Assembly (NCBI RefSeq): GCF_963676665.1
Contig: NZ_OY781378.1
Location: forward strand, 434,001 to 498,000
DNA length: 64,000 nt
Source: an uncultured Tolumonas sp.
GTDB taxonomy: Bacteria > Pseudomonadota > Gammaproteobacteria > Enterobacterales > Aeromonadaceae
Reading direction: 5' to 3'
Both the position numbers and the translations under genes were made by a program. Below the pieces are notes generated by a model that worked only from the letters and a program-made list of their open reading frames with translations, made no database searches and was not told the DNA's origin. Below, piece after piece: positions 1-64,000 of the stretch; within the stretch, counting starts at the first letter, position 1, and the number at the start of each line of letters is the position of its first letter.

Positions 1-1
1 T

Positions 2-370
2 GAGCTTTATTCGCTCGATCGAAAAGGCTATTTGCAATGGCGCAGCGATTTAAAACTGCGTCATGCCAGCCGAGCGGGCGAGATCATGTTGGCACAGGGT
101 TATGACACTGCGATGTGCGAACGTGTTGCTGCCTTGCTGAAAAAAGAAAAATTAAAAAGCGATGCAGAAAGTCAGGCGTTGGAAGATGTTATTTGTTTGG
201 TCTTCCTGCAATTTTATTTTTCTGAATTTTCGAAAGCGCATGATGAAGCTAAATTAATTGATATTTTGCAAAAGACTTGGCGCAAAATGTCTGACGCGGG
301 TCATCAGGCAGCACTGAGCTTGCCATTGACGAATGCAGAAAAAACACTGGTTGCGAAAGCACTGGCGTAA
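2..370 (+). CDS. DUF4202-type protein, C-terminal part (5' end outside window)
   Basis: The reading frame is open from the first bases of the window and ends in TAA at 370, so the start codon lies upstream; the in-frame TTG at 32 is probably an internal leucine. The visible part (about 122 residues) has the WRxDLKLRHA, GEIM, and LEDVICLVFL segments I associate with the DUF4202 family of small helical proteins of unknown role. The end (about the last 25 residues, around TNAEKTLVAKAL) looks like a natural C-terminus. A lipoprotein gene follows 42 bases downstream on the same strand. Family assignment is from memory of the motif pattern, and no function can be given. Confidence 0.6.
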   Translation, partial: ELYSLDRKGYLQWRSDLKLRHASRAGEIMLAQGYDTAMCERVAALLKKEKLKSDAESQALEDVICLVFLQFYFSEFSKAHDEAKLIDILQKTWRKMSDAGHQAALSLPLTNAEKTLVAKALA

Positions 371-412
371 TACGTAAACCTAAATAAACGTTGTAAATAC
401 AGGAGTCGTTGT

Positions 413-886
413 ATGTTGAAGTGGTGCCGTTATGTGTTGGCTGGGGCTGCATTATCTCTTGCCGGTTGTGCTGCGTTACAACCGAAACTGGAAGCACCGA
501 CAGTGGCGGTTAACTCTGTACGCGTGATGCCGGGGCAGGGGCTGAATCTGCGTTTTTTGATCGGTTTACATGTGCAGAACCCGAACTCGCTGCCACTACC
601 AATTCATGGCGTTAACTACACGGTTGCGTTGTCTGGTCAGCCGGTGGTGTCAGGTAATAGTCAAAACCAACCGACTATCCCGGCGCATGGCGAACAGGAT
701 GTTGAAGTAGAGGCAGTGGCTGATCTGATGAATGGATTGTCCTTGGCCAATACGTTGCTGAGTAACCCGCTGCAACAAGAAGTGCCATATGCGGTCAAAG
801 CGTCAGTTGATGTTGGGGCTTTTCTGCCAAATATTCCGGTACAAAAAAGCGGGGTTGTTAACCTGACCACGGGTGCTATTCGTTAA
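413..886 (+). CDS. LEA type 2 / WHy-domain lipoprotein
   Basis: 157 residues with an N-terminal signal peptide and a lipobox (LAGC, Cys19), so probably a membrane-anchored periplasmic lipoprotein. The body has the pattern of LEA14/WHy (water stress and hypersensitive response) domains: a hydrophobic beta-strand start, an NPNSLPLPI segment near residue 57, and a PIPAHGE-like turn near residue 90. Such proteins form a beta-sandwich and are of uncertain function in bacteria. The ATG at 413 has a Shine-Dalgarno-like AGGAG at 402-406. A Rho-independent hairpin lies just downstream. Confidence 0.8.
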   Translation: MLKWCRYVLAGAALSLAGCAALQPKLEAPTVAVNSVRVMPGQGLNLRFLIGLHVQNPNSLPLPIHGVNYTVALSGQPVVSGNSQNQPTIPAHGEQDVEVEAVADLMNGLSLANTLLSNPLQQEVPYAVKASVDVGAFLPNIPVQKSGVVNLTTGAIR

Positions 887-911
887 TTTCTCTTCGTGCA
901 TCACTAAAACG

Positions 912-937
912 CCCGGACATCTCTTTGTCCGGGTTTA
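912..937 (+). terminator. Hairpin terminator after the LEA lipoprotein gene
   Basis: An 8-bp perfect stem (CCCGGACA, 912-919, with TGTCCGGG, 926-933), 6-base loop, followed by a short TTTA. The T tract is weak, so termination may be partial. Confidence 0.65.
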
Positions 938-1083
938 GCGTGCCATGTCACGTATTTTGCCAGAAAAATGGCGCCACTTTCCCTCCTGTATGTATTCAAA
1001 TAAATTCGTACTTGGCTCGTCATTCCTGTTTACGGAGGGAATAGTGCACTTTGATAGCGTTTTGCACGCTAAATGAGTTACTC

Positions 1084-1267
1084 ATGAAAAGATATATTCC
1101 TCTGTTATCTTGTTTTTATGCGGCGTTATATTCTGCTGATGTCTGCGCTGTGGAATTATCCAATACCTTTTCTGTGAATGGCTTCGGTACGTTGGGATCG
1201 CAATGCGATTGGTTATATGAACGCAGGCGCCTCTTTGCAAGGTGTTAAGGTGGTGTTGCGGTTATAG
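1084..1267 (+). pseudogene. Remnant of an exported, probably outer-membrane, protein (frameshifted and truncated)
   Basis: From ATG 1084 the frame encodes a clear signal peptide (MKRYIPLLSCFYAALYSADVCA) and a mature start containing VNGFGTLG, a type of beginning common in outer-membrane beta-barrel proteins. The frame then loses sense. Reading the +1 frame from 1199 gives RNAIGYMNAGASLQGVKVV and stops at 1267, a more natural continuation. So there is probably a frameshift near 1196-1200 and loss of the rest of the gene, cut off where the convergent diguanylate cyclase gene ends (1262). Only about 60 codons remain of what would normally be several hundred. It is not recognisably AlgE. Family assignment is an inference. 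Confidence 0.5.
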
Positions 1268-2842
1268 TGCTGCGGTTTGCGGGTTATAAACCCGAATGCC
1301 ATTTTTACCGGCTTGTTTTACCTGATACATGGCGACATCAGCACACTCAAAGGCGGCATTGAAGCTTGCGGCGTTGTCCGGACAAATAACAATACCGATA
1401 CTGGCACCTACATTTGCGGTTTTATCTTTTCCAATATCAATGGGTTGACTGATCCGCTGTAAAAATCGTTGCGCTAATCGTACCGCGGTTTCCTGTGAGG
1501 CATCATTTAACGCGATCAGAAATTCGTCGCCACCCCAACGGGCGACGATATCACTTTTTCGTGTCAGGTTACTTAAGCGGTTGGCCACCTCAATGAGCAC
1601 CTTATCGCCGGCATCATGACCTTCCGTGTCATTTACTTTTTTAAAGCCATCGAGATCAAGCACGATCAATGCGAGAGGCTGGTGGATACGAGCTGCGGTA
1701 TGGATCATCTGATCGATTTGTTGCTCAGCCTCGCGACGGTTTTTCAGATGTGTGAGGTGATCATGGCTGGCATCGTGGACAGAAGCGTTTAAGGCTTCGT
1801 GTTGTCGGGTAATATCATTAATGAAAATCAGAATGATGCTTTCACCATAATCATTAACGGCTTCTTTGGCATTAATACTGACCCAACGACGACGGCCATC
1901 TTCATGTGACTGTAATTTCACATCAAAACAGTTGTCCGATTTTTCTTCCAACAACTGAGTAATTTGTTCCATAAATTCATCGGGATTTTTTACCAACAAA
2001 CTGACCCATTCCGCCGTATGCGGTAGATGGCGGTTACCGGTTGCCGATAAAACCAGATCTTGAAATGACGGATTATAGGTCAGTAAATTCATGGATTTAT
2101 CGGTCACAATCAGCGCGTTGGTCGATAAGTCAAAAACCATTCTGAAATTATTGGCGATCAGTTCAACCCGATCGCGAAGCTTTCGTTCTTCTGCGATCTG
2201 CTGTTGCACTTTATCCAGCAACTGGTTCACTGTTTGCGACAGGGTTTCCAACTCTGTTTCCCGCAATAACACGGGAATAGTCAGCCGTTTATCGTCACCA
2301 GGTCGGATCAGATACAGCTCGCTGGCCAGTTTACTGACGGGGTTTGTGATAAATAGCCAAATCACTGCCATCATACAAAGCAGCGTTACGATAATCAGTA
2401 AGGCCATTAATACGGTAATTTCTAAGGCGATCGCTTTGGCTTGTACATCAATAATATCGCGGCTGGGGGTGATAATTAATTCACCGATTTTGTCATTGCC
2501 CCCAAACGGTGAATACAATATTTGAGTGATGGGGGCGAGAGAGGCGCCATCATTGCGGCCCTGATGCAGTGAAAATTGATCGGTATTAATGGTGACACTG
2601 TAGATCAATTTATTGTGCAATAAACCATCGAGGACATCTTCGGCGATGAGACGATCATTTGCATACGCGGCGATTTCGGCTGTTTTATAGACGGTTGCAG
2701 AGAGCTGGGTAACAGCTTGCAGACTACGGGTTTGTTCCCGGTTGTAGGTGAAATTGTAAAAACTGTAAGACGCGATAACGGTTACACCGGAAACGAACAA
2801 GGTAACAATCAAAGAGAGACGCAGATGAAGGTTGAGTTTCAT
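1262..2842 (-). CDS. Membrane PAS-GGDEF diguanylate cyclase
   Basis: 526 residues. A first membrane segment (about 8-30) is followed by a periplasmic sensor region (about 31-138), a second membrane segment (about 140-165), a HAMP-like linker, a PAS domain (about 230-355) and a C-terminal GGDEF domain. The catalytic signature is intact (WGGDEF). An RKSD motif sits exactly five residues before it, matching the RxxD allosteric I-site, so the enzyme should make c-di-GMP from two GTP and be product-inhibited. A good Shine-Dalgarno (AGGGA, 8 bases before the ATG) supports the start. Its 3' end meets a broken gene on the other strand. With Alg44 encoded 7 kb away it could feed alginate synthesis, but this is inference. 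Confidence 0.9.
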   Translation of the reverse strand: MKLNLHLRLSLIVTLFVSGVTVIASYSFYNFTYNREQTRSLQAVTQLSATVYKTAEIAAYANDRLIAEDVLDGLLHNKLIYSVTINTDQFSLHQGRNDGASLAPITQILYSPFGGNDKIGELIITPSRDIIDVQAKAIALEITVLMALLIIVTLLCMMAVIWLFITNPVSKLASELYLIRPGDDKRLTIPVLLRETELETLSQTVNQLLDKVQQQIAEERKLRDRVELIANNFRMVFDLSTNALIVTDKSMNLLTYNPSFQDLVLSATGNRHLPHTAEWVSLLVKNPDEFMEQITQLLEEKSDNCFDVKLQSHEDGRRRWVSINAKEAVNDYGESIILIFINDITRQHEALNASVHDASHDHLTHLKNRREAEQQIDQMIHTAARIHQPLALIVLDLDGFKKVNDTEGHDAGDKVLIEVANRLSNLTRKSDIVARWGGDEFLIALNDASQETAVRLAQRFLQRISQPIDIGKDKTANVGASIGIVICPDNAASFNAAFECADVAMYQVKQAGKNGIRVYNPQTAAL

Positions 2843-2860
2843 GGATAAGATCCCTAATGA

Positions 2861-2912
2861 AACATCTGATGCGATAATTTAATGATAATCTTAAATTTGT
2901 AAATCAGATGTT
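2861..2912. repeat. Perfect 10-bp inverted repeat upstream of the diguanylate cyclase gene
   Basis: AACATCTGAT (2861-2870) and ATCAGATGTT (2903-2912) form a perfect inverted repeat with an AT-rich 32-base spacer, 19 bases upstream of the diguanylate cyclase start codon. It could be an operator with two half-sites about four helical turns apart, or a leader hairpin. No known site is recognised. Confidence 0.4.
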
Positions 2913-3004
2913 ACTCTTCAGCCGCGTCTTATAAAAGATGAGAAAAGTTGTTCAATTATAAGAGTAAATTGCGCTCACATAATAAGAAGCATATGTATCG
3001 GCGA

Positions 3005-3466
3005 TCAGCAATATTCCCCTTCCACCAGGAACTCATCAATAATGTCGGTAAACTCCGGCCATAATTCTTCTGGGACTGCTGCTTCCGGATCATCTTCATT
3101 GTCACCGTAGTCATCCCAGAAATAGGCGCGCAGGGCATTGGCAAACTCGTCATCTAATTCAGCTAACTGTGCCACCGTACCGCACCAGATGATACGACGC
3201 AGGCTTTCAGTCAGATCATTAAGTTGCTCGATCAAAATATTGTCACTGTGACTTTGTTCAATCAACAGCTCGAAACGTTCCCGCGCACTTTCGGCTTGTT
3301 CTTCATCTAACTCACCGGTGTCGGCTAGCAGATAAATATAGTCACCCAGTAAATATTCAATCAAATCATCGCGGCTATGAAACCAATGCCACTGGCTACC
3401 TCTGTTTCCCAATAATGAAGCGTCAAATGAGCTGTCAACGTGGCAAATTGCCCATTGATTTTCCAT
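3005..3466 (-). CDS. Acidic cytoplasmic protein of unknown function
   Basis: 153 residues from the ATG at 3466, chosen because GGAG lies 8 bases upstream. A longer frame up to 3544 lacks a ribosome site. The protein is very acidic, begins MENQWAICHVDSSFD and ends in an Asp/Glu-rich tail (DDYGDNEDDPEAAVPEELWPEF region). It has no signal peptide or membrane segment and looks mostly helical. I do not recognise a domain. It lies between the diguanylate cyclase and ghrA on the same strand with wide spacing, so it is probably its own transcription unit. Confidence 0.65.
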   Translation of the reverse strand: MENQWAICHVDSSFDASLLGNRGSQWHWFHSRDDLIEYLLGDYIYLLADTGELDEEQAESARERFELLIEQSHSDNILIEQLNDLTESLRRIIWCGTVAQLAELDDEFANALRAYFWDDYGDNEDDPEAAVPEELWPEFTDIIDEFLVEGEYC

Positions 3467-3563
3467 TGTTATTTCTCCGGTAAGTTCATCGGTGGATATT
3501 AGATGTCGGGTATGGTGGCGAAATATAAAGTATTTTCGCCACACTCACTATAGCGAGCACAGA

Positions 3564-4487
3564 TCAGTATCCGCGTTGGCGATCAACTTGGCCTTGCACC
3601 GGATGCCCGCTGGCTAATGCTTGTATATTCGCTGCAATTTGAGCCACCGCTTCCTCTGGAATCGTGTCGGCTGCCACATGCGGGGTGATCATCACTGCGG
3701 GATGGCGCCAGAAAGGGTGTGCTGCCGGTAACGGTTCGCTCGCAAAAACATCCAGCAAAACAAAGCGCAGGTGTTGTTGATTGAGCAAATTCAGCAGCGC
3801 GTCTTCATCCAGCAGTGTACCGCGTCCGGCGTTGATCAAGGCTGCATCTTTTGGCAATAGCGCTAAATGCTTGGCATCGAGCAGATGCTGGGTTTCATCG
3901 GTTGACGGCAGAATGCTGAATAAAACATCAGTTTCTTGCAATAATGACCCGAGTGCATCGCAACCATGTACACAGCGGACATGCTCAATGTTTCTTGGGT
4001 GTCGACTCCAGCCACTAACCGGATAACCCAGCCCTGCGAGTGTTTGTGCGACATGCACGCCCAGATGACCAAGACCCAGAATAGTAACTCGCGTGTCTTT
4101 GGCTAAGCGGGTTGGTTGTGGTTGCCATACCGTATTTTGTTGTTGGCTTCGGTAAATATCCATTTTCCGTTGAAAATGCAGCAACCCGTATAACGCATAT
4201 TCGGTCATCTGCTGCGCCATGCCGGCATCGGTCAGACGGATGATGGTGACATGTTCGGGAATATCGTCGCGTTGCAGGAATTTATCAACACCAGCACCAA
4301 GGGTAAAAATCACCTGTAGATTAGAAAAGCGGCTGAAGAAATTCACTGGCGGTTTCCAGGCGACCACATGGGTTACCGCTTCGGCATTTATTTCCTGCGG
4401 CCAGCAGGCGATAGACCAATCAGGCAATGCTTCTTGCAGCAGATGATGATAATGATCTTGCTGTTCGGGAGAGTAGAGATAGAGCAT
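3564..4487 (-). CDS. ghrA: Glyoxylate/hydroxypyruvate reductase A
   Basis: 307 residues from ATG 4487 (AGAGG 8 bases upstream); the frame extends upstream to 4601 but that part looks non-coding. It is a D-2-hydroxyacid dehydrogenase that reduces glyoxylate or hydroxypyruvate with NADPH. The dinucleotide-binding GLGHLG motif, the INAGRGTLLDEDALL substrate loop, the DVFASEPLP segment and the C-terminal ITPHVAA with catalytic His are all present. The ending GQVDRQRGY is like E. coli GhrA. Length matches the family (312). It stands alone, with an ERIC repeat just upstream between it and tpx. Confidence 0.85.
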   Translation of the reverse strand: MLYLYSPEQQDHYHHLLQEALPDWSIACWPQEINAEAVTHVVAWKPPVNFFSRFSNLQVIFTLGAGVDKFLQRDDIPEHVTIIRLTDAGMAQQMTEYALYGLLHFQRKMDIYRSQQQNTVWQPQPTRLAKDTRVTILGLGHLGVHVAQTLAGLGYPVSGWSRHPRNIEHVRCVHGCDALGSLLQETDVLFSILPSTDETQHLLDAKHLALLPKDAALINAGRGTLLDEDALLNLLNQQHLRFVLLDVFASEPLPAAHPFWRHPAVMITPHVAADTIPEEAVAQIAANIQALASGHPVQGQVDRQRGY

Positions 4488-4556
4488 AAGAGAAGCCTCT
4501 GTGATCAGATGTGTCTGCAGTATAGCAGTAGCTGATGCCAGAGAAGGAAGGTCATT

Positions 4557-4684
4557 GATACCCTTCGTACTTGAAGTTGCAGCGTCGTTGACAGCATTCA
4601 CTCACCCCAATCACATAGCCTATCTATGTTCATGGGGATTCGCTCACTTGTCGCCTTGCTGCAACTCCAATTACTTTGGGTATA
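4557..4684 (-). repeat. ERIC (intergenic repeat unit) copy 1
   Basis: About 128 bp bounded by GATACCC and GGGTATA ends. The core carries the conserved ERIC segments, including TGGGGATTCGCTCAC and its near-complement CACTCACCCCAATCA. A second copy in the opposite orientation is at 37825-37953. ERICs are non-autonomous palindromic elements found between genes in enterobacteria and relatives. This copy lies between ghrA (upstream side) and the 3' end of tpx. Confidence 0.88.
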
Positions 4685-4694
4685 AGCAGGGTTA

Positions 4695-5195
4695 TTAAGC
4701 CAGTGCTTTTAATACTGCATCGTAGTTTGGTTCGTGAGTGATTTCATCAACCAGTTCTGCGTGCAGCACTTTGTCTGCTTCATCCAGCACCACAACAGCG
4801 CGAGCAGTTAAGCCAGCCAATACGCCATCGGCAATCGCAACACCGTAGTCAGTGACAAACGCGCCGCTACGCAGGGTTGAAAGGGTAACCACATTATCCA
4901 GACCTTCTGCACCACAGAAACGTGCTTGCGCAAAAGGCAGGTCAGCGGAAATACACAATACAACGGTGTTATCCAGTTTGCTGGCAGCTTCATTGAAATG
5001 GCGTACAGAAGCAGCACAAACGGCGGTATCTACGCTTGGGAAAATGTTCAGCACTTTACGTTTACCGCTGAAAGAGGCCAGTGTTACATCAGCCAGCTCT
5101 TTATTGACCAGTGAAAACGGTTTAGCCGTGGTGCCCGTTTGTGGGAAATCACCATTCACAGTTACCGGATTACCAGCCAGAGTTACAGTTGCCAT
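4695..5195 (-). CDS. tpx: Thiol peroxidase (lipid-hydroperoxide peroxidase)
   Basis: 166 residues, an atypical 2-Cys peroxiredoxin that reduces H2O2 and organic hydroperoxides, recycled by thioredoxin. The peroxidatic Cys is in [14 protein letters not shown] (normally T-x-x-C) and the resolving Cys in [13 protein letters not shown]. The start at 5195 ([11 protein letters not shown]) is preceded by AAGGAG; the upstream in-frame codons MQGDSD are not needed. One notable variant is DTAVC instead of the usual DTPTC, so the Thr two residues before the Cys is Ala. The gene is monocistronic. Confidence 0.93.
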
Positions 5196-5327
5196 GTCAC
5201 TATCTCCTTGCATGTAGGAATATTAATTGTGTGCAATATAATTGCTAACAATTAAATGTAACCGATTTAACAGATACTCAACAAGTATATTCTGTTTAGT
5301 CATTTATGCTGCAATAGTAATAGTGAT

Positions 5328-5362
5328 AATAAAAAGCCTCTGTTACTTGCACGGAGGCTTTT
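5328..5362 (-). terminator. Rho-independent terminator of the PL7 lyase gene
   Basis: On the minus strand a 9-bp stem (AAAAGCCTC/GAGGCTTTT, 5332-5340 with 5354-5362) with a 13-base loop is followed by a T-rich run, 22 bases after the lyase stop codon. Confidence 0.8.
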
Positions 5363-5383
5363 ATCGCTGCGGGGCGTGAGAGT

Positions 5384-6133
5384 TTAGTGTGCAGTAGCCA
5401 ATGAACCAAAGCGAACCTTACAGCCTGCGCCAGGTGTGGTTTCGTAATTGATTTTTTCCTGACAGTACGCACCGGCTTTAAAATAGAACTTCTGATTCTT
5501 CCAGTTCGGGTCGCCAACCACATAATCATAAGTCGATGTTTTTCCGCCATCCACAGCGACATTGAGTACACCCGCATTAGAGTCGATGGTATAGCAGAAT
5601 TTACTTGTACCGGGTGCCGCCAGTAAGGTTTTGATGTCACCGTTGGAACCATCTTCATTCCGTTTTGTCAGTGAATAAACTGAACCATTTTCCCACTGTA
5701 ACTTGATCAACGGATTGTTATAACTATGGATCTGGCCAATGACTACTTTTTTTGTCGACGGCACTTGGGCAACCCACAAACAGGCTTTCATCGTGTGATG
5801 ACCTTCCCAGTTCCAGTCGTCGCGATCGTTATCACCAATCATTTCACGTAATTCAGAACGCGGATAATCGGAATTTTTGGTTGTGACGAGATCGGTGCCA
5901 TTCACTGGGGCCCAGAATGTCATTTTATTATTACTGTCTAAATAGAAATATTTGCTGGCATAAGTGGCTAATTGATCTGGCATTATTTCAATCAGACCAC
6001 CGCTGCTGTTTGCAACCGGCAAAGTTTCTTTCCATTGACGTAAATCAAAAGGGCCAGTAGCTGGCGCTATATAAGTGGTAGCCGCATAAGCAGAAGTTGC
6101 AGACAGAACACATAACGCAATTAATTTTTTCAT
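5384..6133 (-). CDS. Secreted polysaccharide lyase family 7 alginate lyase
   Basis: 249 residues from ATG 6133 (GGCGG just upstream; the longer frame to 6169 has no ribosome site). A signal peptide (MKKLIALCVLSATSAYA) precedes a single PL7 domain. The three PL7 signature blocks are present: RSELRE near residue 93, QIH near 134 and YFKAGAYCQ near 217; these hold the catalytic Arg, Gln/His and Tyr. It cleaves alginate by beta-elimination in the periplasm or outside the cell. The QIH form is often linked with guluronate-containing substrates, but this is only a tendency. It is divergent from the alginate operon across a 1-kb spacer, so the same regulators may act on both. Confidence 0.9.
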   Translation of the reverse strand: MKKLIALCVLSATSAYAATTYIAPATGPFDLRQWKETLPVANSSGGLIEIMPDQLATYASKYFYLDSNNKMTFWAPVNGTDLVTTKNSDYPRSELREMIGDNDRDDWNWEGHHTMKACLWVAQVPSTKKVVIGQIHSYNNPLIKLQWENGSVYSLTKRNEDGSNGDIKTLLAAPGTSKFCYTIDSNAGVLNVAVDGGKTSTYDYVVGDPNWKNQKFYFKAGAYCQEKINYETTPGAGCKVRFGSLATAH

Positions 6134-6351
6134 AATACCGCCAAAAATAGACAAATAAACGCTTTCCACTTGTGACTGTGGGAAACTAATAAATAAATTC
6201 CTGATTTACGGAATAGCGAAATATCTGAATATACGAATTCAGATGATAAATAATTAACTCAACATCGTTTATTCACTTCAGGAGTGTCATTTTTTTGGGG
6301 GGTGTTTTGCAGTTCCGCAATAACGCCATATGTAAGAGATACACAGACGCT

Positions 6352-6378
6352 ATTGCGAACGGACATACTGTTCGCATT
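6352..6378. promoter_or_regulatory. Inverted repeat, possible operator
   Basis: ATTGCGAAC (6352-6360) and GTTCGCATT (6370-6378) match as an inverted repeat in 8 of 9 positions with a 9-base spacer, so the half-site centres are about 18 bp apart. A related GCAATAACG/CGCTATTGC pairing lies just upstream. There is no T tract, so a terminator is unlikely. The binding protein is unknown. Confidence 0.3.
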
Positions 6379-6966
6379 GGGCTTCATCTTGGGTTCCTCG
6401 AGCTTTTCAAGGCAATTACACACCTGCTACCACTATCAGTACAGGCAAGTATTCGAATAATTCCATAACAGATATTATTCGGATGGCTGAATAATGAATG
6501 ATCTAAAATAAAGATCAATAGCTATTTTAATAGAAAATGATATTTAATAAGTAACTTTATGATTGTTATTGTAATTTATTTTATTTTTGTTTTCTCTAAA
6601 TTACATGAATCAAGTATAGGTGTTTTTTTATTCTCGTTGATTGTCATTAACTATTTTGGTGCATTAATTTTTATATTTTAAATTAATAGGGTTTTTGTTT
6701 ATTTTTGTTTGGCGAAAATAATACACGAGGCTTTTATTTTTTGATCTTGAACAGTATTTCGATGTGTTATTTTAAATTAAAAAATGAAGTTGTGTCGTTA
6801 ATGTGACAATTGATTTAATTTGGGTCATTTGTTTTATTATGGGTCACCATGATGAAGCGAAATAACAACGTTATTCTATTATTAGAATTATTTTAATTAG
6901 TTCCAAAAGAGTATTTTTGGTGAAAATTAGAACAATTTAATGATAATGAAAATCAATTGTTTAGCT

Positions 6967-6982
6967 TGTGATCGATATCAAA
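6967..6982 (+). promoter_or_regulatory. CRP-like site upstream of algD
   Basis: TGTGA-N6-TCAAA matches the CRP palindrome TGTGA-N6-TCACA at 9 of 10 conserved positions, about 157 bp before the algD start codon. It suggests that carbon status may influence the operon; no promoter elements were identified next to it. Confidence 0.4.
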
Positions 6983-7138
6983 AATGTTGCTGAATTGTTA
7001 ATTCGATTAAAAAGTGGTCAATTTTTTGCTCCAGATCAATTTGCGTAACCATAACTGTATTGGGAGTTGGTTGTTAACGGAAAGTTCACGGCGTTGATGC
7101 ATCCATGATGGATGACATAACTTGAAAAGGAGTGTTTC

Positions 7139-8449
7139 ATGCGTATCAGTATCTTTGGTATGGGTTATGTTGGCGCAGTTTGTACTGCCTGCCTTGCACA
7201 GCGTGGCCACCAGATCATCGGGGTCGATGTTTCCAAACATAAAGTTGAACTGATCAATGCCGGTCGCTCCCCGATTGTGGAGCCGGGATTGGATGAATTA
7301 CTAGCTGCAGGTAAAAACGCCGGCCGGATCCGGGCGACAAATGATTACACCGATGCCATCCAGAACAGTGACATTACTATGGTCTGTGTTCCGACACCGA
7401 GCAAACGTAATGGTGACCTGAGTCTGGAATATATTGAGGCCGTTTGCCGTGAAATTGGCCTGGCCATGCGGGATAAACCTTCCCGGCATACGGTGATCAT
7501 CCGCAGCACTGTCTTGCCGGGCACGGTGAAAGGGGTTGTGTTACCGATACTGGAAGACTGCGCTCAGATGAAAGCCGGTGTGGATTTCGGCTTAGGGGTC
7601 AACCCGGAATTTTTACGGGAAAGTACGGCACTTCGCGATTATGACGAACCACCGATGACCGTCGTAGGTGTGCTGGATGACGAAACGGGTCGTTTGATGG
7701 AGTTACTTTACAGTGACTTGCATGCACCGTTTATCTGCAAACCGATTGAAATCGCCGAGATGGTGAAATACACCTGCAATGTGTGGCACGCGGTAAAAGT
7801 CAGTTTTGCCAATGAAATTGGCAGTATTGCAAAAGAACTGCATGTGGATGGCCGTGAGGTCATGGATGTAGTATGCCGCGACAATAAACTCAATATTTCC
7901 AGTTATTACATGAAACCCGGCTTTGCGTTTGGTGGTTCGTGCCTGCCAAAAGACGTACGGGCGCTCAATTACCGCGCATCCCAATTGGATGTGCAAACTC
8001 CGCTCATTTCCTCGTTAATGCACAGTAACGAAAATCAGGTGAAACGTGCGTTTCAGATGATTGAGTCACTGAACAAACGCAAGATCGGCATGTTGGGCTT
8101 AAGCTTCAAAGCTGAAACGGACGATCTGCGTGAAAGCCCGCTGGTGGAACTGGCCGAGATGCTGATCGGCAAGGGGTATCAGCTTTCCATCTATGACCGC
8201 AACGTAAAATTTGCCAGTGTGCACGGTGCCAACCGTGATTACATCAATGGCAAGATCCCCCATGTCTCTTCTTTGTTGGCGGAAGACGAATCGGAGCTGC
8301 TCGATAATGTCGATGTGCTGATCGTTGGCAATAAAGATAAGGCATTTCAAGCCATGCTGGAGTCGTGGCCAGAGGACAAATATCTGGTCGATTTGGCCGG
8401 TTTTATGACGAACACCTCGGTCGTTAATAAACAGGGTATTTGCTGGTAA
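7139..8449 (+). CDS. algD: GDP-mannose 6-dehydrogenase
   Basis: 436 residues, the same length as Pseudomonas AlgD. It oxidises GDP-mannose to GDP-mannuronate with two NAD+, the committed step of alginate synthesis. The N-terminal Rossmann motif (GMGYVGAVCTACLA) and the catalytic cysteine in GGSCLPKD at residue 268 are intact, at the position known for AlgD. AAGGAG lies 7 bases before the ATG. It is the first gene of the alginate operon and is separated from alg8 by 161 bases containing a large hairpin, unlike the tight spacing downstream. Confidence 0.97.
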   Translation: MRISIFGMGYVGAVCTACLAQRGHQIIGVDVSKHKVELINAGRSPIVEPGLDELLAAGKNAGRIRATNDYTDAIQNSDITMVCVPTPSKRNGDLSLEYIEAVCREIGLAMRDKPSRHTVIIRSTVLPGTVKGVVLPILEDCAQMKAGVDFGLGVNPEFLRESTALRDYDEPPMTVVGVLDDETGRLMELLYSDLHAPFICKPIEIAEMVKYTCNVWHAVKVSFANEIGSIAKELHVDGREVMDVVCRDNKLNISSYYMKPGFAFGGSCLPKDVRALNYRASQLDVQTPLISSLMHSNENQVKRAFQMIESLNKRKIGMLGLSFKAETDDLRESPLVELAEMLIGKGYQLSIYDRNVKFASVHGANRDYINGKIPHVSSLLAEDESELLDNVDVLIVGNKDKAFQAMLESWPEDKYLVDLAGFMTNTSVVNKQGICW

Positions 8450-8493
8450 CCATACGATCAGCAGTCTGAGGTTCTGACTGTCTGCTCATCACT

Positions 8494-8568
8494 GATCGCA
8501 ATACTTTTGCCCCATGTGGTTATGGGTTGGGTGGCTTTTTCCCGACGCAGGGCAGAAGTGTTGCGATC
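8494..8568 (+). promoter_or_regulatory. Large intercistronic hairpin between algD and alg8
   Basis: A 19-base inverted repeat (8494-8512 with 8550-8568) pairs along its whole length with only two G-U wobbles and encloses a 37-base loop. The stem ends 42 bases before the alg8 start codon. A smaller hairpin (CAGTC 8462-8466 with GACTG 8476-8480) lies upstream. There is no T tract, so it is not an ordinary terminator. It may protect or process the mRNA, or control translation of alg8. Confidence 0.6.
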
Positions 8569-8610
8569 CCCTGAATATTCATGCCGGGACAGGCTGAAAA
8601 GGGGTGAGTT

Positions 8611-10083
8611 ATGCAATGGATGCAAACTACGACAGGCTGGTTATTGCTGGGATGCTTGCTTTGCTCGTTGGCATTGTTGGTGCCACCAGAAGTGTTTTCC
8701 GCCGGGCACCCCGAATTTTTGCTGGTGGTCGGTGGCATCGGGCTATGGCGTTATAGCGTGGGTTTAATGCATTACCTGCGCGGGCTGTTTTTTTGTTATG
8801 TCGTGTTTCCCCGCCATCGCAAGCAAGCGGCTGCGGCTGTGCTGGCACAGCCACCTTCACATATCTATTTGATGGTAACCAGTTTTCGCATTGATGCGAT
8901 GACTACTGCCATGGTCTATCGCTCGGTGATCAGTGAGGCCATTCATTGTGGTTATCCGGCTACGGTAGTGGCGTCGATTGTTGAGCTGTCGGATGAATCA
9001 CTGATCCACACCTTGTGGCAACAAGCTGCACCGCCGGATGATCGCGTTACATTACGTTTTGTGCGCATTCCCGGCACTGGCAAACGCGATGGTCTGGCGA
9101 ATGGTTTTCGGGCCATTGCGCGGGATATGCCGGATGCACAGGCGCTGGTTGCGGTGGTAGATGGCGATACGGTGTTGTCGGACGGCATTATTCGGCAGTC
9201 ATGTCCTTATTTTTCTTTGTTTCCCAATGTTGGCGCGCTGACGACCAATGAGTATTGCGATGTGCTTGGTAGTTACTGGATGAGTCAGTGGCACAAGCTG
9301 CGCTTTGCCCAACGGCATATCAGTATGTGCTCTATGGCATTGTCAAAACGGGTATTAACCCTGACCGGGCGTATGTCTTTGTTCCGCGCCAGTGTAGTGA
9401 CTGAGCCGGAGTTCATCTCAGATGTGGAGAACGATCATCTGGATCACTGGCGGCTGGGGCGCTTCAAATTCCTGACCGGCGATGACAAATCGAGCTGGTT
9501 TAGCATGATGCGTCAGGGCTGGGATACCTATTATGTGCCTGATGCGGAAATCACTACGGTAGAACACCCACCATCAAAAAGTTTTATAGCTGCGGCTCGT
9601 CAGCTGATGTTTCGCTGGTATGGCAATTCATTACGACAAAATTCACGGGCCACCCGGCTTGGTATCAAACGTCTGGGCTGGTTTACCTATTACGTGTTGT
9701 TTGATCAACGCATCTCGATGTGGACCAGTGTTTTGGGGCTGACGGCTGCGGTGTTGGCCGGTTTCAAATATGACATTGGTTATCCGGTGATCTATCTGTT
9801 GTGGATCGCGCTGACCCGTACACTGGTGTCACTGATGCTGCTGGCTTCCGGCCACAAAGTGGGGCCGGGTTTTCCGCTGATGCTCTATTTCAACCAAATC
9901 TTTGGCTCGCTGATCAAAATCTACGTGGTGTTTCGCCTGGATCGCCAATCGTGGACACGTCAAAACACCAAACTGAAACACGATCATGGTGCGTTTCAAA
10001 CCTGGTTTAACCGCTGGTCCACGACTGCCATGACGTTTTCGGCGGTCAGTGTATTTATGGCGGTGGTAGTTCATCTGGTTTAG
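8611..10083 (+). CDS. alg8: Alginate polymerase, glycosyltransferase family 2 membrane subunit
   Basis: 490 residues (Pseudomonas Alg8 is 494). Inner-membrane processive GT2 that joins mannuronate units from GDP-mannuronate. Two N-terminal membrane segments (about 8-27 and 33-67) precede the cytoplasmic GT2 domain, with a DGD motif in [10 protein letters not shown] and the acceptor/processivity motif QLMFRW (QxxRW-like). Several C-terminal membrane segments follow (about 365-490). It works with Alg44. The ATG at 8611 has GGGGTGAG just upstream; an in-frame ATG is 9 bases further on. Confidence 0.95.
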
Positions 10084-10147
10084 TCCGGCCAATCGGCTTT
10101 TTAAGCCAATGACAGGATGACATTGAGGCTGCATAGGAAGGGGATGA

Positions 10148-11344
10148 ATGATGGCGACTGCAAATTTAAATCTGGTTCATGAGACCGAAGCACAACGACG
10201 CCACGCACGGGTGAAAATTCCAGCCCGGTTGATCGTGACTGATCCGCAACATAATCAATATGTCCTGGAGTTGAATGAGATTTCAGCCAGTGGTTTCAGT
10301 GTAATGAATGAAGATGCCCGTTTGCATGTTGATCAGGTCTATCGGGGACGTCTGTTATTTAACTTTGATGCCGTGGAATTTGTGCTGAAGGTAAATTTCA
10401 AGGTGATTCACCAATGGGCAGATGAACATCGGTTTGGCTGTGAATTTCAGGATCTGGGCACACAGGAGATATCCACCTTACGTTTGTTAATCAGCAAGTT
10501 TCTTGGCGGGGAAATTGCGCAGGTCAATGATGTATTAACGACCTTAAGTCGGGAAAATTTCACTAAAGCGCGAAAAGTAGTCAACACCAGCGCCGGGCTG
10601 ACGGGTTGGGCGAAAACCAAGGCCTTGTTGGCAACGGCACTCATGTTTGTGGTGGGGCTGGGTGCATTTGCTTATTTGCTCAGCACACTGGCGAGCCATT
10701 ATCTGGTTACCGCTGCACGCAGTGCATCAGTGACTTTGCCACAACAAGCGGTGTTGATGCCCAAAGAAGGTAATGTTGAATTATTGGTCAAGGTAGGCGC
10801 TACGGTTAAGGCGGGTATGCCGGTGGCAAGAGTGCAAGCGCCGTGGGCAGAACAGGTCACCACATTATTAAAAGCCAGTGCGACACCCGATCCGAAATTG
10901 CTGTCGTTATTGCAAACCCAGATGGATTACACCTTACCCAGCCCCTGTGATTGTGTGGTGCTGAGCACTGGTGTGACCAACGGCCAGTTTTTGGAACGGG
11001 GAAAACCGGTTGTGCAACTGGTGCCGCCACAGAGCCAGCCTTATGTGCAAGCGAATTTCGATTATGCCGATTATGCCAAGCTGACCGCCGGACGTAAGGT
11101 CGTGCTGACTTTACCGGATGGTTTGCCAGAAGTCAGCGGCACTATTTCTCAGGTACAGATGACCGACGTAATACCAACTCCGGCATTAGGCGCGGTGATG
11201 GTGCAGATCAAACCGGATCGAGCCTTACCAGCGAGCACAGTGAGTTCACCGGTGGCGGTTTCTGTCGCTCCTATTTGGTTTGATCGGCTGCGGATGGCCG
11301 TCGTGATGCAGGCGAAAAAGTTCACTCAACCTGAGGCTGGTTAA
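10148..11344 (+). CDS. alg44: Alginate co-polymerase with c-di-GMP-binding PilZ domain
   Basis: 398 residues. The N-terminal PilZ domain carries RxxxR at residues 17-21 (RHARV context) and NEISASG (NxSxxG) near 43-49, both needed for c-di-GMP binding. A membrane segment lies at about 158-182, and the rest is a periplasmic membrane-fusion (HlyD/biotinyl-lipoyl like) domain. It activates Alg8 in response to c-di-GMP and links the inner membrane to the periplasmic complex. Tandem ATGs occur at the start (10148 and 10151). It is spaced 64 bases from alg8 and 2 bases from algK. Confidence 0.95.
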   Translation: MMATANLNLVHETEAQRRHARVKIPARLIVTDPQHNQYVLELNEISASGFSVMNEDARLHVDQVYRGRLLFNFDAVEFVLKVNFKVIHQWADEHRFGCEFQDLGTQEISTLRLLISKFLGGEIAQVNDVLTTLSRENFTKARKVVNTSAGLTGWAKTKALLATALMFVVGLGAFAYLLSTLASHYLVTAARSASVTLPQQAVLMPKEGNVELLVKVGATVKAGMPVARVQAPWAEQVTTLLKASATPDPKLLSLLQTQMDYTLPSPCDCVVLSTGVTNGQFLERGKPVVQLVPPQSQPYVQANFDYADYAKLTAGRKVVLTLPDGLPEVSGTISQVQMTDVIPTPALGAVMVQIKPDRALPASTVSSPVAVSVAPIWFDRLRMAVVMQAKKFTQPEAG

Positions 11345-11346
11345 TC

Positions 11347-12810
11347 ATGAAACGGAACGTTTTGATGATGGCGCTCATGGGCTTTGGTTTATCGGCTTGC
11401 CAAAGCTATACCGCGCAAATGCAACCGCAGCAGCATAGCCGAATTAAGATTTCACCGACGCAACAATGGTCTGCCTTACAGGATGTGGGGTATGACGGTG
11501 TTAAACCGGAGAAGGTCACTGATTATCTGCTGCTGGGGAAAAATGCTCAGCAGCGGGAGCAGGCCAGACTGCTGTTAAAAGCACAGTTACAGCATGATCC
11601 GAGTGGTGAAAAAGAGCTGCTTTATATCGCTAATTTAATGCAGGTCATCGAACTGGAACCGGGCTGGGCGGATGAGATCCGTAACACGCTCTGGGCACGG
11701 CAACAACGCCGGGGTGATGTGATGTATGAACTCATTACTTTTTATGCCCGCTATCCACAACAGCCCGGTTATTCCGATTTACGCCAGCTGGTTTCGCAAT
11801 CGGATAAACAACTGGCGCCCAATCAACGCAGCTGGTTATGGGCAATGGTGCGGTTGCCAGACATGCTGAAAACACAAACGACCGCGGCTGAACTGCGCAG
11901 CATGTGTCAGCAAATTTCATTTAATACGCCGGCGTTTGGTTATGTGCAGCCATCTGATCTGCAATTGTGTCGCCGGGCGCAGCTGATGTTATTGCGCCAA
12001 AACGGCGGTAATGATTGGCCGGAACTGTATACGGCAATCAGCGCCGAACTCAAAGGCCGACGGTTGCTGGACAGTGACTTGTTACCTCTGATGCAGATAC
12101 TGCAAAGTTCAGATGCAGGCGCGCCGATGAATGAACAAGCACTGGCATTAGGCCGGTTGGCTCAACCGCAAAATCACGATGTCGCGTTGGCGGTTATCGC
12201 GTTATTGCTTAGCCAACCTGGCGATGAAACTGAAACCAAGCACTTAGAGCAACAATTGCTGCAATTACAGCAACAAGGTGATCCGCAAGCATCCTATTTG
12301 CTGGGGCGACTCTATCTGGAAGGGCGACGCAAAGCGGCTGATCCGGTGCTAGCGGAAAAGATGCTGAAAGCTGCCGCCGATCTGCCGGAAGCCAATTATT
12401 TATTGGGGCGTCTATATCTAAGTGGCCTGCTAACGGGAACACCACAAATCCAGCAAGGCGTCGATTTGCTGGTACAAGCAGCTCGCCAAGGGTATGTCAG
12501 AGCTGATGAGGCTTTAGCGATAGCTTTTCATAACACACCTGGTGTGAAGGCCAACCCGGTCTATGCCTGGGTGTTTACCTCATTGGCTCAGCAAAAACTG
12601 AATAGCCCGTCATTACAACAATTACGTTCGTCGTTGGTGTTAGATAAACAGCATCAACAACAAGCCCATGAGTTGCTAACACAAGAACTGAGAGCTCGTA
12701 ATGTCGACGGTATGCCGTTATCAATTGCACCGCAATTAGCCTTGGAGGGGGAAAGAACCAACACTGAAGAGCAGAAAAGAAATGATTCAGAGCTGGTGAA
12801 TAATTTCTGA
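11347..12810 (+). CDS. algK: Alginate outer-membrane lipoprotein with TPR/Sel1 repeats
   Basis: 487 residues with a signal peptide and lipobox LSAC (Cys18), followed by helical TPR/Sel1-like repeats; the clearest are two ASYLLGRLYLEG/ANYLLGRLYLSG units near residues 315-360. In Pseudomonas AlgK (475 residues) anchors the periplasmic complex at the outer membrane and localises the AlgE porin. Here no algE follows: the next gene, algG, starts 47 bases on. The protein is Gln-rich in its second half. Confidence 0.9.
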   Translation: MKRNVLMMALMGFGLSACQSYTAQMQPQQHSRIKISPTQQWSALQDVGYDGVKPEKVTDYLLLGKNAQQREQARLLLKAQLQHDPSGEKELLYIANLMQVIELEPGWADEIRNTLWARQQRRGDVMYELITFYARYPQQPGYSDLRQLVSQSDKQLAPNQRSWLWAMVRLPDMLKTQTTAAELRSMCQQISFNTPAFGYVQPSDLQLCRRAQLMLLRQNGGNDWPELYTAISAELKGRRLLDSDLLPLMQILQSSDAGAPMNEQALALGRLAQPQNHDVALAVIALLLSQPGDETETKHLEQQLLQLQQQGDPQASYLLGRLYLEGRRKAADPVLAEKMLKAAADLPEANYLLGRLYLSGLLTGTPQIQQGVDLLVQAARQGYVRADEALAIAFHNTPGVKANPVYAWVFTSLAQQKLNSPSLQQLRSSLVLDKQHQQQAHELLTQELRARNVDGMPLSIAPQLALEGERTNTEEQKRNDSELVNNF

Positions 12811-12857
12811 GTTGTCTGCCGATCCCTATACCGAAGTTCAGCATCAAGGAGCAGATA

Positions 12858-14435
12858 ATGAACAAAATTGTGATAGTCGGTCTTCTCGCGTGCGGGCTCA
12901 TGTTTACGCAATTGGCGCAGGCAGAGTTTTATACTGTGCAAACTGTTTCTACACAGGCTGTCGATCCGGCGTTACCTGCCTTGCCGGATATTAGTGGTTA
13001 TAACCGCAATGCCATTTTACAAAAACAGGCTAAATGGCAGAAACCCGCCCATATTACCTTCGAACGCATGATCAACAATGTGGCGACCCGGAAGTTTTTT
13101 AAGGGTGGCAAACTAGGCATGTGGGCGCAAAAACAAGGCCAATTTCCCAAAGCGATCTACGTTCGTGATGGAATTCTGACGTTACCGGCTTTGCACAAAA
13201 TCATGCCGGATGCGTTGGTTAAATTGAATAAACAGCAGTATTTGCTGCGTTTTCCCACCGTGGTAATGAATCATGCGGCATTCGCGATTGCACCGGGGGA
13301 AGAGTTATTGCTTTCTCATGAACGGGGCAGTTTTCTGGTTAATGCGGGTGATGTGTTTATTGTCGATGGCGCTTTACGTGGCTGGAGCGAGAAAACCAAC
13401 TCTCCGGCCAAATTTAACGGTAAAAAAGAGGAGTACCGGCCATTTTATATTGGCTGGAGTGGCTCAGAGACCTATGCCTATGGTTCGTTAATTGAGAGCC
13501 TCGGTTCACTGAATAGTAAGGCGTATGGTTTTACGCTGTCGACCTATTCAGAACAAGATGAGATGTATGCTCCGCTGACCCTTAACCGGTTGCAACATCC
13601 CCGTGGCTGGTTGGTGAACAATCGGGTAACCGATATGTTTTATGGCTTCTACTCTTATGAAGCCAATGATGTGGTGCTGGTTGGTAATAAATATTACGAC
13701 AACATTTATTACGGCATCGATCCGCATGATCGCTCTCACCATCTGATTATTGCTAATAATGAGGTGTGGGGCACTAAAGTTCGCCATGGCATTATCGGTT
13801 CGCGTGATGTCAGCGGCTCGTTCATTTTTGGCAATGTGTCACACGATAACAATCAAGCCGGCATCATGCTTGATCGCGCCAGTAACCATAACGTTGTTAT
13901 GCAAAACAGCAGTTATAACAATGGGAGTGATGGGCTGGCGGTATATGAAAGCCATCATAATCTGATCGCGGATAACCGTTTTTATAATAACCAGCATCAC
14001 GGTATCCGCTTTCGCAACAGCCTTGATGTGACCCTCAAAGACAACCTCATTCTGCAAAATGGCCATTACGGAATTTATGGCTATTTAAGCGATCTTTCAG
14101 CACACGCTCCGTTACCCGGTCATGAAGCTCGCGATCTGAAACTTGATCCGTATGAGATGCGCGGCTCTGGTTCTATCAGTGGTGGTGTCATTGCGTTAAA
14201 TGGCAGTGGCGCACTGTTTACCACCGGTTTAGAAGCCGTAGAAATTGGCAAATTAGCCTTAGATGAAAATGGTAAACGTCGTGAAATTACCTTGGGTGGC
14301 GATTTAGTTCCTTATACCGATGTGATTACTACCGTCTGGTATGGCGATGTCAACGAAGTGTTGTTCAGCCGCGCCGTCTCAACGAAACGCCCGAACGCGC
14401 GTAATCCTGTTTCACTGGAGGTGGCCAATGACTAA
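12858..14435 (+). CDS. algG: Periplasmic poly(beta-D-mannuronate) C5-epimerase
   Basis: 525 residues (Pseudomonas 543) with a signal peptide ending at about residue 22. It converts mannuronate to guluronate in the nascent polymer. The second half is a right-handed beta-helix with many N-rich turns. The catalytic motif YGIDPHD is present with the His at residue 290. A Pseudomonas-type C-terminal region with an LPGH turn follows. The stop overlaps the algX start by 8 bases, implying translational coupling. Confidence 0.96.
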   Translation: MNKIVIVGLLACGLMFTQLAQAEFYTVQTVSTQAVDPALPALPDISGYNRNAILQKQAKWQKPAHITFERMINNVATRKFFKGGKLGMWAQKQGQFPKAIYVRDGILTLPALHKIMPDALVKLNKQQYLLRFPTVVMNHAAFAIAPGEELLLSHERGSFLVNAGDVFIVDGALRGWSEKTNSPAKFNGKKEEYRPFYIGWSGSETYAYGSLIESLGSLNSKAYGFTLSTYSEQDEMYAPLTLNRLQHPRGWLVNNRVTDMFYGFYSYEANDVVLVGNKYYDNIYYGIDPHDRSHHLIIANNEVWGTKVRHGIIGSRDVSGSFIFGNVSHDNNQAGIMLDRASNHNVVMQNSSYNNGSDGLAVYESHHNLIADNRFYNNQHHGIRFRNSLDVTLKDNLILQNGHYGIYGYLSDLSAHAPLPGHEARDLKLDPYEMRGSGSISGGVIALNGSGALFTTGLEAVEIGKLALDENGKRREITLGGDLVPYTDVITTVWYGDVNEVLFSRAVSTKRPNARNPVSLEVAND

Positions 14436-15804
14436 GTTCGCACCCATTTTTAGTGTTCTGACATTTCTATTGAGTGTCACTGGCGCTGGTGTGTCACAGG
14501 CAGCGGATAATGGTTTACCTAAATATGCCGCTGAACCTTGTTGTCAGTTGTGCCCGGAAGCACAAAAAACATCGGCCGAAGTGGGGCTGAAGGAAGGCAG
14601 TGCCGGTTGGTTGTTTGCAGCTACCGAACGGGCTAGCAATGCCGAGCCATTAACCACCCCAGAACGCGCTTTTTTGCTCAAATTACTGGTGCAGGAGTTA
14701 GCGCAAAAAGGCACCACGGTAATGCTGGTTATGCCGCCATCACGGACGTTGATGTATGCGGATCATCAGCTGAGTAAGGGAACCGCTGCTGAAACGACGA
14801 AAGAATATCTACAGACTTTGCGCTTTTTTCGTCAGGCCGGTTTTTTAGTGCCCGCGTATGAGCGTTTGCAGCCAACAGTGTCGGGATCAGCAGAGCCGTT
14901 TTTCTTCAAACGTGACATTCACTGGACGTCCTCTGGCGCGAAACAAACCGCTCAATTGGCGGCCGCGGATATTCGCAAATTAGCGTTGTTTGAACAGCAA
15001 CCAGAACAACGTTTTGAAACCACGGCGCAGGGTGTGCTGAAAATCAGTGGGCTTCTGAATAATCAATCGCAGGCGTTGTGTGGCGGCCAGCGTTATCCAT
15101 TGGAGTTTACGCCGCATTTTGTGACCAAAGCGGTTGATGTGGCAACAACGACGTCTGTTGATGACATCTGGCTGATCGGTTCCAGTCAATCGGTGGAGAA
15201 TCGTTTTAATTTCAATGGTTTTTTACAGCAGAGCCTATCGCGAAAGGTCAGTAATTATACGCCCGATGACGGCAACAGTAGTGTCGGATGGGCAAAATTA
15301 CTGGCATCGGAGGCTTTCCAAACTAAACCGCCGAAACTGATTTTATGGGAACTGCCGTATGAACATCGCAAACTCAGTGCGTCGCTATTACGGCAAATGA
15401 TTGCGTTAGTGAATAACGGTTGCGAGTCTTATCCGACGCTGGAACAGAAAGCGCAGGTCTTTCAGGGGAACAAACTGAATGATGTGATATTCGGTGCCAA
15501 CCTGCTGAAGACGCATCCCAGCCAGTTGATCTTTGATTTGAAATTAAGCGATCCATCCATCGAACAATTACTGCTAACTGTCTGGTATTCCGACGGTGGG
15601 AAAAGTGATTTTCAGATCAGAAAAAACAGTCAACTCGCTGACAGCGGACGTTTTAGTTTTGTGCTGGGTAATGTCGAGATGAAGCAGCCACGTTTTTTTG
15701 TTTCCCTTGATTTAGCCCTGCCTAGCGCTGCGCGTGGAAAAACCACCATCAACGCCAGTGTTTGTCATTTCCCCGATAACTTGTTACAGACCGCAGGGAG
15801 ATGA
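14428..15804 (+). CDS. algX: Alginate biosynthesis protein AlgX (SGNH acetyltransferase-like)
   Basis: 458 residues from ATG 14428 (GGAGG upstream); signal peptide to about residue 28. The N-terminal SGNH-hydrolase-like domain keeps all three catalytic residues by position: DIH (Asp163, His165) and the nucleophile in IGSSQS (Ser253). A C-terminal carbohydrate-binding domain follows. In Pseudomonas AlgX O-acetylates mannuronate and needs AlgI, AlgJ and AlgF to supply acetyl groups; none of these genes is in this window. AlgX also has a structural role with AlgK and MucD-type partners, which may explain its retention. Confidence 0.92.
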   Translation: MTKFAPIFSVLTFLLSVTGAGVSQAADNGLPKYAAEPCCQLCPEAQKTSAEVGLKEGSAGWLFAATERASNAEPLTTPERAFLLKLLVQELAQKGTTVMLVMPPSRTLMYADHQLSKGTAAETTKEYLQTLRFFRQAGFLVPAYERLQPTVSGSAEPFFFKRDIHWTSSGAKQTAQLAAADIRKLALFEQQPEQRFETTAQGVLKISGLLNNQSQALCGGQRYPLEFTPHFVTKAVDVATTTSVDDIWLIGSSQSVENRFNFNGFLQQSLSRKVSNYTPDDGNSSVGWAKLLASEAFQTKPPKLILWELPYEHRKLSASLLRQMIALVNNGCESYPTLEQKAQVFQGNKLNDVIFGANLLKTHPSQLIFDLKLSDPSIEQLLLTVWYSDGGKSDFQIRKNSQLADSGRFSFVLGNVEMKQPRFFVSLDLALPSAARGKTTINASVCHFPDNLLQTAGR

Positions 15805-15806
15805 AG

Positions 15807-16934
15807 ATGAAAATGGCTCGCAGTTATTCACTGATTTCTCTGACGGGTTTTCTCTTGGCTGGTCTCTTTGCTTGTGTTGGGGCTGCGCCGGCTAACGCGG
15901 TATTACAGGCGCCGGTGGGTTATCTGCAAGGCCATCTGACTATTCGCGTATCAGAGCATGCTACTGATTGCCCACCGTTGAATGTCTATCAGGACGGGTT
16001 GGAGATCCCCAGTAAATATGTGCAGTCGGAGAAGTCGAAAGATGTGATCGACGATGACAACGAAGCACGGTATGCCGCGTTGTCAGCACCGATGTCTGAT
16101 TTACAGCAATTATCGGCTGCGTTGACCGACAAGTTATTCAAAGGCAACGGCACTGAGCAGGATCTGCAATGTTTGCGTCAACACTGGCTGGCGTGGGCCA
16201 ATGCCGGAGCGCTGCTGCAACCGACTAAGTCTGCGGTGGGAAAGGCCATTCGGAAATGGACGCTGGGAGCTATTGCTGCCAACTATCTGAAAATAAAGCT
16301 GAACCTGCCAGAGGATGATCCCACTTTTCCGAAAGTGGAACGTCAGACGTTGGAACGCTGGTTGGGGTTAGTCGCCGGTGAAGTAGTAAAAGATTACAGC
16401 CACCGCAAACCAGAGCAGATCAACAATCACGATTACTGGGCTGCTTGGGGGGTGATGACGACCGCGGTCGTACTGAATCGTGCCGATCTGTTCAATTGGT
16501 CTGGCGAGATTTATCTCAACGCGATGGCGCAAGTTAATGCCGACGGCGAGTTGCCCAATGAATTGAAACGTCGCAGTCGGGCGCTGAGTTATCACAACTT
16601 TGCTTTGCAACCACTGGTATTACTGGCCGCCTTTGGTGAAGCCAATGGTCAACACTGGTTGAGTGCTGATAATGCAGCATTACAACGTCTGGCGGCACTT
16701 GTGATCCACAATCTGGATGATAGCAGTGCACTGGCGCAGGCAGCAGGGGCTAAACAAGTCAAAGAAAGTCTGCGTGAACATGGGCGGCTTGCCTGGCTGG
16801 CACCTTACATCGCTATCTCGGGTAACCGGGAGTGGTTACCGTTACTTAAATCGTTATCAACACTGAAAATGACCCGCTTGGGTGGCGATCTTAGTTACCT
16901 CTATTTGCGCAACGAGCCTGGATTTACGCAATGA
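15807..16934 (+). CDS. algL: Periplasmic alginate lyase, polysaccharide lyase family 5
   Basis: 375 residues from the ATG at 15807, which is 7 bases after GGGAG; in-frame ATGs at 15801 (overlapping the algX stop as ATGA) and 15813 are alternatives. Signal peptide to about residue 30, then an (alpha/alpha) barrel PL5 domain with INNHDYWA and ELKRRSRALSYHNFAL, the segments holding the catalytic Asn/His/Arg/Tyr. It clears alginate stranded in the periplasm. The last codons lie in a tandem 19-bp repeat, so the C-terminus may have been reshaped by repeat expansion. Confidence 0.94.
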   Translation: MKMARSYSLISLTGFLLAGLFACVGAAPANAVLQAPVGYLQGHLTIRVSEHATDCPPLNVYQDGLEIPSKYVQSEKSKDVIDDDNEARYAALSAPMSDLQQLSAALTDKLFKGNGTEQDLQCLRQHWLAWANAGALLQPTKSAVGKAIRKWTLGAIAANYLKIKLNLPEDDPTFPKVERQTLERWLGLVAGEVVKDYSHRKPEQINNHDYWAAWGVMTTAVVLNRADLFNWSGEIYLNAMAQVNADGELPNELKRRSRALSYHNFALQPLVLLAAFGEANGQHWLSADNAALQRLAALVIHNLDDSSALAQAAGAKQVKESLREHGRLAWLAPYIAISGNREWLPLLKSLSTLKMTRLGGDLSYLYLRNEPGFTQ

Positions 16935-16959
16935 ATCAGGATTTGCGCAATGAGCCAGG
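16903..16959 (+). repeat. Three tandem imperfect 19-bp repeats across the algL stop codon
   Basis: Units at 16903-16921, 16922-16940 and 16941-16959, with the form ATTTRCGCAAYGARYCWGG. Because 19 is not a multiple of three, each copy shifts the frame; the algL stop (TGA 16932-16934) lies within the second unit. Copy-number change would alter the AlgL C-terminus and the spacing to algA. Confidence 0.8.
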
Positions 16960-17034
16960 GCTGGCTGATAAACAAGCCCGTGTAGTCATAGGGACGATGT
17001 CCTTAAACAGCATGAGCAGCATGGAGCAACAATC

Positions 17035-18504
17035 ATGATCCCAGTCATTCTCTCCGGTGGTAGTGGTTCACGTCTTTGGCCGCTTTCCCGTAAGCAATAT
17101 CCAAAGCAGTTCCTGAACTTATTAGGTGACCACACGCTGTTACAGCAAACAGTCATGCGGTTGCCGGAAAAACAGTTCGGCAAACCATTTTTGGTTTGTA
17201 ATCAGCTGCACCGTTTTATTGTGCGGGAGCAGATGCAACAAATCAGCCGTTCGACACATAGCGTGTTGCTGGAACCGTTCGGGCGTAATACGGCACCGGC
17301 GGTGGCCTTATCCGCCATGTTGATCACTGAGGACGATGGTGACGACTTGATGCTGGTATTACCGGCAGACCATGTGATCCGTGATTTAGCGGCGTTTCAT
17401 GCTGCCTTAGAGCGCGGGCGTGCGGAGGCGGAGGCCGGCAAACTGGTGTTATTCGGCATTGTGCCGACCGCGCCGGAAACGGGTTATGGCTATGTGAAAA
17501 GTCATTCAGTGAATGGGTTGGAAGCGGTGCCAGTAGAGCGGTTTGTTGAAAAACCCGATCGGGCGACCGCGATCAGTTTTCTCGCCAGCGGTGACTATTT
17601 CTGGAACAGCGGCATGTTCATGTTTAAAGCCAGCCGCTTCCTGCAAGAGTTGAAAAAATTCCAACCGGATATTTATGACATTTGTCAGTTGTCGTTAGAG
17701 CGCAAATTCCGCGATCTCGACTTCTGGCGCATTGATCCCGATAGTTTTGCATTCTGCCCCGATGATTCTATCGATTACGCCATCATGGAAAAAACCGATG
17801 ATGCCGTGGTCGTGCCTTTGCAGGCCGGGTGGAGCGATGTCGGTAGCTGGTCGGCCTTGTGGGAAGAACAAGACAAAGATCCGCAATCCAATCTGGTGAA
17901 AGGTGCTGCCGAACTGATCGAAACCGATCACTGTTATGTACACACCACCCATCGCATGGTCAGTCTGATCGGCATGCAAGATACCGTGGTCATTGAGACC
18001 AAAGATGCCGTGCTGGTGGCAAATATTAATAAAGTGCAAGACGTCAAACAGCTGGTGAAAAAACTGGAACAAGAGGATCGCCCGGAAGCACAGCATCATC
18101 GGGAAATGTTCCGGCCATGGGGCTCTATGGATGCGATTGATAAAGGACAACGTTTTGGGGTGCAGCACCTGACGATTCAGCCGCAACAAAGCATCTCGCT
18201 GCATCGCCATTTGCATCGCTCTGAACATTGGGTGGTGGTGTCGGGGTGCGCGCAGGCCACCATCGGGGAAGAAACCATTTTGATGGGGGAAAACCAATCT
18301 ACCTATATCCCTGCCGGAGTCTTCCACCGACTCAGTAACCCCGGCCAGGTACCGCTGGAGATCATCGAGATCCAGACCGGCAGTTATCTGCAGGATAAAG
18401 ATATCGAGCGGGTGGCAGACATGTATGGCCGCGTTAATGAGCGGGATTCGACGCCAGCGCAAAACTGGCCGATGGCACAGGGAGTGCGCATCGTTCCGCA
18501 TTAG
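17035..18504 (+). CDS. algA: Bifunctional mannose-1-phosphate guanylyltransferase / mannose-6-phosphate isomerase
   Basis: 489 residues. The N-terminal nucleotidyltransferase domain has the GGSGSRLWPLSRKQYPKQF signature and the FVEKP active-site segment. The C-terminal cupin type II isomerase domain has HLHRSEHWVVVSG. It converts fructose-6-P to mannose-6-P and mannose-1-P to GDP-mannose. GGAGC precedes the ATG by 7 bases. A separate type I isomerase (manA) two genes downstream makes the isomerase activity redundant. Confidence 0.95.
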   Translation: MIPVILSGGSGSRLWPLSRKQYPKQFLNLLGDHTLLQQTVMRLPEKQFGKPFLVCNQLHRFIVREQMQQISRSTHSVLLEPFGRNTAPAVALSAMLITEDDGDDLMLVLPADHVIRDLAAFHAALERGRAEAEAGKLVLFGIVPTAPETGYGYVKSHSVNGLEAVPVERFVEKPDRATAISFLASGDYFWNSGMFMFKASRFLQELKKFQPDIYDICQLSLERKFRDLDFWRIDPDSFAFCPDDSIDYAIMEKTDDAVVVPLQAGWSDVGSWSALWEEQDKDPQSNLVKGAAELIETDHCYVHTTHRMVSLIGMQDTVVIETKDAVLVANINKVQDVKQLVKKLEQEDRPEAQHHREMFRPWGSMDAIDKGQRFGVQHLTIQPQQSISLHRHLHRSEHWVVVSGCAQATIGEETILMGENQSTYIPAGVFHRLSNPGQVPLEIIEIQTGSYLQDKDIERVADMYGRVNERDSTPAQNWPMAQGVRIVPH

Positions 18505-18588
18505 CCATGAGCTGACAGAATGCCAATGCAGAGCGCCTTCTGTCAGTACTTTGTTGCAACAGGATCGTTGATAGCAGAGGACAGCAAT

Positions 18589-19962
18589 ATGGGATCATTT
18601 AATTGCTTTAAAGCCTACGATATTCGTGGCCGGTTGGGTGACGAACTGGACGAGGATGTTGCCTATCGTATCGGGCGTGCTTATGCCCGTTATCTGAACG
18701 CGCGTGCCATTGTAGTGGGCGGTGATGTGCGTCTTTCCAGTGAAGGACTAAAACAAACGCTGGTTCAAGGGTTACGCGACAGCGGTGCCGATGTTATCGA
18801 TTTAGGCATGACCGGCACCGAAGAGATCTATTTTGCCACCTGGTTTTTGGGCGTCGATGGCGGCATTGAAGTGACTGCGTCACATAACCCCATCGACTAT
18901 AACGGCATGAAACTGGTGCGCAGCGGCAGTCGGCCCATAAGTGGTGACACTGGCTTGAATGAGATCCGCCGGATGGCTGAAATGATCGATTATGGCCCAC
19001 AAGCGGGTATTCCCGGGCTGTATCGTCAGGAAAATATCCTGTCGGCCTATGTTGATCACTTGATGGGTTATATCGATTTCAGCAAATTAACGCCGAAAAA
19101 GCTGGTGGTGAATGCAGGTAATGGCGCGGCTGGCCATGTGATCAATGCCATTGAAAAGGTGTTTATCAGCCAACGGGTGCCGGTGCAATTGATCAAGATC
19201 CACAATGAGCCGGACGGCACATTCCCGCATGGCATTCCTAACCCGTTATTGCCGGAAAATCGCGCTGACACTGCCAATGCTGTGCATGCTTACGGTGCTG
19301 ATATGGGCATCGCGTGGGATGGTGATTTCGATCGTTGTTTCCTGTTTGATCAACACGGTGAATTTATCGAAGGCTATTACATCGTTGGTTTGCTGGCGGA
19401 AAGTTTTCTGCTGAAGAAACCCGGTGCCCGCATTATTTACGATCCGCGTCTGACGTGGAACACCGAAGAGATCGTCACCAAAACCGGTGGTGTACCGGTG
19501 ATGTCGAAAACCGGTCATGCCTTTATCAAAGAACGCATGCGTGCTGAAGATGCGGTGTATGGCGGCGAGATGAGTGCCCATCACTATTTCCGCGATTTTG
19601 GTTATTGCGACAGCGGCATGATCCCGTGGTTACTGGTGTTGGAGCTGTTGTGCGTCCGCAAACAACCGCTGTCGACGCTGGTGGCGGAACGCATTGCCCG
19701 TTACCCATCACCCGGTGAAATCAACAGCCACCTCAGCGACCCGCAGCAAGCGATCCAGCGCGTGTTAGATGCATACAGCGGGCAGGCGCTGAACATCGAT
19801 TACACCGATGGCATCAGTCTGTCTTTCGATGATTGGCGTTTTAATCTGCGCAGCTCGAATACCGAACCGGTGGTGCGACTGAATGTTGAGTCGCGTGCGG
19901 ATGAAGTGTTGATGCAACAAAAGACAGCGGAAATTTTATCGCTGTTACGCCAGGAGGGCTAA
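18589..19962 (+). CDS. cpsG: Phosphomannomutase (CpsG/ManB type)
   Basis: 457 residues from ATG 18589, preceded by AGAGG; the frame extends to 18520 without a ribosome site. It interconverts mannose-6-P and mannose-1-P. The phosphoserine loop VTASHNP, the metal-binding DGDFDR and the sugar-binding [10 protein letters not shown] are intact. Start (CFKAYDIRG) and overall sequence are closer to enterobacterial CpsG than to Pseudomonas AlgC, although it fills the AlgC step in this operon. Four bases separate it from manA. Confidence 0.92.
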
Positions 19963-19965
19963 ATC

Positions 19966-21240
19966 ATGAAAATGATGGAAGAGACATTTCAGGCCGCATG
20001 GCAAGCCATTGGCGGAGAAATGCTGCAACAGCCATTGTGGCTGATTAATAGTCTGCAACCTTATGATTGGGGCACTACCGATGTGTTGCCGTGGTTGCTC
20101 GGTATTGAAAATCCGCAACAACAACCACAGGCAGAAGTGTGGGTCGGTGCCCATCCGAAAGCGCCGTCACAGGTGGTGTTCCCCGATGCGCAATTTTCAC
20201 TGGAGCAACTGATCGACGGGCAACCACATGCCATTCTCGGAGCGCGCGCGATCCAGCGCTTCGGACCAAAATTACCTTTTTTATTCAAAATCTTGTCGGC
20301 CAAAAAAGCCTTGTCTATTCAGGTTCATCCTGATTTGGCACAGGCACAAGCGGGTTTTGCCCACGAAAATGCAATTGGTATTCCGCTCACGGCAGCAGAG
20401 CGAAATTACCATGACGCCAATCATAAGCCGGAGCTGTTATACGCGCTGACGCCGTTTGTCGGTTTGGTTGGGTTCCGGCCCATTTCTGAGATCGTGCGGT
20501 TGTTAGTGTTAGTCGGTGAACATCAGCTGCTGACTTGGGCGAAACGACTGCAAAAAGAGGGGGAAACGGCACTGGCAGCTTTTTATAGCTGGTTATTGTT
20601 GTTGTCGGGCAAAGAGCTGGATCATCTGCTTTCTGCTGCTGGCCCCAGCCTGCAATTTCAACATGAACCGGCTTTTGCTGAAGTGCAGCGGTTAGCACAG
20701 GAACATCCGGGAGATAGCGGGATTTTGTCTCCGTTAGTACTGAATCTGGTATCGCTGGTGCCAGGGGAAGCGATGTTCATTCCGGCCGGCACACCGCACG
20801 CTTATCTGCGCGGAACGGGCGTTGAGGTCATGGCCAGCTCCGACAATGTGCTGCGGGCTGGGTTAACGCAAAAACATATCGCACCGGATGAACTCTTATC
20901 GACGGTGATCTTTCGCAGTATGACGCCGGATATTATGCGTCAGCCGGCGAACAAACAGCCTATGAATCAAATAGAACAGCGGTTTCCCGTACCGGTGGAT
21001 GACTTTGAGCTCTCGATTATACGTCTGCAAAGTGGCGACACTTTTCCGGTCGGCTTGTTACCCGAGGTTGAACTGTTATTTTGCCTGAAAGGCACTATCA
21101 CGCTAACCAATGCACAAGGCGAACCGTGGACACTGACGCCCGCGTCCAGTGTGCTGTTACCGGCGGCCAGTCAGGGCTGGCAACTGAGCGGTCATGGCAA
21201 GGTCGCAAGGGTGCGCATTGGCCCGTCATTGATGCATTAA
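19966..21240 (+). CDS. manA: Mannose-6-phosphate isomerase, type I
   Basis: 424 residues. Zinc enzyme that interconverts fructose-6-P and mannose-6-P. Metal-ligand motifs are visible: LSIQVHPD (Gln, His), HKPELLYAL (Glu) and IPAGTPHAYLRG (His). A C-terminal cupin domain follows. The start has GGAGG upstream and lies 3 bases after the preceding stop, so it is in the same operon. Pseudomonas alginate clusters lack this gene because AlgA carries the activity, so here supply of mannose-6-P appears doubled. Confidence 0.93.
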   Translation: MKMMEETFQAAWQAIGGEMLQQPLWLINSLQPYDWGTTDVLPWLLGIENPQQQPQAEVWVGAHPKAPSQVVFPDAQFSLEQLIDGQPHAILGARAIQRFGPKLPFLFKILSAKKALSIQVHPDLAQAQAGFAHENAIGIPLTAAERNYHDANHKPELLYALTPFVGLVGFRPISEIVRLLVLVGEHQLLTWAKRLQKEGETALAAFYSWLLLLSGKELDHLLSAAGPSLQFQHEPAFAEVQRLAQEHPGDSGILSPLVLNLVSLVPGEAMFIPAGTPHAYLRGTGVEVMASSDNVLRAGLTQKHIAPDELLSTVIFRSMTPDIMRQPANKQPMNQIEQRFPVPVDDFELSIIRLQSGDTFPVGLLPEVELLFCLKGTITLTNAQGEPWTLTPASSVLLPAASQGWQLSGHGKVARVRIGPSLMH

Positions 21241-21303
21241 TTTTGTCTGTGCTGTACGCAAGGATGAGCGCGGCACTGACGATCTCCTCTGGAGGATAAC
21301 GTA

Positions 21304-22599
21304 ATGAAAATAGGAACTGTGATCACATTGTTACTGGCCGTTTGGCATTGGCCGGTATCTGCCGCGACGAGCTGCACGAGCGCTAATCTAAGGTTTGCCA
21401 GCTCCAGTAACACCTTGTATGTGCAGGCTGGCGGTATTTGCCGGATCGCTGATATTGCGGCATTGAAACCACTACAACTGGTGAGTCAGGGCGATGGTAT
21501 CTATCTGTTAAAGGCGAACCTCAAATTAACCGATGGTTCTGCGTTACTGATTGATGGCGATGATCCAACTGATCCCGTCATTGAATTTCGTCTGTTGTCT
21601 AACAACACCGGACTGGCCAATAGTGTCGTTAATCTGACCGCTGATTACGGCATTGTGCAAATTAACCATACCAAAGTGCTGTCGTGGGATGAAGCCGTGG
21701 AGGGGCCGGATACCGATTACACCACGGCTAATCGGGCCTACATTCGTGTGCGATCTGGTGCTGCTGATAAACAATCACGGATGGATGTCACCGGCAGTGA
21801 TATTGGTTATCTCGGTTATTATGCCTCGGAATCGTATGGCTTAACCTGGAAAGTGTCGGGCACACTGAATGACGTTCGTGTGTACGGCAATATTCTCAAT
21901 AGCCGTATCCACAATAACTATTTCGGGGTGTTCACTTACGGTGCTTACGGCATGATGATCAGCGGTAACGAGTTTGATCATAATGTGAAATATGGGCTGG
22001 ACCCGCATGATGATTCCGACTACCTGACTATCACGAGTAACACATCACACCATAACGGTGACCACGGCATTATTTGTTCGCAGCGTTGTAATAATCTGGT
22101 GATCCGTTATAACACCAGTTACAGCAACGCCGGTCATGGCATCATGTTGCATCGTTCGGTCGATTATTCGCTGGTGGAGAATAATCAAGTCTTTGATAAC
22201 GAAGATACCGGTATTGCGTTGTTTGAAAGTAACAACAATATTATTCGGGGCAATATTGTGCAGGGTAATAAAACCGGCATTCGACTCTCAGTCGGGTCAT
22301 CCTATAACAGTTTTCAGGGCAACATGATTTTCGGTAATACAGATAATGCTATCTATACCTATCAAGGATCCGATGAACCAGCTCGGGTCGGTAATGATGG
22401 CATCAATCGTGAGAATGTGTGGTCGCAAAACGATATAACGGCGACCGGTGCTTATATTCTTAAGCTGAGTGCTACAGATGGCGATACGTTCAGCGATAAT
22501 GATTTTACTGGCAATCCACTGGCTAAGTTTTATTTAAAAGGGGCAGTGAATACTACTTACAGCAATAACCTTTTAGATCCAGAAATGACTTTGCCGTGA
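21304..22599 (+). CDS. Second exported mannuronan C5-epimerase-like beta-helix protein
   Basis: 431 residues with a signal peptide (to about residue 20, WPVSAAT). The body is a right-handed parallel beta-helix (NosD/PbH1-type repeats, about 150-350). It keeps the motif YGLDPHDD with His235, matching YGIDPHD of AlgG and DPHE of Azotobacter AlgE epimerases, so epimerase activity is likely. It lacks the calcium-binding R modules of AlgE enzymes and the N-terminal region of AlgG. Its place as the last gene of the alginate operon fits a polymer-modifying role. It could instead be a carbohydrate-binding or lyase-like beta-helix protein. Confidence 0.75.
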   Translation: MKIGTVITLLLAVWHWPVSAATSCTSANLRFASSSNTLYVQAGGICRIADIAALKPLQLVSQGDGIYLLKANLKLTDGSALLIDGDDPTDPVIEFRLLSNNTGLANSVVNLTADYGIVQINHTKVLSWDEAVEGPDTDYTTANRAYIRVRSGAADKQSRMDVTGSDIGYLGYYASESYGLTWKVSGTLNDVRVYGNILNSRIHNNYFGVFTYGAYGMMISGNEFDHNVKYGLDPHDDSDYLTITSNTSHHNGDHGIICSQRCNNLVIRYNTSYSNAGHGIMLHRSVDYSLVENNQVFDNEDTGIALFESNNNIIRGNIVQGNKTGIRLSVGSSYNSFQGNMIFGNTDNAIYTYQGSDEPARVGNDGINRENVWSQNDITATGAYILKLSATDGDTFSDNDFTGNPLAKFYLKGAVNTTYSNNLLDPEMTLP

Positions 22600-22627
22600 G
22601 ATGCTATTCGCGAAAGTTTTCTCTTTT

Positions 22628-22653
22628 AACCCGGAATTTTTTTCGGGTTTTTT
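22628..22653 (+). terminator. Rho-independent terminator of the alginate operon
   Basis: AACCCG (22628-22633) pairs with CGGGTT (22644-22649) and is followed by a T run (22648-22653), 29 bases after the last stop codon. Confidence 0.75.
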
Positions 22654-22656
22654 AAA

Positions 22657-23676
22657 TTATTTGGTTCTGTGTTCATCTCTGAATGCTAAAGGGCTCACCG
22701 ATAGATTTGTTTTGAAAAAACGGCTAAAAACACTCTGTGATGAAAAGCCAATCGATTCACTAATCTCTTGCATGGTGTATTTTGATTCTATTAATAATTC
22801 ACAGGCCATTTTTATTTTTGTCTCTTTTAATAAGGTAATAAAAGAGGTGTTTTCGTTTTGCAACTTCCGATTAAGTGTCCATCTGCTGATGCTCAGATTA
22901 TTACAAATATCTTCCAATATTGAATCATCGCCATCAAATCGCCCTAAATGAATGGAATGGATTATCATCTCTTTGATTAACGAGGAATAATCGCTATCAC
23001 TCTCCAATTTGCGGCAGAGTTCATTTAGCCTTGTCTTTTGCATGGAGTTTAAGCTGCCGTTATAATCTTGCCGTGGTCTGTCTAATTCTTGATTATTAAA
23101 TACAATAGAGTTGTTATTTTGCTCCCATAAACATTGGGTATTGAAAAATACATCCAGTAAATGTTTTTTCTGGGGTGGTTTTCCAACGAATCTGACATTA
23201 ATATTGAAAGAGTTAGAGTAATTTTTGACGATGCTATATAACATAATGAAATTGAAAATAGCCTGCGAAGCACCAAGTTCTTTGGGTCCCAGATTAATAT
23301 ATTCGAAGCTGCTTTTTTCTACTCCTGCATGTTTAATTAAATCATCGCAGTTACCAATCATGATGCGGTATCTGATATACGAATCGAGTGCTTCTTTGGC
23401 GCTGCTTTCATTTAAACAAATACCAAAGAAATCAGGATGATTTTGGAATGATAACGCCATAAAATTATCAAAAATAAAATCATTAACTGGTTGTAAATAT
23501 TCTTTTGTTTTTAGCATAAAACGATAATGTTTATGTTCTGCTATACGTCCATTATCTCGTTCAATCTCATAATCAGATACGCCACAATATTCAATAATAG
23601 ATCTTGTGTTAACACCGTCGCCTTTTAATTTATGTAATACATTTCTCATGATGACATTTGAAACGCTTTTTGGCAT
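22657..23676 (-). CDS. AraC-family transcriptional regulator with Arabinose_bd-type N-terminal domain
   Basis: 339 residues from ATG 23676 (GGAG 6 bases upstream). The N-terminal two thirds resemble the PF12625-type domain of OruR/ArgR-like regulators. The C-terminal 100 residues contain two helix-turn-helix motifs (LEDICNNLSISRWTLNRKL and MQEISESIGFSSQSVFSRFFK). It is notably A+T-rich with Asn/Ser/Lys-rich codons, unlike the neighbouring alginate genes, which suggests recent acquisition. It converges on the alginate operon and is divergent from the GH3 gene, which is the most obvious target. Regulation of alginate is possible but not shown. Confidence 0.85.
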   Translation of the reverse strand: MPKSVSNVIMRNVLHKLKGDGVNTRSIIEYCGVSDYEIERDNGRIAEHKHYRFMLKTKEYLQPVNDFIFDNFMALSFQNHPDFFGICLNESSAKEALDSYIRYRIMIGNCDDLIKHAGVEKSSFEYINLGPKELGASQAIFNFIMLYSIVKNYSNSFNINVRFVGKPPQKKHLLDVFFNTQCLWEQNNNSIVFNNQELDRPRQDYNGSLNSMQKTRLNELCRKLESDSDYSSLIKEMIIHSIHLGRFDGDDSILEDICNNLSISRWTLNRKLQNENTSFITLLKETKIKMACELLIESKYTMQEISESIGFSSQSVFSRFFKTNLSVSPLAFRDEHRTK

Positions 23677-24046
23677 GGCAAACTCCAAAGGCTATAAGCT
23701 AATATTTTATCGATTTTAATAATGAGAGTGTGATTTTAAATTGTCTCTGTATTTTATTTGATAAAATATTTAGCTGTTATATGTTGCTCTGAAGTATAGA
23801 GGTGAGACTTAGTGATCGCTTGTAACAAAATGTAAACATTGTGGTGACTTCACATATTTAGCATCCTGCTCCATTTTGCAAAATTCATGCACCCAGCTGT
23901 CAATTATTTTAATAAATAACTCGTTACTTTATTCACCGAAGAAAAAGGTAGTTGTGCATTATTTATTTGCAAATGTTTTAAATGAGTATCGAGTTAATTC
24001 GATGCTAACGACATTAAAGCATGCTGAATCGATTAAAGGAATAAAT
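23677..24046. promoter_or_regulatory. Divergent intergenic region between AraC regulator and GH3 gene
   Basis: 370 AT-rich bases. Direct repeats TGTAAC (23821-23826) and TGTAAAC (23831-23837) are spaced by exactly 10 bp, the geometry expected for an AraC-type two-motif binding site. The in-frame extension of the GH3 gene into this region (from about 23876) has no ribosome site and looks non-coding. Confidence 0.35.
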
Positions 24047-26458
24047 ATGAGTGATTTCAAGCCACAATTAAAAATTGTCACTATGGCCGTTGCAGTAGCT
24101 ATTTCCGGTCTCATGACCGGTTGCAATGATAATTCATCTGAACATGCGGTAGTAAAAGATGACGCCTATTATAAATCATTAGCCGAGCAGATGGTTGCTC
24201 AGATGAGTATTAGTGAAAAGCTTGATATCGTTTCCGGCCCTGGCATGGATTTTACGACATTCGCCAATAATACCCCCATCAATTTATTAAGTGATGCATC
24301 GGGCGTTGCGGGTTATATCAATGGCGTAAAAAACGATAAGTTAGATATCCCCGCCGCTAAACTGGCGGATGGCCCGGCGGGTTTGCGAATTAATGGTACT
24401 CGTGATGGCGACAGCGGCACTTATTATGCGACAGCATGGCCGATTGGTTCATTGCTGGCTTCAACATGGAATACTGATCTAGTTCAACAAGTGGGTAAAG
24501 CAACCGGGGAAGAAGTTAAAGAATATGGGGTCGATTTATTATTAGCGCCGGGCATGAATATTCAGCGTAACCCACTGAACGGGCGTAATTTTGAATATTA
24601 TTCGGAAGACCCGCTAGTCACCGGGAAAATCGGTGCCGCGATGGTGGAAGGGGTGGAATCAAACGGGGTTGGTTCTACTATCAAACATTTCTTTGGCAAC
24701 AACTCAGAAACTAACCGTAATTACATTAATGATATTGGTGAACCGAGAACCTTCCGGGAAATTTATCTGCGTGGTTTCCAGATCGCAGTGGATGAAGCAC
24801 AACCGTGGGCAGTGATGACCTCGTATAACAAGGTCAATGGCACCTATGTAAATCAACGCAAAGATGCAGTAACTAATATTCTGCGAGATGAATGGGGTTT
24901 TAATGGTCTGGTCATGTCTGACTGGTTTGCCGGCAATGTGATGGGGGATGCCAATTCTGCCGCTGCGCAAATGAACGCGGGTAATGATTTAATTGAACCG
25001 GGCGGACAAAAAACTAACCTGCAAGCCTCTATCGATGCGGGTTCATTAACCGAAGCGCAAGTGACACAAAACGCAGTGCATATTCTGACACAAGTGCAGA
25101 AATCACCGTCTTATAACCATTATGCGTTTTCAAATAACCCTGATCTGAATGCGCATGCCGTGTTAGCGCGTCAAGCTGCCACGGAAGGGATGGTGTTGCT
25201 GAAAAACAATGCTGCATTGCCTATTGCCAATGGCAAAACACTGGCTACTTTTGGTGTGAATCAGGTGAATACCTACAAAGGTGGCACCGGTAGTGGTGAC
25301 GTGCACGCCGCTTATACGGTGTCGATAGCCAAAGGGTTGGCGAACCGTTTTACCGTTAACAGTGATTTACAAGATTACTACACCACTTACTTTGCCACGA
25401 ATAAGGTGGAACATGCCGGTAGCTTTGGCGGTGCCAGCACCTATTCTTGCGATGAAGCGACGGTGACCAACAATAGCGATTTATCAACCTTGTTAACTAC
25501 TGCTGTGCAGACTAACGATACAGCGGTGATTAGCATTGGTCGTCAGGCTGGTGAAGGTGCCGATCGAACTAATGCTAAAGGCGATTATCTGCTGAGTGAT
25601 CAGGAAGTCGATATGATCACGGGGGTAGCGGATGCGTTCCATGCACAAGGTAAGAAAGTGGTGGTGGTGCTGAACGTCAATGGGGTTATCGATACCAGTG
25701 CGTGGGCCGATAAAGCCGATGCGATTTTGTTAGCCTACATGGGTGGTCAGGATACCGGTAATGAAGTTGCCGACATTCTGTCTGGTGATGTCAACCCAAG
25801 TGGTAAATTGGCGCAAACCTTCCCGGCTAGTTATGCCGATGTACCATCTTCCAGCTCGCGAGCTTTCCCTGGGGTTGATACTGATAGTGATGGCACACCA
25901 GATGATGTGTATTACAACGAAGGCATCTATGTCGGTTATCGTTATTATTCCACCTTTGATAAAACGGTTTCCTACCCATTTGGTTTTGGTTTGTCATACA
26001 CCACCTTTGGTTACAGTGATGCGGCAGTCACCGCCAACACCTTAAGTCAAGGGGCTCAAGGTAGTGTGACCTTAACTGCAACTATCACCAATACCGGCAG
26101 TGTGGCGGGTAAAGAAGCGGCACAAGTTTATGTTTCTGCACCCGAAGTGAAACTGAAAAAACCAGTGATTGAGCTGAAAGCATTTGCTAAAACCAGCAAA
26201 CTGGATGCCGGTGCGACAGAAAAACTGACCTTCAATATACCGGCGAAGATTTTGGCGAGTTTTGATCCAAGCAGCAATGAATGGATTGTGGAGCCCGGTA
26301 CTTATAAAGCATATGTCAGCCCATCTTCCAATGTGGTGGATGTGACACCGGTGACCTTTACCGTTGATAAAGAGATCGTGGTCAGCCACACCACCGCGGG
26401 GGCACTGGCATTACCTGAAGGGGTAGATGCCGCCACGGTAACCACGATCACCAAATAA
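24047..26458 (+). CDS. Glycoside hydrolase family 3 lipoprotein (beta-glucosidase-like)
   Basis: 803 residues from ATG 24047 (AAAGGA upstream). A signal peptide ends in a lipobox LMTGC, so it should be anchored in a membrane facing the periplasm or surface. The GH3 N-terminal barrel is intact, with KHFFGNN and the nucleophile Asp in VMSDWFAG (about residue 292). The C-terminal GH3 domain and a fibronectin-III-like domain (about 690-770) follow, with VSYPFGFGLSYTTF. Substrate is not clear; beta-glucosides or beta-xylosides are typical. A strong terminator follows. Confidence 0.9.
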   Translation: MSDFKPQLKIVTMAVAVAISGLMTGCNDNSSEHAVVKDDAYYKSLAEQMVAQMSISEKLDIVSGPGMDFTTFANNTPINLLSDASGVAGYINGVKNDKLDIPAAKLADGPAGLRINGTRDGDSGTYYATAWPIGSLLASTWNTDLVQQVGKATGEEVKEYGVDLLLAPGMNIQRNPLNGRNFEYYSEDPLVTGKIGAAMVEGVESNGVGSTIKHFFGNNSETNRNYINDIGEPRTFREIYLRGFQIAVDEAQPWAVMTSYNKVNGTYVNQRKDAVTNILRDEWGFNGLVMSDWFAGNVMGDANSAAAQMNAGNDLIEPGGQKTNLQASIDAGSLTEAQVTQNAVHILTQVQKSPSYNHYAFSNNPDLNAHAVLARQAATEGMVLLKNNAALPIANGKTLATFGVNQVNTYKGGTGSGDVHAAYTVSIAKGLANRFTVNSDLQDYYTTYFATNKVEHAGSFGGASTYSCDEATVTNNSDLSTLLTTAVQTNDTAVISIGRQAGEGADRTNAKGDYLLSDQEVDMITGVADAFHAQGKKVVVVLNVNGVIDTSAWADKADAILLAYMGGQDTGNEVADILSGDVNPSGKLAQTFPASYADVPSSSSRAFPGVDTDSDGTPDDVYYNEGIYVGYRYYSTFDKTVSYPFGFGLSYTTFGYSDAAVTANTLSQGAQGSVTLTATITNTGSVAGKEAAQVYVSAPEVKLKKPVIELKAFAKTSKLDAGATEKLTFNIPAKILASFDPSSNEWIVEPGTYKAYVSPSSNVVDVTPVTFTVDKEIVVSHTTAGALALPEGVDAATVTTITK

Positions 26459-26481
26459 TTTACTTCATACTTGTAATGGTT

Positions 26482-26509
26482 GACGCGCCTAAACGGCGCG
26501 TCTTTTTTT
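26482..26509 (+). terminator. Rho-independent terminator of the GH3 gene
   Basis: Perfect 8-bp GC-rich stem (GACGCGCC 26482-26489 with GGCGCGTC 26495-26502), 5-base loop, then TTTTTTT. Confidence 0.95.
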
Positions 26510-26511
26510 GT

Positions 26512-28575
26512 TTACTGATGATTGCCTGCCCACACCACCATCACTTTATCTTGCTGATCCTGCCGGCTAAATGCGTAATAGCCATTCGACGACAACGTGG
26601 TTTGCTGGCCGCGACCTATCGCGGTGTGACGGGCGCGGAACTGGCTGATTTTCTGCCAGTGGGCAAGCAGTGTCGCTTTGTCACCGTTCAGCTCGTTCCA
26701 GTTCATATCGGAACGGGTGCCTTGGATCGGATCTGAGCCGGTGGCGCCAAACTGACGGCCACTTTCGTCACCGTAGTAGATCTGCACCGCACCCGGTGCC
26801 AACAGCAACAAATCAGCGGCCAGTTTTTGTTTTTCCACCGAACCTTTGGCATCGTCGTGGAAAAATAACCGTGTATCGTGTGACGAGAGATAACTCAGCA
26901 CATTGATGTCTTGTAGCTTTTCCGCCATTTGACGGTAAGTGTCATCAATGTTGGCGTAACACGCCAGCGCTTGCTTGGCCTGATCCTGAAAATCGAAATT
27001 GATCATGCTGTCAAACCCATGCTGGAAGTAGTCACTTTTCATCACCCCATGCCCCCACGATTCGCCCGTCATCCAGAACGGGGCATTATCCAACGCTTCC
27101 TGCGGATGCGCTTTTTTCCACTCGGCCAAGGCTTGTGTCGCTTGGGTTTTTAACTGATCCCAAGCGGGTTTTTCGACATGTTTGGCTGTGTCCACGCGGA
27201 AGCCATCAATGCCATAATCACGCACCCATTGACTCAACCAATGAGTGATGTAATCGCGCGGTGTGTAGCCGGCAATTTCTTTGGCATTCGTGTCTTTTTT
27301 ATAGCGATAAAAGTTGGGTAACCCGCTGGCCTGCTTGGATTCGGTTTTTACATCGGGCAGGAAGGCGAGCGACATGGTCAGGTCGTCATAACCGGGAGCA
27401 TCATAATCACCAATGCCACTGCGCACCCATTTTTTACCCCACCATTTTTCCCATGCGGCGCCATCGCTAAAATTGATGTAGTTATTAAAGCTGTGCCAGT
27501 TTTCTGCTTTGCCGGGGTGCCACTCACCCCAATGCTGGCCCAGTATTTTCTGTTGTTCGTTTTTGCTGAGATGTAATGCGCCAAAATTAAATTCCTGCAT
27601 GTCGGCTAATGTTGCATAACCGACATGGTTCATGACGACATCAAACAAAATGCGAATGCCGCGTTTGTGCGCCTGCTCGACCAGCGTATGTAACTCTTGC
27701 TCGGTGCCCATGTTGGCGTCGAGTTTGGTCCAGTCTAAAGCGTAATAACCATGATAGGCATAATGCGGGAAGTCGCCGTTGCTGCCACCGCCGATCCAGC
27801 CGTGGATCTGCTCCAGCGGTGAGCTGATCCACAAGGCATTGACGCCGAGTTGTTGCAGGTAATCGAGTTTGCTGGTGAGACCCGCCAGATCGCCGCCATG
27901 GAAGGTCGCGATCTCTTGTTGGCCATCATTTTGGCGGCCATAACTGTGGTCATTCGCGGGGTTGCCATTGGCGAAACGATCGGTCAGTGCAAAATAGACA
28001 GTGGCGTTGTGCCAGTTAAACGGGGCTTTCGCCGCGGTGTTCGCTGCTTCCAATAACAGTAACCCACCACTTTCCGGTGCCGGTTGTAAGGTCACTTTGC
28101 CTTGTGTGACGACCGCTGTCTGGCCGCTGTAATAATCCCGTACGCTGTCGCCGTCTTTAAAGCTGCGGCTGACATCAATAGTAACCGGCTGGTTGTGCCA
28201 GATCGGGCAGGTTTTCGATAGCGCTGCTGTTTGCGTGACCGGTGCGCTTTTCATACTAAGTAACAAGGTGGGTGTGCCACTGCGGGTATCAATAGTGATC
28301 TGATAATCGCCGTCTTTATATAGACGCCAATTAATCACGGGTTCTGAACCACAAGGCTGTAATGAGAGCATTTGATTGAGTTTGGCGGCGGCAGTGGGCT
28401 GCCAGCATTGCCCGTCGTGTTGCAACTGTAGCGGGTAATTGCCTTTGTTCAGCGTGGTTGCGCTGTGGAACAGGCCGCTGGGTTGTTCGGTAAAGCTTGG
28501 GAACGGAGTTAGCGTCCACTGCGCAAACGCAGCGGGCGATAGCAGTAACAGCAGAGGCAGCGAGAGGCGGGTCAT
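26512..28575 (-). CDS. malS: Periplasmic alpha-amylase
   Basis: 687 residues from ATG 28575, with AAAGGA 6 bases upstream; an ATG two codons earlier is too close to that site. Signal peptide to about residue 18. GH13 domain with all conserved regions: DVVMNH, GFRVDTAKH (nucleophile), MTGESW (acid/base) and SSHDT. The N-terminal about 180 residues are a MalS-type extension with several cysteines. Length and domain order match E. coli MalS (676). It would cut maltodextrins in the periplasm. Convergent with the GH3 gene. Confidence 0.92.
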   Translation of the reverse strand: MTRLSLPLLLLLSPAAFAQWTLTPFPSFTEQPSGLFHSATTLNKGNYPLQLQHDGQCWQPTAAAKLNQMLSLQPCGSEPVINWRLYKDGDYQITIDTRSGTPTLLLSMKSAPVTQTAALSKTCPIWHNQPVTIDVSRSFKDGDSVRDYYSGQTAVVTQGKVTLQPAPESGGLLLLEAANTAAKAPFNWHNATVYFALTDRFANGNPANDHSYGRQNDGQQEIATFHGGDLAGLTSKLDYLQQLGVNALWISSPLEQIHGWIGGGSNGDFPHYAYHGYYALDWTKLDANMGTEQELHTLVEQAHKRGIRILFDVVMNHVGYATLADMQEFNFGALHLSKNEQQKILGQHWGEWHPGKAENWHSFNNYINFSDGAAWEKWWGKKWVRSGIGDYDAPGYDDLTMSLAFLPDVKTESKQASGLPNFYRYKKDTNAKEIAGYTPRDYITHWLSQWVRDYGIDGFRVDTAKHVEKPAWDQLKTQATQALAEWKKAHPQEALDNAPFWMTGESWGHGVMKSDYFQHGFDSMINFDFQDQAKQALACYANIDDTYRQMAEKLQDINVLSYLSSHDTRLFFHDDAKGSVEKQKLAADLLLLAPGAVQIYYGDESGRQFGATGSDPIQGTRSDMNWNELNGDKATLLAHWQKISQFRARHTAIGRGQQTTLSSNGYYAFSRQDQQDKVMVVWAGNHQ

Positions 28576-28619
28576 GAGCATTCCTTTGATTAAATAGAAT
28601 GAGGGTTAAATTAATAGTT

Positions 28620-28666
28620 GGGGGCGAGGATAGTTTGCCTGTCGTGGCTCAATTGGCCTCATCCCT
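28620..28666 (-). promoter_or_regulatory. Possible MalT boxes upstream of malS
   Basis: On the minus strand 28657-28666 reads AGGGATGAGG, 9 of 10 with the MalT box GGGGAKGAGG; on the plus strand 28620-28629 reads GGGGGCGAGG, 8 of 10. They lie 45-90 bp before the malS start, as expected for MalT-activated promoters. The intervening -10 element was not identified. Confidence 0.45.
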
Positions 28667-28797
28667 GCCAATTTATTTACAGGAGGAGGGAACAGGAGGA
28701 GAGCGAAGGGAACAGATAAAGAAAGAAATCGCGAGCCAGATCGGCTTGCCAGGTTTGGCCCATAACTTTGAACCACTTCACAAAGCTGACATTACCT

Positions 28798-28813
28798 TGT
28801 CCATTTCCATACA
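28798..28813 (+). promoter_or_regulatory. NifA upstream activator site for nifH
   Basis: TGT-N10-ACA (TGT 28798-28800, ACA 28811-28813), the exact NifA consensus, about 95 bp before the sigma-54 promoter, a usual distance for looping activation. Confidence 0.8.
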
Positions 28814-28865
28814 AAACGTCCGTGTTTGTATCGATCGTTTCTGCGACATAAATCACCATTTTTAA

Positions 28866-29846
<981 letters not shown>

Positions 29847-29860
29847 GGTCTCTACCCGGC

Positions 29861-29883
29861 GGCTGGCAGGGATGCTGCCAGCC
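29861..29883 (+). promoter_or_regulatory. nifH-nifD intercistronic hairpin
   Basis: Perfect 9-bp stem (GGCTGGCAG 29861-29869 with CTGCCAGCC 29875-29883), 5-base loop, no T tract. Hairpins at this place are known in other diazotrophs to stabilise the nifH part of the mRNA and raise its yield over nifDK; the same role is inferred. Confidence 0.7.
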
Positions 29884-29915
29884 CGGATTGTCCGCCCATT
29901 CAAGGAATTACTGCT

Positions 29916-31364
29916 ATGACTAACAGAACTCGTGAAGAGAATCTGGCGTTAATTCAGGAAGTGCTCGAAGCCTATCCAGAAAAAGCGCGCAAGGATCGTT
30001 CCAAACACTTAACTGTGAACGACCCAACGCTGGAAAAAGCCAGCAAATGTATTACTTCTAACCGTAAGTCTCTGCCGGGCGTTATGACCATCCGTGGTTG
30101 TGCTTACGCCGGTTCTAAAGGGGTAGTATTCGGCCCAATCAAAGACATGATCCATTTGTCACATGGTCCTGTTGGTTGTGGTCAGTATTCCCGCGCTGGT
30201 CGTCGTAACTATTACACTGGTATGACTGGTGTGAACAGCTTCGGCACCATGAACTTTACGTCTGATTTCCAGGAAAAAGACATCGTATTCGGTGGCGATA
30301 AAAAGCTGGCGAAAATTATCGATGAAATGGAAATGCTGTTCCCGCTGGCGAAAGGCATCACAGTTCAGTCTGAATGTCCTGTTGGTCTGATCGGTGATGA
30401 CATCGAATCAGTAGCCCGTCAGGCGAAAGCGAAAACCGGTAAAACGGTTGTGCCTGTGCGTTGTGAAGGTTTCCGCGGCGTGTCTCAGTCTCTTGGTCAC
30501 CACATTGCGAATGACGTAGTTCGTGACTGGATCCTGGGCAATCGTGATGAGCAAGAATTTGCTGGCACACCTTACGACGTGGCGATCATCGGTGACTATA
30601 ACATCGGTGGTGACGCTTGGTCTTCACGCATCCTGTTAGAAGAAATTGGTCTGCGTGTAGTAGCTCAGTGGTCTGGTGACGGCACCCTGGCTGAAATGGA
30701 AAACACACCAAAAGTGAAATTGAACCTGGTGCATTGCTACCGTTCAATGAACTACATCTCTCGCCATATGGAAGAGAAGTACAACATCCCTTGGATGGAA
30801 TACAACTTCTTTGGCCCGACTAAAATCGCGGAATCACTGCGCAAGATCGCTGCTCAGTTTGACGAAACTATCCAGAAAAAAGCGGAAGAAGTTATCGCCA
30901 AATACGAAGCACAAACTGCGGCAGTTATCGCTAAGTACAAACCACGTCTACAAGGCAAAAAAGTCATGCTGTACGTCGGTGGCTTACGTCCACGTCACGT
31001 GATCGGTGCTTATGAAGATCTGGGTATGGAAATCGTCGGTGCCGGTTATGAATTCGCGCATAACGATGACTACGACCGTACGCTGAAAGAGTTACCTGAA
31101 GCAACGCTGTTGTTTGACGACGTGACTGGTTATGAATTCGAAGAGTTCGTGAAGGCAGTGAAACCTGACCTGATCGGTTCTGGTATCAAAGAAAAATTCA
31201 TCTTCCAGAAAATGGGCATCCCATTCCGTCAGATGCACTCTTGGGATTACTCAGGCCCTTACCACGGCTTCGACGGCTTCGCCATCTTCGCCCGTGATAT
31301 GGACATGACCCTGAACAATCCGTGCTGGTCAAAACAGACTGCGCCATGGAAGAAAAGCGCGTAA
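29916..31364 (+). CDS. nifD: Nitrogenase MoFe protein alpha chain
   Basis: 482 residues. Holds half of the P-cluster and the FeMo-cofactor. P-cluster cysteines are seen in [17 protein letters not shown] and [11 protein letters not shown]; cofactor ligands are the Cys in [10 protein letters not shown] and the His in [15 protein letters not shown]. The Gln-His pair of the active site is in [11 protein letters not shown]. These mark a molybdenum enzyme rather than a V- or Fe-only one. Overlaps no neighbour; AAGGAA precedes the start. Confidence 0.98.
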
Positions 31365-31430
31365 TGGCCCCGGTATTTGATTCCATTACCCCGTTAGTTC
31401 ACAGATGAGTGGCGCGGGAAGGAGAGTTGT

Positions 31431-32999
31431 ATGAGTCAGAATATAGAGAACATCAAATCCTGTTATCCACTGTTTGAACAGGATGAATATCAGAATCTGT
31501 TCGCTGATAAACATGCGAAATATGAAGAAGCGCATGGCGAAGAAAAAGTTCGTGAAGTATTCGAGTGGACTACCACTCAGGAATACAAAGATCTGAACTT
31601 CAGCCGTGAAGCATTGACCATTGACCCAGCAAAAGCGTGTCAGCCTTTGGGCGCGGTGCTGTGTTCACTGGGCTTTGAGAAAACACTGCCTTACGTGCAT
31701 GGTTCGCAAGGTTGTGTGGCTTACTTCCGTACTTACTTCAACCGTCATTTCCGTGAGCCAGTGGCTTGTGTATCTGACTCGATGACTGAAGATGCGGCGG
31801 TTTTCGGTGGCCACGCCAACATGAACGACGGTCTGCAGAATGCGCTGGCACTCTACAAACCAGAAATGATCGCGGTTTCTACCACCTGTATGGCGGAAGT
31901 TATCGGTGACGACTTACAAGCTTTCACCAACAACGCCAAGAAAGATGGTTTTGTACCGAAAGATTTCCCAGTGCCTTATGCACATACCCCAAGTTTCGTG
32001 GGCAGCCACATCACTGGTTGGGACAACATGTTTGAAGGTTTCGCTAATACCTTCACTGCAAAAGATGTTGAATACAAACCAGGTAGCAACGGCAAACTGA
32101 ACATCGTTACTGGCTTTGAAACTTACTTAGGTAACTACCGCGTTATCAAACGCATGCTGACCGAAATGGGTGTGCCATTCTCTATGCTGTCTGATCCGTC
32201 AGAAGTATTAGACACCCCATCTGATGGCCAATACCGCATGTATGCCGGTGGCACCACTCAGGACGAAATGAAAGATGCGCCTAACGCCATCGATACCCTG
32301 ATGCTGCAACCTTGGCACTTAGTGAAAACTAAGAAAGTGGTGAAAGATACATGGGGCCAGCCAGCGACCGATCTGAACATTCCGATGGGTCTGGAATGGA
32401 CTGATGACTTCCTGATGAAAGTCTCTGCCCTGACTGGTAAAGCGATCCCTGCTTCGCTGGAACTGGAACGTGGCCGTCTGGTTGACATGATCACCGACTC
32501 CCACACCTGGCTGCACGGCAAGAAATTCGGTGTCTATGGCGACCCTGATTTCGTCGAAGGTCTGGTGAAATTCCTGCTCGAACTGGGCTGTGAGCCAAGC
32601 GTGATCCTGTGTAATAACGGCAGCAAAAAATGGAAAAAATCCATTGAGAAAATGCTGGCTGATTCACCATACGGTCAAGGCAGCGAAGTGTACGTGGGTC
32701 ACGACTTGTGGCACTTCCGTTCACTGATGTTCACTAACAAACCCGATTTCATGATTGGTAACTCATACGGCAAATTCATTCAGCGTGACACCCTGGCTAA
32801 GGGCAAAGCGTTTGAAGTGCCATTGATTCGTCTGGGCTTCCCAATCTTCGATCGTCATCACCTGCATCGCATGACTACCCTCGGTTACGAAGGTGCCATG
32901 TACATGCTGACCACACTGGTTAACGCCGTGATGGAAAAAATTGATAGCGATACCATGGAACTGGGCAAAACAGATTACAACTTCGATTTGGTTCGTTAA
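31431..32999 (+). CDS. nifK: Nitrogenase MoFe protein beta chain
   Basis: 522 residues. Provides the other P-cluster ligands: Cys in KACQPLGAVLC, HGSQGCVAYF and TTCMAEVIGDD. The Ser ligand region (DSMTEDAAVFGG) is also present. Forms the alpha2-beta2 tetramer with NifD. GGAGAG lies 6 bases before the ATG. Two hairpins follow before nifT. Confidence 0.98.
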   Translation: MSQNIENIKSCYPLFEQDEYQNLFADKHAKYEEAHGEEKVREVFEWTTTQEYKDLNFSREALTIDPAKACQPLGAVLCSLGFEKTLPYVHGSQGCVAYFRTYFNRHFREPVACVSDSMTEDAAVFGGHANMNDGLQNALALYKPEMIAVSTTCMAEVIGDDLQAFTNNAKKDGFVPKDFPVPYAHTPSFVGSHITGWDNMFEGFANTFTAKDVEYKPGSNGKLNIVTGFETYLGNYRVIKRMLTEMGVPFSMLSDPSEVLDTPSDGQYRMYAGGTTQDEMKDAPNAIDTLMLQPWHLVKTKKVVKDTWGQPATDLNIPMGLEWTDDFLMKVSALTGKAIPASLELERGRLVDMITDSHTWLHGKKFGVYGDPDFVEGLVKFLLELGCEPSVILCNNGSKKWKKSIEKMLADSPYGQGSEVYVGHDLWHFRSLMFTNKPDFMIGNSYGKFIQRDTLAKGKAFEVPLIRLGFPIFDRHHLHRMTTLGYEGAMYMLTTLVNAVMEKIDSDTMELGKTDYNFDLVR

Positions 33000-33013
33000 T
33001 CGAGCATGTAATC

Positions 33014-33074
33014 AGGGGCAACTGGTTTGCCCCTTCATAAGCCCGGAACCGTTTTTGCAACGTTCCGGGCTTAT
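33014..33074 (+). terminator. Two tandem hairpins between nifK and nifT
   Basis: First: AGGGGCAA (33014-33021) with TTGCCCCT (33027-33034). Second: a perfect 13-bp stem (33037-33049 with 33062-33074) followed by TTGTTTC. The second resembles a Rho-independent terminator with a poor T tract. Together they probably end or trim most nifHDK transcripts, so nifT and nifY are made at lower levels. Confidence 0.65.
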
Positions 33075-33125
33075 TTGTTTCAATCATAAGAAATTCAATC
33101 GATTGCAAAGGGAAGGGGTTGTCGC

Positions 33126-33338
33126 ATGCCTAACATTATGTTCCGTCAACACGACGATGGGTTGTACTGCTACATAGCCAAACGTGATTTAGAAGCCAAA
33201 GTGGCTCAATTGGAATTTGAGCAAGACGACAACTGGGGCGGTCGGGTTGATCTCGACAACGGCGAAGCTTATTTCCTGGAACCGCAGGTAAAACCTTCAT
33301 TGCCAATCACTCTGCGTCTGAAACGCGCAGGCGAATAA
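33126..33338 (+). CDS. nifT: Nitrogen fixation protein NifT
   Basis: 70 residues, typical NifT/FixU size and sequence (MPNIMFRR-like start, WGG and a LxNG segment before YFLEPQ). Function is not established; it sits next to nifHDK in most diazotrophs. AAGGG precedes the ATG. Followed by nifY after 25 bases. Confidence 0.93.
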   Translation: MPNIMFRQHDDGLYCYIAKRDLEAKVAQLEFEQDDNWGGRVDLDNGEAYFLEPQVKPSLPITLRLKRAGE

Positions 33339-33363
33339 CTTAATCAGGTTACGGGAGGCTGTG

Positions 33364-34050
33364 ATGAAAACTCTGTTAGAAAGTCAGGTTTACTGGCGTC
33401 TCATCGCATTAGCACAGGCAGTGCCGGAAGTAGGGCAATCGGTATTATTCGATTGGGTCAGTGGCGCACTGCAAGGCCCGCTGAGCATCGCCCAGATGGA
33501 AAAACTGACGGTAGAGGCATTGAAAGCATCCGCACCAGCCGAATTGGCCGGTTTGAGTCATGCCCGCTGGCAGGTATTGCTGGAATGCCTGCAAGGGCAG
33601 TTGCCAGTGCATCTCGACCCGAAACCGGCGGTGTCTGATGCCGATGCGCTGCGCGTGGCGTTTTCGTCCAGTGACGGTTTAACGGTGAATGGCCATTTTG
33701 GTAATTGCCACCTGTTCTTCATTTATCAGGTGACGGAAAAAGGTGCTCAGTTGATCGACATTCGCCATTTCGTTGCCGATGAAACACAAGAAGACAACGA
33801 AACCCGTGCCCGTTTACTGCACAACTGCCATTTGCTGTTTTGTGAAGCGATTGGTGGCCCGGCGGCAGCGCGTGTCATTCGTCACGGCATTCATCCGGTC
33901 AAAATCAAAAAAGACAATCGTATCAGCACTCAGTTAGATGCCTTGCAGGAACTGATGCAAGGGCAGCTACCACCTTGGCTGGCTAAGGCGTTAGGGCGCA
34001 AAGACGATTTAGGCAAACGCTTCAGTGACGAATTATCCGAACTGGATTAA
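33364..34050 (+). CDS. nifY: Nitrogenase accessory protein NifY
   Basis: 228 residues from ATG 33364 (GGGAGG 5 bases upstream; a GTG three bases earlier is too close). The N-terminal about 90 residues are a helical SAM-like NifY domain, and the C-terminal part is the NifX/NifY/NifB dinitrogenase-cofactor-binding domain (VAFSSSDGLTVNGHFGNC ... IGGPAAARVIRHGIHPVK). It binds apo-MoFe protein or FeMo-co during cofactor insertion. Confidence 0.9.
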   Translation: MKTLLESQVYWRLIALAQAVPEVGQSVLFDWVSGALQGPLSIAQMEKLTVEALKASAPAELAGLSHARWQVLLECLQGQLPVHLDPKPAVSDADALRVAFSSSDGLTVNGHFGNCHLFFIYQVTEKGAQLIDIRHFVADETQEDNETRARLLHNCHLLFCEAIGGPAAARVIRHGIHPVKIKKDNRISTQLDALQELMQGQLPPWLAKALGRKDDLGKRFSDELSELD

Positions 34051-34069
34051 TTCTGTTTCCAATATCTAA

Positions 34070-34121
34070 GCTATCGCCCTTGCTGATTTGGCTGGGGGGT
34101 GAGATCCGCAAGGGTGATAGC
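34070..34121 (+). terminator. Long hairpin after nifY
   Basis: A 14-bp stem (34070-34083 with 34108-34121) with one G-U pair and a 24-base loop, 19 bases after the nifY stop. No T tract follows. Likely a transcript 3' end stabiliser or Rho-dependent end, separating the nifHDKTY unit from the nifE promoter. Confidence 0.55.
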
Positions 34122-34130
34122 GTCCTGTAG

Positions 34131-34155
34131 TGTCGTGATTGTTACAAAGATGACA
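34131..34155 (+). promoter_or_regulatory. Two overlapping NifA sites upstream of nifE
   Basis: TGT-N10-ACA occurs twice: 34131-34146 and 34140-34155, offset by 9 bp, nearly one helical turn. The nearer one ends only 33 bp before the -24 element, closer than the usual 80-150 bp. Confidence 0.65.
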
Positions 34156-34188
34156 ATGATAAAACTATAAAAATCAATAAATTGCAGA

Positions 34189-34204
34189 TGGACTGCTCCT
34201 TGCA
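34189..34204 (+). promoter_or_regulatory. Sigma-54 promoter of nifENX-fdxB
   Basis: TGGACTGCTCCTTGCA has GG and GC in the correct -24/-12 register and the conserved TTGCA. It lies 43 bases before the nifE ATG. Confidence 0.85.
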
Positions 34205-34246
34205 CCACTAAAAACTGAGAGCTCGCGCACATTTCAGGAGGGAGCG

Positions 34247-35620
34247 ATGAAAGGCAACGAAATAGCGGCATTGATGGATGAACCCGCCTGTGGCCATAAC
34301 AGCAAAGCCAAATCAGGTTGTAGTGCGCCCAAACCCGGTGCTACCGCCGGCGGTTGTGCGTTTGATGGTGCGCAAATCACTTTATTACCTATCGCCGATG
34401 TTGCCCATCTGGTGCATGGTCCGATCGGCTGTACTGGCAGTTCATGGGATAACCGCGGCGCCCGCAGTTCCGGCCCCGCACTTTATCGTCTGGGCTTTAC
34501 CACCGATTTAAACGAACAAGACGTGATCATGGGGCGTGGTGAACGTCGTCTCTATCATTCCGTTAAACACATCGTCGATCGTTATCATCCGGCAGCGGTA
34601 TTTGTTTACAACACCTGCGTACCCGCGATGGAAGGCGACGACATCATCGCCATCTGTAAAGCGGCTGAAACCAAAGTTGGTGTGCCGGTGATCCCGGTCG
34701 ATGCTGCGGGTTTCTACGGCAGCAAAAATTTAGGTAACCGTATTGCCGGTGAAGTGATGGTCGACAAAGTGATCGGCACTGCGGAACCGGCACCGTGGCC
34801 AACCGAGCATCCTATTTCGGCGGAACGGGGTCACGACGTGGCCTTGATTGGTGAGTTCAATATCGCTGGTGAGTTCTGGAACGTGCAGCCACTGTTTGAT
34901 GAACTCGGCATTCGCATTCTCTGCACCTTGGCCGGTGACACGCGCTTCCATGAAGTGCAGACCATTCATCGCGCCGAACTCAACATGCTGGTCTGCTCAC
35001 GGGCACTGATCAACGTCGCACGCAAGCTGGAAACCAAATACGGTACGCCGTGGTTTGAAGGCAGTTTTTATGGTGTGCGTGACACCTCAAAATCGATGCT
35101 GACCATCGCCGAGATGCTCGGGGATGCCGATTTGATCGCCAGAACGCAGGAATTAATTGCCCGTCGAGAAGCGGAAACCGAAGCGCAGCTCGCGCCCTTC
35201 CGCGCCCGCCTCAAAGGTAAACGCGTATTGCTCTATACCGGTGGTGTGAAGTCGTGGTCGGTGGTCGCCGCACTGCAAGATCTTGGCATGGAAGTAGTGG
35301 CGACGGGTACACGTAAATCGACCGAAGAAGACAAAGCCCGTATCAAAGAGCTGATGGGCGACAACGCGTTAATGTTGGAAGACGGTAACGCCCGCAATCT
35401 GCTGGATGTGGCTTATCAATACCGCGCCGATCTGATGATCGCCGGTGGTCGCAATATGTTTACTGCCTACAAAGCGCGGTTGCCGTTTCTGGATATCAAT
35501 CAGGAACGTGAGCATGCGTATGCCGGTTATGAAGGCATGGTTGAGCTGGCGCGTCAGATCTGCCGCTCGTTGGAAAGCCCGATCTGGGCACAGGTTAAAC
35601 AACGCGCACCGTGGCAATAA
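34247..35620 (+). CDS. nifE: FeMo-cofactor scaffold protein NifE
   Basis: 457 residues, NifD paralogue that forms the NifEN scaffold on which the NifB product is matured to FeMo-co. Cluster cysteines are in [19 protein letters not shown] and [13 protein letters not shown]; NifE-specific [14 protein letters not shown] is present. An N-terminal Cys-rich stretch ([11 protein letters not shown]) is usual for NifE. GGAGG precedes the ATG. Confidence 0.97.
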
Positions 35621-35637
35621 CGCAGGAGGCACCCCCT

Positions 35638-37017
35638 ATGGCTCAAGTCATTAAAACCCGCAAACCACTGGCGACCCAACCCATCAAAAGCGGGCAACCG
35701 CTGGGTGCAATTCTGGCCAGCCTTGGTATCGAACGCTGCATTCCGTTGATCCACGGTGCTCAGGGTTGCAGTGCGTTCGCGAAGATTTTCTTTATCCAGC
35801 ATTTTAACGAACCGATCCCGCTGCAATCGACGGCGATGGATCCGATCACTACGGTGATGGGCTCTGACGACAACATCATTCAGGCGCTGGCGCATCTGTG
35901 CGAAAAGAGTAACCCGCGTCTGGTGGTGCTGATGAGTTCCGGTTTATCGGAAGCGCAGGGTTCGGATATGAACCGCGCGCTGAAAGCCTTCCGCCTGCAA
36001 TATCCGAAGTTTGAGCGCAACGAAATCGTCACCGTCAGCACGCCCGATTTTTACGGCTCACTGGAAAATGGCTACAGCGCACTGATTGAAAGTATGATTT
36101 CGCAACTGGTGCCTGAGCAAAAGCTGCGCAGCATCCGTAAAAAACGCATCAACCTACTACTCAGCCATATGCTGACACCGGGCGATATTGAGCTGATCCG
36201 CCAATATGTCGAAGCCTTTGGTTTACAGCCGATCTTAGTGCCGGATATTTCCCGTTCGATGGATGGTCATCTGGCCAAACCCGATTATCTGGCAGTCAGT
36301 CAGGGTGGCACCGACGTCAACATGCTGCGTCAGCTCGGGCAAAGTAGTCTGAGCTTAGTGGTTGGCCCGTCGATGCAACGCGCGGGGCAGATCTTAAATT
36401 CACGCAGCGGGGTGGAAAGTGTCTATTTTCCACACCTGATGACACTCGCCGAGATGGATCGTTTCATCCAAACCCTGCAACAACTCTCCGATCGCCAAGT
36501 GCCGGAGTGGATCGATCGCCAGCGTGGTCAGGTGACTGACACCATGATCGATACCCATACCTGGGTCAACGACACTCGCATTGCGATTGGTGCCGAAGCC
36601 GACTTGCTGGTGGCGTGGCTGGCGTTTGCCGAAAGTGTTGGTATGCAGCCGGTTTCGGTGGTGGCACCGGTCAATCAGCCGTGTCTGGCGACATTGCCGG
36701 TTGATACCGTGTTGATCGGCGATCTGGAGGATCTGCAAGATCAACTCGCCGAAAAAGGCTGCGATATATTGCTGGCCAATTCGCACGGTGCGGTGATGTC
36801 AGAGCAACTGGGTTTGCCGCTCATGCGTATCGGTTTTCCTATCTTTGATCGTTTTGGTGAATTCCGCCGTGTGCGTCAGGGTTATGCCGGTATGCGCGAT
36901 AACCTGTTTGAAATTGCCAACTACCAACAACAGGCCTGTCATGGCCGTCCGGTTTATCACTCACCGTTGAAACAGCCGTTTGCGCAAGCACCAATGGCTG
37001 AGGAGGTCTTAGCATGA
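35638..37017 (+). CDS. nifN: FeMo-cofactor scaffold protein NifN
   Basis: 459 residues from ATG 35638 (CAGGAGG upstream). NifK paralogue and partner of NifE. Typical NifN start KSGQPLGAILASLGIERCIPLIHGAQGC with FFIQHFNEPIPLQSTAMDP. The stop overlaps the nifX start as ATGA, so translation is probably coupled. Confidence 0.96.
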   Translation: MAQVIKTRKPLATQPIKSGQPLGAILASLGIERCIPLIHGAQGCSAFAKIFFIQHFNEPIPLQSTAMDPITTVMGSDDNIIQALAHLCEKSNPRLVVLMSSGLSEAQGSDMNRALKAFRLQYPKFERNEIVTVSTPDFYGSLENGYSALIESMISQLVPEQKLRSIRKKRINLLLSHMLTPGDIELIRQYVEAFGLQPILVPDISRSMDGHLAKPDYLAVSQGGTDVNMLRQLGQSSLSLVVGPSMQRAGQILNSRSGVESVYFPHLMTLAEMDRFIQTLQQLSDRQVPEWIDRQRGQVTDTMIDTHTWVNDTRIAIGAEADLLVAWLAFAESVGMQPVSVVAPVNQPCLATLPVDTVLIGDLEDLQDQLAEKGCDILLANSHGAVMSEQLGLPLMRIGFPIFDRFGEFRRVRQGYAGMRDNLFEIANYQQQACHGRPVYHSPLKQPFAQAPMAEEVLA

Positions 37018-37466
37018 ATCATTTGCAGCGACATTTGCGCGTTAGTGACGATCATGTTCCGCATCTGAAAGTAGCGTTCGCCAGTTCCGACATGAAAACG
37101 GTGAACCAGCATTTTGGGTCGTGCGAAAGCCTGCTGGTGTATGGGGTGGAACCTGATGGTTATGAGCTGATCCAAGTGGCGGAATTTCAGGTGGTGGAAG
37201 GGCATGTACCCGCCAAAGTGACCAGTCGTATTGATGTGATTGACGGGTGTTTTGCGGTGTATTGCAACGCGGTCGGCGAGGCGGTGTTTCGTCAGTTAAT
37301 GACGCACGGCATTCGCGCTATCCGCGTGGAATCCGGCACCTCGATCACCGATCTGCTGCATCAGTTACAAGCACAATGGCCGCAGCGTATTCCACAAAAA
37401 ACACGACAGGCAACTTCCGCCGATAAGCTGGTGGATGCGTTGGAAGAAGCGGGTTGGGACGAGTAA
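37014..37466 (+). CDS. nifX: FeMo-cofactor carrier protein NifX
   Basis: 150 residues with one NifX/NifB-type cofactor-binding domain: VAFASSDMKTVNQHFGSCESLLVY and the C-terminal RQLMTHGIRAIRVESG. It holds NifB-co and the VK cluster between NifB and NifEN. Overlaps nifN by 4 bases. Confidence 0.95.
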   Translation: MNHLQRHLRVSDDHVPHLKVAFASSDMKTVNQHFGSCESLLVYGVEPDGYELIQVAEFQVVEGHVPAKVTSRIDVIDGCFAVYCNAVGEAVFRQLMTHGIRAIRVESGTSITDLLHQLQAQWPQRIPQKTRQATSADKLVDALEEAGWDE

Positions 37467-37509
37467 TTATCAATAGCAACACAAAAAACTTAGCTCAGAG
37501 GAGAGAAAA

Positions 37510-37806
37510 ATGAGTGGATTTATTACCGGTCTGACTCGTGGCGGTGCGGCTTGGACTCCAGAGTTTGTCACTGGCGTTGATGCCCACACCTGTATTGGTT
37601 GTGGTCGTTGTTACAAAGTGTGTTCTCGTGATGTGTTCAATCTGGTTGATAAAGCCGATCTGGTTGACGAAGACGAGCTGGATGAAGATCAAGATGACGT
37701 CATGATGGTGATGACAGTCGCTAACGCCGACGACTGTATCGGTTGTGGTGCCTGCTCACGCGTGTGCCCGAAAAACTGTCATTCGCACGCGACTATGCCA
37801 GCGTAA
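37510..37806 (+). CDS. fdxB: Nif-specific ferredoxin III (2[4Fe-4S])
   Basis: 98 residues with two cluster motifs, [11 protein letters not shown] near residue 30 and [15 protein letters not shown] near 78, separated by a very acidic stretch ([11 protein letters not shown]). The FITGLTRGG start is typical of nif-linked ferredoxin III. It is an electron carrier in nitrogen fixation or cofactor assembly. AGAGGAG precedes the ATG; it is the last gene of the nifENX unit. Confidence 0.92.
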
Positions 37807-37824
37807 ATTGCCAGCTTAATTTTA

Positions 37825-37953
37825 TATACCCAAAGTAATTGGCGTTGCAGCAAGGCGACAAGTGAGCGAATCCCCATGAGCATAGAGATGCTATATGATT
37901 GGGGTGAGTGAACTTTGTCAACGATGCTGCAACTTCAGGTACGAAGGGGATAC
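37825..37953 (+). repeat. ERIC (intergenic repeat unit) copy 2
   Basis: About 129 bp from TATACCC to GGGGATA, in inverted orientation to the copy at 4557-4684 and highly similar to it. It contains GTGAGCGAATCCCCA and TGATTGGGGTGAG, the ERIC core. It lies 18 bases after fdxB, before the terminator, so it is expected to be transcribed as part of the nif mRNA 3' end and can fold into a long hairpin. Confidence 0.88.
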
Positions 37954-37998
37954 AGAGTCCTTTGCAATCTTGGGTGGCAACACCCGAATGCGTTTTCA

Positions 37999-38026
37999 CC
38001 CGGGAGCAATCCCGGGCTTTTTATTT
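37999..38026 (+). terminator. Rho-independent terminator of nifENX-fdxB
   Basis: Perfect 7-bp stem (CCCGGGA 37999-38005 with TCCCGGG 38010-38016), GCAA tetraloop, then CTTTTTATTT. It also reaches into the 3' end of the convergent HDOD gene. Confidence 0.9.
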
Positions 38027-39475
38027 TCCGCGCATGATGCTAGTCAGGCACAAATTGGTCTGCTGCACGAAATGAATGAAATTAAAGAAATCTTCGCTTT
38101 CCAATTCTCGGCCACTGGCAGCACGATCGGCATAAAATACGCCAATACTTTGTTTATCAATCACGATCGGTGAGAGGAAAAAACCGCGGGCACAACTGAT
38201 CGCTTTGGTGGCCGCAGAAAGCAGATGATTCCAACGTGGATCAGTATGGCTTTTGATCCACAAGGTTTCCTGCGACTGCAAACAATGATTGAAGATAGAA
38301 CGCCCGCCAGTCAGATCCACGACAAATACTTCTTTCAGTTGCCCTTCGTCTAATGACAAAGCAAAACGGGGTTGTAATTGCGTTTTCTCCCGATTTAGCA
38401 GCAATACCAAGACCCGATCCATGCCGACACCGGTATAGATCCCTTGTAATGATTTTTGCATGATCAGGTTAATGTCGGCCATTTCATGTGCTAATGCTGT
38501 GAGTTCCCGTAATGTTTTCAGCTGAATAGCATCGTTCGGTTCGTTCACCGGTATGAGTGCTTTTTCAGTAGTTAACAGAGGGGCAAGGCTGGCATCAAGG
38601 TAAGGGGATAACATTAACGCGCCATAGGTATAAGCCAGTTTGATGGTCTCTTCAGCGCAGTTTTTGGCCCGTTGTTTGACCTCTCTGACATCCAGTTTCA
38701 TAAGTTTACTGAGCACATTTAATTCTTGCTCGATTTGTACTGGCGTAGTTTTCGGATTTTGTAATAACGCACTAAAGGTATTGGCCTCGGCAATCGCTTG
38801 TAATTCGGGGGTACGGCGTTCCGGATCTTTGAGGGACAGTTGTAACATGCTGCCCATATTCCACGAACTGGCTAAACCAGCACTGATCTTTATAAAGCTG
38901 GTACCGAGCATTTCGCGGATGATTTCATTGTTATCCCCCTGCGTTTGTCGCAGTTTTTGATCCAGCTGTTCGGTGATCGGGCCGCCCATACTCCAGAATG
39001 CGCTTTCACCGAGATTATGTAGCAGGGCTGCGATATAGGCTTCTTCGCGGGTGGCTTCGTCGTAATCGGCGAGGATCATGCGGGCCAGCATGGCGGCATG
39101 AAAAGATTGTGCGATCAGACGTAATAAGCGTTCATAGACGGGCTGCGATATATCGTGGCTTTTGAGCAGGCTATCGACCAGTTTGGCAGTAATGCAGATC
39201 TGTTTCAGCGCATTAAAACCCAGCAGTACGACTGCCCGGCTGATGGTGGTCACCTGATTACTGCCGCGGCTATAAGTGACACTGTTGGCGACGCGTAAAA
39301 TGCGGGTGGTCAACCCATTATCATGCAGGATCGATTTGCCCAGATCAGCGAGTGACATATTGTCATCTTGCGCCATCTTTTCCAGCATCCGCACTGTGGC
39401 ACACAGCGCTGGCATTTCCTGCACGCTGATGCGCTCAATCCAGGCATCGGTTCCACGGGTTGTTTGAATCGCCAT
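38021..39475 (-). CDS. HDOD domain signalling protein with C-terminal GAF-like domain
   Basis: 484 residues. The N-terminal HDOD domain (about 18-215) has ILHDNGLTTRILRVANS and AALLHNLGESAFW but lacks the HD-phosphohydrolase metal residues, as normal for HDOD. The last about 160 residues look like a GAF sensor domain (MDRVLVLLLNREKTQL ... SIGVFYADR). Such proteins act in signalling, often linked to c-di-GMP or surface behaviour. No DNA-binding or catalytic domain is seen. It interrupts the nif region on the opposite strand. Confidence 0.85.
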   Translation of the reverse strand: MAIQTTRGTDAWIERISVQEMPALCATVRMLEKMAQDDNMSLADLGKSILHDNGLTTRILRVANSVTYSRGSNQVTTISRAVVLLGFNALKQICITAKLVDSLLKSHDISQPVYERLLRLIAQSFHAAMLARMILADYDEATREEAYIAALLHNLGESAFWSMGGPITEQLDQKLRQTQGDNNEIIREMLGTSFIKISAGLASSWNMGSMLQLSLKDPERRTPELQAIAEANTFSALLQNPKTTPVQIEQELNVLSKLMKLDVREVKQRAKNCAEETIKLAYTYGALMLSPYLDASLAPLLTTEKALIPVNEPNDAIQLKTLRELTALAHEMADINLIMQKSLQGIYTGVGMDRVLVLLLNREKTQLQPRFALSLDEGQLKEVFVVDLTGGRSIFNHCLQSQETLWIKSHTDPRWNHLLSAATKAISCARGFFLSPIVIDKQSIGVFYADRAASGRELESEDFFNFIHFVQQTNLCLTSIMRGK

Positions 39476-39554
39476 CGTCCTGATTTCCCGCCGTCATTCT
39501 ATTATTGCTAACCTTAAGCATAACGAAAAAAAGCGGGTTGTCTGCAGACTTAAT

Positions 39555-40790
39555 TTACTCTTGTGCGCTCAACCACTTAGTTATGCCATGAGCGGCTACA
39601 TAACCACTGGCAAAACAGCCGGTCAGCAGATAACCGCCGGTTGGAGCTTCCCAATCAAGCATCTCACCGGCACAAAAAGTACCAGGCATCGTGTTCAGCA
39701 TCAGTTGCGCATTTAACGCAGAGAAACAGACGCCTCCGGCAGTGCTGATGGCTTCATCTATCGGTGTGGTGCGTAACACCTGTAGCGGGAATTGTTTGAT
39801 GGCAGCAGCCAGTAGCGTTTCGTTGGTGAAGGTTTCTTTGCTCAGACATTCCCGTAACAGTGCTGCTTTGACGCCATCAATACCAACTTTGCTTTTTAGC
39901 TGTGTCGACAATGATTTTGCGCCGCGTGAGCGCAATTCCTGCTCAATGCGAGCTAGTGATTTGTGTGGCAGCAGATCGAGCGTTAATGTGGCGTTGCCCT
40001 GTTGCGTCAGCTGGTCGCGCAGCTCTGCCGCAAACACATAAATCAGACTGCCTTCGACACCACGTTCCGTGATCACAAACTCACCTTGGCGCTCGGTTAA
40101 TTTGCCTTCACGATCGGTCAAACTGGCCACTACAGTTTTCATCGGCGTTCCGGCAAAGCGGCTGCGAAAATCATCCGACCAGGCCAGCTCAAAACCACAG
40201 TTGGCGGCCTGCAACGGTGCCACGGCGATATGGCGGGTTTGTAACAAGGGCACCCAGGCACCATCAGAACCCAGCCGTGACCAACTGCCACCACCTAAGG
40301 CCAGTAACACGGCATCAGCTGCGACGCTAGTTTCTCCGTCCGGTGTTGCAAACATCAGATGTTGCTGATCATTCCAGCCGATCCAGCGATGGCGAACATG
40401 AAATTTCACCCCTGATTCGCGCAGGCGTTGCAGCCAGGTGCGTAACATGGGGGCTGCGCGCATATCGGTTGGGAACACGCGACCAGAGCTGCCGACAAAG
40501 GTGTCAAAACCCAGTTCATGTGACCATTGGCGCAGTGCGTTGGCATCAAAGGCTTGTAGCAGCGGTAACATCTCTTGCTGGCGATGTCGGTAGCGATTTA
40601 CAAAATCGGGAAACGCTTCGGAGTGGGTAATATTCATGCCGCCTTTACCAGCCTGCAGAAATTTACGCCCCACCGATGGCATAGCATCAAACAGATCGAC
40701 CTGAACGCCTTGCTGGCTCAACACTTCTGCCGCTATGAGTCCGGCGGGGCCACCACCAATAATAGCCACCCGTTTTGTTGATAATGCCAC
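39555..40790 (-). CDS. TIGR03862/BaiN-like flavoprotein
   Basis: 411 residues from a GTG start at 40790 (GGAG 6 bases upstream). N-terminal FAD-binding GGGPAGLIAAEVL, a PSVGRKFLQAGKGGMNITHS segment, GRVFPTDMRA and ALGGGSWSRLGSDG, and a C-terminal CFSALNAQLMLNTMPGTFCAGEMLDWEAPTGGYLLTGCFA region typical of HI0933/YhiN flavoproteins. Probably an NAD(P)/FAD oxidoreductase; the substrate is unknown. Head-to-tail with the HDOD gene (79-base gap). Confidence 0.85.
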   Translation of the reverse strand: MALSTKRVAIIGGGPAGLIAAEVLSQQGVQVDLFDAMPSVGRKFLQAGKGGMNITHSEAFPDFVNRYRHRQQEMLPLLQAFDANALRQWSHELGFDTFVGSSGRVFPTDMRAAPMLRTWLQRLRESGVKFHVRHRWIGWNDQQHLMFATPDGETSVAADAVLLALGGGSWSRLGSDGAWVPLLQTRHIAVAPLQAANCGFELAWSDDFRSRFAGTPMKTVVASLTDREGKLTERQGEFVITERGVEGSLIYVFAAELRDQLTQQGNATLTLDLLPHKSLARIEQELRSRGAKSLSTQLKSKVGIDGVKAALLRECLSKETFTNETLLAAAIKQFPLQVLRTTPIDEAISTAGGVCFSALNAQLMLNTMPGTFCAGEMLDWEAPTGGYLLTGCFASGYVAAHGITKWLSAQE

Positions 40791-40890
40791 CCTGTTCTCC
40801 GTTTATTCATTCCGCTTGAGAGTGCTGATTGTAACATTCAATCAAATGCTGTGCTGAAACAGACGAAATTCCTCAGCAAAATACGGACGT

Positions 40891-40920
40891 AAAAAAGCCA
40901 CCGGAAGTCGGTGGCTGAAA
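40891..40920 (-). terminator. Rho-independent terminator of the TRL-like gene
   Basis: Perfect 8-bp stem (AGCCACCG 40896-40903 with CGGTGGCT 40909-40916) with a 5-base loop; on the minus strand it is followed by TTTTTT. Confidence 0.92.
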
Positions 40921-40948
40921 TAACAACGGAGTGAGGGTGTTGTTGGTG

Positions 40949-41257
40949 TTATTCGCCTTTCACGGTCACGGTGTAAGTGCCGATCAAACCCAGAATGTTG
41001 TTAGATTTCTGGTCAACATGGCTGACACGGCTGATGTTGCCATTTTTCTTGGCGGCATCGATAGAGCAGTCGCCCAGAGCCACCATAGCCAAATAGCTCT
41101 TACAGGTCGCAGTACCTGTTTTGCTGGCTTCGGCGTTAGAAGTGGCAGTGACTGGTGCATTGATGTCAGTAAAAATTGCGCCAACCGGCTGAGAAGTTGC
41201 ACAACCTGTCAGAGCGAATGCAGAGGCTAACAGGGTGCTGATGATAATTTTGTTCAT
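40949..41257 (-). CDS. TRL-like family lipoprotein
   Basis: 102 residues: signal peptide, lipobox LTGC (Cys19), then the TRL pattern PVGAIFTDINAPVTATSNAEASKTGTATCKSYLAMVALGDCSIDAAKKNGNI (two conserved cysteines). Small outer-membrane or periplasmic lipoprotein, role unknown. It is monocistronic with its own terminator and divergent from the iscA(nif) unit. Confidence 0.85.
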   Translation of the reverse strand: MNKIIISTLLASAFALTGCATSQPVGAIFTDINAPVTATSNAEASKTGTATCKSYLAMVALGDCSIDAAKKNGNISRVSHVDQKSNNILGLIGTYTVTVKGE

Positions 41258-41401
41258 GATTTATCCCGAGAGTAATGACGATACATGGATGCCATAAGGC
41301 GGGCGGCAATGTATTACAAGACTCTATTGATAACCACCTGAATTTCTGCACTCCTGTTAGTTGTAACAGCCCAGGTTAAATCGGTTGTTTAACCTGCGAA
41401 A

Positions 41402-41446
41402 TGTCTTTGATGACACACCTTTCGACATACTGTCTTAACTGCGACA
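41402..41446 (+). promoter_or_regulatory. Two NifA upstream activator sites for the iscA-nifUS unit
   Basis: TGT-N10-ACA at 41402-41417 and 41431-41446, 29 bp apart, the nearer about 80 bp before the -24 element. This is the standard layout for NifA activation. Confidence 0.78.
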
Positions 41447-41528
41447 AAAGCTGACAATGCTCGTTCTGTTGTCAGACAAAACAGCCTTTCTCTTGTTTTA
41501 TCTAATTGAAAAATAATGATTTTGTATG

Positions 41529-41544
41529 TGGCACCTCATTTGCA
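41529..41544 (+). promoter_or_regulatory. Sigma-54 promoter of iscA(nif)-nifU-nifS
   Basis: TGGCACCTCATTTGCA is nearly the full consensus (TGGCAC N5 TTGCA), the best of the three sigma-54 promoters here. The start point should be near 41555. Confidence 0.93.
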
Positions 41545-41548
41545 GCTT

Positions 41549-41564
41549 TGTGATCACGGTCACA
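41549..41564 (+). promoter_or_regulatory. Perfect CRP palindrome over the predicted transcription start
   Basis: TGTGA-N6-TCACA (41549-41553 and 41560-41564), all 10 conserved positions. It begins 5 bases after the -12 element and is centred near +1, where CRP-cAMP would be expected to block sigma-54 polymerase rather than activate. It also ends just before the ribosome site (GGGAGAG). Confidence 0.65.
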
Positions 41565-41576
41565 GGGAGAGACATC

Positions 41577-41936
41577 ATGATTCAAATCGACGAAAGCGCA
41601 CTGACGCAACTACATCAACTGCAGCAACAACTGGTGCAGGAATGTATCGGTTTGCGTCTGATTGCCAAAGGTGATCCTTGCTCTGGGATCAAAGTAGATA
41701 TGGGCTGGACTGCCACTCAACAGCCTGACGACGTGTTGTTCCGTCAGGATGGTCTGGTGTTTTTAGCCGATCGCCGTCAATGGCCTTTATTAAAAGATTG
41801 TCAGATCTCACTGGCGGAACGTCAGGGGCAAGCGGGTTTCAACATTCAGCCACAGCCTGCAGATTGTAAATGCAGCAGCGGCAGTTGCAGCCCGACACAA
41901 GCCACCAACTGCCCATCAACCGCCAGTGTGAACTAA
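41577..41936 (+). CDS. Nif-associated IscA/HesB-like iron-sulfur protein
   Basis: 119 residues from ATG 41577 (GGGAGAG upstream). HesB/IscA-like fold with the first conserved cysteine in DPCSGIKVDMG; the usual C-terminal CGC pair is replaced by a cysteine-rich tail (CKCSSGSCSP ... NC). It is the first gene of the nifUS unit, as iscA-nif is in Azotobacter. It probably serves as an Fe-S or iron carrier in nitrogenase cluster assembly. Sequence divergence from standard IscA is considerable, so the assignment rests partly on context. Confidence 0.75.
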   Translation: MIQIDESALTQLHQLQQQLVQECIGLRLIAKGDPCSGIKVDMGWTATQQPDDVLFRQDGLVFLADRRQWPLLKDCQISLAERQGQAGFNIQPQPADCKCSSGSCSPTQATNCPSTASVN

Positions 41937-41974
41937 AAATACGCGCATAAAGATATGCACAAAGGAGACGAGTC

Positions 41975-42868
41975 ATGTGGAACTATTCAGAAAAAGTTAA
42001 AGATCACTTCTTCAATCCACGCAATGCCAAGGTGATTGCCGATGCGAACGCCGTAGGTGACGTTGGCTCGATCAGCTGTGGTGATGCGTTACGTCTGATG
42101 TTGCAGGTCAATACAGAGAGCGAAATTATCGAAGATGCCGGTTTCCAGACATTCGGTTGCGGCAGCGCCATTGCCTCTTCTTCTGCGCTGACCGAGATGG
42201 TGATCGGTAAAACCTTGGATGATGCGCTGAAGATCAGCAACATGGATATCGCAGATTATCTCGACGGTCTGCCACCTGAAAAAATGCACTGTTCCGTGAT
42301 GGGCCAGGAAGCATTGCAAGCAGCAATTGCCAATTTCCGCGGCGAAGAGTGGCACGATGACCATGAAGAAGGCGCATTGATCTGTAAATGCTTTGCGGTG
42401 GATGAAGTCAAAATCATCAAAGCCGTAAAAGAGAACGGCCTGACCTCGATTGCCGATGTCATCAACTACACCAAAGCAGGTGGTGGTTGTGGCGCCTGCC
42501 ATGAAAAAATTGAACAAGCGTTACAGAAAGTGTTGGCAACTCAGCCTTGTAATGAAGCACGCATTGCGACTACTAGTCTGGAGCGCAGCAAAGTCGCCCC
42601 GCATGTTGATCTGGCGAAGAAAGATGAAAACTGGCGCACGGTGGCCGCGGTACTGGAAGAGATGCGTCCGCGTCTGCAAGCAGATGGCGGTGATGTCGCC
42701 TTGATCAGTGTCACCGACAGCAAAGTCGAAGTGGCACTGTCAGGTAGCTGTGTCGGCTGCATGATGACTGATATGACGCTGTCTTGGATCCAACAGACCT
42801 TGATGGAAAAAATGGGCCGTTACATGCAGGTCGTGAGTGTGACTCAAGCCGAAACAGCATTGGTTTAA
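41975..42868 (+). CDS. nifU: Iron-sulfur cluster scaffold NifU
   Basis: 297 residues, full three-domain NifU. N-terminal IscU-like domain (about 1-125) with Cys in SCGDALR, FGCGSA and MHCSVMG; central [2Fe-2S] BFD-type domain (about 130-195) with CKCF and [12 protein letters not shown]-terminal Nfu domain with the CVGCMM cluster site. It receives sulfur from NifS and delivers [4Fe-4S] clusters to nitrogenase proteins. AAAGGAG precedes the ATG. Confidence 0.97.
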
Positions 42869-42879
42869 GGAGACGGAAC

Positions 42880-44085
42880 ATGAAAGCGATCTATTTAGAT
42901 AACAACGCAACGACCCGTCTCGATCCGATGGTGCTGGAAGCCATGATGCCGTTTATGACAGAACATTATGGCAACCCTTCCTCGATTCATGGTTTTGGTG
43001 AACCGGTGCGTAAAGGCATTGAACGGGCACGGGAACAAGTGGCTGCGCTGTTAGGCGCTGCGCACGACAGCGAAATCATCTTTACCTCTTGTGCGACAGA
43101 AGCCAATAGCACGGCCATTTTATCGGCGGTGGAAGCTTTACCAGAACGTAAAGAGATCATCACTACTGTGGTTGAACATCCGGCCATTCTGGAGGTGTGT
43201 GAACATCTGGAACGTCGTGGTTACACCATTCATCGTTTGCCTGTCGATAACCAAGGGCGTCTCGATCTCGATCATTACCAATCGCTGCTTAGCGAAAACG
43301 TCGCGCTGGTCAGTGTGATGTGGGCGAACAACGAAACGGGCACTGTATTTCCGGTGCAAACCATGGCGACCATGGCGAAAGAAAAAGGCGTGTTGTTCCA
43401 TACCGACGGGGTGCAGGCGGTGGGCAAGTTCCCAATCCACTTGGCCAGCAGTGATATTGATATGCTCTCTTTTTCCGGCCATAAAATTCATGCACCGAAA
43501 GGCGTGGGTGCGTTGTATGTCAAACGTGGCAGCCGTTTCCGTCCGTTACTGCGTGGCGGTCATCAAGAACGTGGTCGTCGTGCCGGCACCGAAAATGCCG
43601 CTGGTATTGTGGGCCTCGGCATGGCTTGTGAACTGGCTGAAGTGCATATGCCGATCATGTCGCATCTGGCGGAGCTGCGTGACGAACTACAAGCCGGGTT
43701 ACTGGAAAAAGTGCCGTGTTCTATCGTGACAGGTGATATTGAAAACCGCACTCCTAACACGCTGAATATCGCCTTTGAATATATCGAAGGGGAAGCAATT
43801 CTGCTGATGCTGAACCAACTCGGTATCGCCGCTTCCAGTGGCAGTGCCTGCACCTCCGGCTCTCTGGAGCCATCACACGTCATGCGTGCGATGAGTATTC
43901 CGTACACTGCTGCGCATGGTAGCGTTCGTTTCTCACTGTCGCGTTACACCCGCCAGAAAGAGATCGACTATGTGCTGGAAAAACTGCCGCCGGTGATTGA
44001 ACGTCTGCGTTCACTGTCGCCTTACTGGGTGCAGAACAAACCTGATCTGGAAAAAATGGGTGAGTTTGCACCAGCGTATGGTTAA
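42880..44085 (+). CDS. nifS: Cysteine desulfurase NifS
   Basis: 401 residues from ATG 42880 (AAGGAG upstream, 11 bases after nifU). PLP enzyme that takes sulfur from cysteine. PLP Lys in SFSGHKIHAPKG and active Cys in SGSACTSGSLEPSH. The start MKAIYLDNNATT is typical of NifS. It is the last gene of this nif unit in the window; nifV, nifW, nifZ and nifM do not follow. Confidence 0.97.
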   Translation: MKAIYLDNNATTRLDPMVLEAMMPFMTEHYGNPSSIHGFGEPVRKGIERAREQVAALLGAAHDSEIIFTSCATEANSTAILSAVEALPERKEIITTVVEHPAILEVCEHLERRGYTIHRLPVDNQGRLDLDHYQSLLSENVALVSVMWANNETGTVFPVQTMATMAKEKGVLFHTDGVQAVGKFPIHLASSDIDMLSFSGHKIHAPKGVGALYVKRGSRFRPLLRGGHQERGRRAGTENAAGIVGLGMACELAEVHMPIMSHLAELRDELQAGLLEKVPCSIVTGDIENRTPNTLNIAFEYIEGEAILLMLNQLGIAASSGSACTSGSLEPSHVMRAMSIPYTAAHGSVRFSLSRYTRQKEIDYVLEKLPPVIERLRSLSPYWVQNKPDLEKMGEFAPAYG

Positions 44086-44113
44086 CCAACTCTACACATG
44101 GTTGTTATATCGT

Positions 44114-44139
44114 GGGGGCCTTATGGTCCCTTATTTTTT
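44114..44139 (+). terminator. Terminator after nifS
   Basis: GGGGCC-type stem (44115-44120 with 44125-44130, one G-U pair), TTAT loop and TTATTTTTT tail. Confidence 0.7.
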
Positions 44140-44304
44140 GCGTGTTGTTATTCCGCAATTGCGTTACTTCACCTTACTATGGGTCAGGGTGTGTTATAAC
44201 TTTTGAAAAACCCGCCTGTGCTAGCGATGAATACACTGAGTGAATCAACATCACAGATCTCAGCGCAACTGGTGGAAGCCGTTAATGGATTTAAGGTGTA
44301 ACGC

Positions 44305-44740
44305 ATGTCTGCAGTAAAAAAAAACCATAGTAGTCAGTCTTGTTGTCGGGCAATTGCTGGCGGGTTGTCAGTCGGTTACCGATAGTGAAAAAGAAAAATC
44401 TTCCACGACCAAACAGAGCAAGGAACCCTCACAACTGTTTCTGGCTGATTTAAAAAACAACGGCGATCACCTGTTTTGCGATCAGCCGGCTTATCTGCAT
44501 TGCTTCCGGCAAACTAAAACCAAATGTTTAAAAGATTTGGCCGCCGTGAAGGAACCTTGTTTGCAAAGTGCATTGCAAAGTAATGGCGGTCAGGTCGCTG
44601 ACAATAATTACAAGAAAGTCGGTAATGATTTTGCGTTATGTATGTTGGTCAAACATGCGCTGATGTATCCAAAGCGGGCAGATGCCATCGGGCGTTGTTT
44701 AGACGATGCTAAATTTGACAATAAACCAGTAACAAACTGA
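44305..44740 (+). pseudogene. Small cysteine-rich lipoprotein, frame interrupted at an A9 run
   Basis: ATG 44305 opens MSAVKK and then meets nine A residues (44316-44324). As written, the frame stops early. With eight A the signal peptide would read on through TIVVSLVVGQLLAGC, a perfect lipobox, into the open frame that ends at 44740 (six further cysteines, VCDQPAYLHC-like pattern, Lys-rich). So either the sequence carries a one-base error, the gene is phase-variable or expressed by slippage, or it is inactive. The mature part (about 125 residues) is otherwise intact. Function unknown. Confidence 0.65.
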
Positions 44741-44776
44741 TTTTAAAGTGTTTTATAATAGTGGGTTTCTCTTATG

Positions 44777-44823
44777 AAGATACATTCGTATTGCTTACAA
44801 AATAAGTAATGAGAATGTATCTT
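44777..44823. repeat. 47-bp near-perfect hairpin upstream of the hybrid kinase gene
   Basis: AAGATACATTC (44777-44787) and GAATGTATCTT (44813-44823) are perfectly complementary, and the inner arms ATTGCTTA (44790-44797) and TAAGTAAT (44803-44810) pair with one G-U, leaving a short CAAAA-centred loop. No T tract. It lies between the lipoprotein remnant and the kinase. It may be an operator, a leader structure or a relic mobile repeat. Confidence 0.6.
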
Positions 44824-44891
44824 ATTCTGGTGGCGACTTTTTGCCCAGCCAACTATGCTGATCCTATTCGGACGAAACTGGAAATCAGACA

Positions 44892-47462
44892 TTGGCGTCT
44901 TCTACAAACGGTAATATCGCCGCCGTTGGCACGATCACGATTGATGAAATGGGCTGTATTACCGCTTTTGATGATGTAGCGGTGCGTCTGTTTGGGTATG
45001 AATCGGTCGAAGTTGTGGGGCAGAATGTCTCCATGCTGATGCCAGAGCCCTACCATTCCCAACATGACGGTTATTTAGCCCGTTATCATCAAACATCAAC
45101 ACCGCATGTTATAGGCAAAGGCCGCGAGGTTACCGGGCGGCGTAAAGATGGTTCGCTATTTCCAGTCTGGCTGGCGGTCAATGAAGTCACCTTTGGCGCT
45201 AATCGTCTTTTCGTCGGCTGCATTGTCGACTTATCCGATCTCAAAGCCACAAAAGCCGATCTGCTCAGCAGCACCGAAGTGACGCGTGCGATTCTTGAAA
45301 CCGCCGTGAATCCAATCATTACCATCGACGCCAAAGGCCATATCTGTTCGTTTAATCCCGCAGCAGAACGCATGTTTCAATATACCGCCAGCGAAGCCAT
45401 TGGCTGTAACGTCAACTTACTCATGCCTTCCCCTTATCGGGAAGAACATGATGGTTACCTGTCGCGTTATTTACAGGAAGGTAACCCCCGCATTATTGGT
45501 GTGGGGCGTGAGGTGACGGCACAACGTAAAGATGGTTCCATTGTTCCCATTCATTTATCTGTGGGGGCGATGGAGATCACCGGTGAGCCGATGTTTGTCG
45601 GCATTATTTCCGATATCAGTGAACAAAAACGCCATGAGGCTGAGCTGCAAGCGAAAAAAGCCGCCGAAGCGGGGTCTCGTGCTAAATCGGCCTTTTTGGC
45701 GCACATGAGCCATGAAATTCGTACGCCGATGAATGCCATTCTCGGGTTTACTGAACTGGCATTACAAGATCACTCGCTGTCGGCTGAAACCGCCAAACAT
45801 CTGGATACCATATATGGCTCCGCTCGTGCGCTGCTGACGATCATCAACGACATTTTGGATGTCTCCAGATTGGAAGCGGGGAAATACAAACTGGAAATTA
45901 TCGGCTTTCATCTGCCTAATATGATTGCTGAGACGGTAGAGCTGATGCATCAGCGTGCCGCAGAAAAAGATCTGATCATCAGCATCGAATACGATAGTCA
46001 TCTGCCGCAACGTGTGATGGGCGATCCGACCCGGTTGCGTCAGGTCATCCTGAATTTACTCAGCAATGCGGTGAAATTCACCCATAAAGGCTCGATCAAA
46101 GTTGTGATTTCCGCAACAAGTAGCCCAGACCGCATTCAGTTTGATGTGGTTGACTCCGGTATTGGTATGTCGGAAGCGGAAATGGCCAAAGTATTTGAGC
46201 CTTTTATGCAGGCGGATAGTTCGATCTCCCGTCGTTTTGGCGGCACCGGGCTGGGGACGACCATTTGCAAACAAATCATTGATCTGATGAGCGGCGATAT
46301 CTGGCTTGAAAGTCAGTTAGGGGTTGGTACTTCGGTACATTTTGTTATTCCGTTGCCGGAAGCTGAGCCAGATCAGATTTGCCTGTATGAAGAGATCCAA
46401 AATAAAAGCGAAGATTTTATTCCGCCGCGCTTATTTAATGTGTTGCTGGTAGAAGATCTCGAAAATAACGCGTATCTGGCCACCATACGCCTGAAACAGA
46501 TCGGGCATGAAGTGGAATGGGCCAAAAATGGATTGGAGGCGATCGCGGCATATCAAAAAGGTGGGCACGATTTGATCTTGATGGATGTCATGATGCCGGT
46601 GATGGACGGCTTACAGGCAACCCGTGAGATCCGCCAATTAGAGGTGCTGCAAAACAAACATATTCCCATCATTGCACTCACGGCGAGTGTGATGAAAGAA
46701 GATGAGATGAAATATCTGGAAGCGGGAATGGATGCGATTGCCGGCAAACCGATCGATTTTGACCAGCTATTTTCGTTGATGGACGCAATGGTGCCGCAAG
46801 CGGCGGGACGGATAAACCATGCCATCATGATCGAAATGCCGGTGAATAAAAATATTGATTTAACCCCGTTGAGCCCGGCGGCTGATTACCAGAAAGCCAT
46901 GAAAAACTGGGTTGATGTTTATGCTTACATCAAAGCGCTAACTCAGTTTTCTCAGCAGCAAATTGATGATGCCGACGTTATTTTGCACTTGCTGGAACAA
47001 CACCCAGATGATGTTGAACCTGCTCGATCCGTTGCACATGCCCTTAAAGGGCTGGCTGGTAATCTGGCATTATCCAAAGTGGCTGATTTGGCTGTTCATA
47101 TCGACGGACATTTGAAGTCCGGGCGACGTGATGAGGCGAGCCGATTGTTAGAGCCATTACGTCAGGCGTTAATAGAAGCCGATAGCTGCATTCAGGCCTT
47201 ATCGCTGCCTAATTACGCGGGCATTTTACTGAAAGACTTTGATCGGGTTGCGGTGCAACAGTTGTTTAAACAATTGTCAGTCGCCTTAGATGAACTCAAC
47301 CCTGATAGCACAGAACCAATTATGAAGCAGATCAGCGAATACGTTCGCGGCAGCGATCTGGCGGACATTTATCACCATATTGAGCGATTCGATTTTCACA
47401 GTGCGAAAAAAGAATTGAAAAAATTAGCACAAAATCTGCTCGCCAATAGGAGGTCAGAATGA
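44892..47462 (+). CDS. Hybrid sensor histidine kinase (PAS-PAS-HisKA-HATPase-REC-HPt)
   Basis: About 856 residues, cytoplasmic (no membrane segment). Two PAS domains (about 10-125 and 130-255), both with GREVTGRRKDGS-type FixL-like segments. HisKA with the phosphoaccepting His in AHMSHEIRTPMNAILG, ATPase with NLLSNAVKF, DSGIGM and GTGLG, receiver with Asp in LILMDVMMPVMDG, and C-terminal HPt with ARSVAHALKGLAGNL. The only start I find is TTG 44892 with a weak ribosome site; the next ATG (44949) would cut into the first PAS domain. The stop overlaps the next gene by 4 bases, so the HD-GYP regulator is the likely phosphorelay target. Confidence 0.88.
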   Translation: MASSTNGNIAAVGTITIDEMGCITAFDDVAVRLFGYESVEVVGQNVSMLMPEPYHSQHDGYLARYHQTSTPHVIGKGREVTGRRKDGSLFPVWLAVNEVTFGANRLFVGCIVDLSDLKATKADLLSSTEVTRAILETAVNPIITIDAKGHICSFNPAAERMFQYTASEAIGCNVNLLMPSPYREEHDGYLSRYLQEGNPRIIGVGREVTAQRKDGSIVPIHLSVGAMEITGEPMFVGIISDISEQKRHEAELQAKKAAEAGSRAKSAFLAHMSHEIRTPMNAILGFTELALQDHSLSAETAKHLDTIYGSARALLTIINDILDVSRLEAGKYKLEIIGFHLPNMIAETVELMHQRAAEKDLIISIEYDSHLPQRVMGDPTRLRQVILNLLSNAVKFTHKGSIKVVISATSSPDRIQFDVVDSGIGMSEAEMAKVFEPFMQADSSISRRFGGTGLGTTICKQIIDLMSGDIWLESQLGVGTSVHFVIPLPEAEPDQICLYEEIQNKSEDFIPPRLFNVLLVEDLENNAYLATIRLKQIGHEVEWAKNGLEAIAAYQKGGHDLILMDVMMPVMDGLQATREIRQLEVLQNKHIPIIALTASVMKEDEMKYLEAGMDAIAGKPIDFDQLFSLMDAMVPQAAGRINHAIMIEMPVNKNIDLTPLSPAADYQKAMKNWVDVYAYIKALTQFSQQQIDDADVILHLLEQHPDDVEPARSVAHALKGLAGNLALSKVADLAVHIDGHLKSGRRDEASRLLEPLRQALIEADSCIQALSLPNYAGILLKDFDRVAVQQLFKQLSVALDELNPDSTEPIMKQISEYVRGSDLADIYHHIERFDFHSAKKELKKLAQNLLANRRSE

Positions 47463-48439
47463 AGAAAAAGATCCTACTGGTCGACGATGAGCCGAATAAT
47501 CTGCAATTACTCCGGCAGATATTGAGAACGTCATACCAGCTTATCTTCGCGCATAACGGGCAATCCGCGCTTGCTGCCGTGGCGGCGCATCATCCGGATT
47601 TGATCTTGCTGGATGTCATGATGCCGGATCTGGATGGTTATGAAGTCTGTCGTCGTTTAAAAGCCGATCCATTAACGCATGATATTCCAGTCATTTTTGT
47701 CACTGCGATGGGCGATGTTGATGATGAAGCTGCCGGATTTGATGTGGGGGCGGTGGATTACATCCATAAACCCGTTTCTCCCGCGATTGTGATCCGCCGG
47801 GTGCAAACTCATCTCTCACTGGTGCATGTCAAAGAACTGGAAGATAGTCAGCGCGAAGCGATTTATATGCTTGGTGCGGCGGGTCACTATAACGACAACG
47901 ATACTGGTCTGCATATCTGGCGCATGGCGGCTTATGCCAGAGCGATTGCGGAAGCCATTGGTTGGCCTGAACATATGGCAGAACGCTTGGAACTCGCCGC
48001 GCCGTTGCACGATACCGGTAAAATTGGGATACCGGATGGGATTTTGAAAGCCCCCCGCAAACTAACTGCGGAAGAGTGGGTGACCATGCGGCAGCACTCC
48101 CTCATCGGATATGAAATATTACAATGCAGTGATACACCCATTTTCAAAATGGCGGCTGAAATCGCGCTCTACCATCATGAAAAATGGGATGGCAGCGGTT
48201 ATCCGAAAGGGCTGGTTGGTGACAATATTCCACAGTCGGCACAGATCGTTGCCATAGCCGATGTTTTTGATGCGTTAACGATGAAACGTTCTTACAAAGA
48301 AGCCTGGAGCGTTGAAGCGTCGCTCGAAGAAATGCGCGCTAACAGCGGCACACATTTTAATCCGGCATTGCTGACGGTATTTCTGAATATCCTGCCCAAA
48401 ATCCTGAATATCAAAAATGAGTGGGAAGAAAAGGAATAA
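47459..48439 (+). CDS. Response regulator with HD-GYP c-di-GMP phosphodiesterase domain
   Basis: 326 residues. N-terminal receiver (about 1-125) with the phospho-Asp in LILLDVMMPDLDG; C-terminal HD-GYP domain (about 145-325) with HDTGKIGIPD and HHEKWDGSGYPKG, the full catalytic HD and GYP residues, so it should hydrolyse c-di-GMP. ATGA overlap with the hybrid kinase gene and an AGGAGG ribosome site immediately upstream. Together they form a light- or ligand-sensing, PAS-driven c-di-GMP turnover module; the signal is unknown. Confidence 0.94.
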   Translation: MKKKILLVDDEPNNLQLLRQILRTSYQLIFAHNGQSALAAVAAHHPDLILLDVMMPDLDGYEVCRRLKADPLTHDIPVIFVTAMGDVDDEAAGFDVGAVDYIHKPVSPAIVIRRVQTHLSLVHVKELEDSQREAIYMLGAAGHYNDNDTGLHIWRMAAYARAIAEAIGWPEHMAERLELAAPLHDTGKIGIPDGILKAPRKLTAEEWVTMRQHSLIGYEILQCSDTPIFKMAAEIALYHHEKWDGSGYPKGLVGDNIPQSAQIVAIADVFDALTMKRSYKEAWSVEASLEEMRANSGTHFNPALLTVFLNILPKILNIKNEWEEKE

Positions 48440-48663
48440 CATTCGTATCACTTTACATAACCGCTATTGCGGATATGGCAATTAACATGACATGTTGCAT
48501 TAACTGATTGTTTTGTAATCGAACAGTCTGAGTCGGGTTTGTATTGCTGACTTAAGCCAACTACGGTTAGAGTAACAAAGGAAGTTGTCATCCGTCTGTC
48601 ATTTCGGTGTGTTGTAACTGACATGCATTTGTCATCTGGCACACCAGCCAAAGGAGGCTGCCT
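48440..48663. other. Intergenic region upstream of phoH
   Basis: 224 bases with no gene. I see no clear promoter consensus; a sigma-54-like TGGCA...TTGCA pair is wrongly spaced. The strong AAAGGAG ribosome site of phoH is at its end. Confidence 0.5.
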
Positions 48664-50049
48664 ATGGATTGCGATGAACGTAAACTATTTGTCCTCGATA
48701 CCAACGTGCTGTTGCACGAACCTCTGTCCATCTACTCCTTTCAGGAACACGACATTGTCATTCCGATGACGGTGCTTGAAGAGCTCGATAACATCAAAGA
48801 TCGGCAAAAAGATGTCAGCCGTGAAGCGCGGGTAGCGATCCGCACGCTGGAAGATGTGTTTCGCGATGCTACACCAGAACAAATTACCAGCGGCATTTGC
48901 CTGACCGAAAAAACCAGCGGCGCAGGTTGCTGTGGTCTGATCTCCATTTTCAGCGATCACCATTTACCCGGTGGGGAAGAGGTCTTTACCAGTAAAGAAG
49001 CTGACAACCGCATCATCAATCTGGCGCTTTATCTGCAAAAAGTCCGTAAAGATCGCGAAGTAGTGCTGGTCACCAAAGACATCAATATGCGCCTGAAAGC
49101 CAAAGGGGCGGGGCTGGAAAAAGTAGAAGATTATCGCACCGACCAGTTAATCGACGATATTCGCCTGTTAGCAAAAGGCTTTCAGAAGATTGACGGGGCG
49201 TTCTGGGACAAGGTTGGCCAATGCGAAACGGTCTCTTATGGTCGCGATGTTAATCATCAAATCGACGACACCATTTTACCGGGTACACACATCAATCAGT
49301 ATCTGATCGATGAGGCGCAAACCTTTGCCGGACGGGTGCAAAAACACGAAGACGGCAAATTATTCATCAAAGATATTGGCTATGATCGTCTGATGAATCG
49401 CCACGCCTGGGGCGTACATCCGAAAAATATTTATCAGGGCATGGCGCTGGATGCGTTGCTCGATCCGACCATTGATTTGGTGATCCTGACCGGACCTGCC
49501 GGTTGTGGGAAGACCCTGTTGGCGGTTGCGGCAGCTTTAGAGCTGGTGATCGAACGTGGTATTTATGAACGTATCATCGTCACCCGCAACACACCGGAAA
49601 TTGCGGAAAGTATTGGTTTTCTACCCGGTACCGAAGAGGAAAAAATGCTGCCGTGGTTAGCAGCTGTCACCGATACGCTGGAAGTCTTGCACAAGCATGA
49701 TGAAAGCCGTGAAACTTCGCTGCAATACATCATGGAGAAAGCCAACATCCAGTTTAAATCGGTGAATTTCATGCGCGGACGCAGCTTCCAGAACACCTTT
49801 GTCTTATTGGATGAGTGCCAGAATTTGACCGCCTCACAACTGAAAACCATCATTACCCGCTGCGGCGAAGGTACTAAAATTGTCTGCTCCGGTAACTTGG
49901 CGCAGATCGATTCTAACTATCTGACCCCGGTGACATCCGGCCTGACCTATATTGTGGAACGTTTTAAAGACTTTGAAGGTAGTGCCAATATCTTCTTAAA
50001 TGGCGTTATTAGAAGTCGATTGGCCTCGTTTGCCGAAGAGAATTTGTAA
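48664..50049 (+). CDS. PIN-domain PhoH family ATPase
   Basis: 461 residues. N-terminal PIN ribonuclease-like domain (about 5-145) with DTNVLLHEP and the acidic residues DNRI and TKDINMRLK; C-terminal PhoH ATPase domain with Walker A GPAGCGKTLLA, and LLDECQNLT as Walker B. This is the PhoH2 layout, which acts on RNA (helicase plus nuclease) in some bacteria. The start is at a strong AAAGGAGG site. Confidence 0.9.
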   Translation: MDCDERKLFVLDTNVLLHEPLSIYSFQEHDIVIPMTVLEELDNIKDRQKDVSREARVAIRTLEDVFRDATPEQITSGICLTEKTSGAGCCGLISIFSDHHLPGGEEVFTSKEADNRIINLALYLQKVRKDREVVLVTKDINMRLKAKGAGLEKVEDYRTDQLIDDIRLLAKGFQKIDGAFWDKVGQCETVSYGRDVNHQIDDTILPGTHINQYLIDEAQTFAGRVQKHEDGKLFIKDIGYDRLMNRHAWGVHPKNIYQGMALDALLDPTIDLVILTGPAGCGKTLLAVAAALELVIERGIYERIIVTRNTPEIAESIGFLPGTEEEKMLPWLAAVTDTLEVLHKHDESRETSLQYIMEKANIQFKSVNFMRGRSFQNTFVLLDECQNLTASQLKTIITRCGEGTKIVCSGNLAQIDSNYLTPVTSGLTYIVERFKDFEGSANIFLNGVIRSRLASFAEENL

Positions 50050-50060
50050 TTTCCTGCCTG

Positions 50061-50077
50061 CCCCCTGTTTCAGGGGG
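50061..50077. terminator. Weak hairpin between phoH-like and thiQ 3' ends
   Basis: CCCCCTG (50061-50067) pairs with CAGGGGG (50071-50077) around a TTT loop, lying between convergent genes. T tracts are absent on both sides, so termination efficiency is doubtful. Confidence 0.45.
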
Positions 50078-50086
50078 TATTCAACA

Positions 50087-50785
50087 CTACAGCCCTAAGT
50101 AAGCGGCGAAGGCACGACTCGGTGGCTGCTGCAATGCTGCCATCGGTGCGATAAAGGCCAGTTTCCCGTCATCGACAAAACCCAGCCAGTCGGCCAGATC
50201 TTTTGCTTCCTGTGGCTGATGTGACACAAGCAAAACACCAATACGTTGTTCTGTCGCCAACATACGCACCTCCTGCATCATCTCCTGCCGTAAGGCCGGA
50301 TCAAGCGCGGAAAAGGGTTCATCCAGCAACAGATACGGTTTACGTCGTACCAGACAACGCGCTAACGCAACCCGTTGTTGTTGCCCGCCAGAAAGCGATG
50401 TCGGTAAACGATCAAGCAGTTCGCTGATCTGTAATCGTTCTGCTGCTTGCTGCAATGCGTTTTGCTCCAGCCGGGATAATTTCAGATTCGGCTGCAGACC
50501 CAGCCCAATATTCTGGCGCACGGTTAAATGTTCAAACAGGTTGTGCTGTTGAAACAGCATGGTAAATGGGCGCGCAGCGGGTGACAGCGCGGCGATATTC
50601 TGACCATCGGCGAGCAGGGTTCCGGCGGTGATTGGCACAAAACCGGCGAGCATTTCCAATAAAGTCGATTTACCGCTACCGGAGCGCCCCAGCAATAAGC
50701 CTATGTCACCCGGTTGCAGGTGTAATGAGAACTCAAACTGGCGCCCTTGCCGTTGGGTTTGTAACTGTTCAACCAATAACATCAT
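50087..50785 (-). CDS. thiQ: Thiamine ABC transporter ATP-binding protein
   Basis: About 232 residues. The ATG at 50785 overlaps the thiP stop by 4 bases; an ATG one codon on (50782) is 5 bases from GGAG and equally possible. Walker [10 protein letters not shown], signature [14 protein letters not shown], Walker [13 protein letters not shown] and the switch His in LVSHQ. It powers uptake of thiamine and its phosphates with ThiP and ThiB. Confidence 0.93.
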
Positions 50786-52389
50786 GACTCCAGCAATGAC
50801 GGCGGTTCGCGGTGTTCCGTGCGGCTGGCCAGCCATTCCACCAACCAAAGTAATGTAATGCACAGCAGCAACAAGATCAGGGCGGTTGCTGCTGCCGCGC
50901 GCATTTGATAATGCCCAAGCTGTTGATAGAGCAACCACGGCAGAGTTTGTAGCTCATCACTGCCAAACATAGCGATCGCGGCTAAATCGCCAAGAGAAAA
51001 TATCATTCCCAAGGCCAACGCGCGGCCTGCCGGTCGGCACAATAATGGCCACTCCAGCCAACGCAGACGGGAAAACCCAGTTAAGCCTAAGCTGTCAGCC
51101 AGTCGATCGTAACGGAGCAATAAATCGGCCATCGGTTCTTGTAATGCCCGTAACGTATAGGGCAAGGCCGCGAGGGCATTCAGCAACATGACCAGCCAGA
51201 AACCATGCGCAAACAGATCGACCTTTTCCTGCAGCAAAATAAATAAGCCGGTACTGAGCACTGAGGTGGGGATCAGTAAAATCAACGAGCCGGTGCCCGC
51301 AAGTAAGCGCCCCCAGCGTGGTGACTGACGACGTATACTGAGATGACGGCAACTCAATAACAAACCGATGCTCAAAACCAGCGCTAATGTGCCTGCACTT
51401 AGCGCAATTTGTAATGACTGTAAGGTGGTGCGCAGCAACATCGATTGTTGCCATGCCAGATCAAACAAGGCCTGCAAGCCATACCAGACAATAGCGGCGA
51501 GAGGGGGCAGGAATAGACCTAAACCACACACTAAAGCCAGACAATCAGGTAACAGCGCATGGCGCTGATAATGGCATACCGGTTGATGTGACGATGACAG
51601 ACTCGCGGTCGCCGGTTTTAACCAGCCATAACTGAGCACCACCAGTGTGCCCAACAACAGCTGCCAGCATGCCAGTTGCCCGGCAGAAGCCAAGTCAAAA
51701 TCAAAGCGTAAGGCCTGATAAATCGCGACTTCCAGCGTAGTCGCTTGCGGGCCTCCGCCTAACGCCATCACGATGGTAAAGCTGGTAAAACAGAGCATGA
51801 AGATCAGGCTGGCTAAACCCGGTAATAGGCGACGCATCGCCGGCCATTCCAACCAGCAAAAACGGCTCCATTCCGGCATATCCAGCTGAGCGGCCTGACG
51901 CCAATGATTGGCCGGAATTTGTTCTAATGCTTGCACCAACCAGCGGGTTGCCAGCGGCATATTAAAAAAGACATGTGCCAGTAAAATGCCGGATAAACCA
52001 AACAGATAATCAGGTAGTGGCAGGCCGATTTGCCGCATCAGTTGTGTGAGCCACCCTTGCGCACCATGCACGGCGACCAGTCCGAAGAGGGCAATAATAA
52101 CCGGTAACACCTGCGATAACCCAAACAGATGTAATAACAGCGTTTTTCCGGGAAATTGGCGGTGGAACAACGCCCGAGCGAGAGGAATAGCCAGCAGTAA
52201 ACTCAGCAGTGCAGAAAGCGCTGCCTGTTTGAGGCTAAACCAGGCCACATGGGTCAGATAGCTGTCTTGCCATAATAAGAGTGCGCTGGTTTCCGGCTGA
52301 CTTAACAGTGCCGCCAACGGGCCAAGAGTGACAGATAAAATCAGGGCGGCCACCAGACCGCCCGAGACCCACCAGAAACGGCGTAACAT
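50782..52389 (-). CDS. thiP: Thiamine ABC transporter permease
   Basis: 535 residues (E. coli 536) from ATG 52389, which overlaps the thiB stop (TGATG). About 12 membrane segments in two homologous halves, with two EAA-type loops (for example the LALGMIFSLGDLAAIAMFGSDELQTLP and SFTIVMALGGGPQATTLEVAIYQAL regions). Inner-membrane channel for thiamine, TMP and TPP. The frame extends upstream to 52425 but that is inside thiB. Confidence 0.93.
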   Translation of the reverse strand: MLRRFWWVSGGLVAALILSVTLGPLAALLSQPETSALLLWQDSYLTHVAWFSLKQAALSALLSLLLAIPLARALFHRQFPGKTLLLHLFGLSQVLPVIIALFGLVAVHGAQGWLTQLMRQIGLPLPDYLFGLSGILLAHVFFNMPLATRWLVQALEQIPANHWRQAAQLDMPEWSRFCWLEWPAMRRLLPGLASLIFMLCFTSFTIVMALGGGPQATTLEVAIYQALRFDFDLASAGQLACWQLLLGTLVVLSYGWLKPATASLSSSHQPVCHYQRHALLPDCLALVCGLGLFLPPLAAIVWYGLQALFDLAWQQSMLLRTTLQSLQIALSAGTLALVLSIGLLLSCRHLSIRRQSPRWGRLLAGTGSLILLIPTSVLSTGLFILLQEKVDLFAHGFWLVMLLNALAALPYTLRALQEPMADLLLRYDRLADSLGLTGFSRLRWLEWPLLCRPAGRALALGMIFSLGDLAAIAMFGSDELQTLPWLLYQQLGHYQMRAAAATALILLLLCITLLWLVEWLASRTEHREPPSLLES

Positions 52390-53390
52390 CAATGGCTGAC
52401 AGCCTGTAACCATTCTTTTACCCAAACCTTACGTTGCGTGCCCAGTTTTTTGGCATCCACCGATAATGTTTTGGCTGGCGTTTCGTTTTGGTTGAAATCT
52501 TTTGGCAGTGTTACATTGGTGACCGGATACATCCAGTTGCCTTCCGGGATCAGATTCTGGAAGCGATCAGTCAGCATAAATTGCATAAATTGCTGTGCTA
52601 GTTTTGGTTGTACGGCATTTTTCAATTGGGCGGCGACTTCTACCTGACGCACATGCCCTTCACTGAACAAGGCAGCCCGATACTGCAGATTATGTTCTGC
52701 CAGACGGTGATAGGCCGGTGACGTGGTGTAAGAGAGCACCAGATCAGACTGACCTTTCAGAAACATGCCGTAAGCTTCGCTCCAGCCCTTGGTTACGGTG
52801 ACGGTTTTTTTCGCCAGTTGTTCCCACGCGGCAGGCGCTTTTTCGCCATACACCTGTTTTACCCACAACAACAGACCTTGCCCGGGTGTACTGGTGCGTG
52901 GATCTTCATAGATGATTTTCAGATCGTTACGCTCGACCAGCTCTTTCAGGCTTTGCGGCGGCTGTTTCAGTTTGCTGCTGTCATACACAAACGAGAAATA
53001 ACCATAATCAAAGGGCAGGAAGGTGTTGTCTTGCCAACCGCCGGGCAGACTTAAACTTTTCAGATCGGTGTGATGTGGTGTGAACAGTTTACTGTTGTGC
53101 GCATCGGCCAGCATGGCTTCATCCATGCCCAGCGCGACGTCGGCTTTGCTGTGTGAACCTTCGAGTTTCAGACGATTGAGGATCGCCACACCATCTTCGA
53201 GTTTGACCCATTTCAACTCGCAGTTACATTCCGCTTCAAAGGCGAGTTTGATTTTCGGGCCCGGGCCCCATTCGCCGGCAAACGAGTCGTAGGTATAAAC
53301 AGTTAACACCGGTTTTGTTTCGGTAGCTTGAGTAAACCCAGATGCAGTGAATAAAGCGGCAGCCAGAGATAATGACCAGGAAAGACGCAT
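52389..53390 (-). CDS. thiB: Thiamine-binding periplasmic protein
   Basis: 333 residues from ATG 53390, chosen because GGAG lies 6 bases before it; signal peptide to about residue 22. Type of E. coli TbpA/ThiB: LTVYTYDSFAGEWGPGPKIKLAFEAEC, a YDYGYFSFVYD segment, and WVKQVYG. It captures thiamine for ThiPQ. First gene of thiBPQ, downstream of a TPP riboswitch. Confidence 0.93.
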   Translation of the reverse strand: MRLSWSLSLAAALFTASGFTQATETKPVLTVYTYDSFAGEWGPGPKIKLAFEAECNCELKWVKLEDGVAILNRLKLEGSHSKADVALGMDEAMLADAHNSKLFTPHHTDLKSLSLPGGWQDNTFLPFDYGYFSFVYDSSKLKQPPQSLKELVERNDLKIIYEDPRTSTPGQGLLLWVKQVYGEKAPAAWEQLAKKTVTVTKGWSEAYGMFLKGQSDLVLSYTTSPAYHRLAEHNLQYRAALFSEGHVRQVEVAAQLKNAVQPKLAQQFMQFMLTDRFQNLIPEGNWMYPVTNVTLPKDFNQNETPAKTLSVDAKKLGTQRKVWVKEWLQAVSH

Positions 53391-53499
53391 GCTGTACTCC
53401 ATAAAATATTCTAACGGTTCATCATGAACCTTATTGAAACAACAGGATGATCAGTATGGGCGTCAATCGTTTGTAACAGAAACGGCATAACATGGCTTA

Positions 53500-53578
53500 T
53501 CTCAAATCCCTACGCCAGTATGAGCTGGATCAGGTTCGCCGGGTGTGATCTCAGCGGACGCCCGCACCCCGTTTGAGA
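53500..53578 (-). promoter_or_regulatory. TPP riboswitch (THI box) of thiBPQ
   Basis: On the minus strand, P1 stem TCTCAAA/TTTGAGA (53572-53578 with 53500-53506) encloses the TPP aptamer core: GCTGAGATCACACC, GAACCTGATC and CTGGCGTAGGGA, in that order. It lies 110 bases before the thiB start. TPP binding should lower expression of thiBPQ. Confidence 0.95.
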
Positions 53579-53731
53579 AACAATCATATTTTAATATCGA
53601 AACGTTATTCTAGTAGCGAAACTGGGGTAAAACCAGTGACGGAACGGTTCAGTGGTGCTAGTTTTTGATGGTATCCGGTTGAGTTTACAGAAGCCATGAC
53701 TGATTTTTAATCTTTTTTCGAGGAGAACACT

Positions 53732-54025
53732 ATGCTGACGACTACCCGGGAACGCCGTACCTTCATGCGCATGGTGATCAACGCACCTGTCACGTTGGTG
53801 CGTGGTTCAGAACGGATTATTGCAACTTGTCGTGATCTCAGTGCTAATGGGATGTCGATTGAAGCAGAAGTGGCCGCTGTTTTTACCGTTGGTGAACAAC
53901 TGAGTGTCAGTTTGTCGACCAACAGTAATGCACTGCCGCCGTTTGTGGCCGAGGCTAAAATCATTCGCGCAGATAAAGTGGATGGTGTTTATCAGTTAGG
54001 GGTTGAGTTTGTAGTCGTAAGCTGA
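53732..54025 (+). CDS. Small single-domain PilZ protein
   Basis: 97 residues consisting only of a PilZ domain: RERRTFMRM at the N-terminus (RxxxR) and DLSANGMSI (DxSxxG) near residue 40, the two c-di-GMP-binding motifs. Probably a cytoplasmic c-di-GMP receptor. GAGGAG precedes the ATG. Its last 34 bases overlap the 3' end of the convergent transglutaminase-like gene. Confidence 0.88.
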   Translation: MLTTTRERRTFMRMVINAPVTLVRGSERIIATCRDLSANGMSIEAEVAAVFTVGEQLSVSLSTNSNALPPFVAEAKIIRADKVDGVYQLGVEFVVVS

Positions 54026-54981
54026 ACCCGCTCATATTGATACTGATTATTCCGGATGTATAACTGACTTTTATCTCCCGCTATCCCCGGTGGGATCTCT
54101 GCCGGGCCAGTGACTTCCAGCGGAATAAACGGTTGACCATCTATACTGATGGTCTCTTCATTGCCTGCCCGTCGTGATAACGTGATCGCCAAAAACGCAT
54201 GATCCGGCACATAGACAATCGCCTGTGGTAAATCCGGATACAGTGCCATCAGCAATGACATCAGCAGTGTGCTTTTACTGTCACAATCCCCCCGGTTTTG
54301 CGCTAACACTTGCTCTGGCATCAGAAAACCAACCCCACGCTGACCATTCGCGGTTTCCAGTGGGTCGTACGGGATCGATTGCACGAAATTTAATAAACCT
54401 GCGACCACCAACGATTTTTCATCGTTCTGATAGCGCTGTTTTTGTTCTTCAGAGGCCGAGCTGATGATCATGCGCTGCAACGCTTGTGCTGTTTCCTGCA
54501 ATTCCGGGCTGCTGTCAGTCGCGATCCGAACATGATCAGGGCGGATCAAATGACCATTATTACCATCATGACGTTTGTAGTAATGTTGATCGAGATACGC
54601 CATGAACAAGGTTTCTTGTTGCTGCGCTAACCAGCTTTTTATTTGCGGTAACAACGTTTGATCCGTTGCTTGAAAATCTACGGTGCTACCATCAGTAGTT
54701 TTACTATAGCGAAAGCTGGCATCCGGAAATTGCTCGCGGGCATCGCGCAGTAATTGCTGAAATACAAATGCATCTGCCTGAGCTGGCCGCCATGCACTCC
54801 AGGGTGGCAAGGCGGTTTCTTCCGGTAGTGTCAGTGTAAAGGCCTGTGTCGCTGCTGTTTCATATTGCCAGACATAATGCAGTTGTAAGGTTTCGCGGGA
54901 AAAAGCGAGTTGTCGTGCACTGGCTGTGCCGCATAGCACCGCCAGTGTCAGACCAAGCATGGGGATCAGGCGAATTGCCAT
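53992..54981 (-). CDS. Exported transglutaminase-like protein
   Basis: 329 residues from ATG 54981 (AGGAA upstream, 16-base overlap with the preceding ABC gene). Signal peptide to about residue 22. The C-terminal part has a transglutaminase/cysteine-protease-like core: Cys in NRGDCDSKSTLL, His in PDHAFLAI, and an IDGQPFIPLEVT segment for the Asp. It is probably periplasmic. Function unknown; overlap suggests co-expression with the transporter. Confidence 0.75.
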   Translation of the reverse strand: MAIRLIPMLGLTLAVLCGTASARQLAFSRETLQLHYVWQYETAATQAFTLTLPEETALPPWSAWRPAQADAFVFQQLLRDAREQFPDASFRYSKTTDGSTVDFQATDQTLLPQIKSWLAQQQETLFMAYLDQHYYKRHDGNNGHLIRPDHVRIATDSSPELQETAQALQRMIISSASEEQKQRYQNDEKSLVVAGLLNFVQSIPYDPLETANGQRGVGFLMPEQVLAQNRGDCDSKSTLLMSLLMALYPDLPQAIVYVPDHAFLAITLSRRAGNEETISIDGQPFIPLEVTGPAEIPPGIAGDKSQLYIRNNQYQYERVQLTTTNSTPN

Positions 54982-56675
54982 TGTCCATTTTCCTGCCATA
55001 ACAGCTTTTTCTCGTGGAACGGATGCAAGGTGCTGCGATGGCCAACACTGACCATAATGGTCTGTGGCAACTCCTGACGCAGCAGGCGATAAAGCAGCGC
55101 TTCGCTTTGTTCATCCAGCGCCGAAGTTGCTTCATCTAAAAATAGCACATCCGGTTTCACCAGCAGAATACGGGCAAATGCGACACGCTGCTGTTCACCG
55201 AGACTTAAAATCTGCCCCCATAGCTCTACGTCATCCAGTTTAGCGGCGACTTTTTCCAACCCGACAGCCTGCAGCGCTTTCATGGCATCAGCACTGCTGA
55301 CTTCCGTCAGCGGGTAACTCATGGCCTGTCGCAGACTGCCTAACGGCAGATAGGGTTTTTGTGACAAAAACAGCGATTGGCAATTTGCCGGGTAATTTAC
55401 TTTGCCGGTCGCGAAAGGCCATAAACCCGCCAGTGTGCGTAGCAGTGTCGATTTACCGCAACCTGACGGGCCTTGGATCAGCAAGGAATCGCCGGCGGTC
55501 AGCTGCCAGTTGGCATTTTCCATTAAGCTGGTGCCGTCCGGTTGCGAGATACCTACTTTTTGTAATTGCAGCGCGTTACCGGTTTTTTCTGGTTGCAGAC
55601 GCGGCAAGTTTTCTGCCTGTTGTAAGCCTTGTTCAAAGGTCGCCAAACGGTCGACCACTGATTTCCAACGCGCCAAATCGGTATAGCTATCGACCAGCAA
55701 TGACATCGAACCCTGCACAATGCCGAACGCAGACAGTGTCTGCATCAGATCACCCAAGGTGATCTGTTTAGCGAAATACAGTGGCGCTGCCAGAATAACC
55801 GGGAAAATTACCGCCGTCTGGTTAAAACCGAGCGTGAAAAAGCCGAGAATTTTCTGGCGTTTCATCAAGGCATAGAAGTTATCGACCACTTGCAGGAAGC
55901 GTTGGCGCAGATAACCACCTTCTTCCGTGGCACCCTGATACAGCGCGATAGACTCGGCATTTTCGCGCATGCGCACCAGTGAGAAACGGAAATCCGCTTC
56001 ATAGCGTTGCTGGTTGAAGTTCAACCGCACCAACGGGCGACCAATCCAGAATGTAATGACCGTACCAAACACGGCATAGGCCAGCGCGGCCCACACCATG
56101 TAACCCTGTGCCAGTTGAAATGTGGTGTTACCGAGAGTTAACGTAGATGGTTTGGATAATGTCCATAACACACCAAGGAAGGTGAACAGGGTGGCAATTT
56201 GTGACAAGAAGCCAATCGACAAAGACAGTGTGGAACCGACAAACTCATTGATATCTTCGGCGATACGTTGGTCAGGGTTATCGGTTTGCCGGTCGGTCAG
56301 TTGCAGGCGGTAGAAGTTATTGTTTTCCAACCAGTGCGCGATCCGGTTTTGTGTCAGCCAGCGACGCCAGACGATCTGCAGCATCTGATTGAAGTAAGTA
56401 CGATGCACACCGACTAAGACCCAGATCGCTGCCAGCCAACTGAAGGTCAGCAATAAACTTTTAAATTCGGGAAAGTCATAACCTTGAATCGAGTTATAAA
56501 ACTGGTTATGCCAGCTGTTCAGCACTTTTTGCAGATAGACGGAACCAGCACTCAGTGCCAGCACCACAATCAGCAGAATGAGACCTTTTGTCTTGCCTTC
56601 TTTCGATGCCCAGAATGGCTTTAACAGCATCCAGAAGTTGCGCCACAGGTGTTTGACCGGTGGGGTAGGTGTCAT
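54966..56675 (-). CDS. SbmA/BacA-YddA type ABC transporter (fused permease-ATPase)
   Basis: 569 residues. N-terminal membrane domain with about six segments (for example 31-48, 73-91, 150-185, 190-205) of the SbmA_BacA type, and a C-terminal ATPase with GPSGCGKSTLL, LSLGEQQRVAFAR and VLFLDEATSALDE. Related to E. coli YddA and to exporters of ABC subfamily D; peptide or vitamin B12-type substrates are known in the group, but none can be assigned. Confidence 0.85.
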   Translation of the reverse strand: MTPTPPVKHLWRNFWMLLKPFWASKEGKTKGLILLIVVLALSAGSVYLQKVLNSWHNQFYNSIQGYDFPEFKSLLLTFSWLAAIWVLVGVHRTYFNQMLQIVWRRWLTQNRIAHWLENNNFYRLQLTDRQTDNPDQRIAEDINEFVGSTLSLSIGFLSQIATLFTFLGVLWTLSKPSTLTLGNTTFQLAQGYMVWAALAYAVFGTVITFWIGRPLVRLNFNQQRYEADFRFSLVRMRENAESIALYQGATEEGGYLRQRFLQVVDNFYALMKRQKILGFFTLGFNQTAVIFPVILAAPLYFAKQITLGDLMQTLSAFGIVQGSMSLLVDSYTDLARWKSVVDRLATFEQGLQQAENLPRLQPEKTGNALQLQKVGISQPDGTSLMENANWQLTAGDSLLIQGPSGCGKSTLLRTLAGLWPFATGKVNYPANCQSLFLSQKPYLPLGSLRQAMSYPLTEVSSADAMKALQAVGLEKVAAKLDDVELWGQILSLGEQQRVAFARILLVKPDVLFLDEATSALDEQSEALLYRLLRQELPQTIMVSVGHRSTLHPFHEKKLLWQENGQWQFA

Positions 56676-56754
56676 GATTTAACTCCCGTTATGACAGCAT
56701 GTTGCGGTCATGTTGCCAGAGTTGTATGTCAAATCAAAGTGATAGAAAAGAAGA

Positions 56755-56788
56755 TATAAAAAACCAGTGGTCACCAGCCACTGGTTTT
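56755..56788 (-). terminator. Rho-independent terminator of phoA
   Basis: Perfect 11-bp stem (56760-56770 with 56778-56788), 7-base loop; on the minus strand it ends in TTTTTTAT, 58 bases after the phoA stop codon. Confidence 0.9.
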
Positions 56789-56845
56789 GGATTGGAACAT
56801 GTAATAAGCCAGCTTTACTGACGTTAGTCAGCGCATTGTGAAGCG

Positions 56846-58276
56846 TTATTTCAAACCCAAAGCGGTACGGATCGTGAAGTGCAAATCAGTCTGATCGGTT
56901 AAACCCACCACGTTGCCAGCATGCGGGCCAAAGGCTGCAATACGCAATTGCGCACCGGTATGTTCCTGATCATCGGCATCTTCGGAGTTACCATAGCTGA
57001 CCGTCATGGGTGAATCATCATGTGTGATCAGTGTTTCGGCTAACCCTGGTGCTTTCACATCATTTGGAATGATCTGGCTGGCATGTGCATGGTCTGCTGT
57101 TACGATCACCAGTGTGTTGCCATCTTTGCGTGCAAACTCTAACGCTTTTTGCACTGCTTCATCTAAATCAACCGTTTCACCAATCTGACCACAAGGGTTG
57201 GCAGCGTGATCCTGTTTATCAATCGAAGCACCTTCCACTTGCAGGAAGAAGCCATTTTTATTGGCTTTCAGCAGATCAATGGCTTTTCCGGTCATATCAG
57301 CCAAAGTTGGAATGCTCGCGGTTCTGGCATCGTTGATTTCACATTTTACCGGGTCTTTTTCCAGATTGGCGTGCAGAGAGGCTTTTGGCCCTTTCCAGCG
57401 TACCGGCATATTACCTTCGGCAAATAAACCTAACAGTGGCTGTTTCTGATTTGCGGTTTTGATCGCTTTCAGGCTATCGAGGTCAGAGACAATTTGATAG
57501 CCCTCAGAACTCGCTACATCATGCAATGTTTTGTCTTTCCATTCACCAGCGGGAACTGTTTCCGCGAATGTTTTGGCGCCACCACCCAAAGTGACATCGG
57601 CACGTGCTTTTAACATCTGTTCCGTGATGGAACCTAAACCACCATTTTCGATGGCATTATCGGGGCATTTTTCTGTAGTGGCTTTCGGGCCATAGCATTT
57701 ACGTGCGGTGACATGGGCAAACAGCGCGGCCGGTGTGGCGTCTTGTAGTTCCGCGGTTGAAACGTTTCCTGTTGCTTTACCTGCTTTTTTTGCCATTTCC
57801 AGCAGTGTTGGGAATGGTTTGCCGTTCACATCGACAGCCAATGCACCGTTATAGGTTTTTACGCCAGTTGACCAAGCCGTTGCTGACGCGGCTGAGTCAG
57901 TGACATAGTTTGGCTTGTGTGTTTTTTTATCCAACGAGTAATGGGTGTACTGACCTGTGAACGGTAGCGCATCAATACCTTTGAAGTAACCGCCGGCGCC
58001 CATGGCATAGTTACGGGCGATCGTAATTTCAGAATCGCCCATACCATCACCAATCAGCAGGATAACGTTTTTAGCTTTTTTATCTGACAAAGAGGCTTTC
58101 AGCATTTCAGTTTGATCAGCAGTCAGGCGACGAGCGCCACCTTGCTGAGTGATATCACCTTGTGCATGGCGGTCGGCGTAATTGACAGCGGCAGAAGCAG
58201 AAAAAGTTATTAAGCTGGTGCCGAGTGCCAGAACCAATGCGGAAGTGGTGAGGTTAAGAGTAAATGATTTATCCAT
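56846..58276 (-). CDS. phoA: Alkaline phosphatase
   Basis: 476 residues from ATG 58276 (AGGAG upstream; the frame to 58321 is not supported). Signal peptide to about residue 28. Metal-binding LIGDGMGD, the active-site Ser in [10 protein letters not shown] (about residue 127), [13 protein letters not shown] and VTADHAHAS. Periplasmic monoesterase for phosphate acquisition. Four cysteines, consistent with two disulfides. The upstream Pho boxes point to PhoB control. Confidence 0.94.
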
Positions 58277-58321
58277 CGTGCTTTCTCCTGTTTCGAATAA
58301 ACAAAAGAGTGTCGGATTCAT

Positions 58322-58361
58322 CTGACGAATTTATGACAGCGGGATAACAAATATATGACAC
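58322..58361 (-). promoter_or_regulatory. Tandem Pho boxes upstream of phoA
   Basis: On the minus strand four 7-bp repeats occur with exact 4-base spacers: GTGTCAT, TTGTTAT, CTGTCAT and TCGTCAG (58361 down to 58322). This 11-bp period is the PhoB-binding pattern, here two full boxes in a row, 46 bases before the start codon. Confidence 0.85.
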
Positions 58362-58387
58362 AAAGAAAAGGGAGCCGAAGCTCCCTT
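58361..58387 (-). terminator. Rho-independent terminator of leuABCD
   Basis: Perfect 8-bp stem (AAGGGAGC 58368-58375 with GCTCCCTT 58380-58387) with a TTCG loop on the minus strand, followed by TTTTCTTTG. It directly abuts the phoA Pho boxes. Confidence 0.92.
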
Positions 58388-58405
58388 GTGACATGAAGAT
58401 ATGAA

Positions 58406-59005
58406 TTACAACCAGGCCGGTTGTTTGGCTTCATACGCATCAATCGCATCTGCGTGTTGCAGTGTCAGGCCGATGTTATCCAGACCATTCATGATGCAGT
58501 AACGGCGGAAATCATCGATTTCAAACTTGAAGCAGTAATCCGCAGCGCGCACTTCTTTCGCTTCCAGATCGACGGTAATAGTTTGGCCTTCGTTGGCTTC
58601 CACCAGCTTGAACAGGGCATCCACTTCGTCGTCTTTCAGACGTACAACCAGCAGGCCGTTGTTCAGCGAGTTGCCGTAGAAAATGTCGGCAAAACTTGGC
58701 GCGATCACCGCTTTCAGACCGTAATCAGCCAGCGCCCATGGCGCATGTTCACGGCTGGAGCCGTTACCGAAGTTTTCACGCGCTAACAGGATAGAAGCAC
58801 CCTGGTAGCGTGGGAAGTTCAGTACGAATTCCGGGTTTGGCTGAGTGCCGGCATCGTCCAGAAAACGCCAGTCGTGAAACAGATTCTGACCAAAACCCAG
58901 TTTGGAAACACGTTGTAAAAACTGTTTCGGAATGATCTGGTCAGTATCGACGTTGGCACTGTCGAGAGGCACAGCCAGACCGGTATGTTGTTTAAACTCT
59001 TGCAT
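58406..59005 (-). CDS. leuD: 3-isopropylmalate dehydratase small subunit
   Basis: 199 residues (E. coli 201). Swivelling domain of the isopropylmalate isomerase with Leu[10 protein letters not shown] near the start, [19 protein letters not shown] and [11 protein letters not shown]. Leucine pathway, cytoplasm. Last gene of the operon, 11 bases after leuC. Confidence 0.97.
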
Positions 59006-59016
59006 GGCGGTGCTCC

Positions 59017-60414
59017 TTACAGTTCACGAACGTCAACGAAATGACCGGCAATCGCGGCAGCGGCAGCCATCGCAGGGCTGACCAGATGAGTGCGACCACC
59101 ACGGCCTTGACGGCCTTCGAAGTTACGGTTGCTGGTGGCTGCACAACGTTCGCCCGGTTCCAGACGGTCGTTGTTCATTGCCAGACACATGGAGCAACCC
59201 GGCAGACGCCATTCAAAACCCGCTTCGGTCAGGATCTTATCCAGACCTTCTGCTTCTGCTTGCGCTTTCACTTGTTGTGAGCCAGGAACTACCAGCGCCT
59301 GAACGCCCGCAGCGACTTTACGGCCTTTTGCCACGGCAGCAGCAGCACGGATGTCTTCGATACGGCCATTGGTGCAAGAACCGATAAAGGCTTTATCGAT
59401 CTTCACGTCAGACAATTTTTGACCCGCGGTCAGTGCCATGTATTCCAGCGCTTTTTGCGCAGAACTACGGGCGACTGGATCAGCGAAATCTTCTGGTGCC
59501 GGGATCGGCGTATTGATGCTGATCACCTGGCCTGGGTTGGTACCCCAAGTCACTTGTGGTTCGATCGCGTTACCATCTAATACCAGCTCAGCGTCAAATT
59601 TGGCACCGGCATCGGTTTTCAGTGTTGACCAGTAGGCAACCGCAGCATCCCAATCCGCGCCTTTCGGTGCAAACGGACGGCCTTTCAGGTAATCAAACGT
59701 GGTCTGGTCGGCAGCAACCATACCGGCTTTCGCACCCAGCTCGATTGCCATGTTACAGACGGTCATACGCTCTTCCATGGTCAGTGCCTGAATAGCAGTG
59801 CCACAGAATTCCACCACATAACCCGTGCCACCAGCCGTGCCGGTTTTACCGATAATGGCCAGTACGATATCTTTTGCAGTCACGCCTGGGCCGACTTTAC
59901 CGGTCACTTCGATCTTCATGGTTTTAGCACGGCTTTGTTTCAGGGTCTGGGTTGCCAATACATGCTCAACTTCCGACGTACCGATACCGAAAGCCAGTGC
60001 GCCAAACGCACCATGCGTTGCTGTGTGGGAGTCGCCACAAACGATGGTGGTGCCCGGCAGTGTCAGGCCGATCTCTGGGCCCATTACATGCACGATACCT
60101 TGCCATTTGTGGTTCAGACCATACAAAGGCACACCGAAATCTTCGGTGTTTTTCATCAGTGTCTGCATCTGCACACGCGCCATCTCACCGGAAGCGTTGA
60201 TGTCGTTAGTGGTGGTGGAAACGTTGTGATCCATGGTCGCCCAGGTACGGTCGGTACGACGTACTTTACGACCTTTCTCACGCAGACCATCAAACGCCTG
60301 CGGGCTGGTGACTTCATGCACCAGATGACGATCGATATAAATGATCGGTGTTTCGCCTGCGGCTTCGTGCACCACATGCGCTTCAAATACTTTCTGATAA
60401 AGCGTCTTAGCCAT
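59017..60414 (-). CDS. leuC: 3-isopropylmalate dehydratase large subunit
   Basis: 465 residues (E. coli 466). Aconitase-fold [4Fe-4S] enzyme; cluster cysteines in FIGSCTNGR and [38 protein letters not shown] is the signature. It isomerises 2- to 3-isopropylmalate. Starts 2 bases after leuB. Confidence 0.98.
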
Positions 60415-60416
60415 GC

Positions 60417-63077
<2,661 letters not shown>

Positions 63078-63120
63078 ATGAATTCCCTCATTAAACTGAT
63101 GGTCTTGCGCCTGGCGGTAA

Positions 63121-63148
63121 TAAAAAACCCGCGCTGTCTGCGCGGGTT
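63121..63148 (-). terminator. leu operon attenuator
   Basis: On the minus strand a perfect 9-bp stem (AACCCGCGC with GCGCGGGTT, 63126-63134 and 63140-63148), 5-base loop and TTTTTTA, between leuL and leuA. With the leader peptide it makes a classical leucine attenuation system. Confidence 0.95.
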
Positions 63149-63179
63149 CGTTAGATTCTGAGCCTTTATTCAGCTGCAA

Positions 63180-63236
63180 CTAACCCACGCGAAAATCCGC
63201 GATGAGAAGGAGTAGGAGCAGAGACATAAAGCGCAT
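63180..63236 (-). CDS. leuL: leu operon leader peptide
   Basis: 18 residues, MRFMSLLLLLLIADFRVG, from ATG 63236 with AAGGA upstream. Six consecutive leucine codons (mixed CTG, CTC, CTA, CTT, CTC-type, including rare CTA) form the control region: ribosome stalling under leucine shortage prevents the attenuator from forming. Stop TAG at 63180-63182. Confidence 0.95.
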   Translation of the reverse strand: MRFMSLLLLLLIADFRVG

Positions 63237-63265
63237 AGCGATATCCTTTTTTATCTGTTGAGTAA

Positions 63266-63294
63266 TGAATACGCCTTTTACCGGGACTTGTCAA
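63266..63294 (-). promoter_or_regulatory. Likely sigma-70 promoter of the leu operon
   Basis: A perfect -35 TTGACA (63294-63289), 17-base spacer, then TATTCA (63271-63266) as -10. It is 30 bases before the leuL start. Confidence 0.6.
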
Positions 63295-63517
63295 ACATCA
63301 CTTGCATGGTTGGTGTTGTTTTTGATGATAAATAGCTTAAAATTGACTTAATTTGATATTTTATTGCGCAATTATTGCGATTGAATGCAACAAGTAGGAT
63401 GTGATGGCTCTGTTCAATCCGGTAGTTAATAATCAGAGTTGTATGAAGAATTGATCGCTCTGCTGTGGGCTGCGTATTGCTGATTATAGTCAACCAATCG
63501 CAATATGAGCCTGATGC

Positions 63518-64000
63518 ATGGCATCTTTGAATTTCGATAACCGCTTTATTCACGAACTACCGGGCGATCCGCTGACAGTAAATCAAACCCGGCAGGTCAA
63601 CGCAGCATTCTGGTCAACCGTGACACCAACTCCGGTGCCACAACCGCAACTGATCGCCAGTTCTGCCGAGGTGGCGGCGTTACTGGGTCTGACACCCGCT
63701 GATTTACAACAACCCGAGTGGGTAGCGGCCTTGGCGGGCAATGAATTATTAGATGGCATGTCACCTTTTGCGACCTGTTATGGTGGTCACCAATTTGGCC
63801 AATGGGCCGGGCAGTTGGGCGATGGTCGCGCGATCAGTTTAGGCGAATTACTGCATGCTCAGCAGCGTTGGGAGTTGCAACTCAAAGGCGCTGGGCCGAC
63901 ACCGTATTCGCGCCGTGCTGATGGCCGTGCTGTTTTGCGTTCATCCATTCGTGAATTTCTTTGCAGTGAAGCGATGTTTCATCTCGGTGTGCCGACCACG
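63518..64000 (+). CDS. selO: SelO/YdiU protein AMPylase, N-terminal part (3' end outside window)
   Basis: 161 codons run open to the window edge from ATG 63518. The sequence [18 protein letters not shown] ... [32 protein letters not shown] and [34 protein letters not shown] is the SelO pseudokinase start, including the nucleotide-binding Gly-rich and Lys segments. SelO transfers AMP to proteins and is about 480 residues, so roughly one third is visible. Divergent from leuL. Confidence 0.93.

Follow-up and report, generated by a model that had tools for sequence, protein, structure and literature searches.

In alginate-producing bacteria, the lipoprotein AlgK is thought to place the porin AlgE and to help open it. 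The Pseudomonas gene order is given as algD-alg8-alg44-algK-algE-algG-algX-algL-algI-algJ-algF-algA in PMC3815931, where loss of algE is described as stopping polymer release, with fragments appearing. Loss of outer-membrane or of acetylation/modification genes from alginate operons has already been reported (PMC7112194). However, the example given there is loss of algKE, whereas Tolumonas keeps algK, and Tolumonas is not named in the main text of that paper. Our literature search found nothing on an algE-less Tolumonas alginate operon.

The operon analyzed here lies in a window of 64,000 nucleotides (the whole stretch of DNA under study), for which the nearest named records are Tolumonas, in keeping with the Aeromonadales-like host proposed in the first-pass annotation. 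It shares the gene order of the Pseudomonas/Azotobacter algD operon apart from algE and algI-algJ-algF. In contrast to that operon, it is without algE, algI, algJ, and algF, carries cpsG, manA, and a second epimerase after algA, and has a divergent PL7 lyase ahead of algD. In Pseudomonas taeanensis and Pseudomonas sp. CC6-YY-74 (L060, L064), algL is followed directly by algA as in Tolumonas, but AlgE is kept and two MBOAT genes lie elsewhere in each genome. The nearest operons in the Alg8 tree, from Vibrio fluminensis and Alteromonas (L054, L055, L056; Alg8 66-70% identical), form one group with Tolumonas (98/97) but differ in having AlgE, AlgI, and AlgF matches, a second AlgX/J-type match, and AlgX at the end. 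Six alphaproteobacterial alginate-like loci (L072, L076 [partial], L078, L079, L081, and L097; Alg8 46-50% identical to that of Tolumonas) resemble Tolumonas in having no AlgE by profile, but they carry a BBP2_2-like barrel at the locus, which is Pfam-confirmed in L078 and L081 and adjoins a weak AlgK match in L076, L081, and L097.

An alginate operon without algE, algI, algJ, or algF

Eleven genes, algD-alg8-alg44-algK-algG-algX-algL-algA-cpsG-manA-epi2, make up the operon at window positions 7139-22599. The features of the region are as follows.

5384..6169, minus strand: PL7 alginate lyase gene, divergent from the operon (PF08787, 167 bits)
7139..8449, plus strand: algD, GDP-mannose dehydrogenase (TIGR03026, over cut-off)
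8611..10083, plus strand: alg8, polymerase of the GT2 family (PF13641)
10148..11344, plus strand: alg44, PilZ and HlyD-like co-polymerase (PF07238, PF13437 [HlyD_3])
11347..12810, plus strand: algK, TPR/Sel1 lipoprotein (NF038194; solved AlgK 7ula_B)
12858..14435, plus strand: algG, mannuronan C5-epimerase (NF038177, 421 bits, under the cut-off of 700)
14341..15804, plus strand: algX (PF16822, PF16824; solved AlgX 7ula_A at 5.3e-48)
15801..16934, plus strand: algL, PL5 alginate lyase (PF05426; NF001469, over cut-off)
17035..18504, plus strand: algA, bifunctional GMP/PMI (TIGR01479, over cut-off)
18520..19962, plus strand: cpsG-type phosphomannomutase, algC role (NF011943, 764 bits, under the cut-off of 801)
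19966..21240, plus strand: manA, type I mannose-6-phosphate isomerase (PF20511)
21304..22599, plus strand: epi2, second AlgG-like epimerase (NF038177 at 8.5e-33; solved AlgG 4nk6 at 8.8e-22)
22628..22649, plus strand: terminator-like stem of 9 pairs with a T run, 3' of epi2

The operon thus encodes the Alg8 polymerase (70% identity with a Vibrio fluminensis record), the PilZ co-polymerase Alg44, and a complete GDP-mannuronate pathway (AlgA, phosphomannomutase, and AlgD), together with the periplasmic proteins AlgG, AlgX, and AlgL and the lipoprotein AlgK, with AlgK and AlgG scoring under their NCBIfam cut-offs. AlgK matches NF038194 over residues 218-452 at 95 bits, far under the cut-off of 700, and the solved AlgK at 5.3e-20 over 296-481; when epi2 is aligned to 4nk6, the DPHD stretch lines up. 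The true starts of algX and cpsG are probably near 14428 and 18589, respectively, and not at the upstream ORF starts at 14341 and 18520. Terminator-like sites across the region numbered 23, compared with 20.1 expected by shuffling.

The algK stop and the algG start are separated by 47 bp with no algE between them, and no two neighboring operon genes lie more than 161 bp apart (algD-alg8), leaving no room for a barrel gene. In the 969-bp gap upstream of the operon, the overlapping ORFs are all ≤77 aa, which speaks against a hidden gene there. The ORFs, the Pseudomonas-like order without algE, and the 47-bp spacing are as the first-pass annotation described them. That annotation also considered the three genes after algA to be unusual; this holds for the placement of cpsG and manA but not for their kind, as both are precursor-pathway genes.

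The acetylation genes were likewise correctly read as missing from the operon: no algI, algJ, or algF lies between algL and algA. Among 11 genus genomes, MBOAT (AlgI) was found in none, with 5/5 relatives positive as a control, and a search for AlgJ through the AlgX/J domain returned no second copy, each of the six carriers having a single one. No algF was present among the operon ORFs, and a small AlgF model gave no match in L052 and L053. Because no AlgI or AlgJ was found, the polymer is probably without O-acetyl groups.

Distribution in Tolumonas

With the AlgX domain as marker, six of the 11 genus genomes carry the system. The algE-less gene order is identical in all five genomes checked for order (the window genome, G001, G003, G006, and G008) and is normal for the genus, although we found no publication of the Tolumonas order. 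G003 and G008 are both single-contig genomes, and their agreement rules out an assembly gap as the cause of the missing algE, which the first-pass annotation had raised as a possibility. In the Alg8 tree, Tolumonas forms a single AlgE-less clade amid AlgE-bearing relatives, AlgE being present at 16/16 of the nearest non-Tolumonas loci. The first-pass annotation was right to propose a distinct variant of the alginate system.

The PL7 lyase and the operon form a unit, bounded by the lyase on the left and epi2 on the right, that is common to G008, where the lyase is 69.9% identical and identically placed relative to algD. This unit occupies two different chromosomal sites, and at neither of them does it include a porin. 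The window, G003, and G006 have nifHDK close to the operon. A functional tie to nitrogen fixation is unsupported, as ~0.8 Mb separates nif from alg by coordinates in G008, and nifD occurs in 9/11 genus genomes, two of which (G002 and G005) gave no Alg8 match.

AlgE and other outer-membrane barrels

An AlgE profile (A2) of 13 members from alginate operons, which matches solved AlgE at 2.7e-173, found AlgE in 5/5 control genomes outside its alignment at 2.2e-111 or better, including Desulfobulbaceae. The same profile gave no match in the 11 genus genomes at E<=10, and AlgE, the outer-membrane porin of Pseudomonas-type systems, is therefore absent by genome-wide profile searches. As first noted, the exit of the polymer calls for an explanation: either an exit route other than AlgE is used or only fragments are released. 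The earlier observation is confirmed, and its interpretation is partly supported. It is improbable that a true AlgE lies elsewhere in the genome and is too diverged for the profiles used. Profiles do miss distant members, PF13372 matching 11/13 A2 rows even at E<=10, but the A2 controls were all recovered. Moreover, AlgK is the less conserved of the two proteins in 6/6 relative pairs compared, yet a profile built from four relatives recognizes Tolumonas AlgK at 163 and 177 bits.

The search with PF13372 proposed in the first-pass annotation did reveal a distant AlgE-family porin (L002) adjoining atpC. Its whole-protein score is 31.3 bits against a curated cut-off of 25.2 (best stretch, model positions 4-131), but the A2 profile gives only 1.8 bits (E 4.6). 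The porin is full length in 4/6 carriers and occurs in 0/5 other genus genomes (three of them incomplete), a distribution that would suit an exporter. However, G008 has no such porin and G006 only an 80-residue remnant, both with a full operon, which rules it out as a general exporter and makes it very unlikely to be the exporter at all. BBP2_2 gave weak partial matches in 6/11 genus genomes, none over the cut-off and none in G008. The barrel searches covered PF13372, A2, and BBP2_2.

Selection on the operon and possible routes of export

All 11 operon genes are open in G000, G003, and G008, and with omega of 0.004-0.128 (G000 versus G003), all look to be under purifying selection. This makes a decaying or dead operon highly improbable, even though algE and algI/J/F are gone and the His of the AlgX DxH motif is Asn in G008. 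It does not appear that AlgK or AlgX evolved in a relaxed manner after AlgE loss, as neither has diverged faster than in AlgE-bearing pairs at a similar Alg8 distance. The lipobox-like N-terminus of AlgK is conserved, as is the AlgX N-terminal stretch AEPCCQLCP (8/8 rows); according to PMC9734138, the AlgX N-terminus docks on AlgK.

We consider it an even chance that this is a working synthase system in which unacetylated, epimerised alginate exits via an unlinked, non-AlgE barrel docked on AlgK-AlgX. AlgE and the genes for acetylation would have been lost in an ancestor of the Tolumonas lineage. ManA/AlgA, CpsG, AlgA, and AlgD would turn fructose-6-phosphate into GDP-mannuronate for polymerisation by Alg8-Alg44, with c-di-GMP as the probable regulator; mannuronate would then be converted to guluronate by AlgG and probably also by epi2. 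AlgX may be retained chiefly as the partner of AlgK, the polymer probably not being O-acetylated, and AlgK-AlgX at the outer membrane would hand the chain to a beta-barrel encoded elsewhere. AlgL would remove stray periplasmic chains, and the PL7 lyase may trim or free the polymer. A non-AlgE barrel has a precedent in the six alphaproteobacterial loci, which gave no AlgE match but have a barrel resembling BBP2_2; against it, no candidate barrel was found with the PF13372, A2, and BBP2_2 searches.

The main rival, which is possible but which we hold only tentatively, is that there is no dedicated exporter: (i) periplasmic polymer is cut by AlgL, perhaps also by the PL7 enzyme, and oligouronates exit through general porins or (ii) a short periplasmic polyanion is itself the product. 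The fragments that follow algE loss in Pseudomonas favor this reading; PMC3815931 reports released fragments on disruption of algE, algK, algX, or algG, and PMC8829089 describes clearance of periplasmic alginate by AlgL. Retention of the PL7 lyase next to the operon in G008 as well and the failure to find an exporter in the A2 and BBP2_2 searches of the genus genomes point the same way. However, release as oligomers would make AlgK, AlgX, and two epimerases needless, yet all look to be under purifying selection, with AlgK and AlgX diverging at the pace described above.

Returning to the substitute barrel, the more specific proposal that alginate leaves Tolumonas by way of AlgK-AlgX and a beta-barrel from a family with no known alginate carriers is plausible, though we lean slightly against it. 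If true, the pore of synthase-dependent secretion would be swappable while the TPR scaffold stays. A lineage without AlgE but with AlgK and AlgX under selection is a natural separation of AlgE from AlgK, and Tolumonas would show whether the TPR scaffold can work with a different pore or has an independent role. It could also supply bacterial alginate that is epimerised and free of acetyl groups.

The algE-less operon

The alginate operon comprises 11 genes by ORF reading, in the order algD-alg8-alg44-algK-algG-algX-algL-algA-cpsG-manA-epi2 (assignments from Pfam and NCBIfam), and epi2, a second AlgG-like epimerase, aligns with the solved AlgG across the DPHD stretch.

5384-6169, divergent: PL7 alginate lyase, upstream of the operon
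7139-22599, + strand: alginate operon
22628-22649: terminator-like stem 3' of epi2 (such sites are not commoner in the region than in shuffled sequence)

The first-pass annotation had placed the loss of algE between algK and algG, and indeed only 47 bp lie there, with no gap inside the operon above 161 bp. The same order without algE recurs in four other genomes of the genus (G001, G003, G006, and G008), including better assemblies, the single-contig G003 and G008. The AlgE-less operon is therefore real and conserved.

A genome-wide search had also been proposed. With PF13372, the window's genome gave two hits under its cut-off, a 396-aa porin adjoining atpC and a near-copy on a different contig. 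A profile built from 13 AlgE proteins of relatives recognised the solved P. aeruginosa AlgE (2.7e-173) and found AlgE in all five control genomes, whose AlgE stood outside the alignment; in the 11 genus genomes it found none at E<=10. AlgE is thus gone from the genus genomes as sampled, beyond the operon alone.

Among 61 genomes searched as relatives, Alg8 was found in five, all of the window's genus, and the closest named records (L052 and L053, near-identical) are Tolumonas. With the AlgX domain as marker, the system is present in 6 of the 11 genus genomes; of the remaining five, three are <90% complete. A scan of named genomes gave 54 Alg8 loci, 21 with AlgE by the same profile, including all 16 non-Tolumonas loci with Alg8 identity of at least 59% (L054-L068, L070). 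Of the 33 AlgE-less loci, several of which run into contig ends, two are Tolumonas and the remaining 31 are less closely related (Alg8 <=51%). Tolumonas forms a single AlgE-less clade (100/99) in a 22-row Alg8 tree, nested with the AlgE-bearing Vibrio fluminensis and two Alteromonas (98/97); one loss would be the simplest history.

A portable and conserved unit

In G002, in G005, and at the nif locus of G008, tpx is directly followed by an amylase gene, nifH, and nifD; Alg8 was not found in G002 or G005. In the window, ~21.2 kb (roughly 5298-26520) separates tpx from the amylase gene and holds PL7, the operon, and one gene each for an AraC-type protein and a GH3 enzyme. G008 carries PL7 and operon at another chromosomal site, and its homology with the window spans 5398 to 22601, with a tRNA-Met gene 63 bp from where it stops. 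What the two sites have in common is thus the PL7 lyase plus 11 genes, and this unit contains no porin. The lyase and operon are a portable unit. The AraC-type regulator and GH3 enzyme (22657-26458) lie inside the insert of the window's clade, outside the unit common to G008.

Between PL7 and algD, non-coding positions 6270-6480 are conserved with G003, G006, and even the diverged G008. Their possible fold has 48 predicted pairs, three changed on both sides (covariation term 0). At the gathering threshold no Rfam family matched them, nor did any plasmid or phage; a role as regulatory RNA or as leader is possible. Elsewhere, a TPP riboswitch lies at 53490-53581, minus strand (Rfam, 70.8 bits).

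Omega for the 11 genes between G000 (the window's genome) and G003 was 0.004-0.128, and all 11 reading frames are open between G000 and G008, where synonymous sites are at or near saturation. Judged from sequence, the operon evidently does something. Conservation with G008 is lowest in AlgK (51%) and AlgX (57%). AlgE-bearing pairs at similar Alg8 distance give 61% (L058-L070), 52% (L061-L063), and 48% (L055-L056) for AlgK, and the AlgK/AlgX divergence looks similar to theirs. AlgK retains a lipobox-like N-terminus, its recognisable part being the C-terminal half; G008 AlgK lacks the N-terminal repeats. The AlgX N-terminus, which in P. putida docks on AlgK according to PMC9734138, is conserved in 8/8 rows.

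Acetylation

The annotated absence of algI, algJ, and algF stands inside the operon and, for algI and algJ, extends to the genus genomes: no MBOAT protein was found in the 11 genomes, and each carrier has exactly one AlgX/J-type domain and therefore no AlgJ. Two Pseudomonas operons, L060 and L064, likewise lack algI, algJ, and algF between algL and algA, but in either genome two MBOAT genes lie outside the operon. MBOAT was found in all five of the relatives with alginate operons that were compared. The AlgX residues that we take to be catalytic, assigned with guidance of alignment to the solved AlgX, include DxH and Ser motifs intact in 7/8 rows (two probably from one contig); in G008 the DxH His is replaced by Asn. 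The Tolumonas polymer would be unacetylated.

Exit of the polymer

The porin adjoining atpC, a distant PF13372 member, is full length in 4/6 carriers and 0/5 other genus genomes. It cannot be generally required as exporter, because it is absent from G008 and reduced to a remnant of 80 residues in G006, both with a full operon. The window's genome (contamination given as 3.35%) has the atpC-porin-cheB-like region twice in near-identical form, as L002 on contig C6 and as L001/L035/L036 on C15, the latter with a broken porin reading frame; either the region was duplicated or C15 is a stray contig from a related strain.

We favour exit via a putative unlinked barrel. A possible precedent for pore replacement is offered by six distant alphaproteobacterial loci without AlgE hits (L072, L076 (partial), L078, L079, L081, and L097), where a BBP2_2-like barrel, Pfam-confirmed at two, is divergent from alg8 and possibly replaces the alginate pore; in Tolumonas no BBP2_2 exceeded the cut-off. 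The main rival to an unlinked barrel is release of fragments in place of polymer export: algE loss in Pseudomonas gives fragments (PMC3815931) and AlgL clears the periplasm (PMC8829089). Separately, distant operons L037/L038 (G257) and L039/L040 (G095) combine AlgE-like barrels and long lipoproteins of Sel1 type with a further secreted protein next to alg8.

Literature searches on Tolumonas with alginate or algD, and on T. auensis exopolysaccharide, yielded nothing on this operon. Atypical alginate operons having lost outer-membrane or modification loci have been reported (PMC7112194, whose main text does not name Tolumonas). Loss of such loci is thus already known, and the Tolumonas operon is a new variant.
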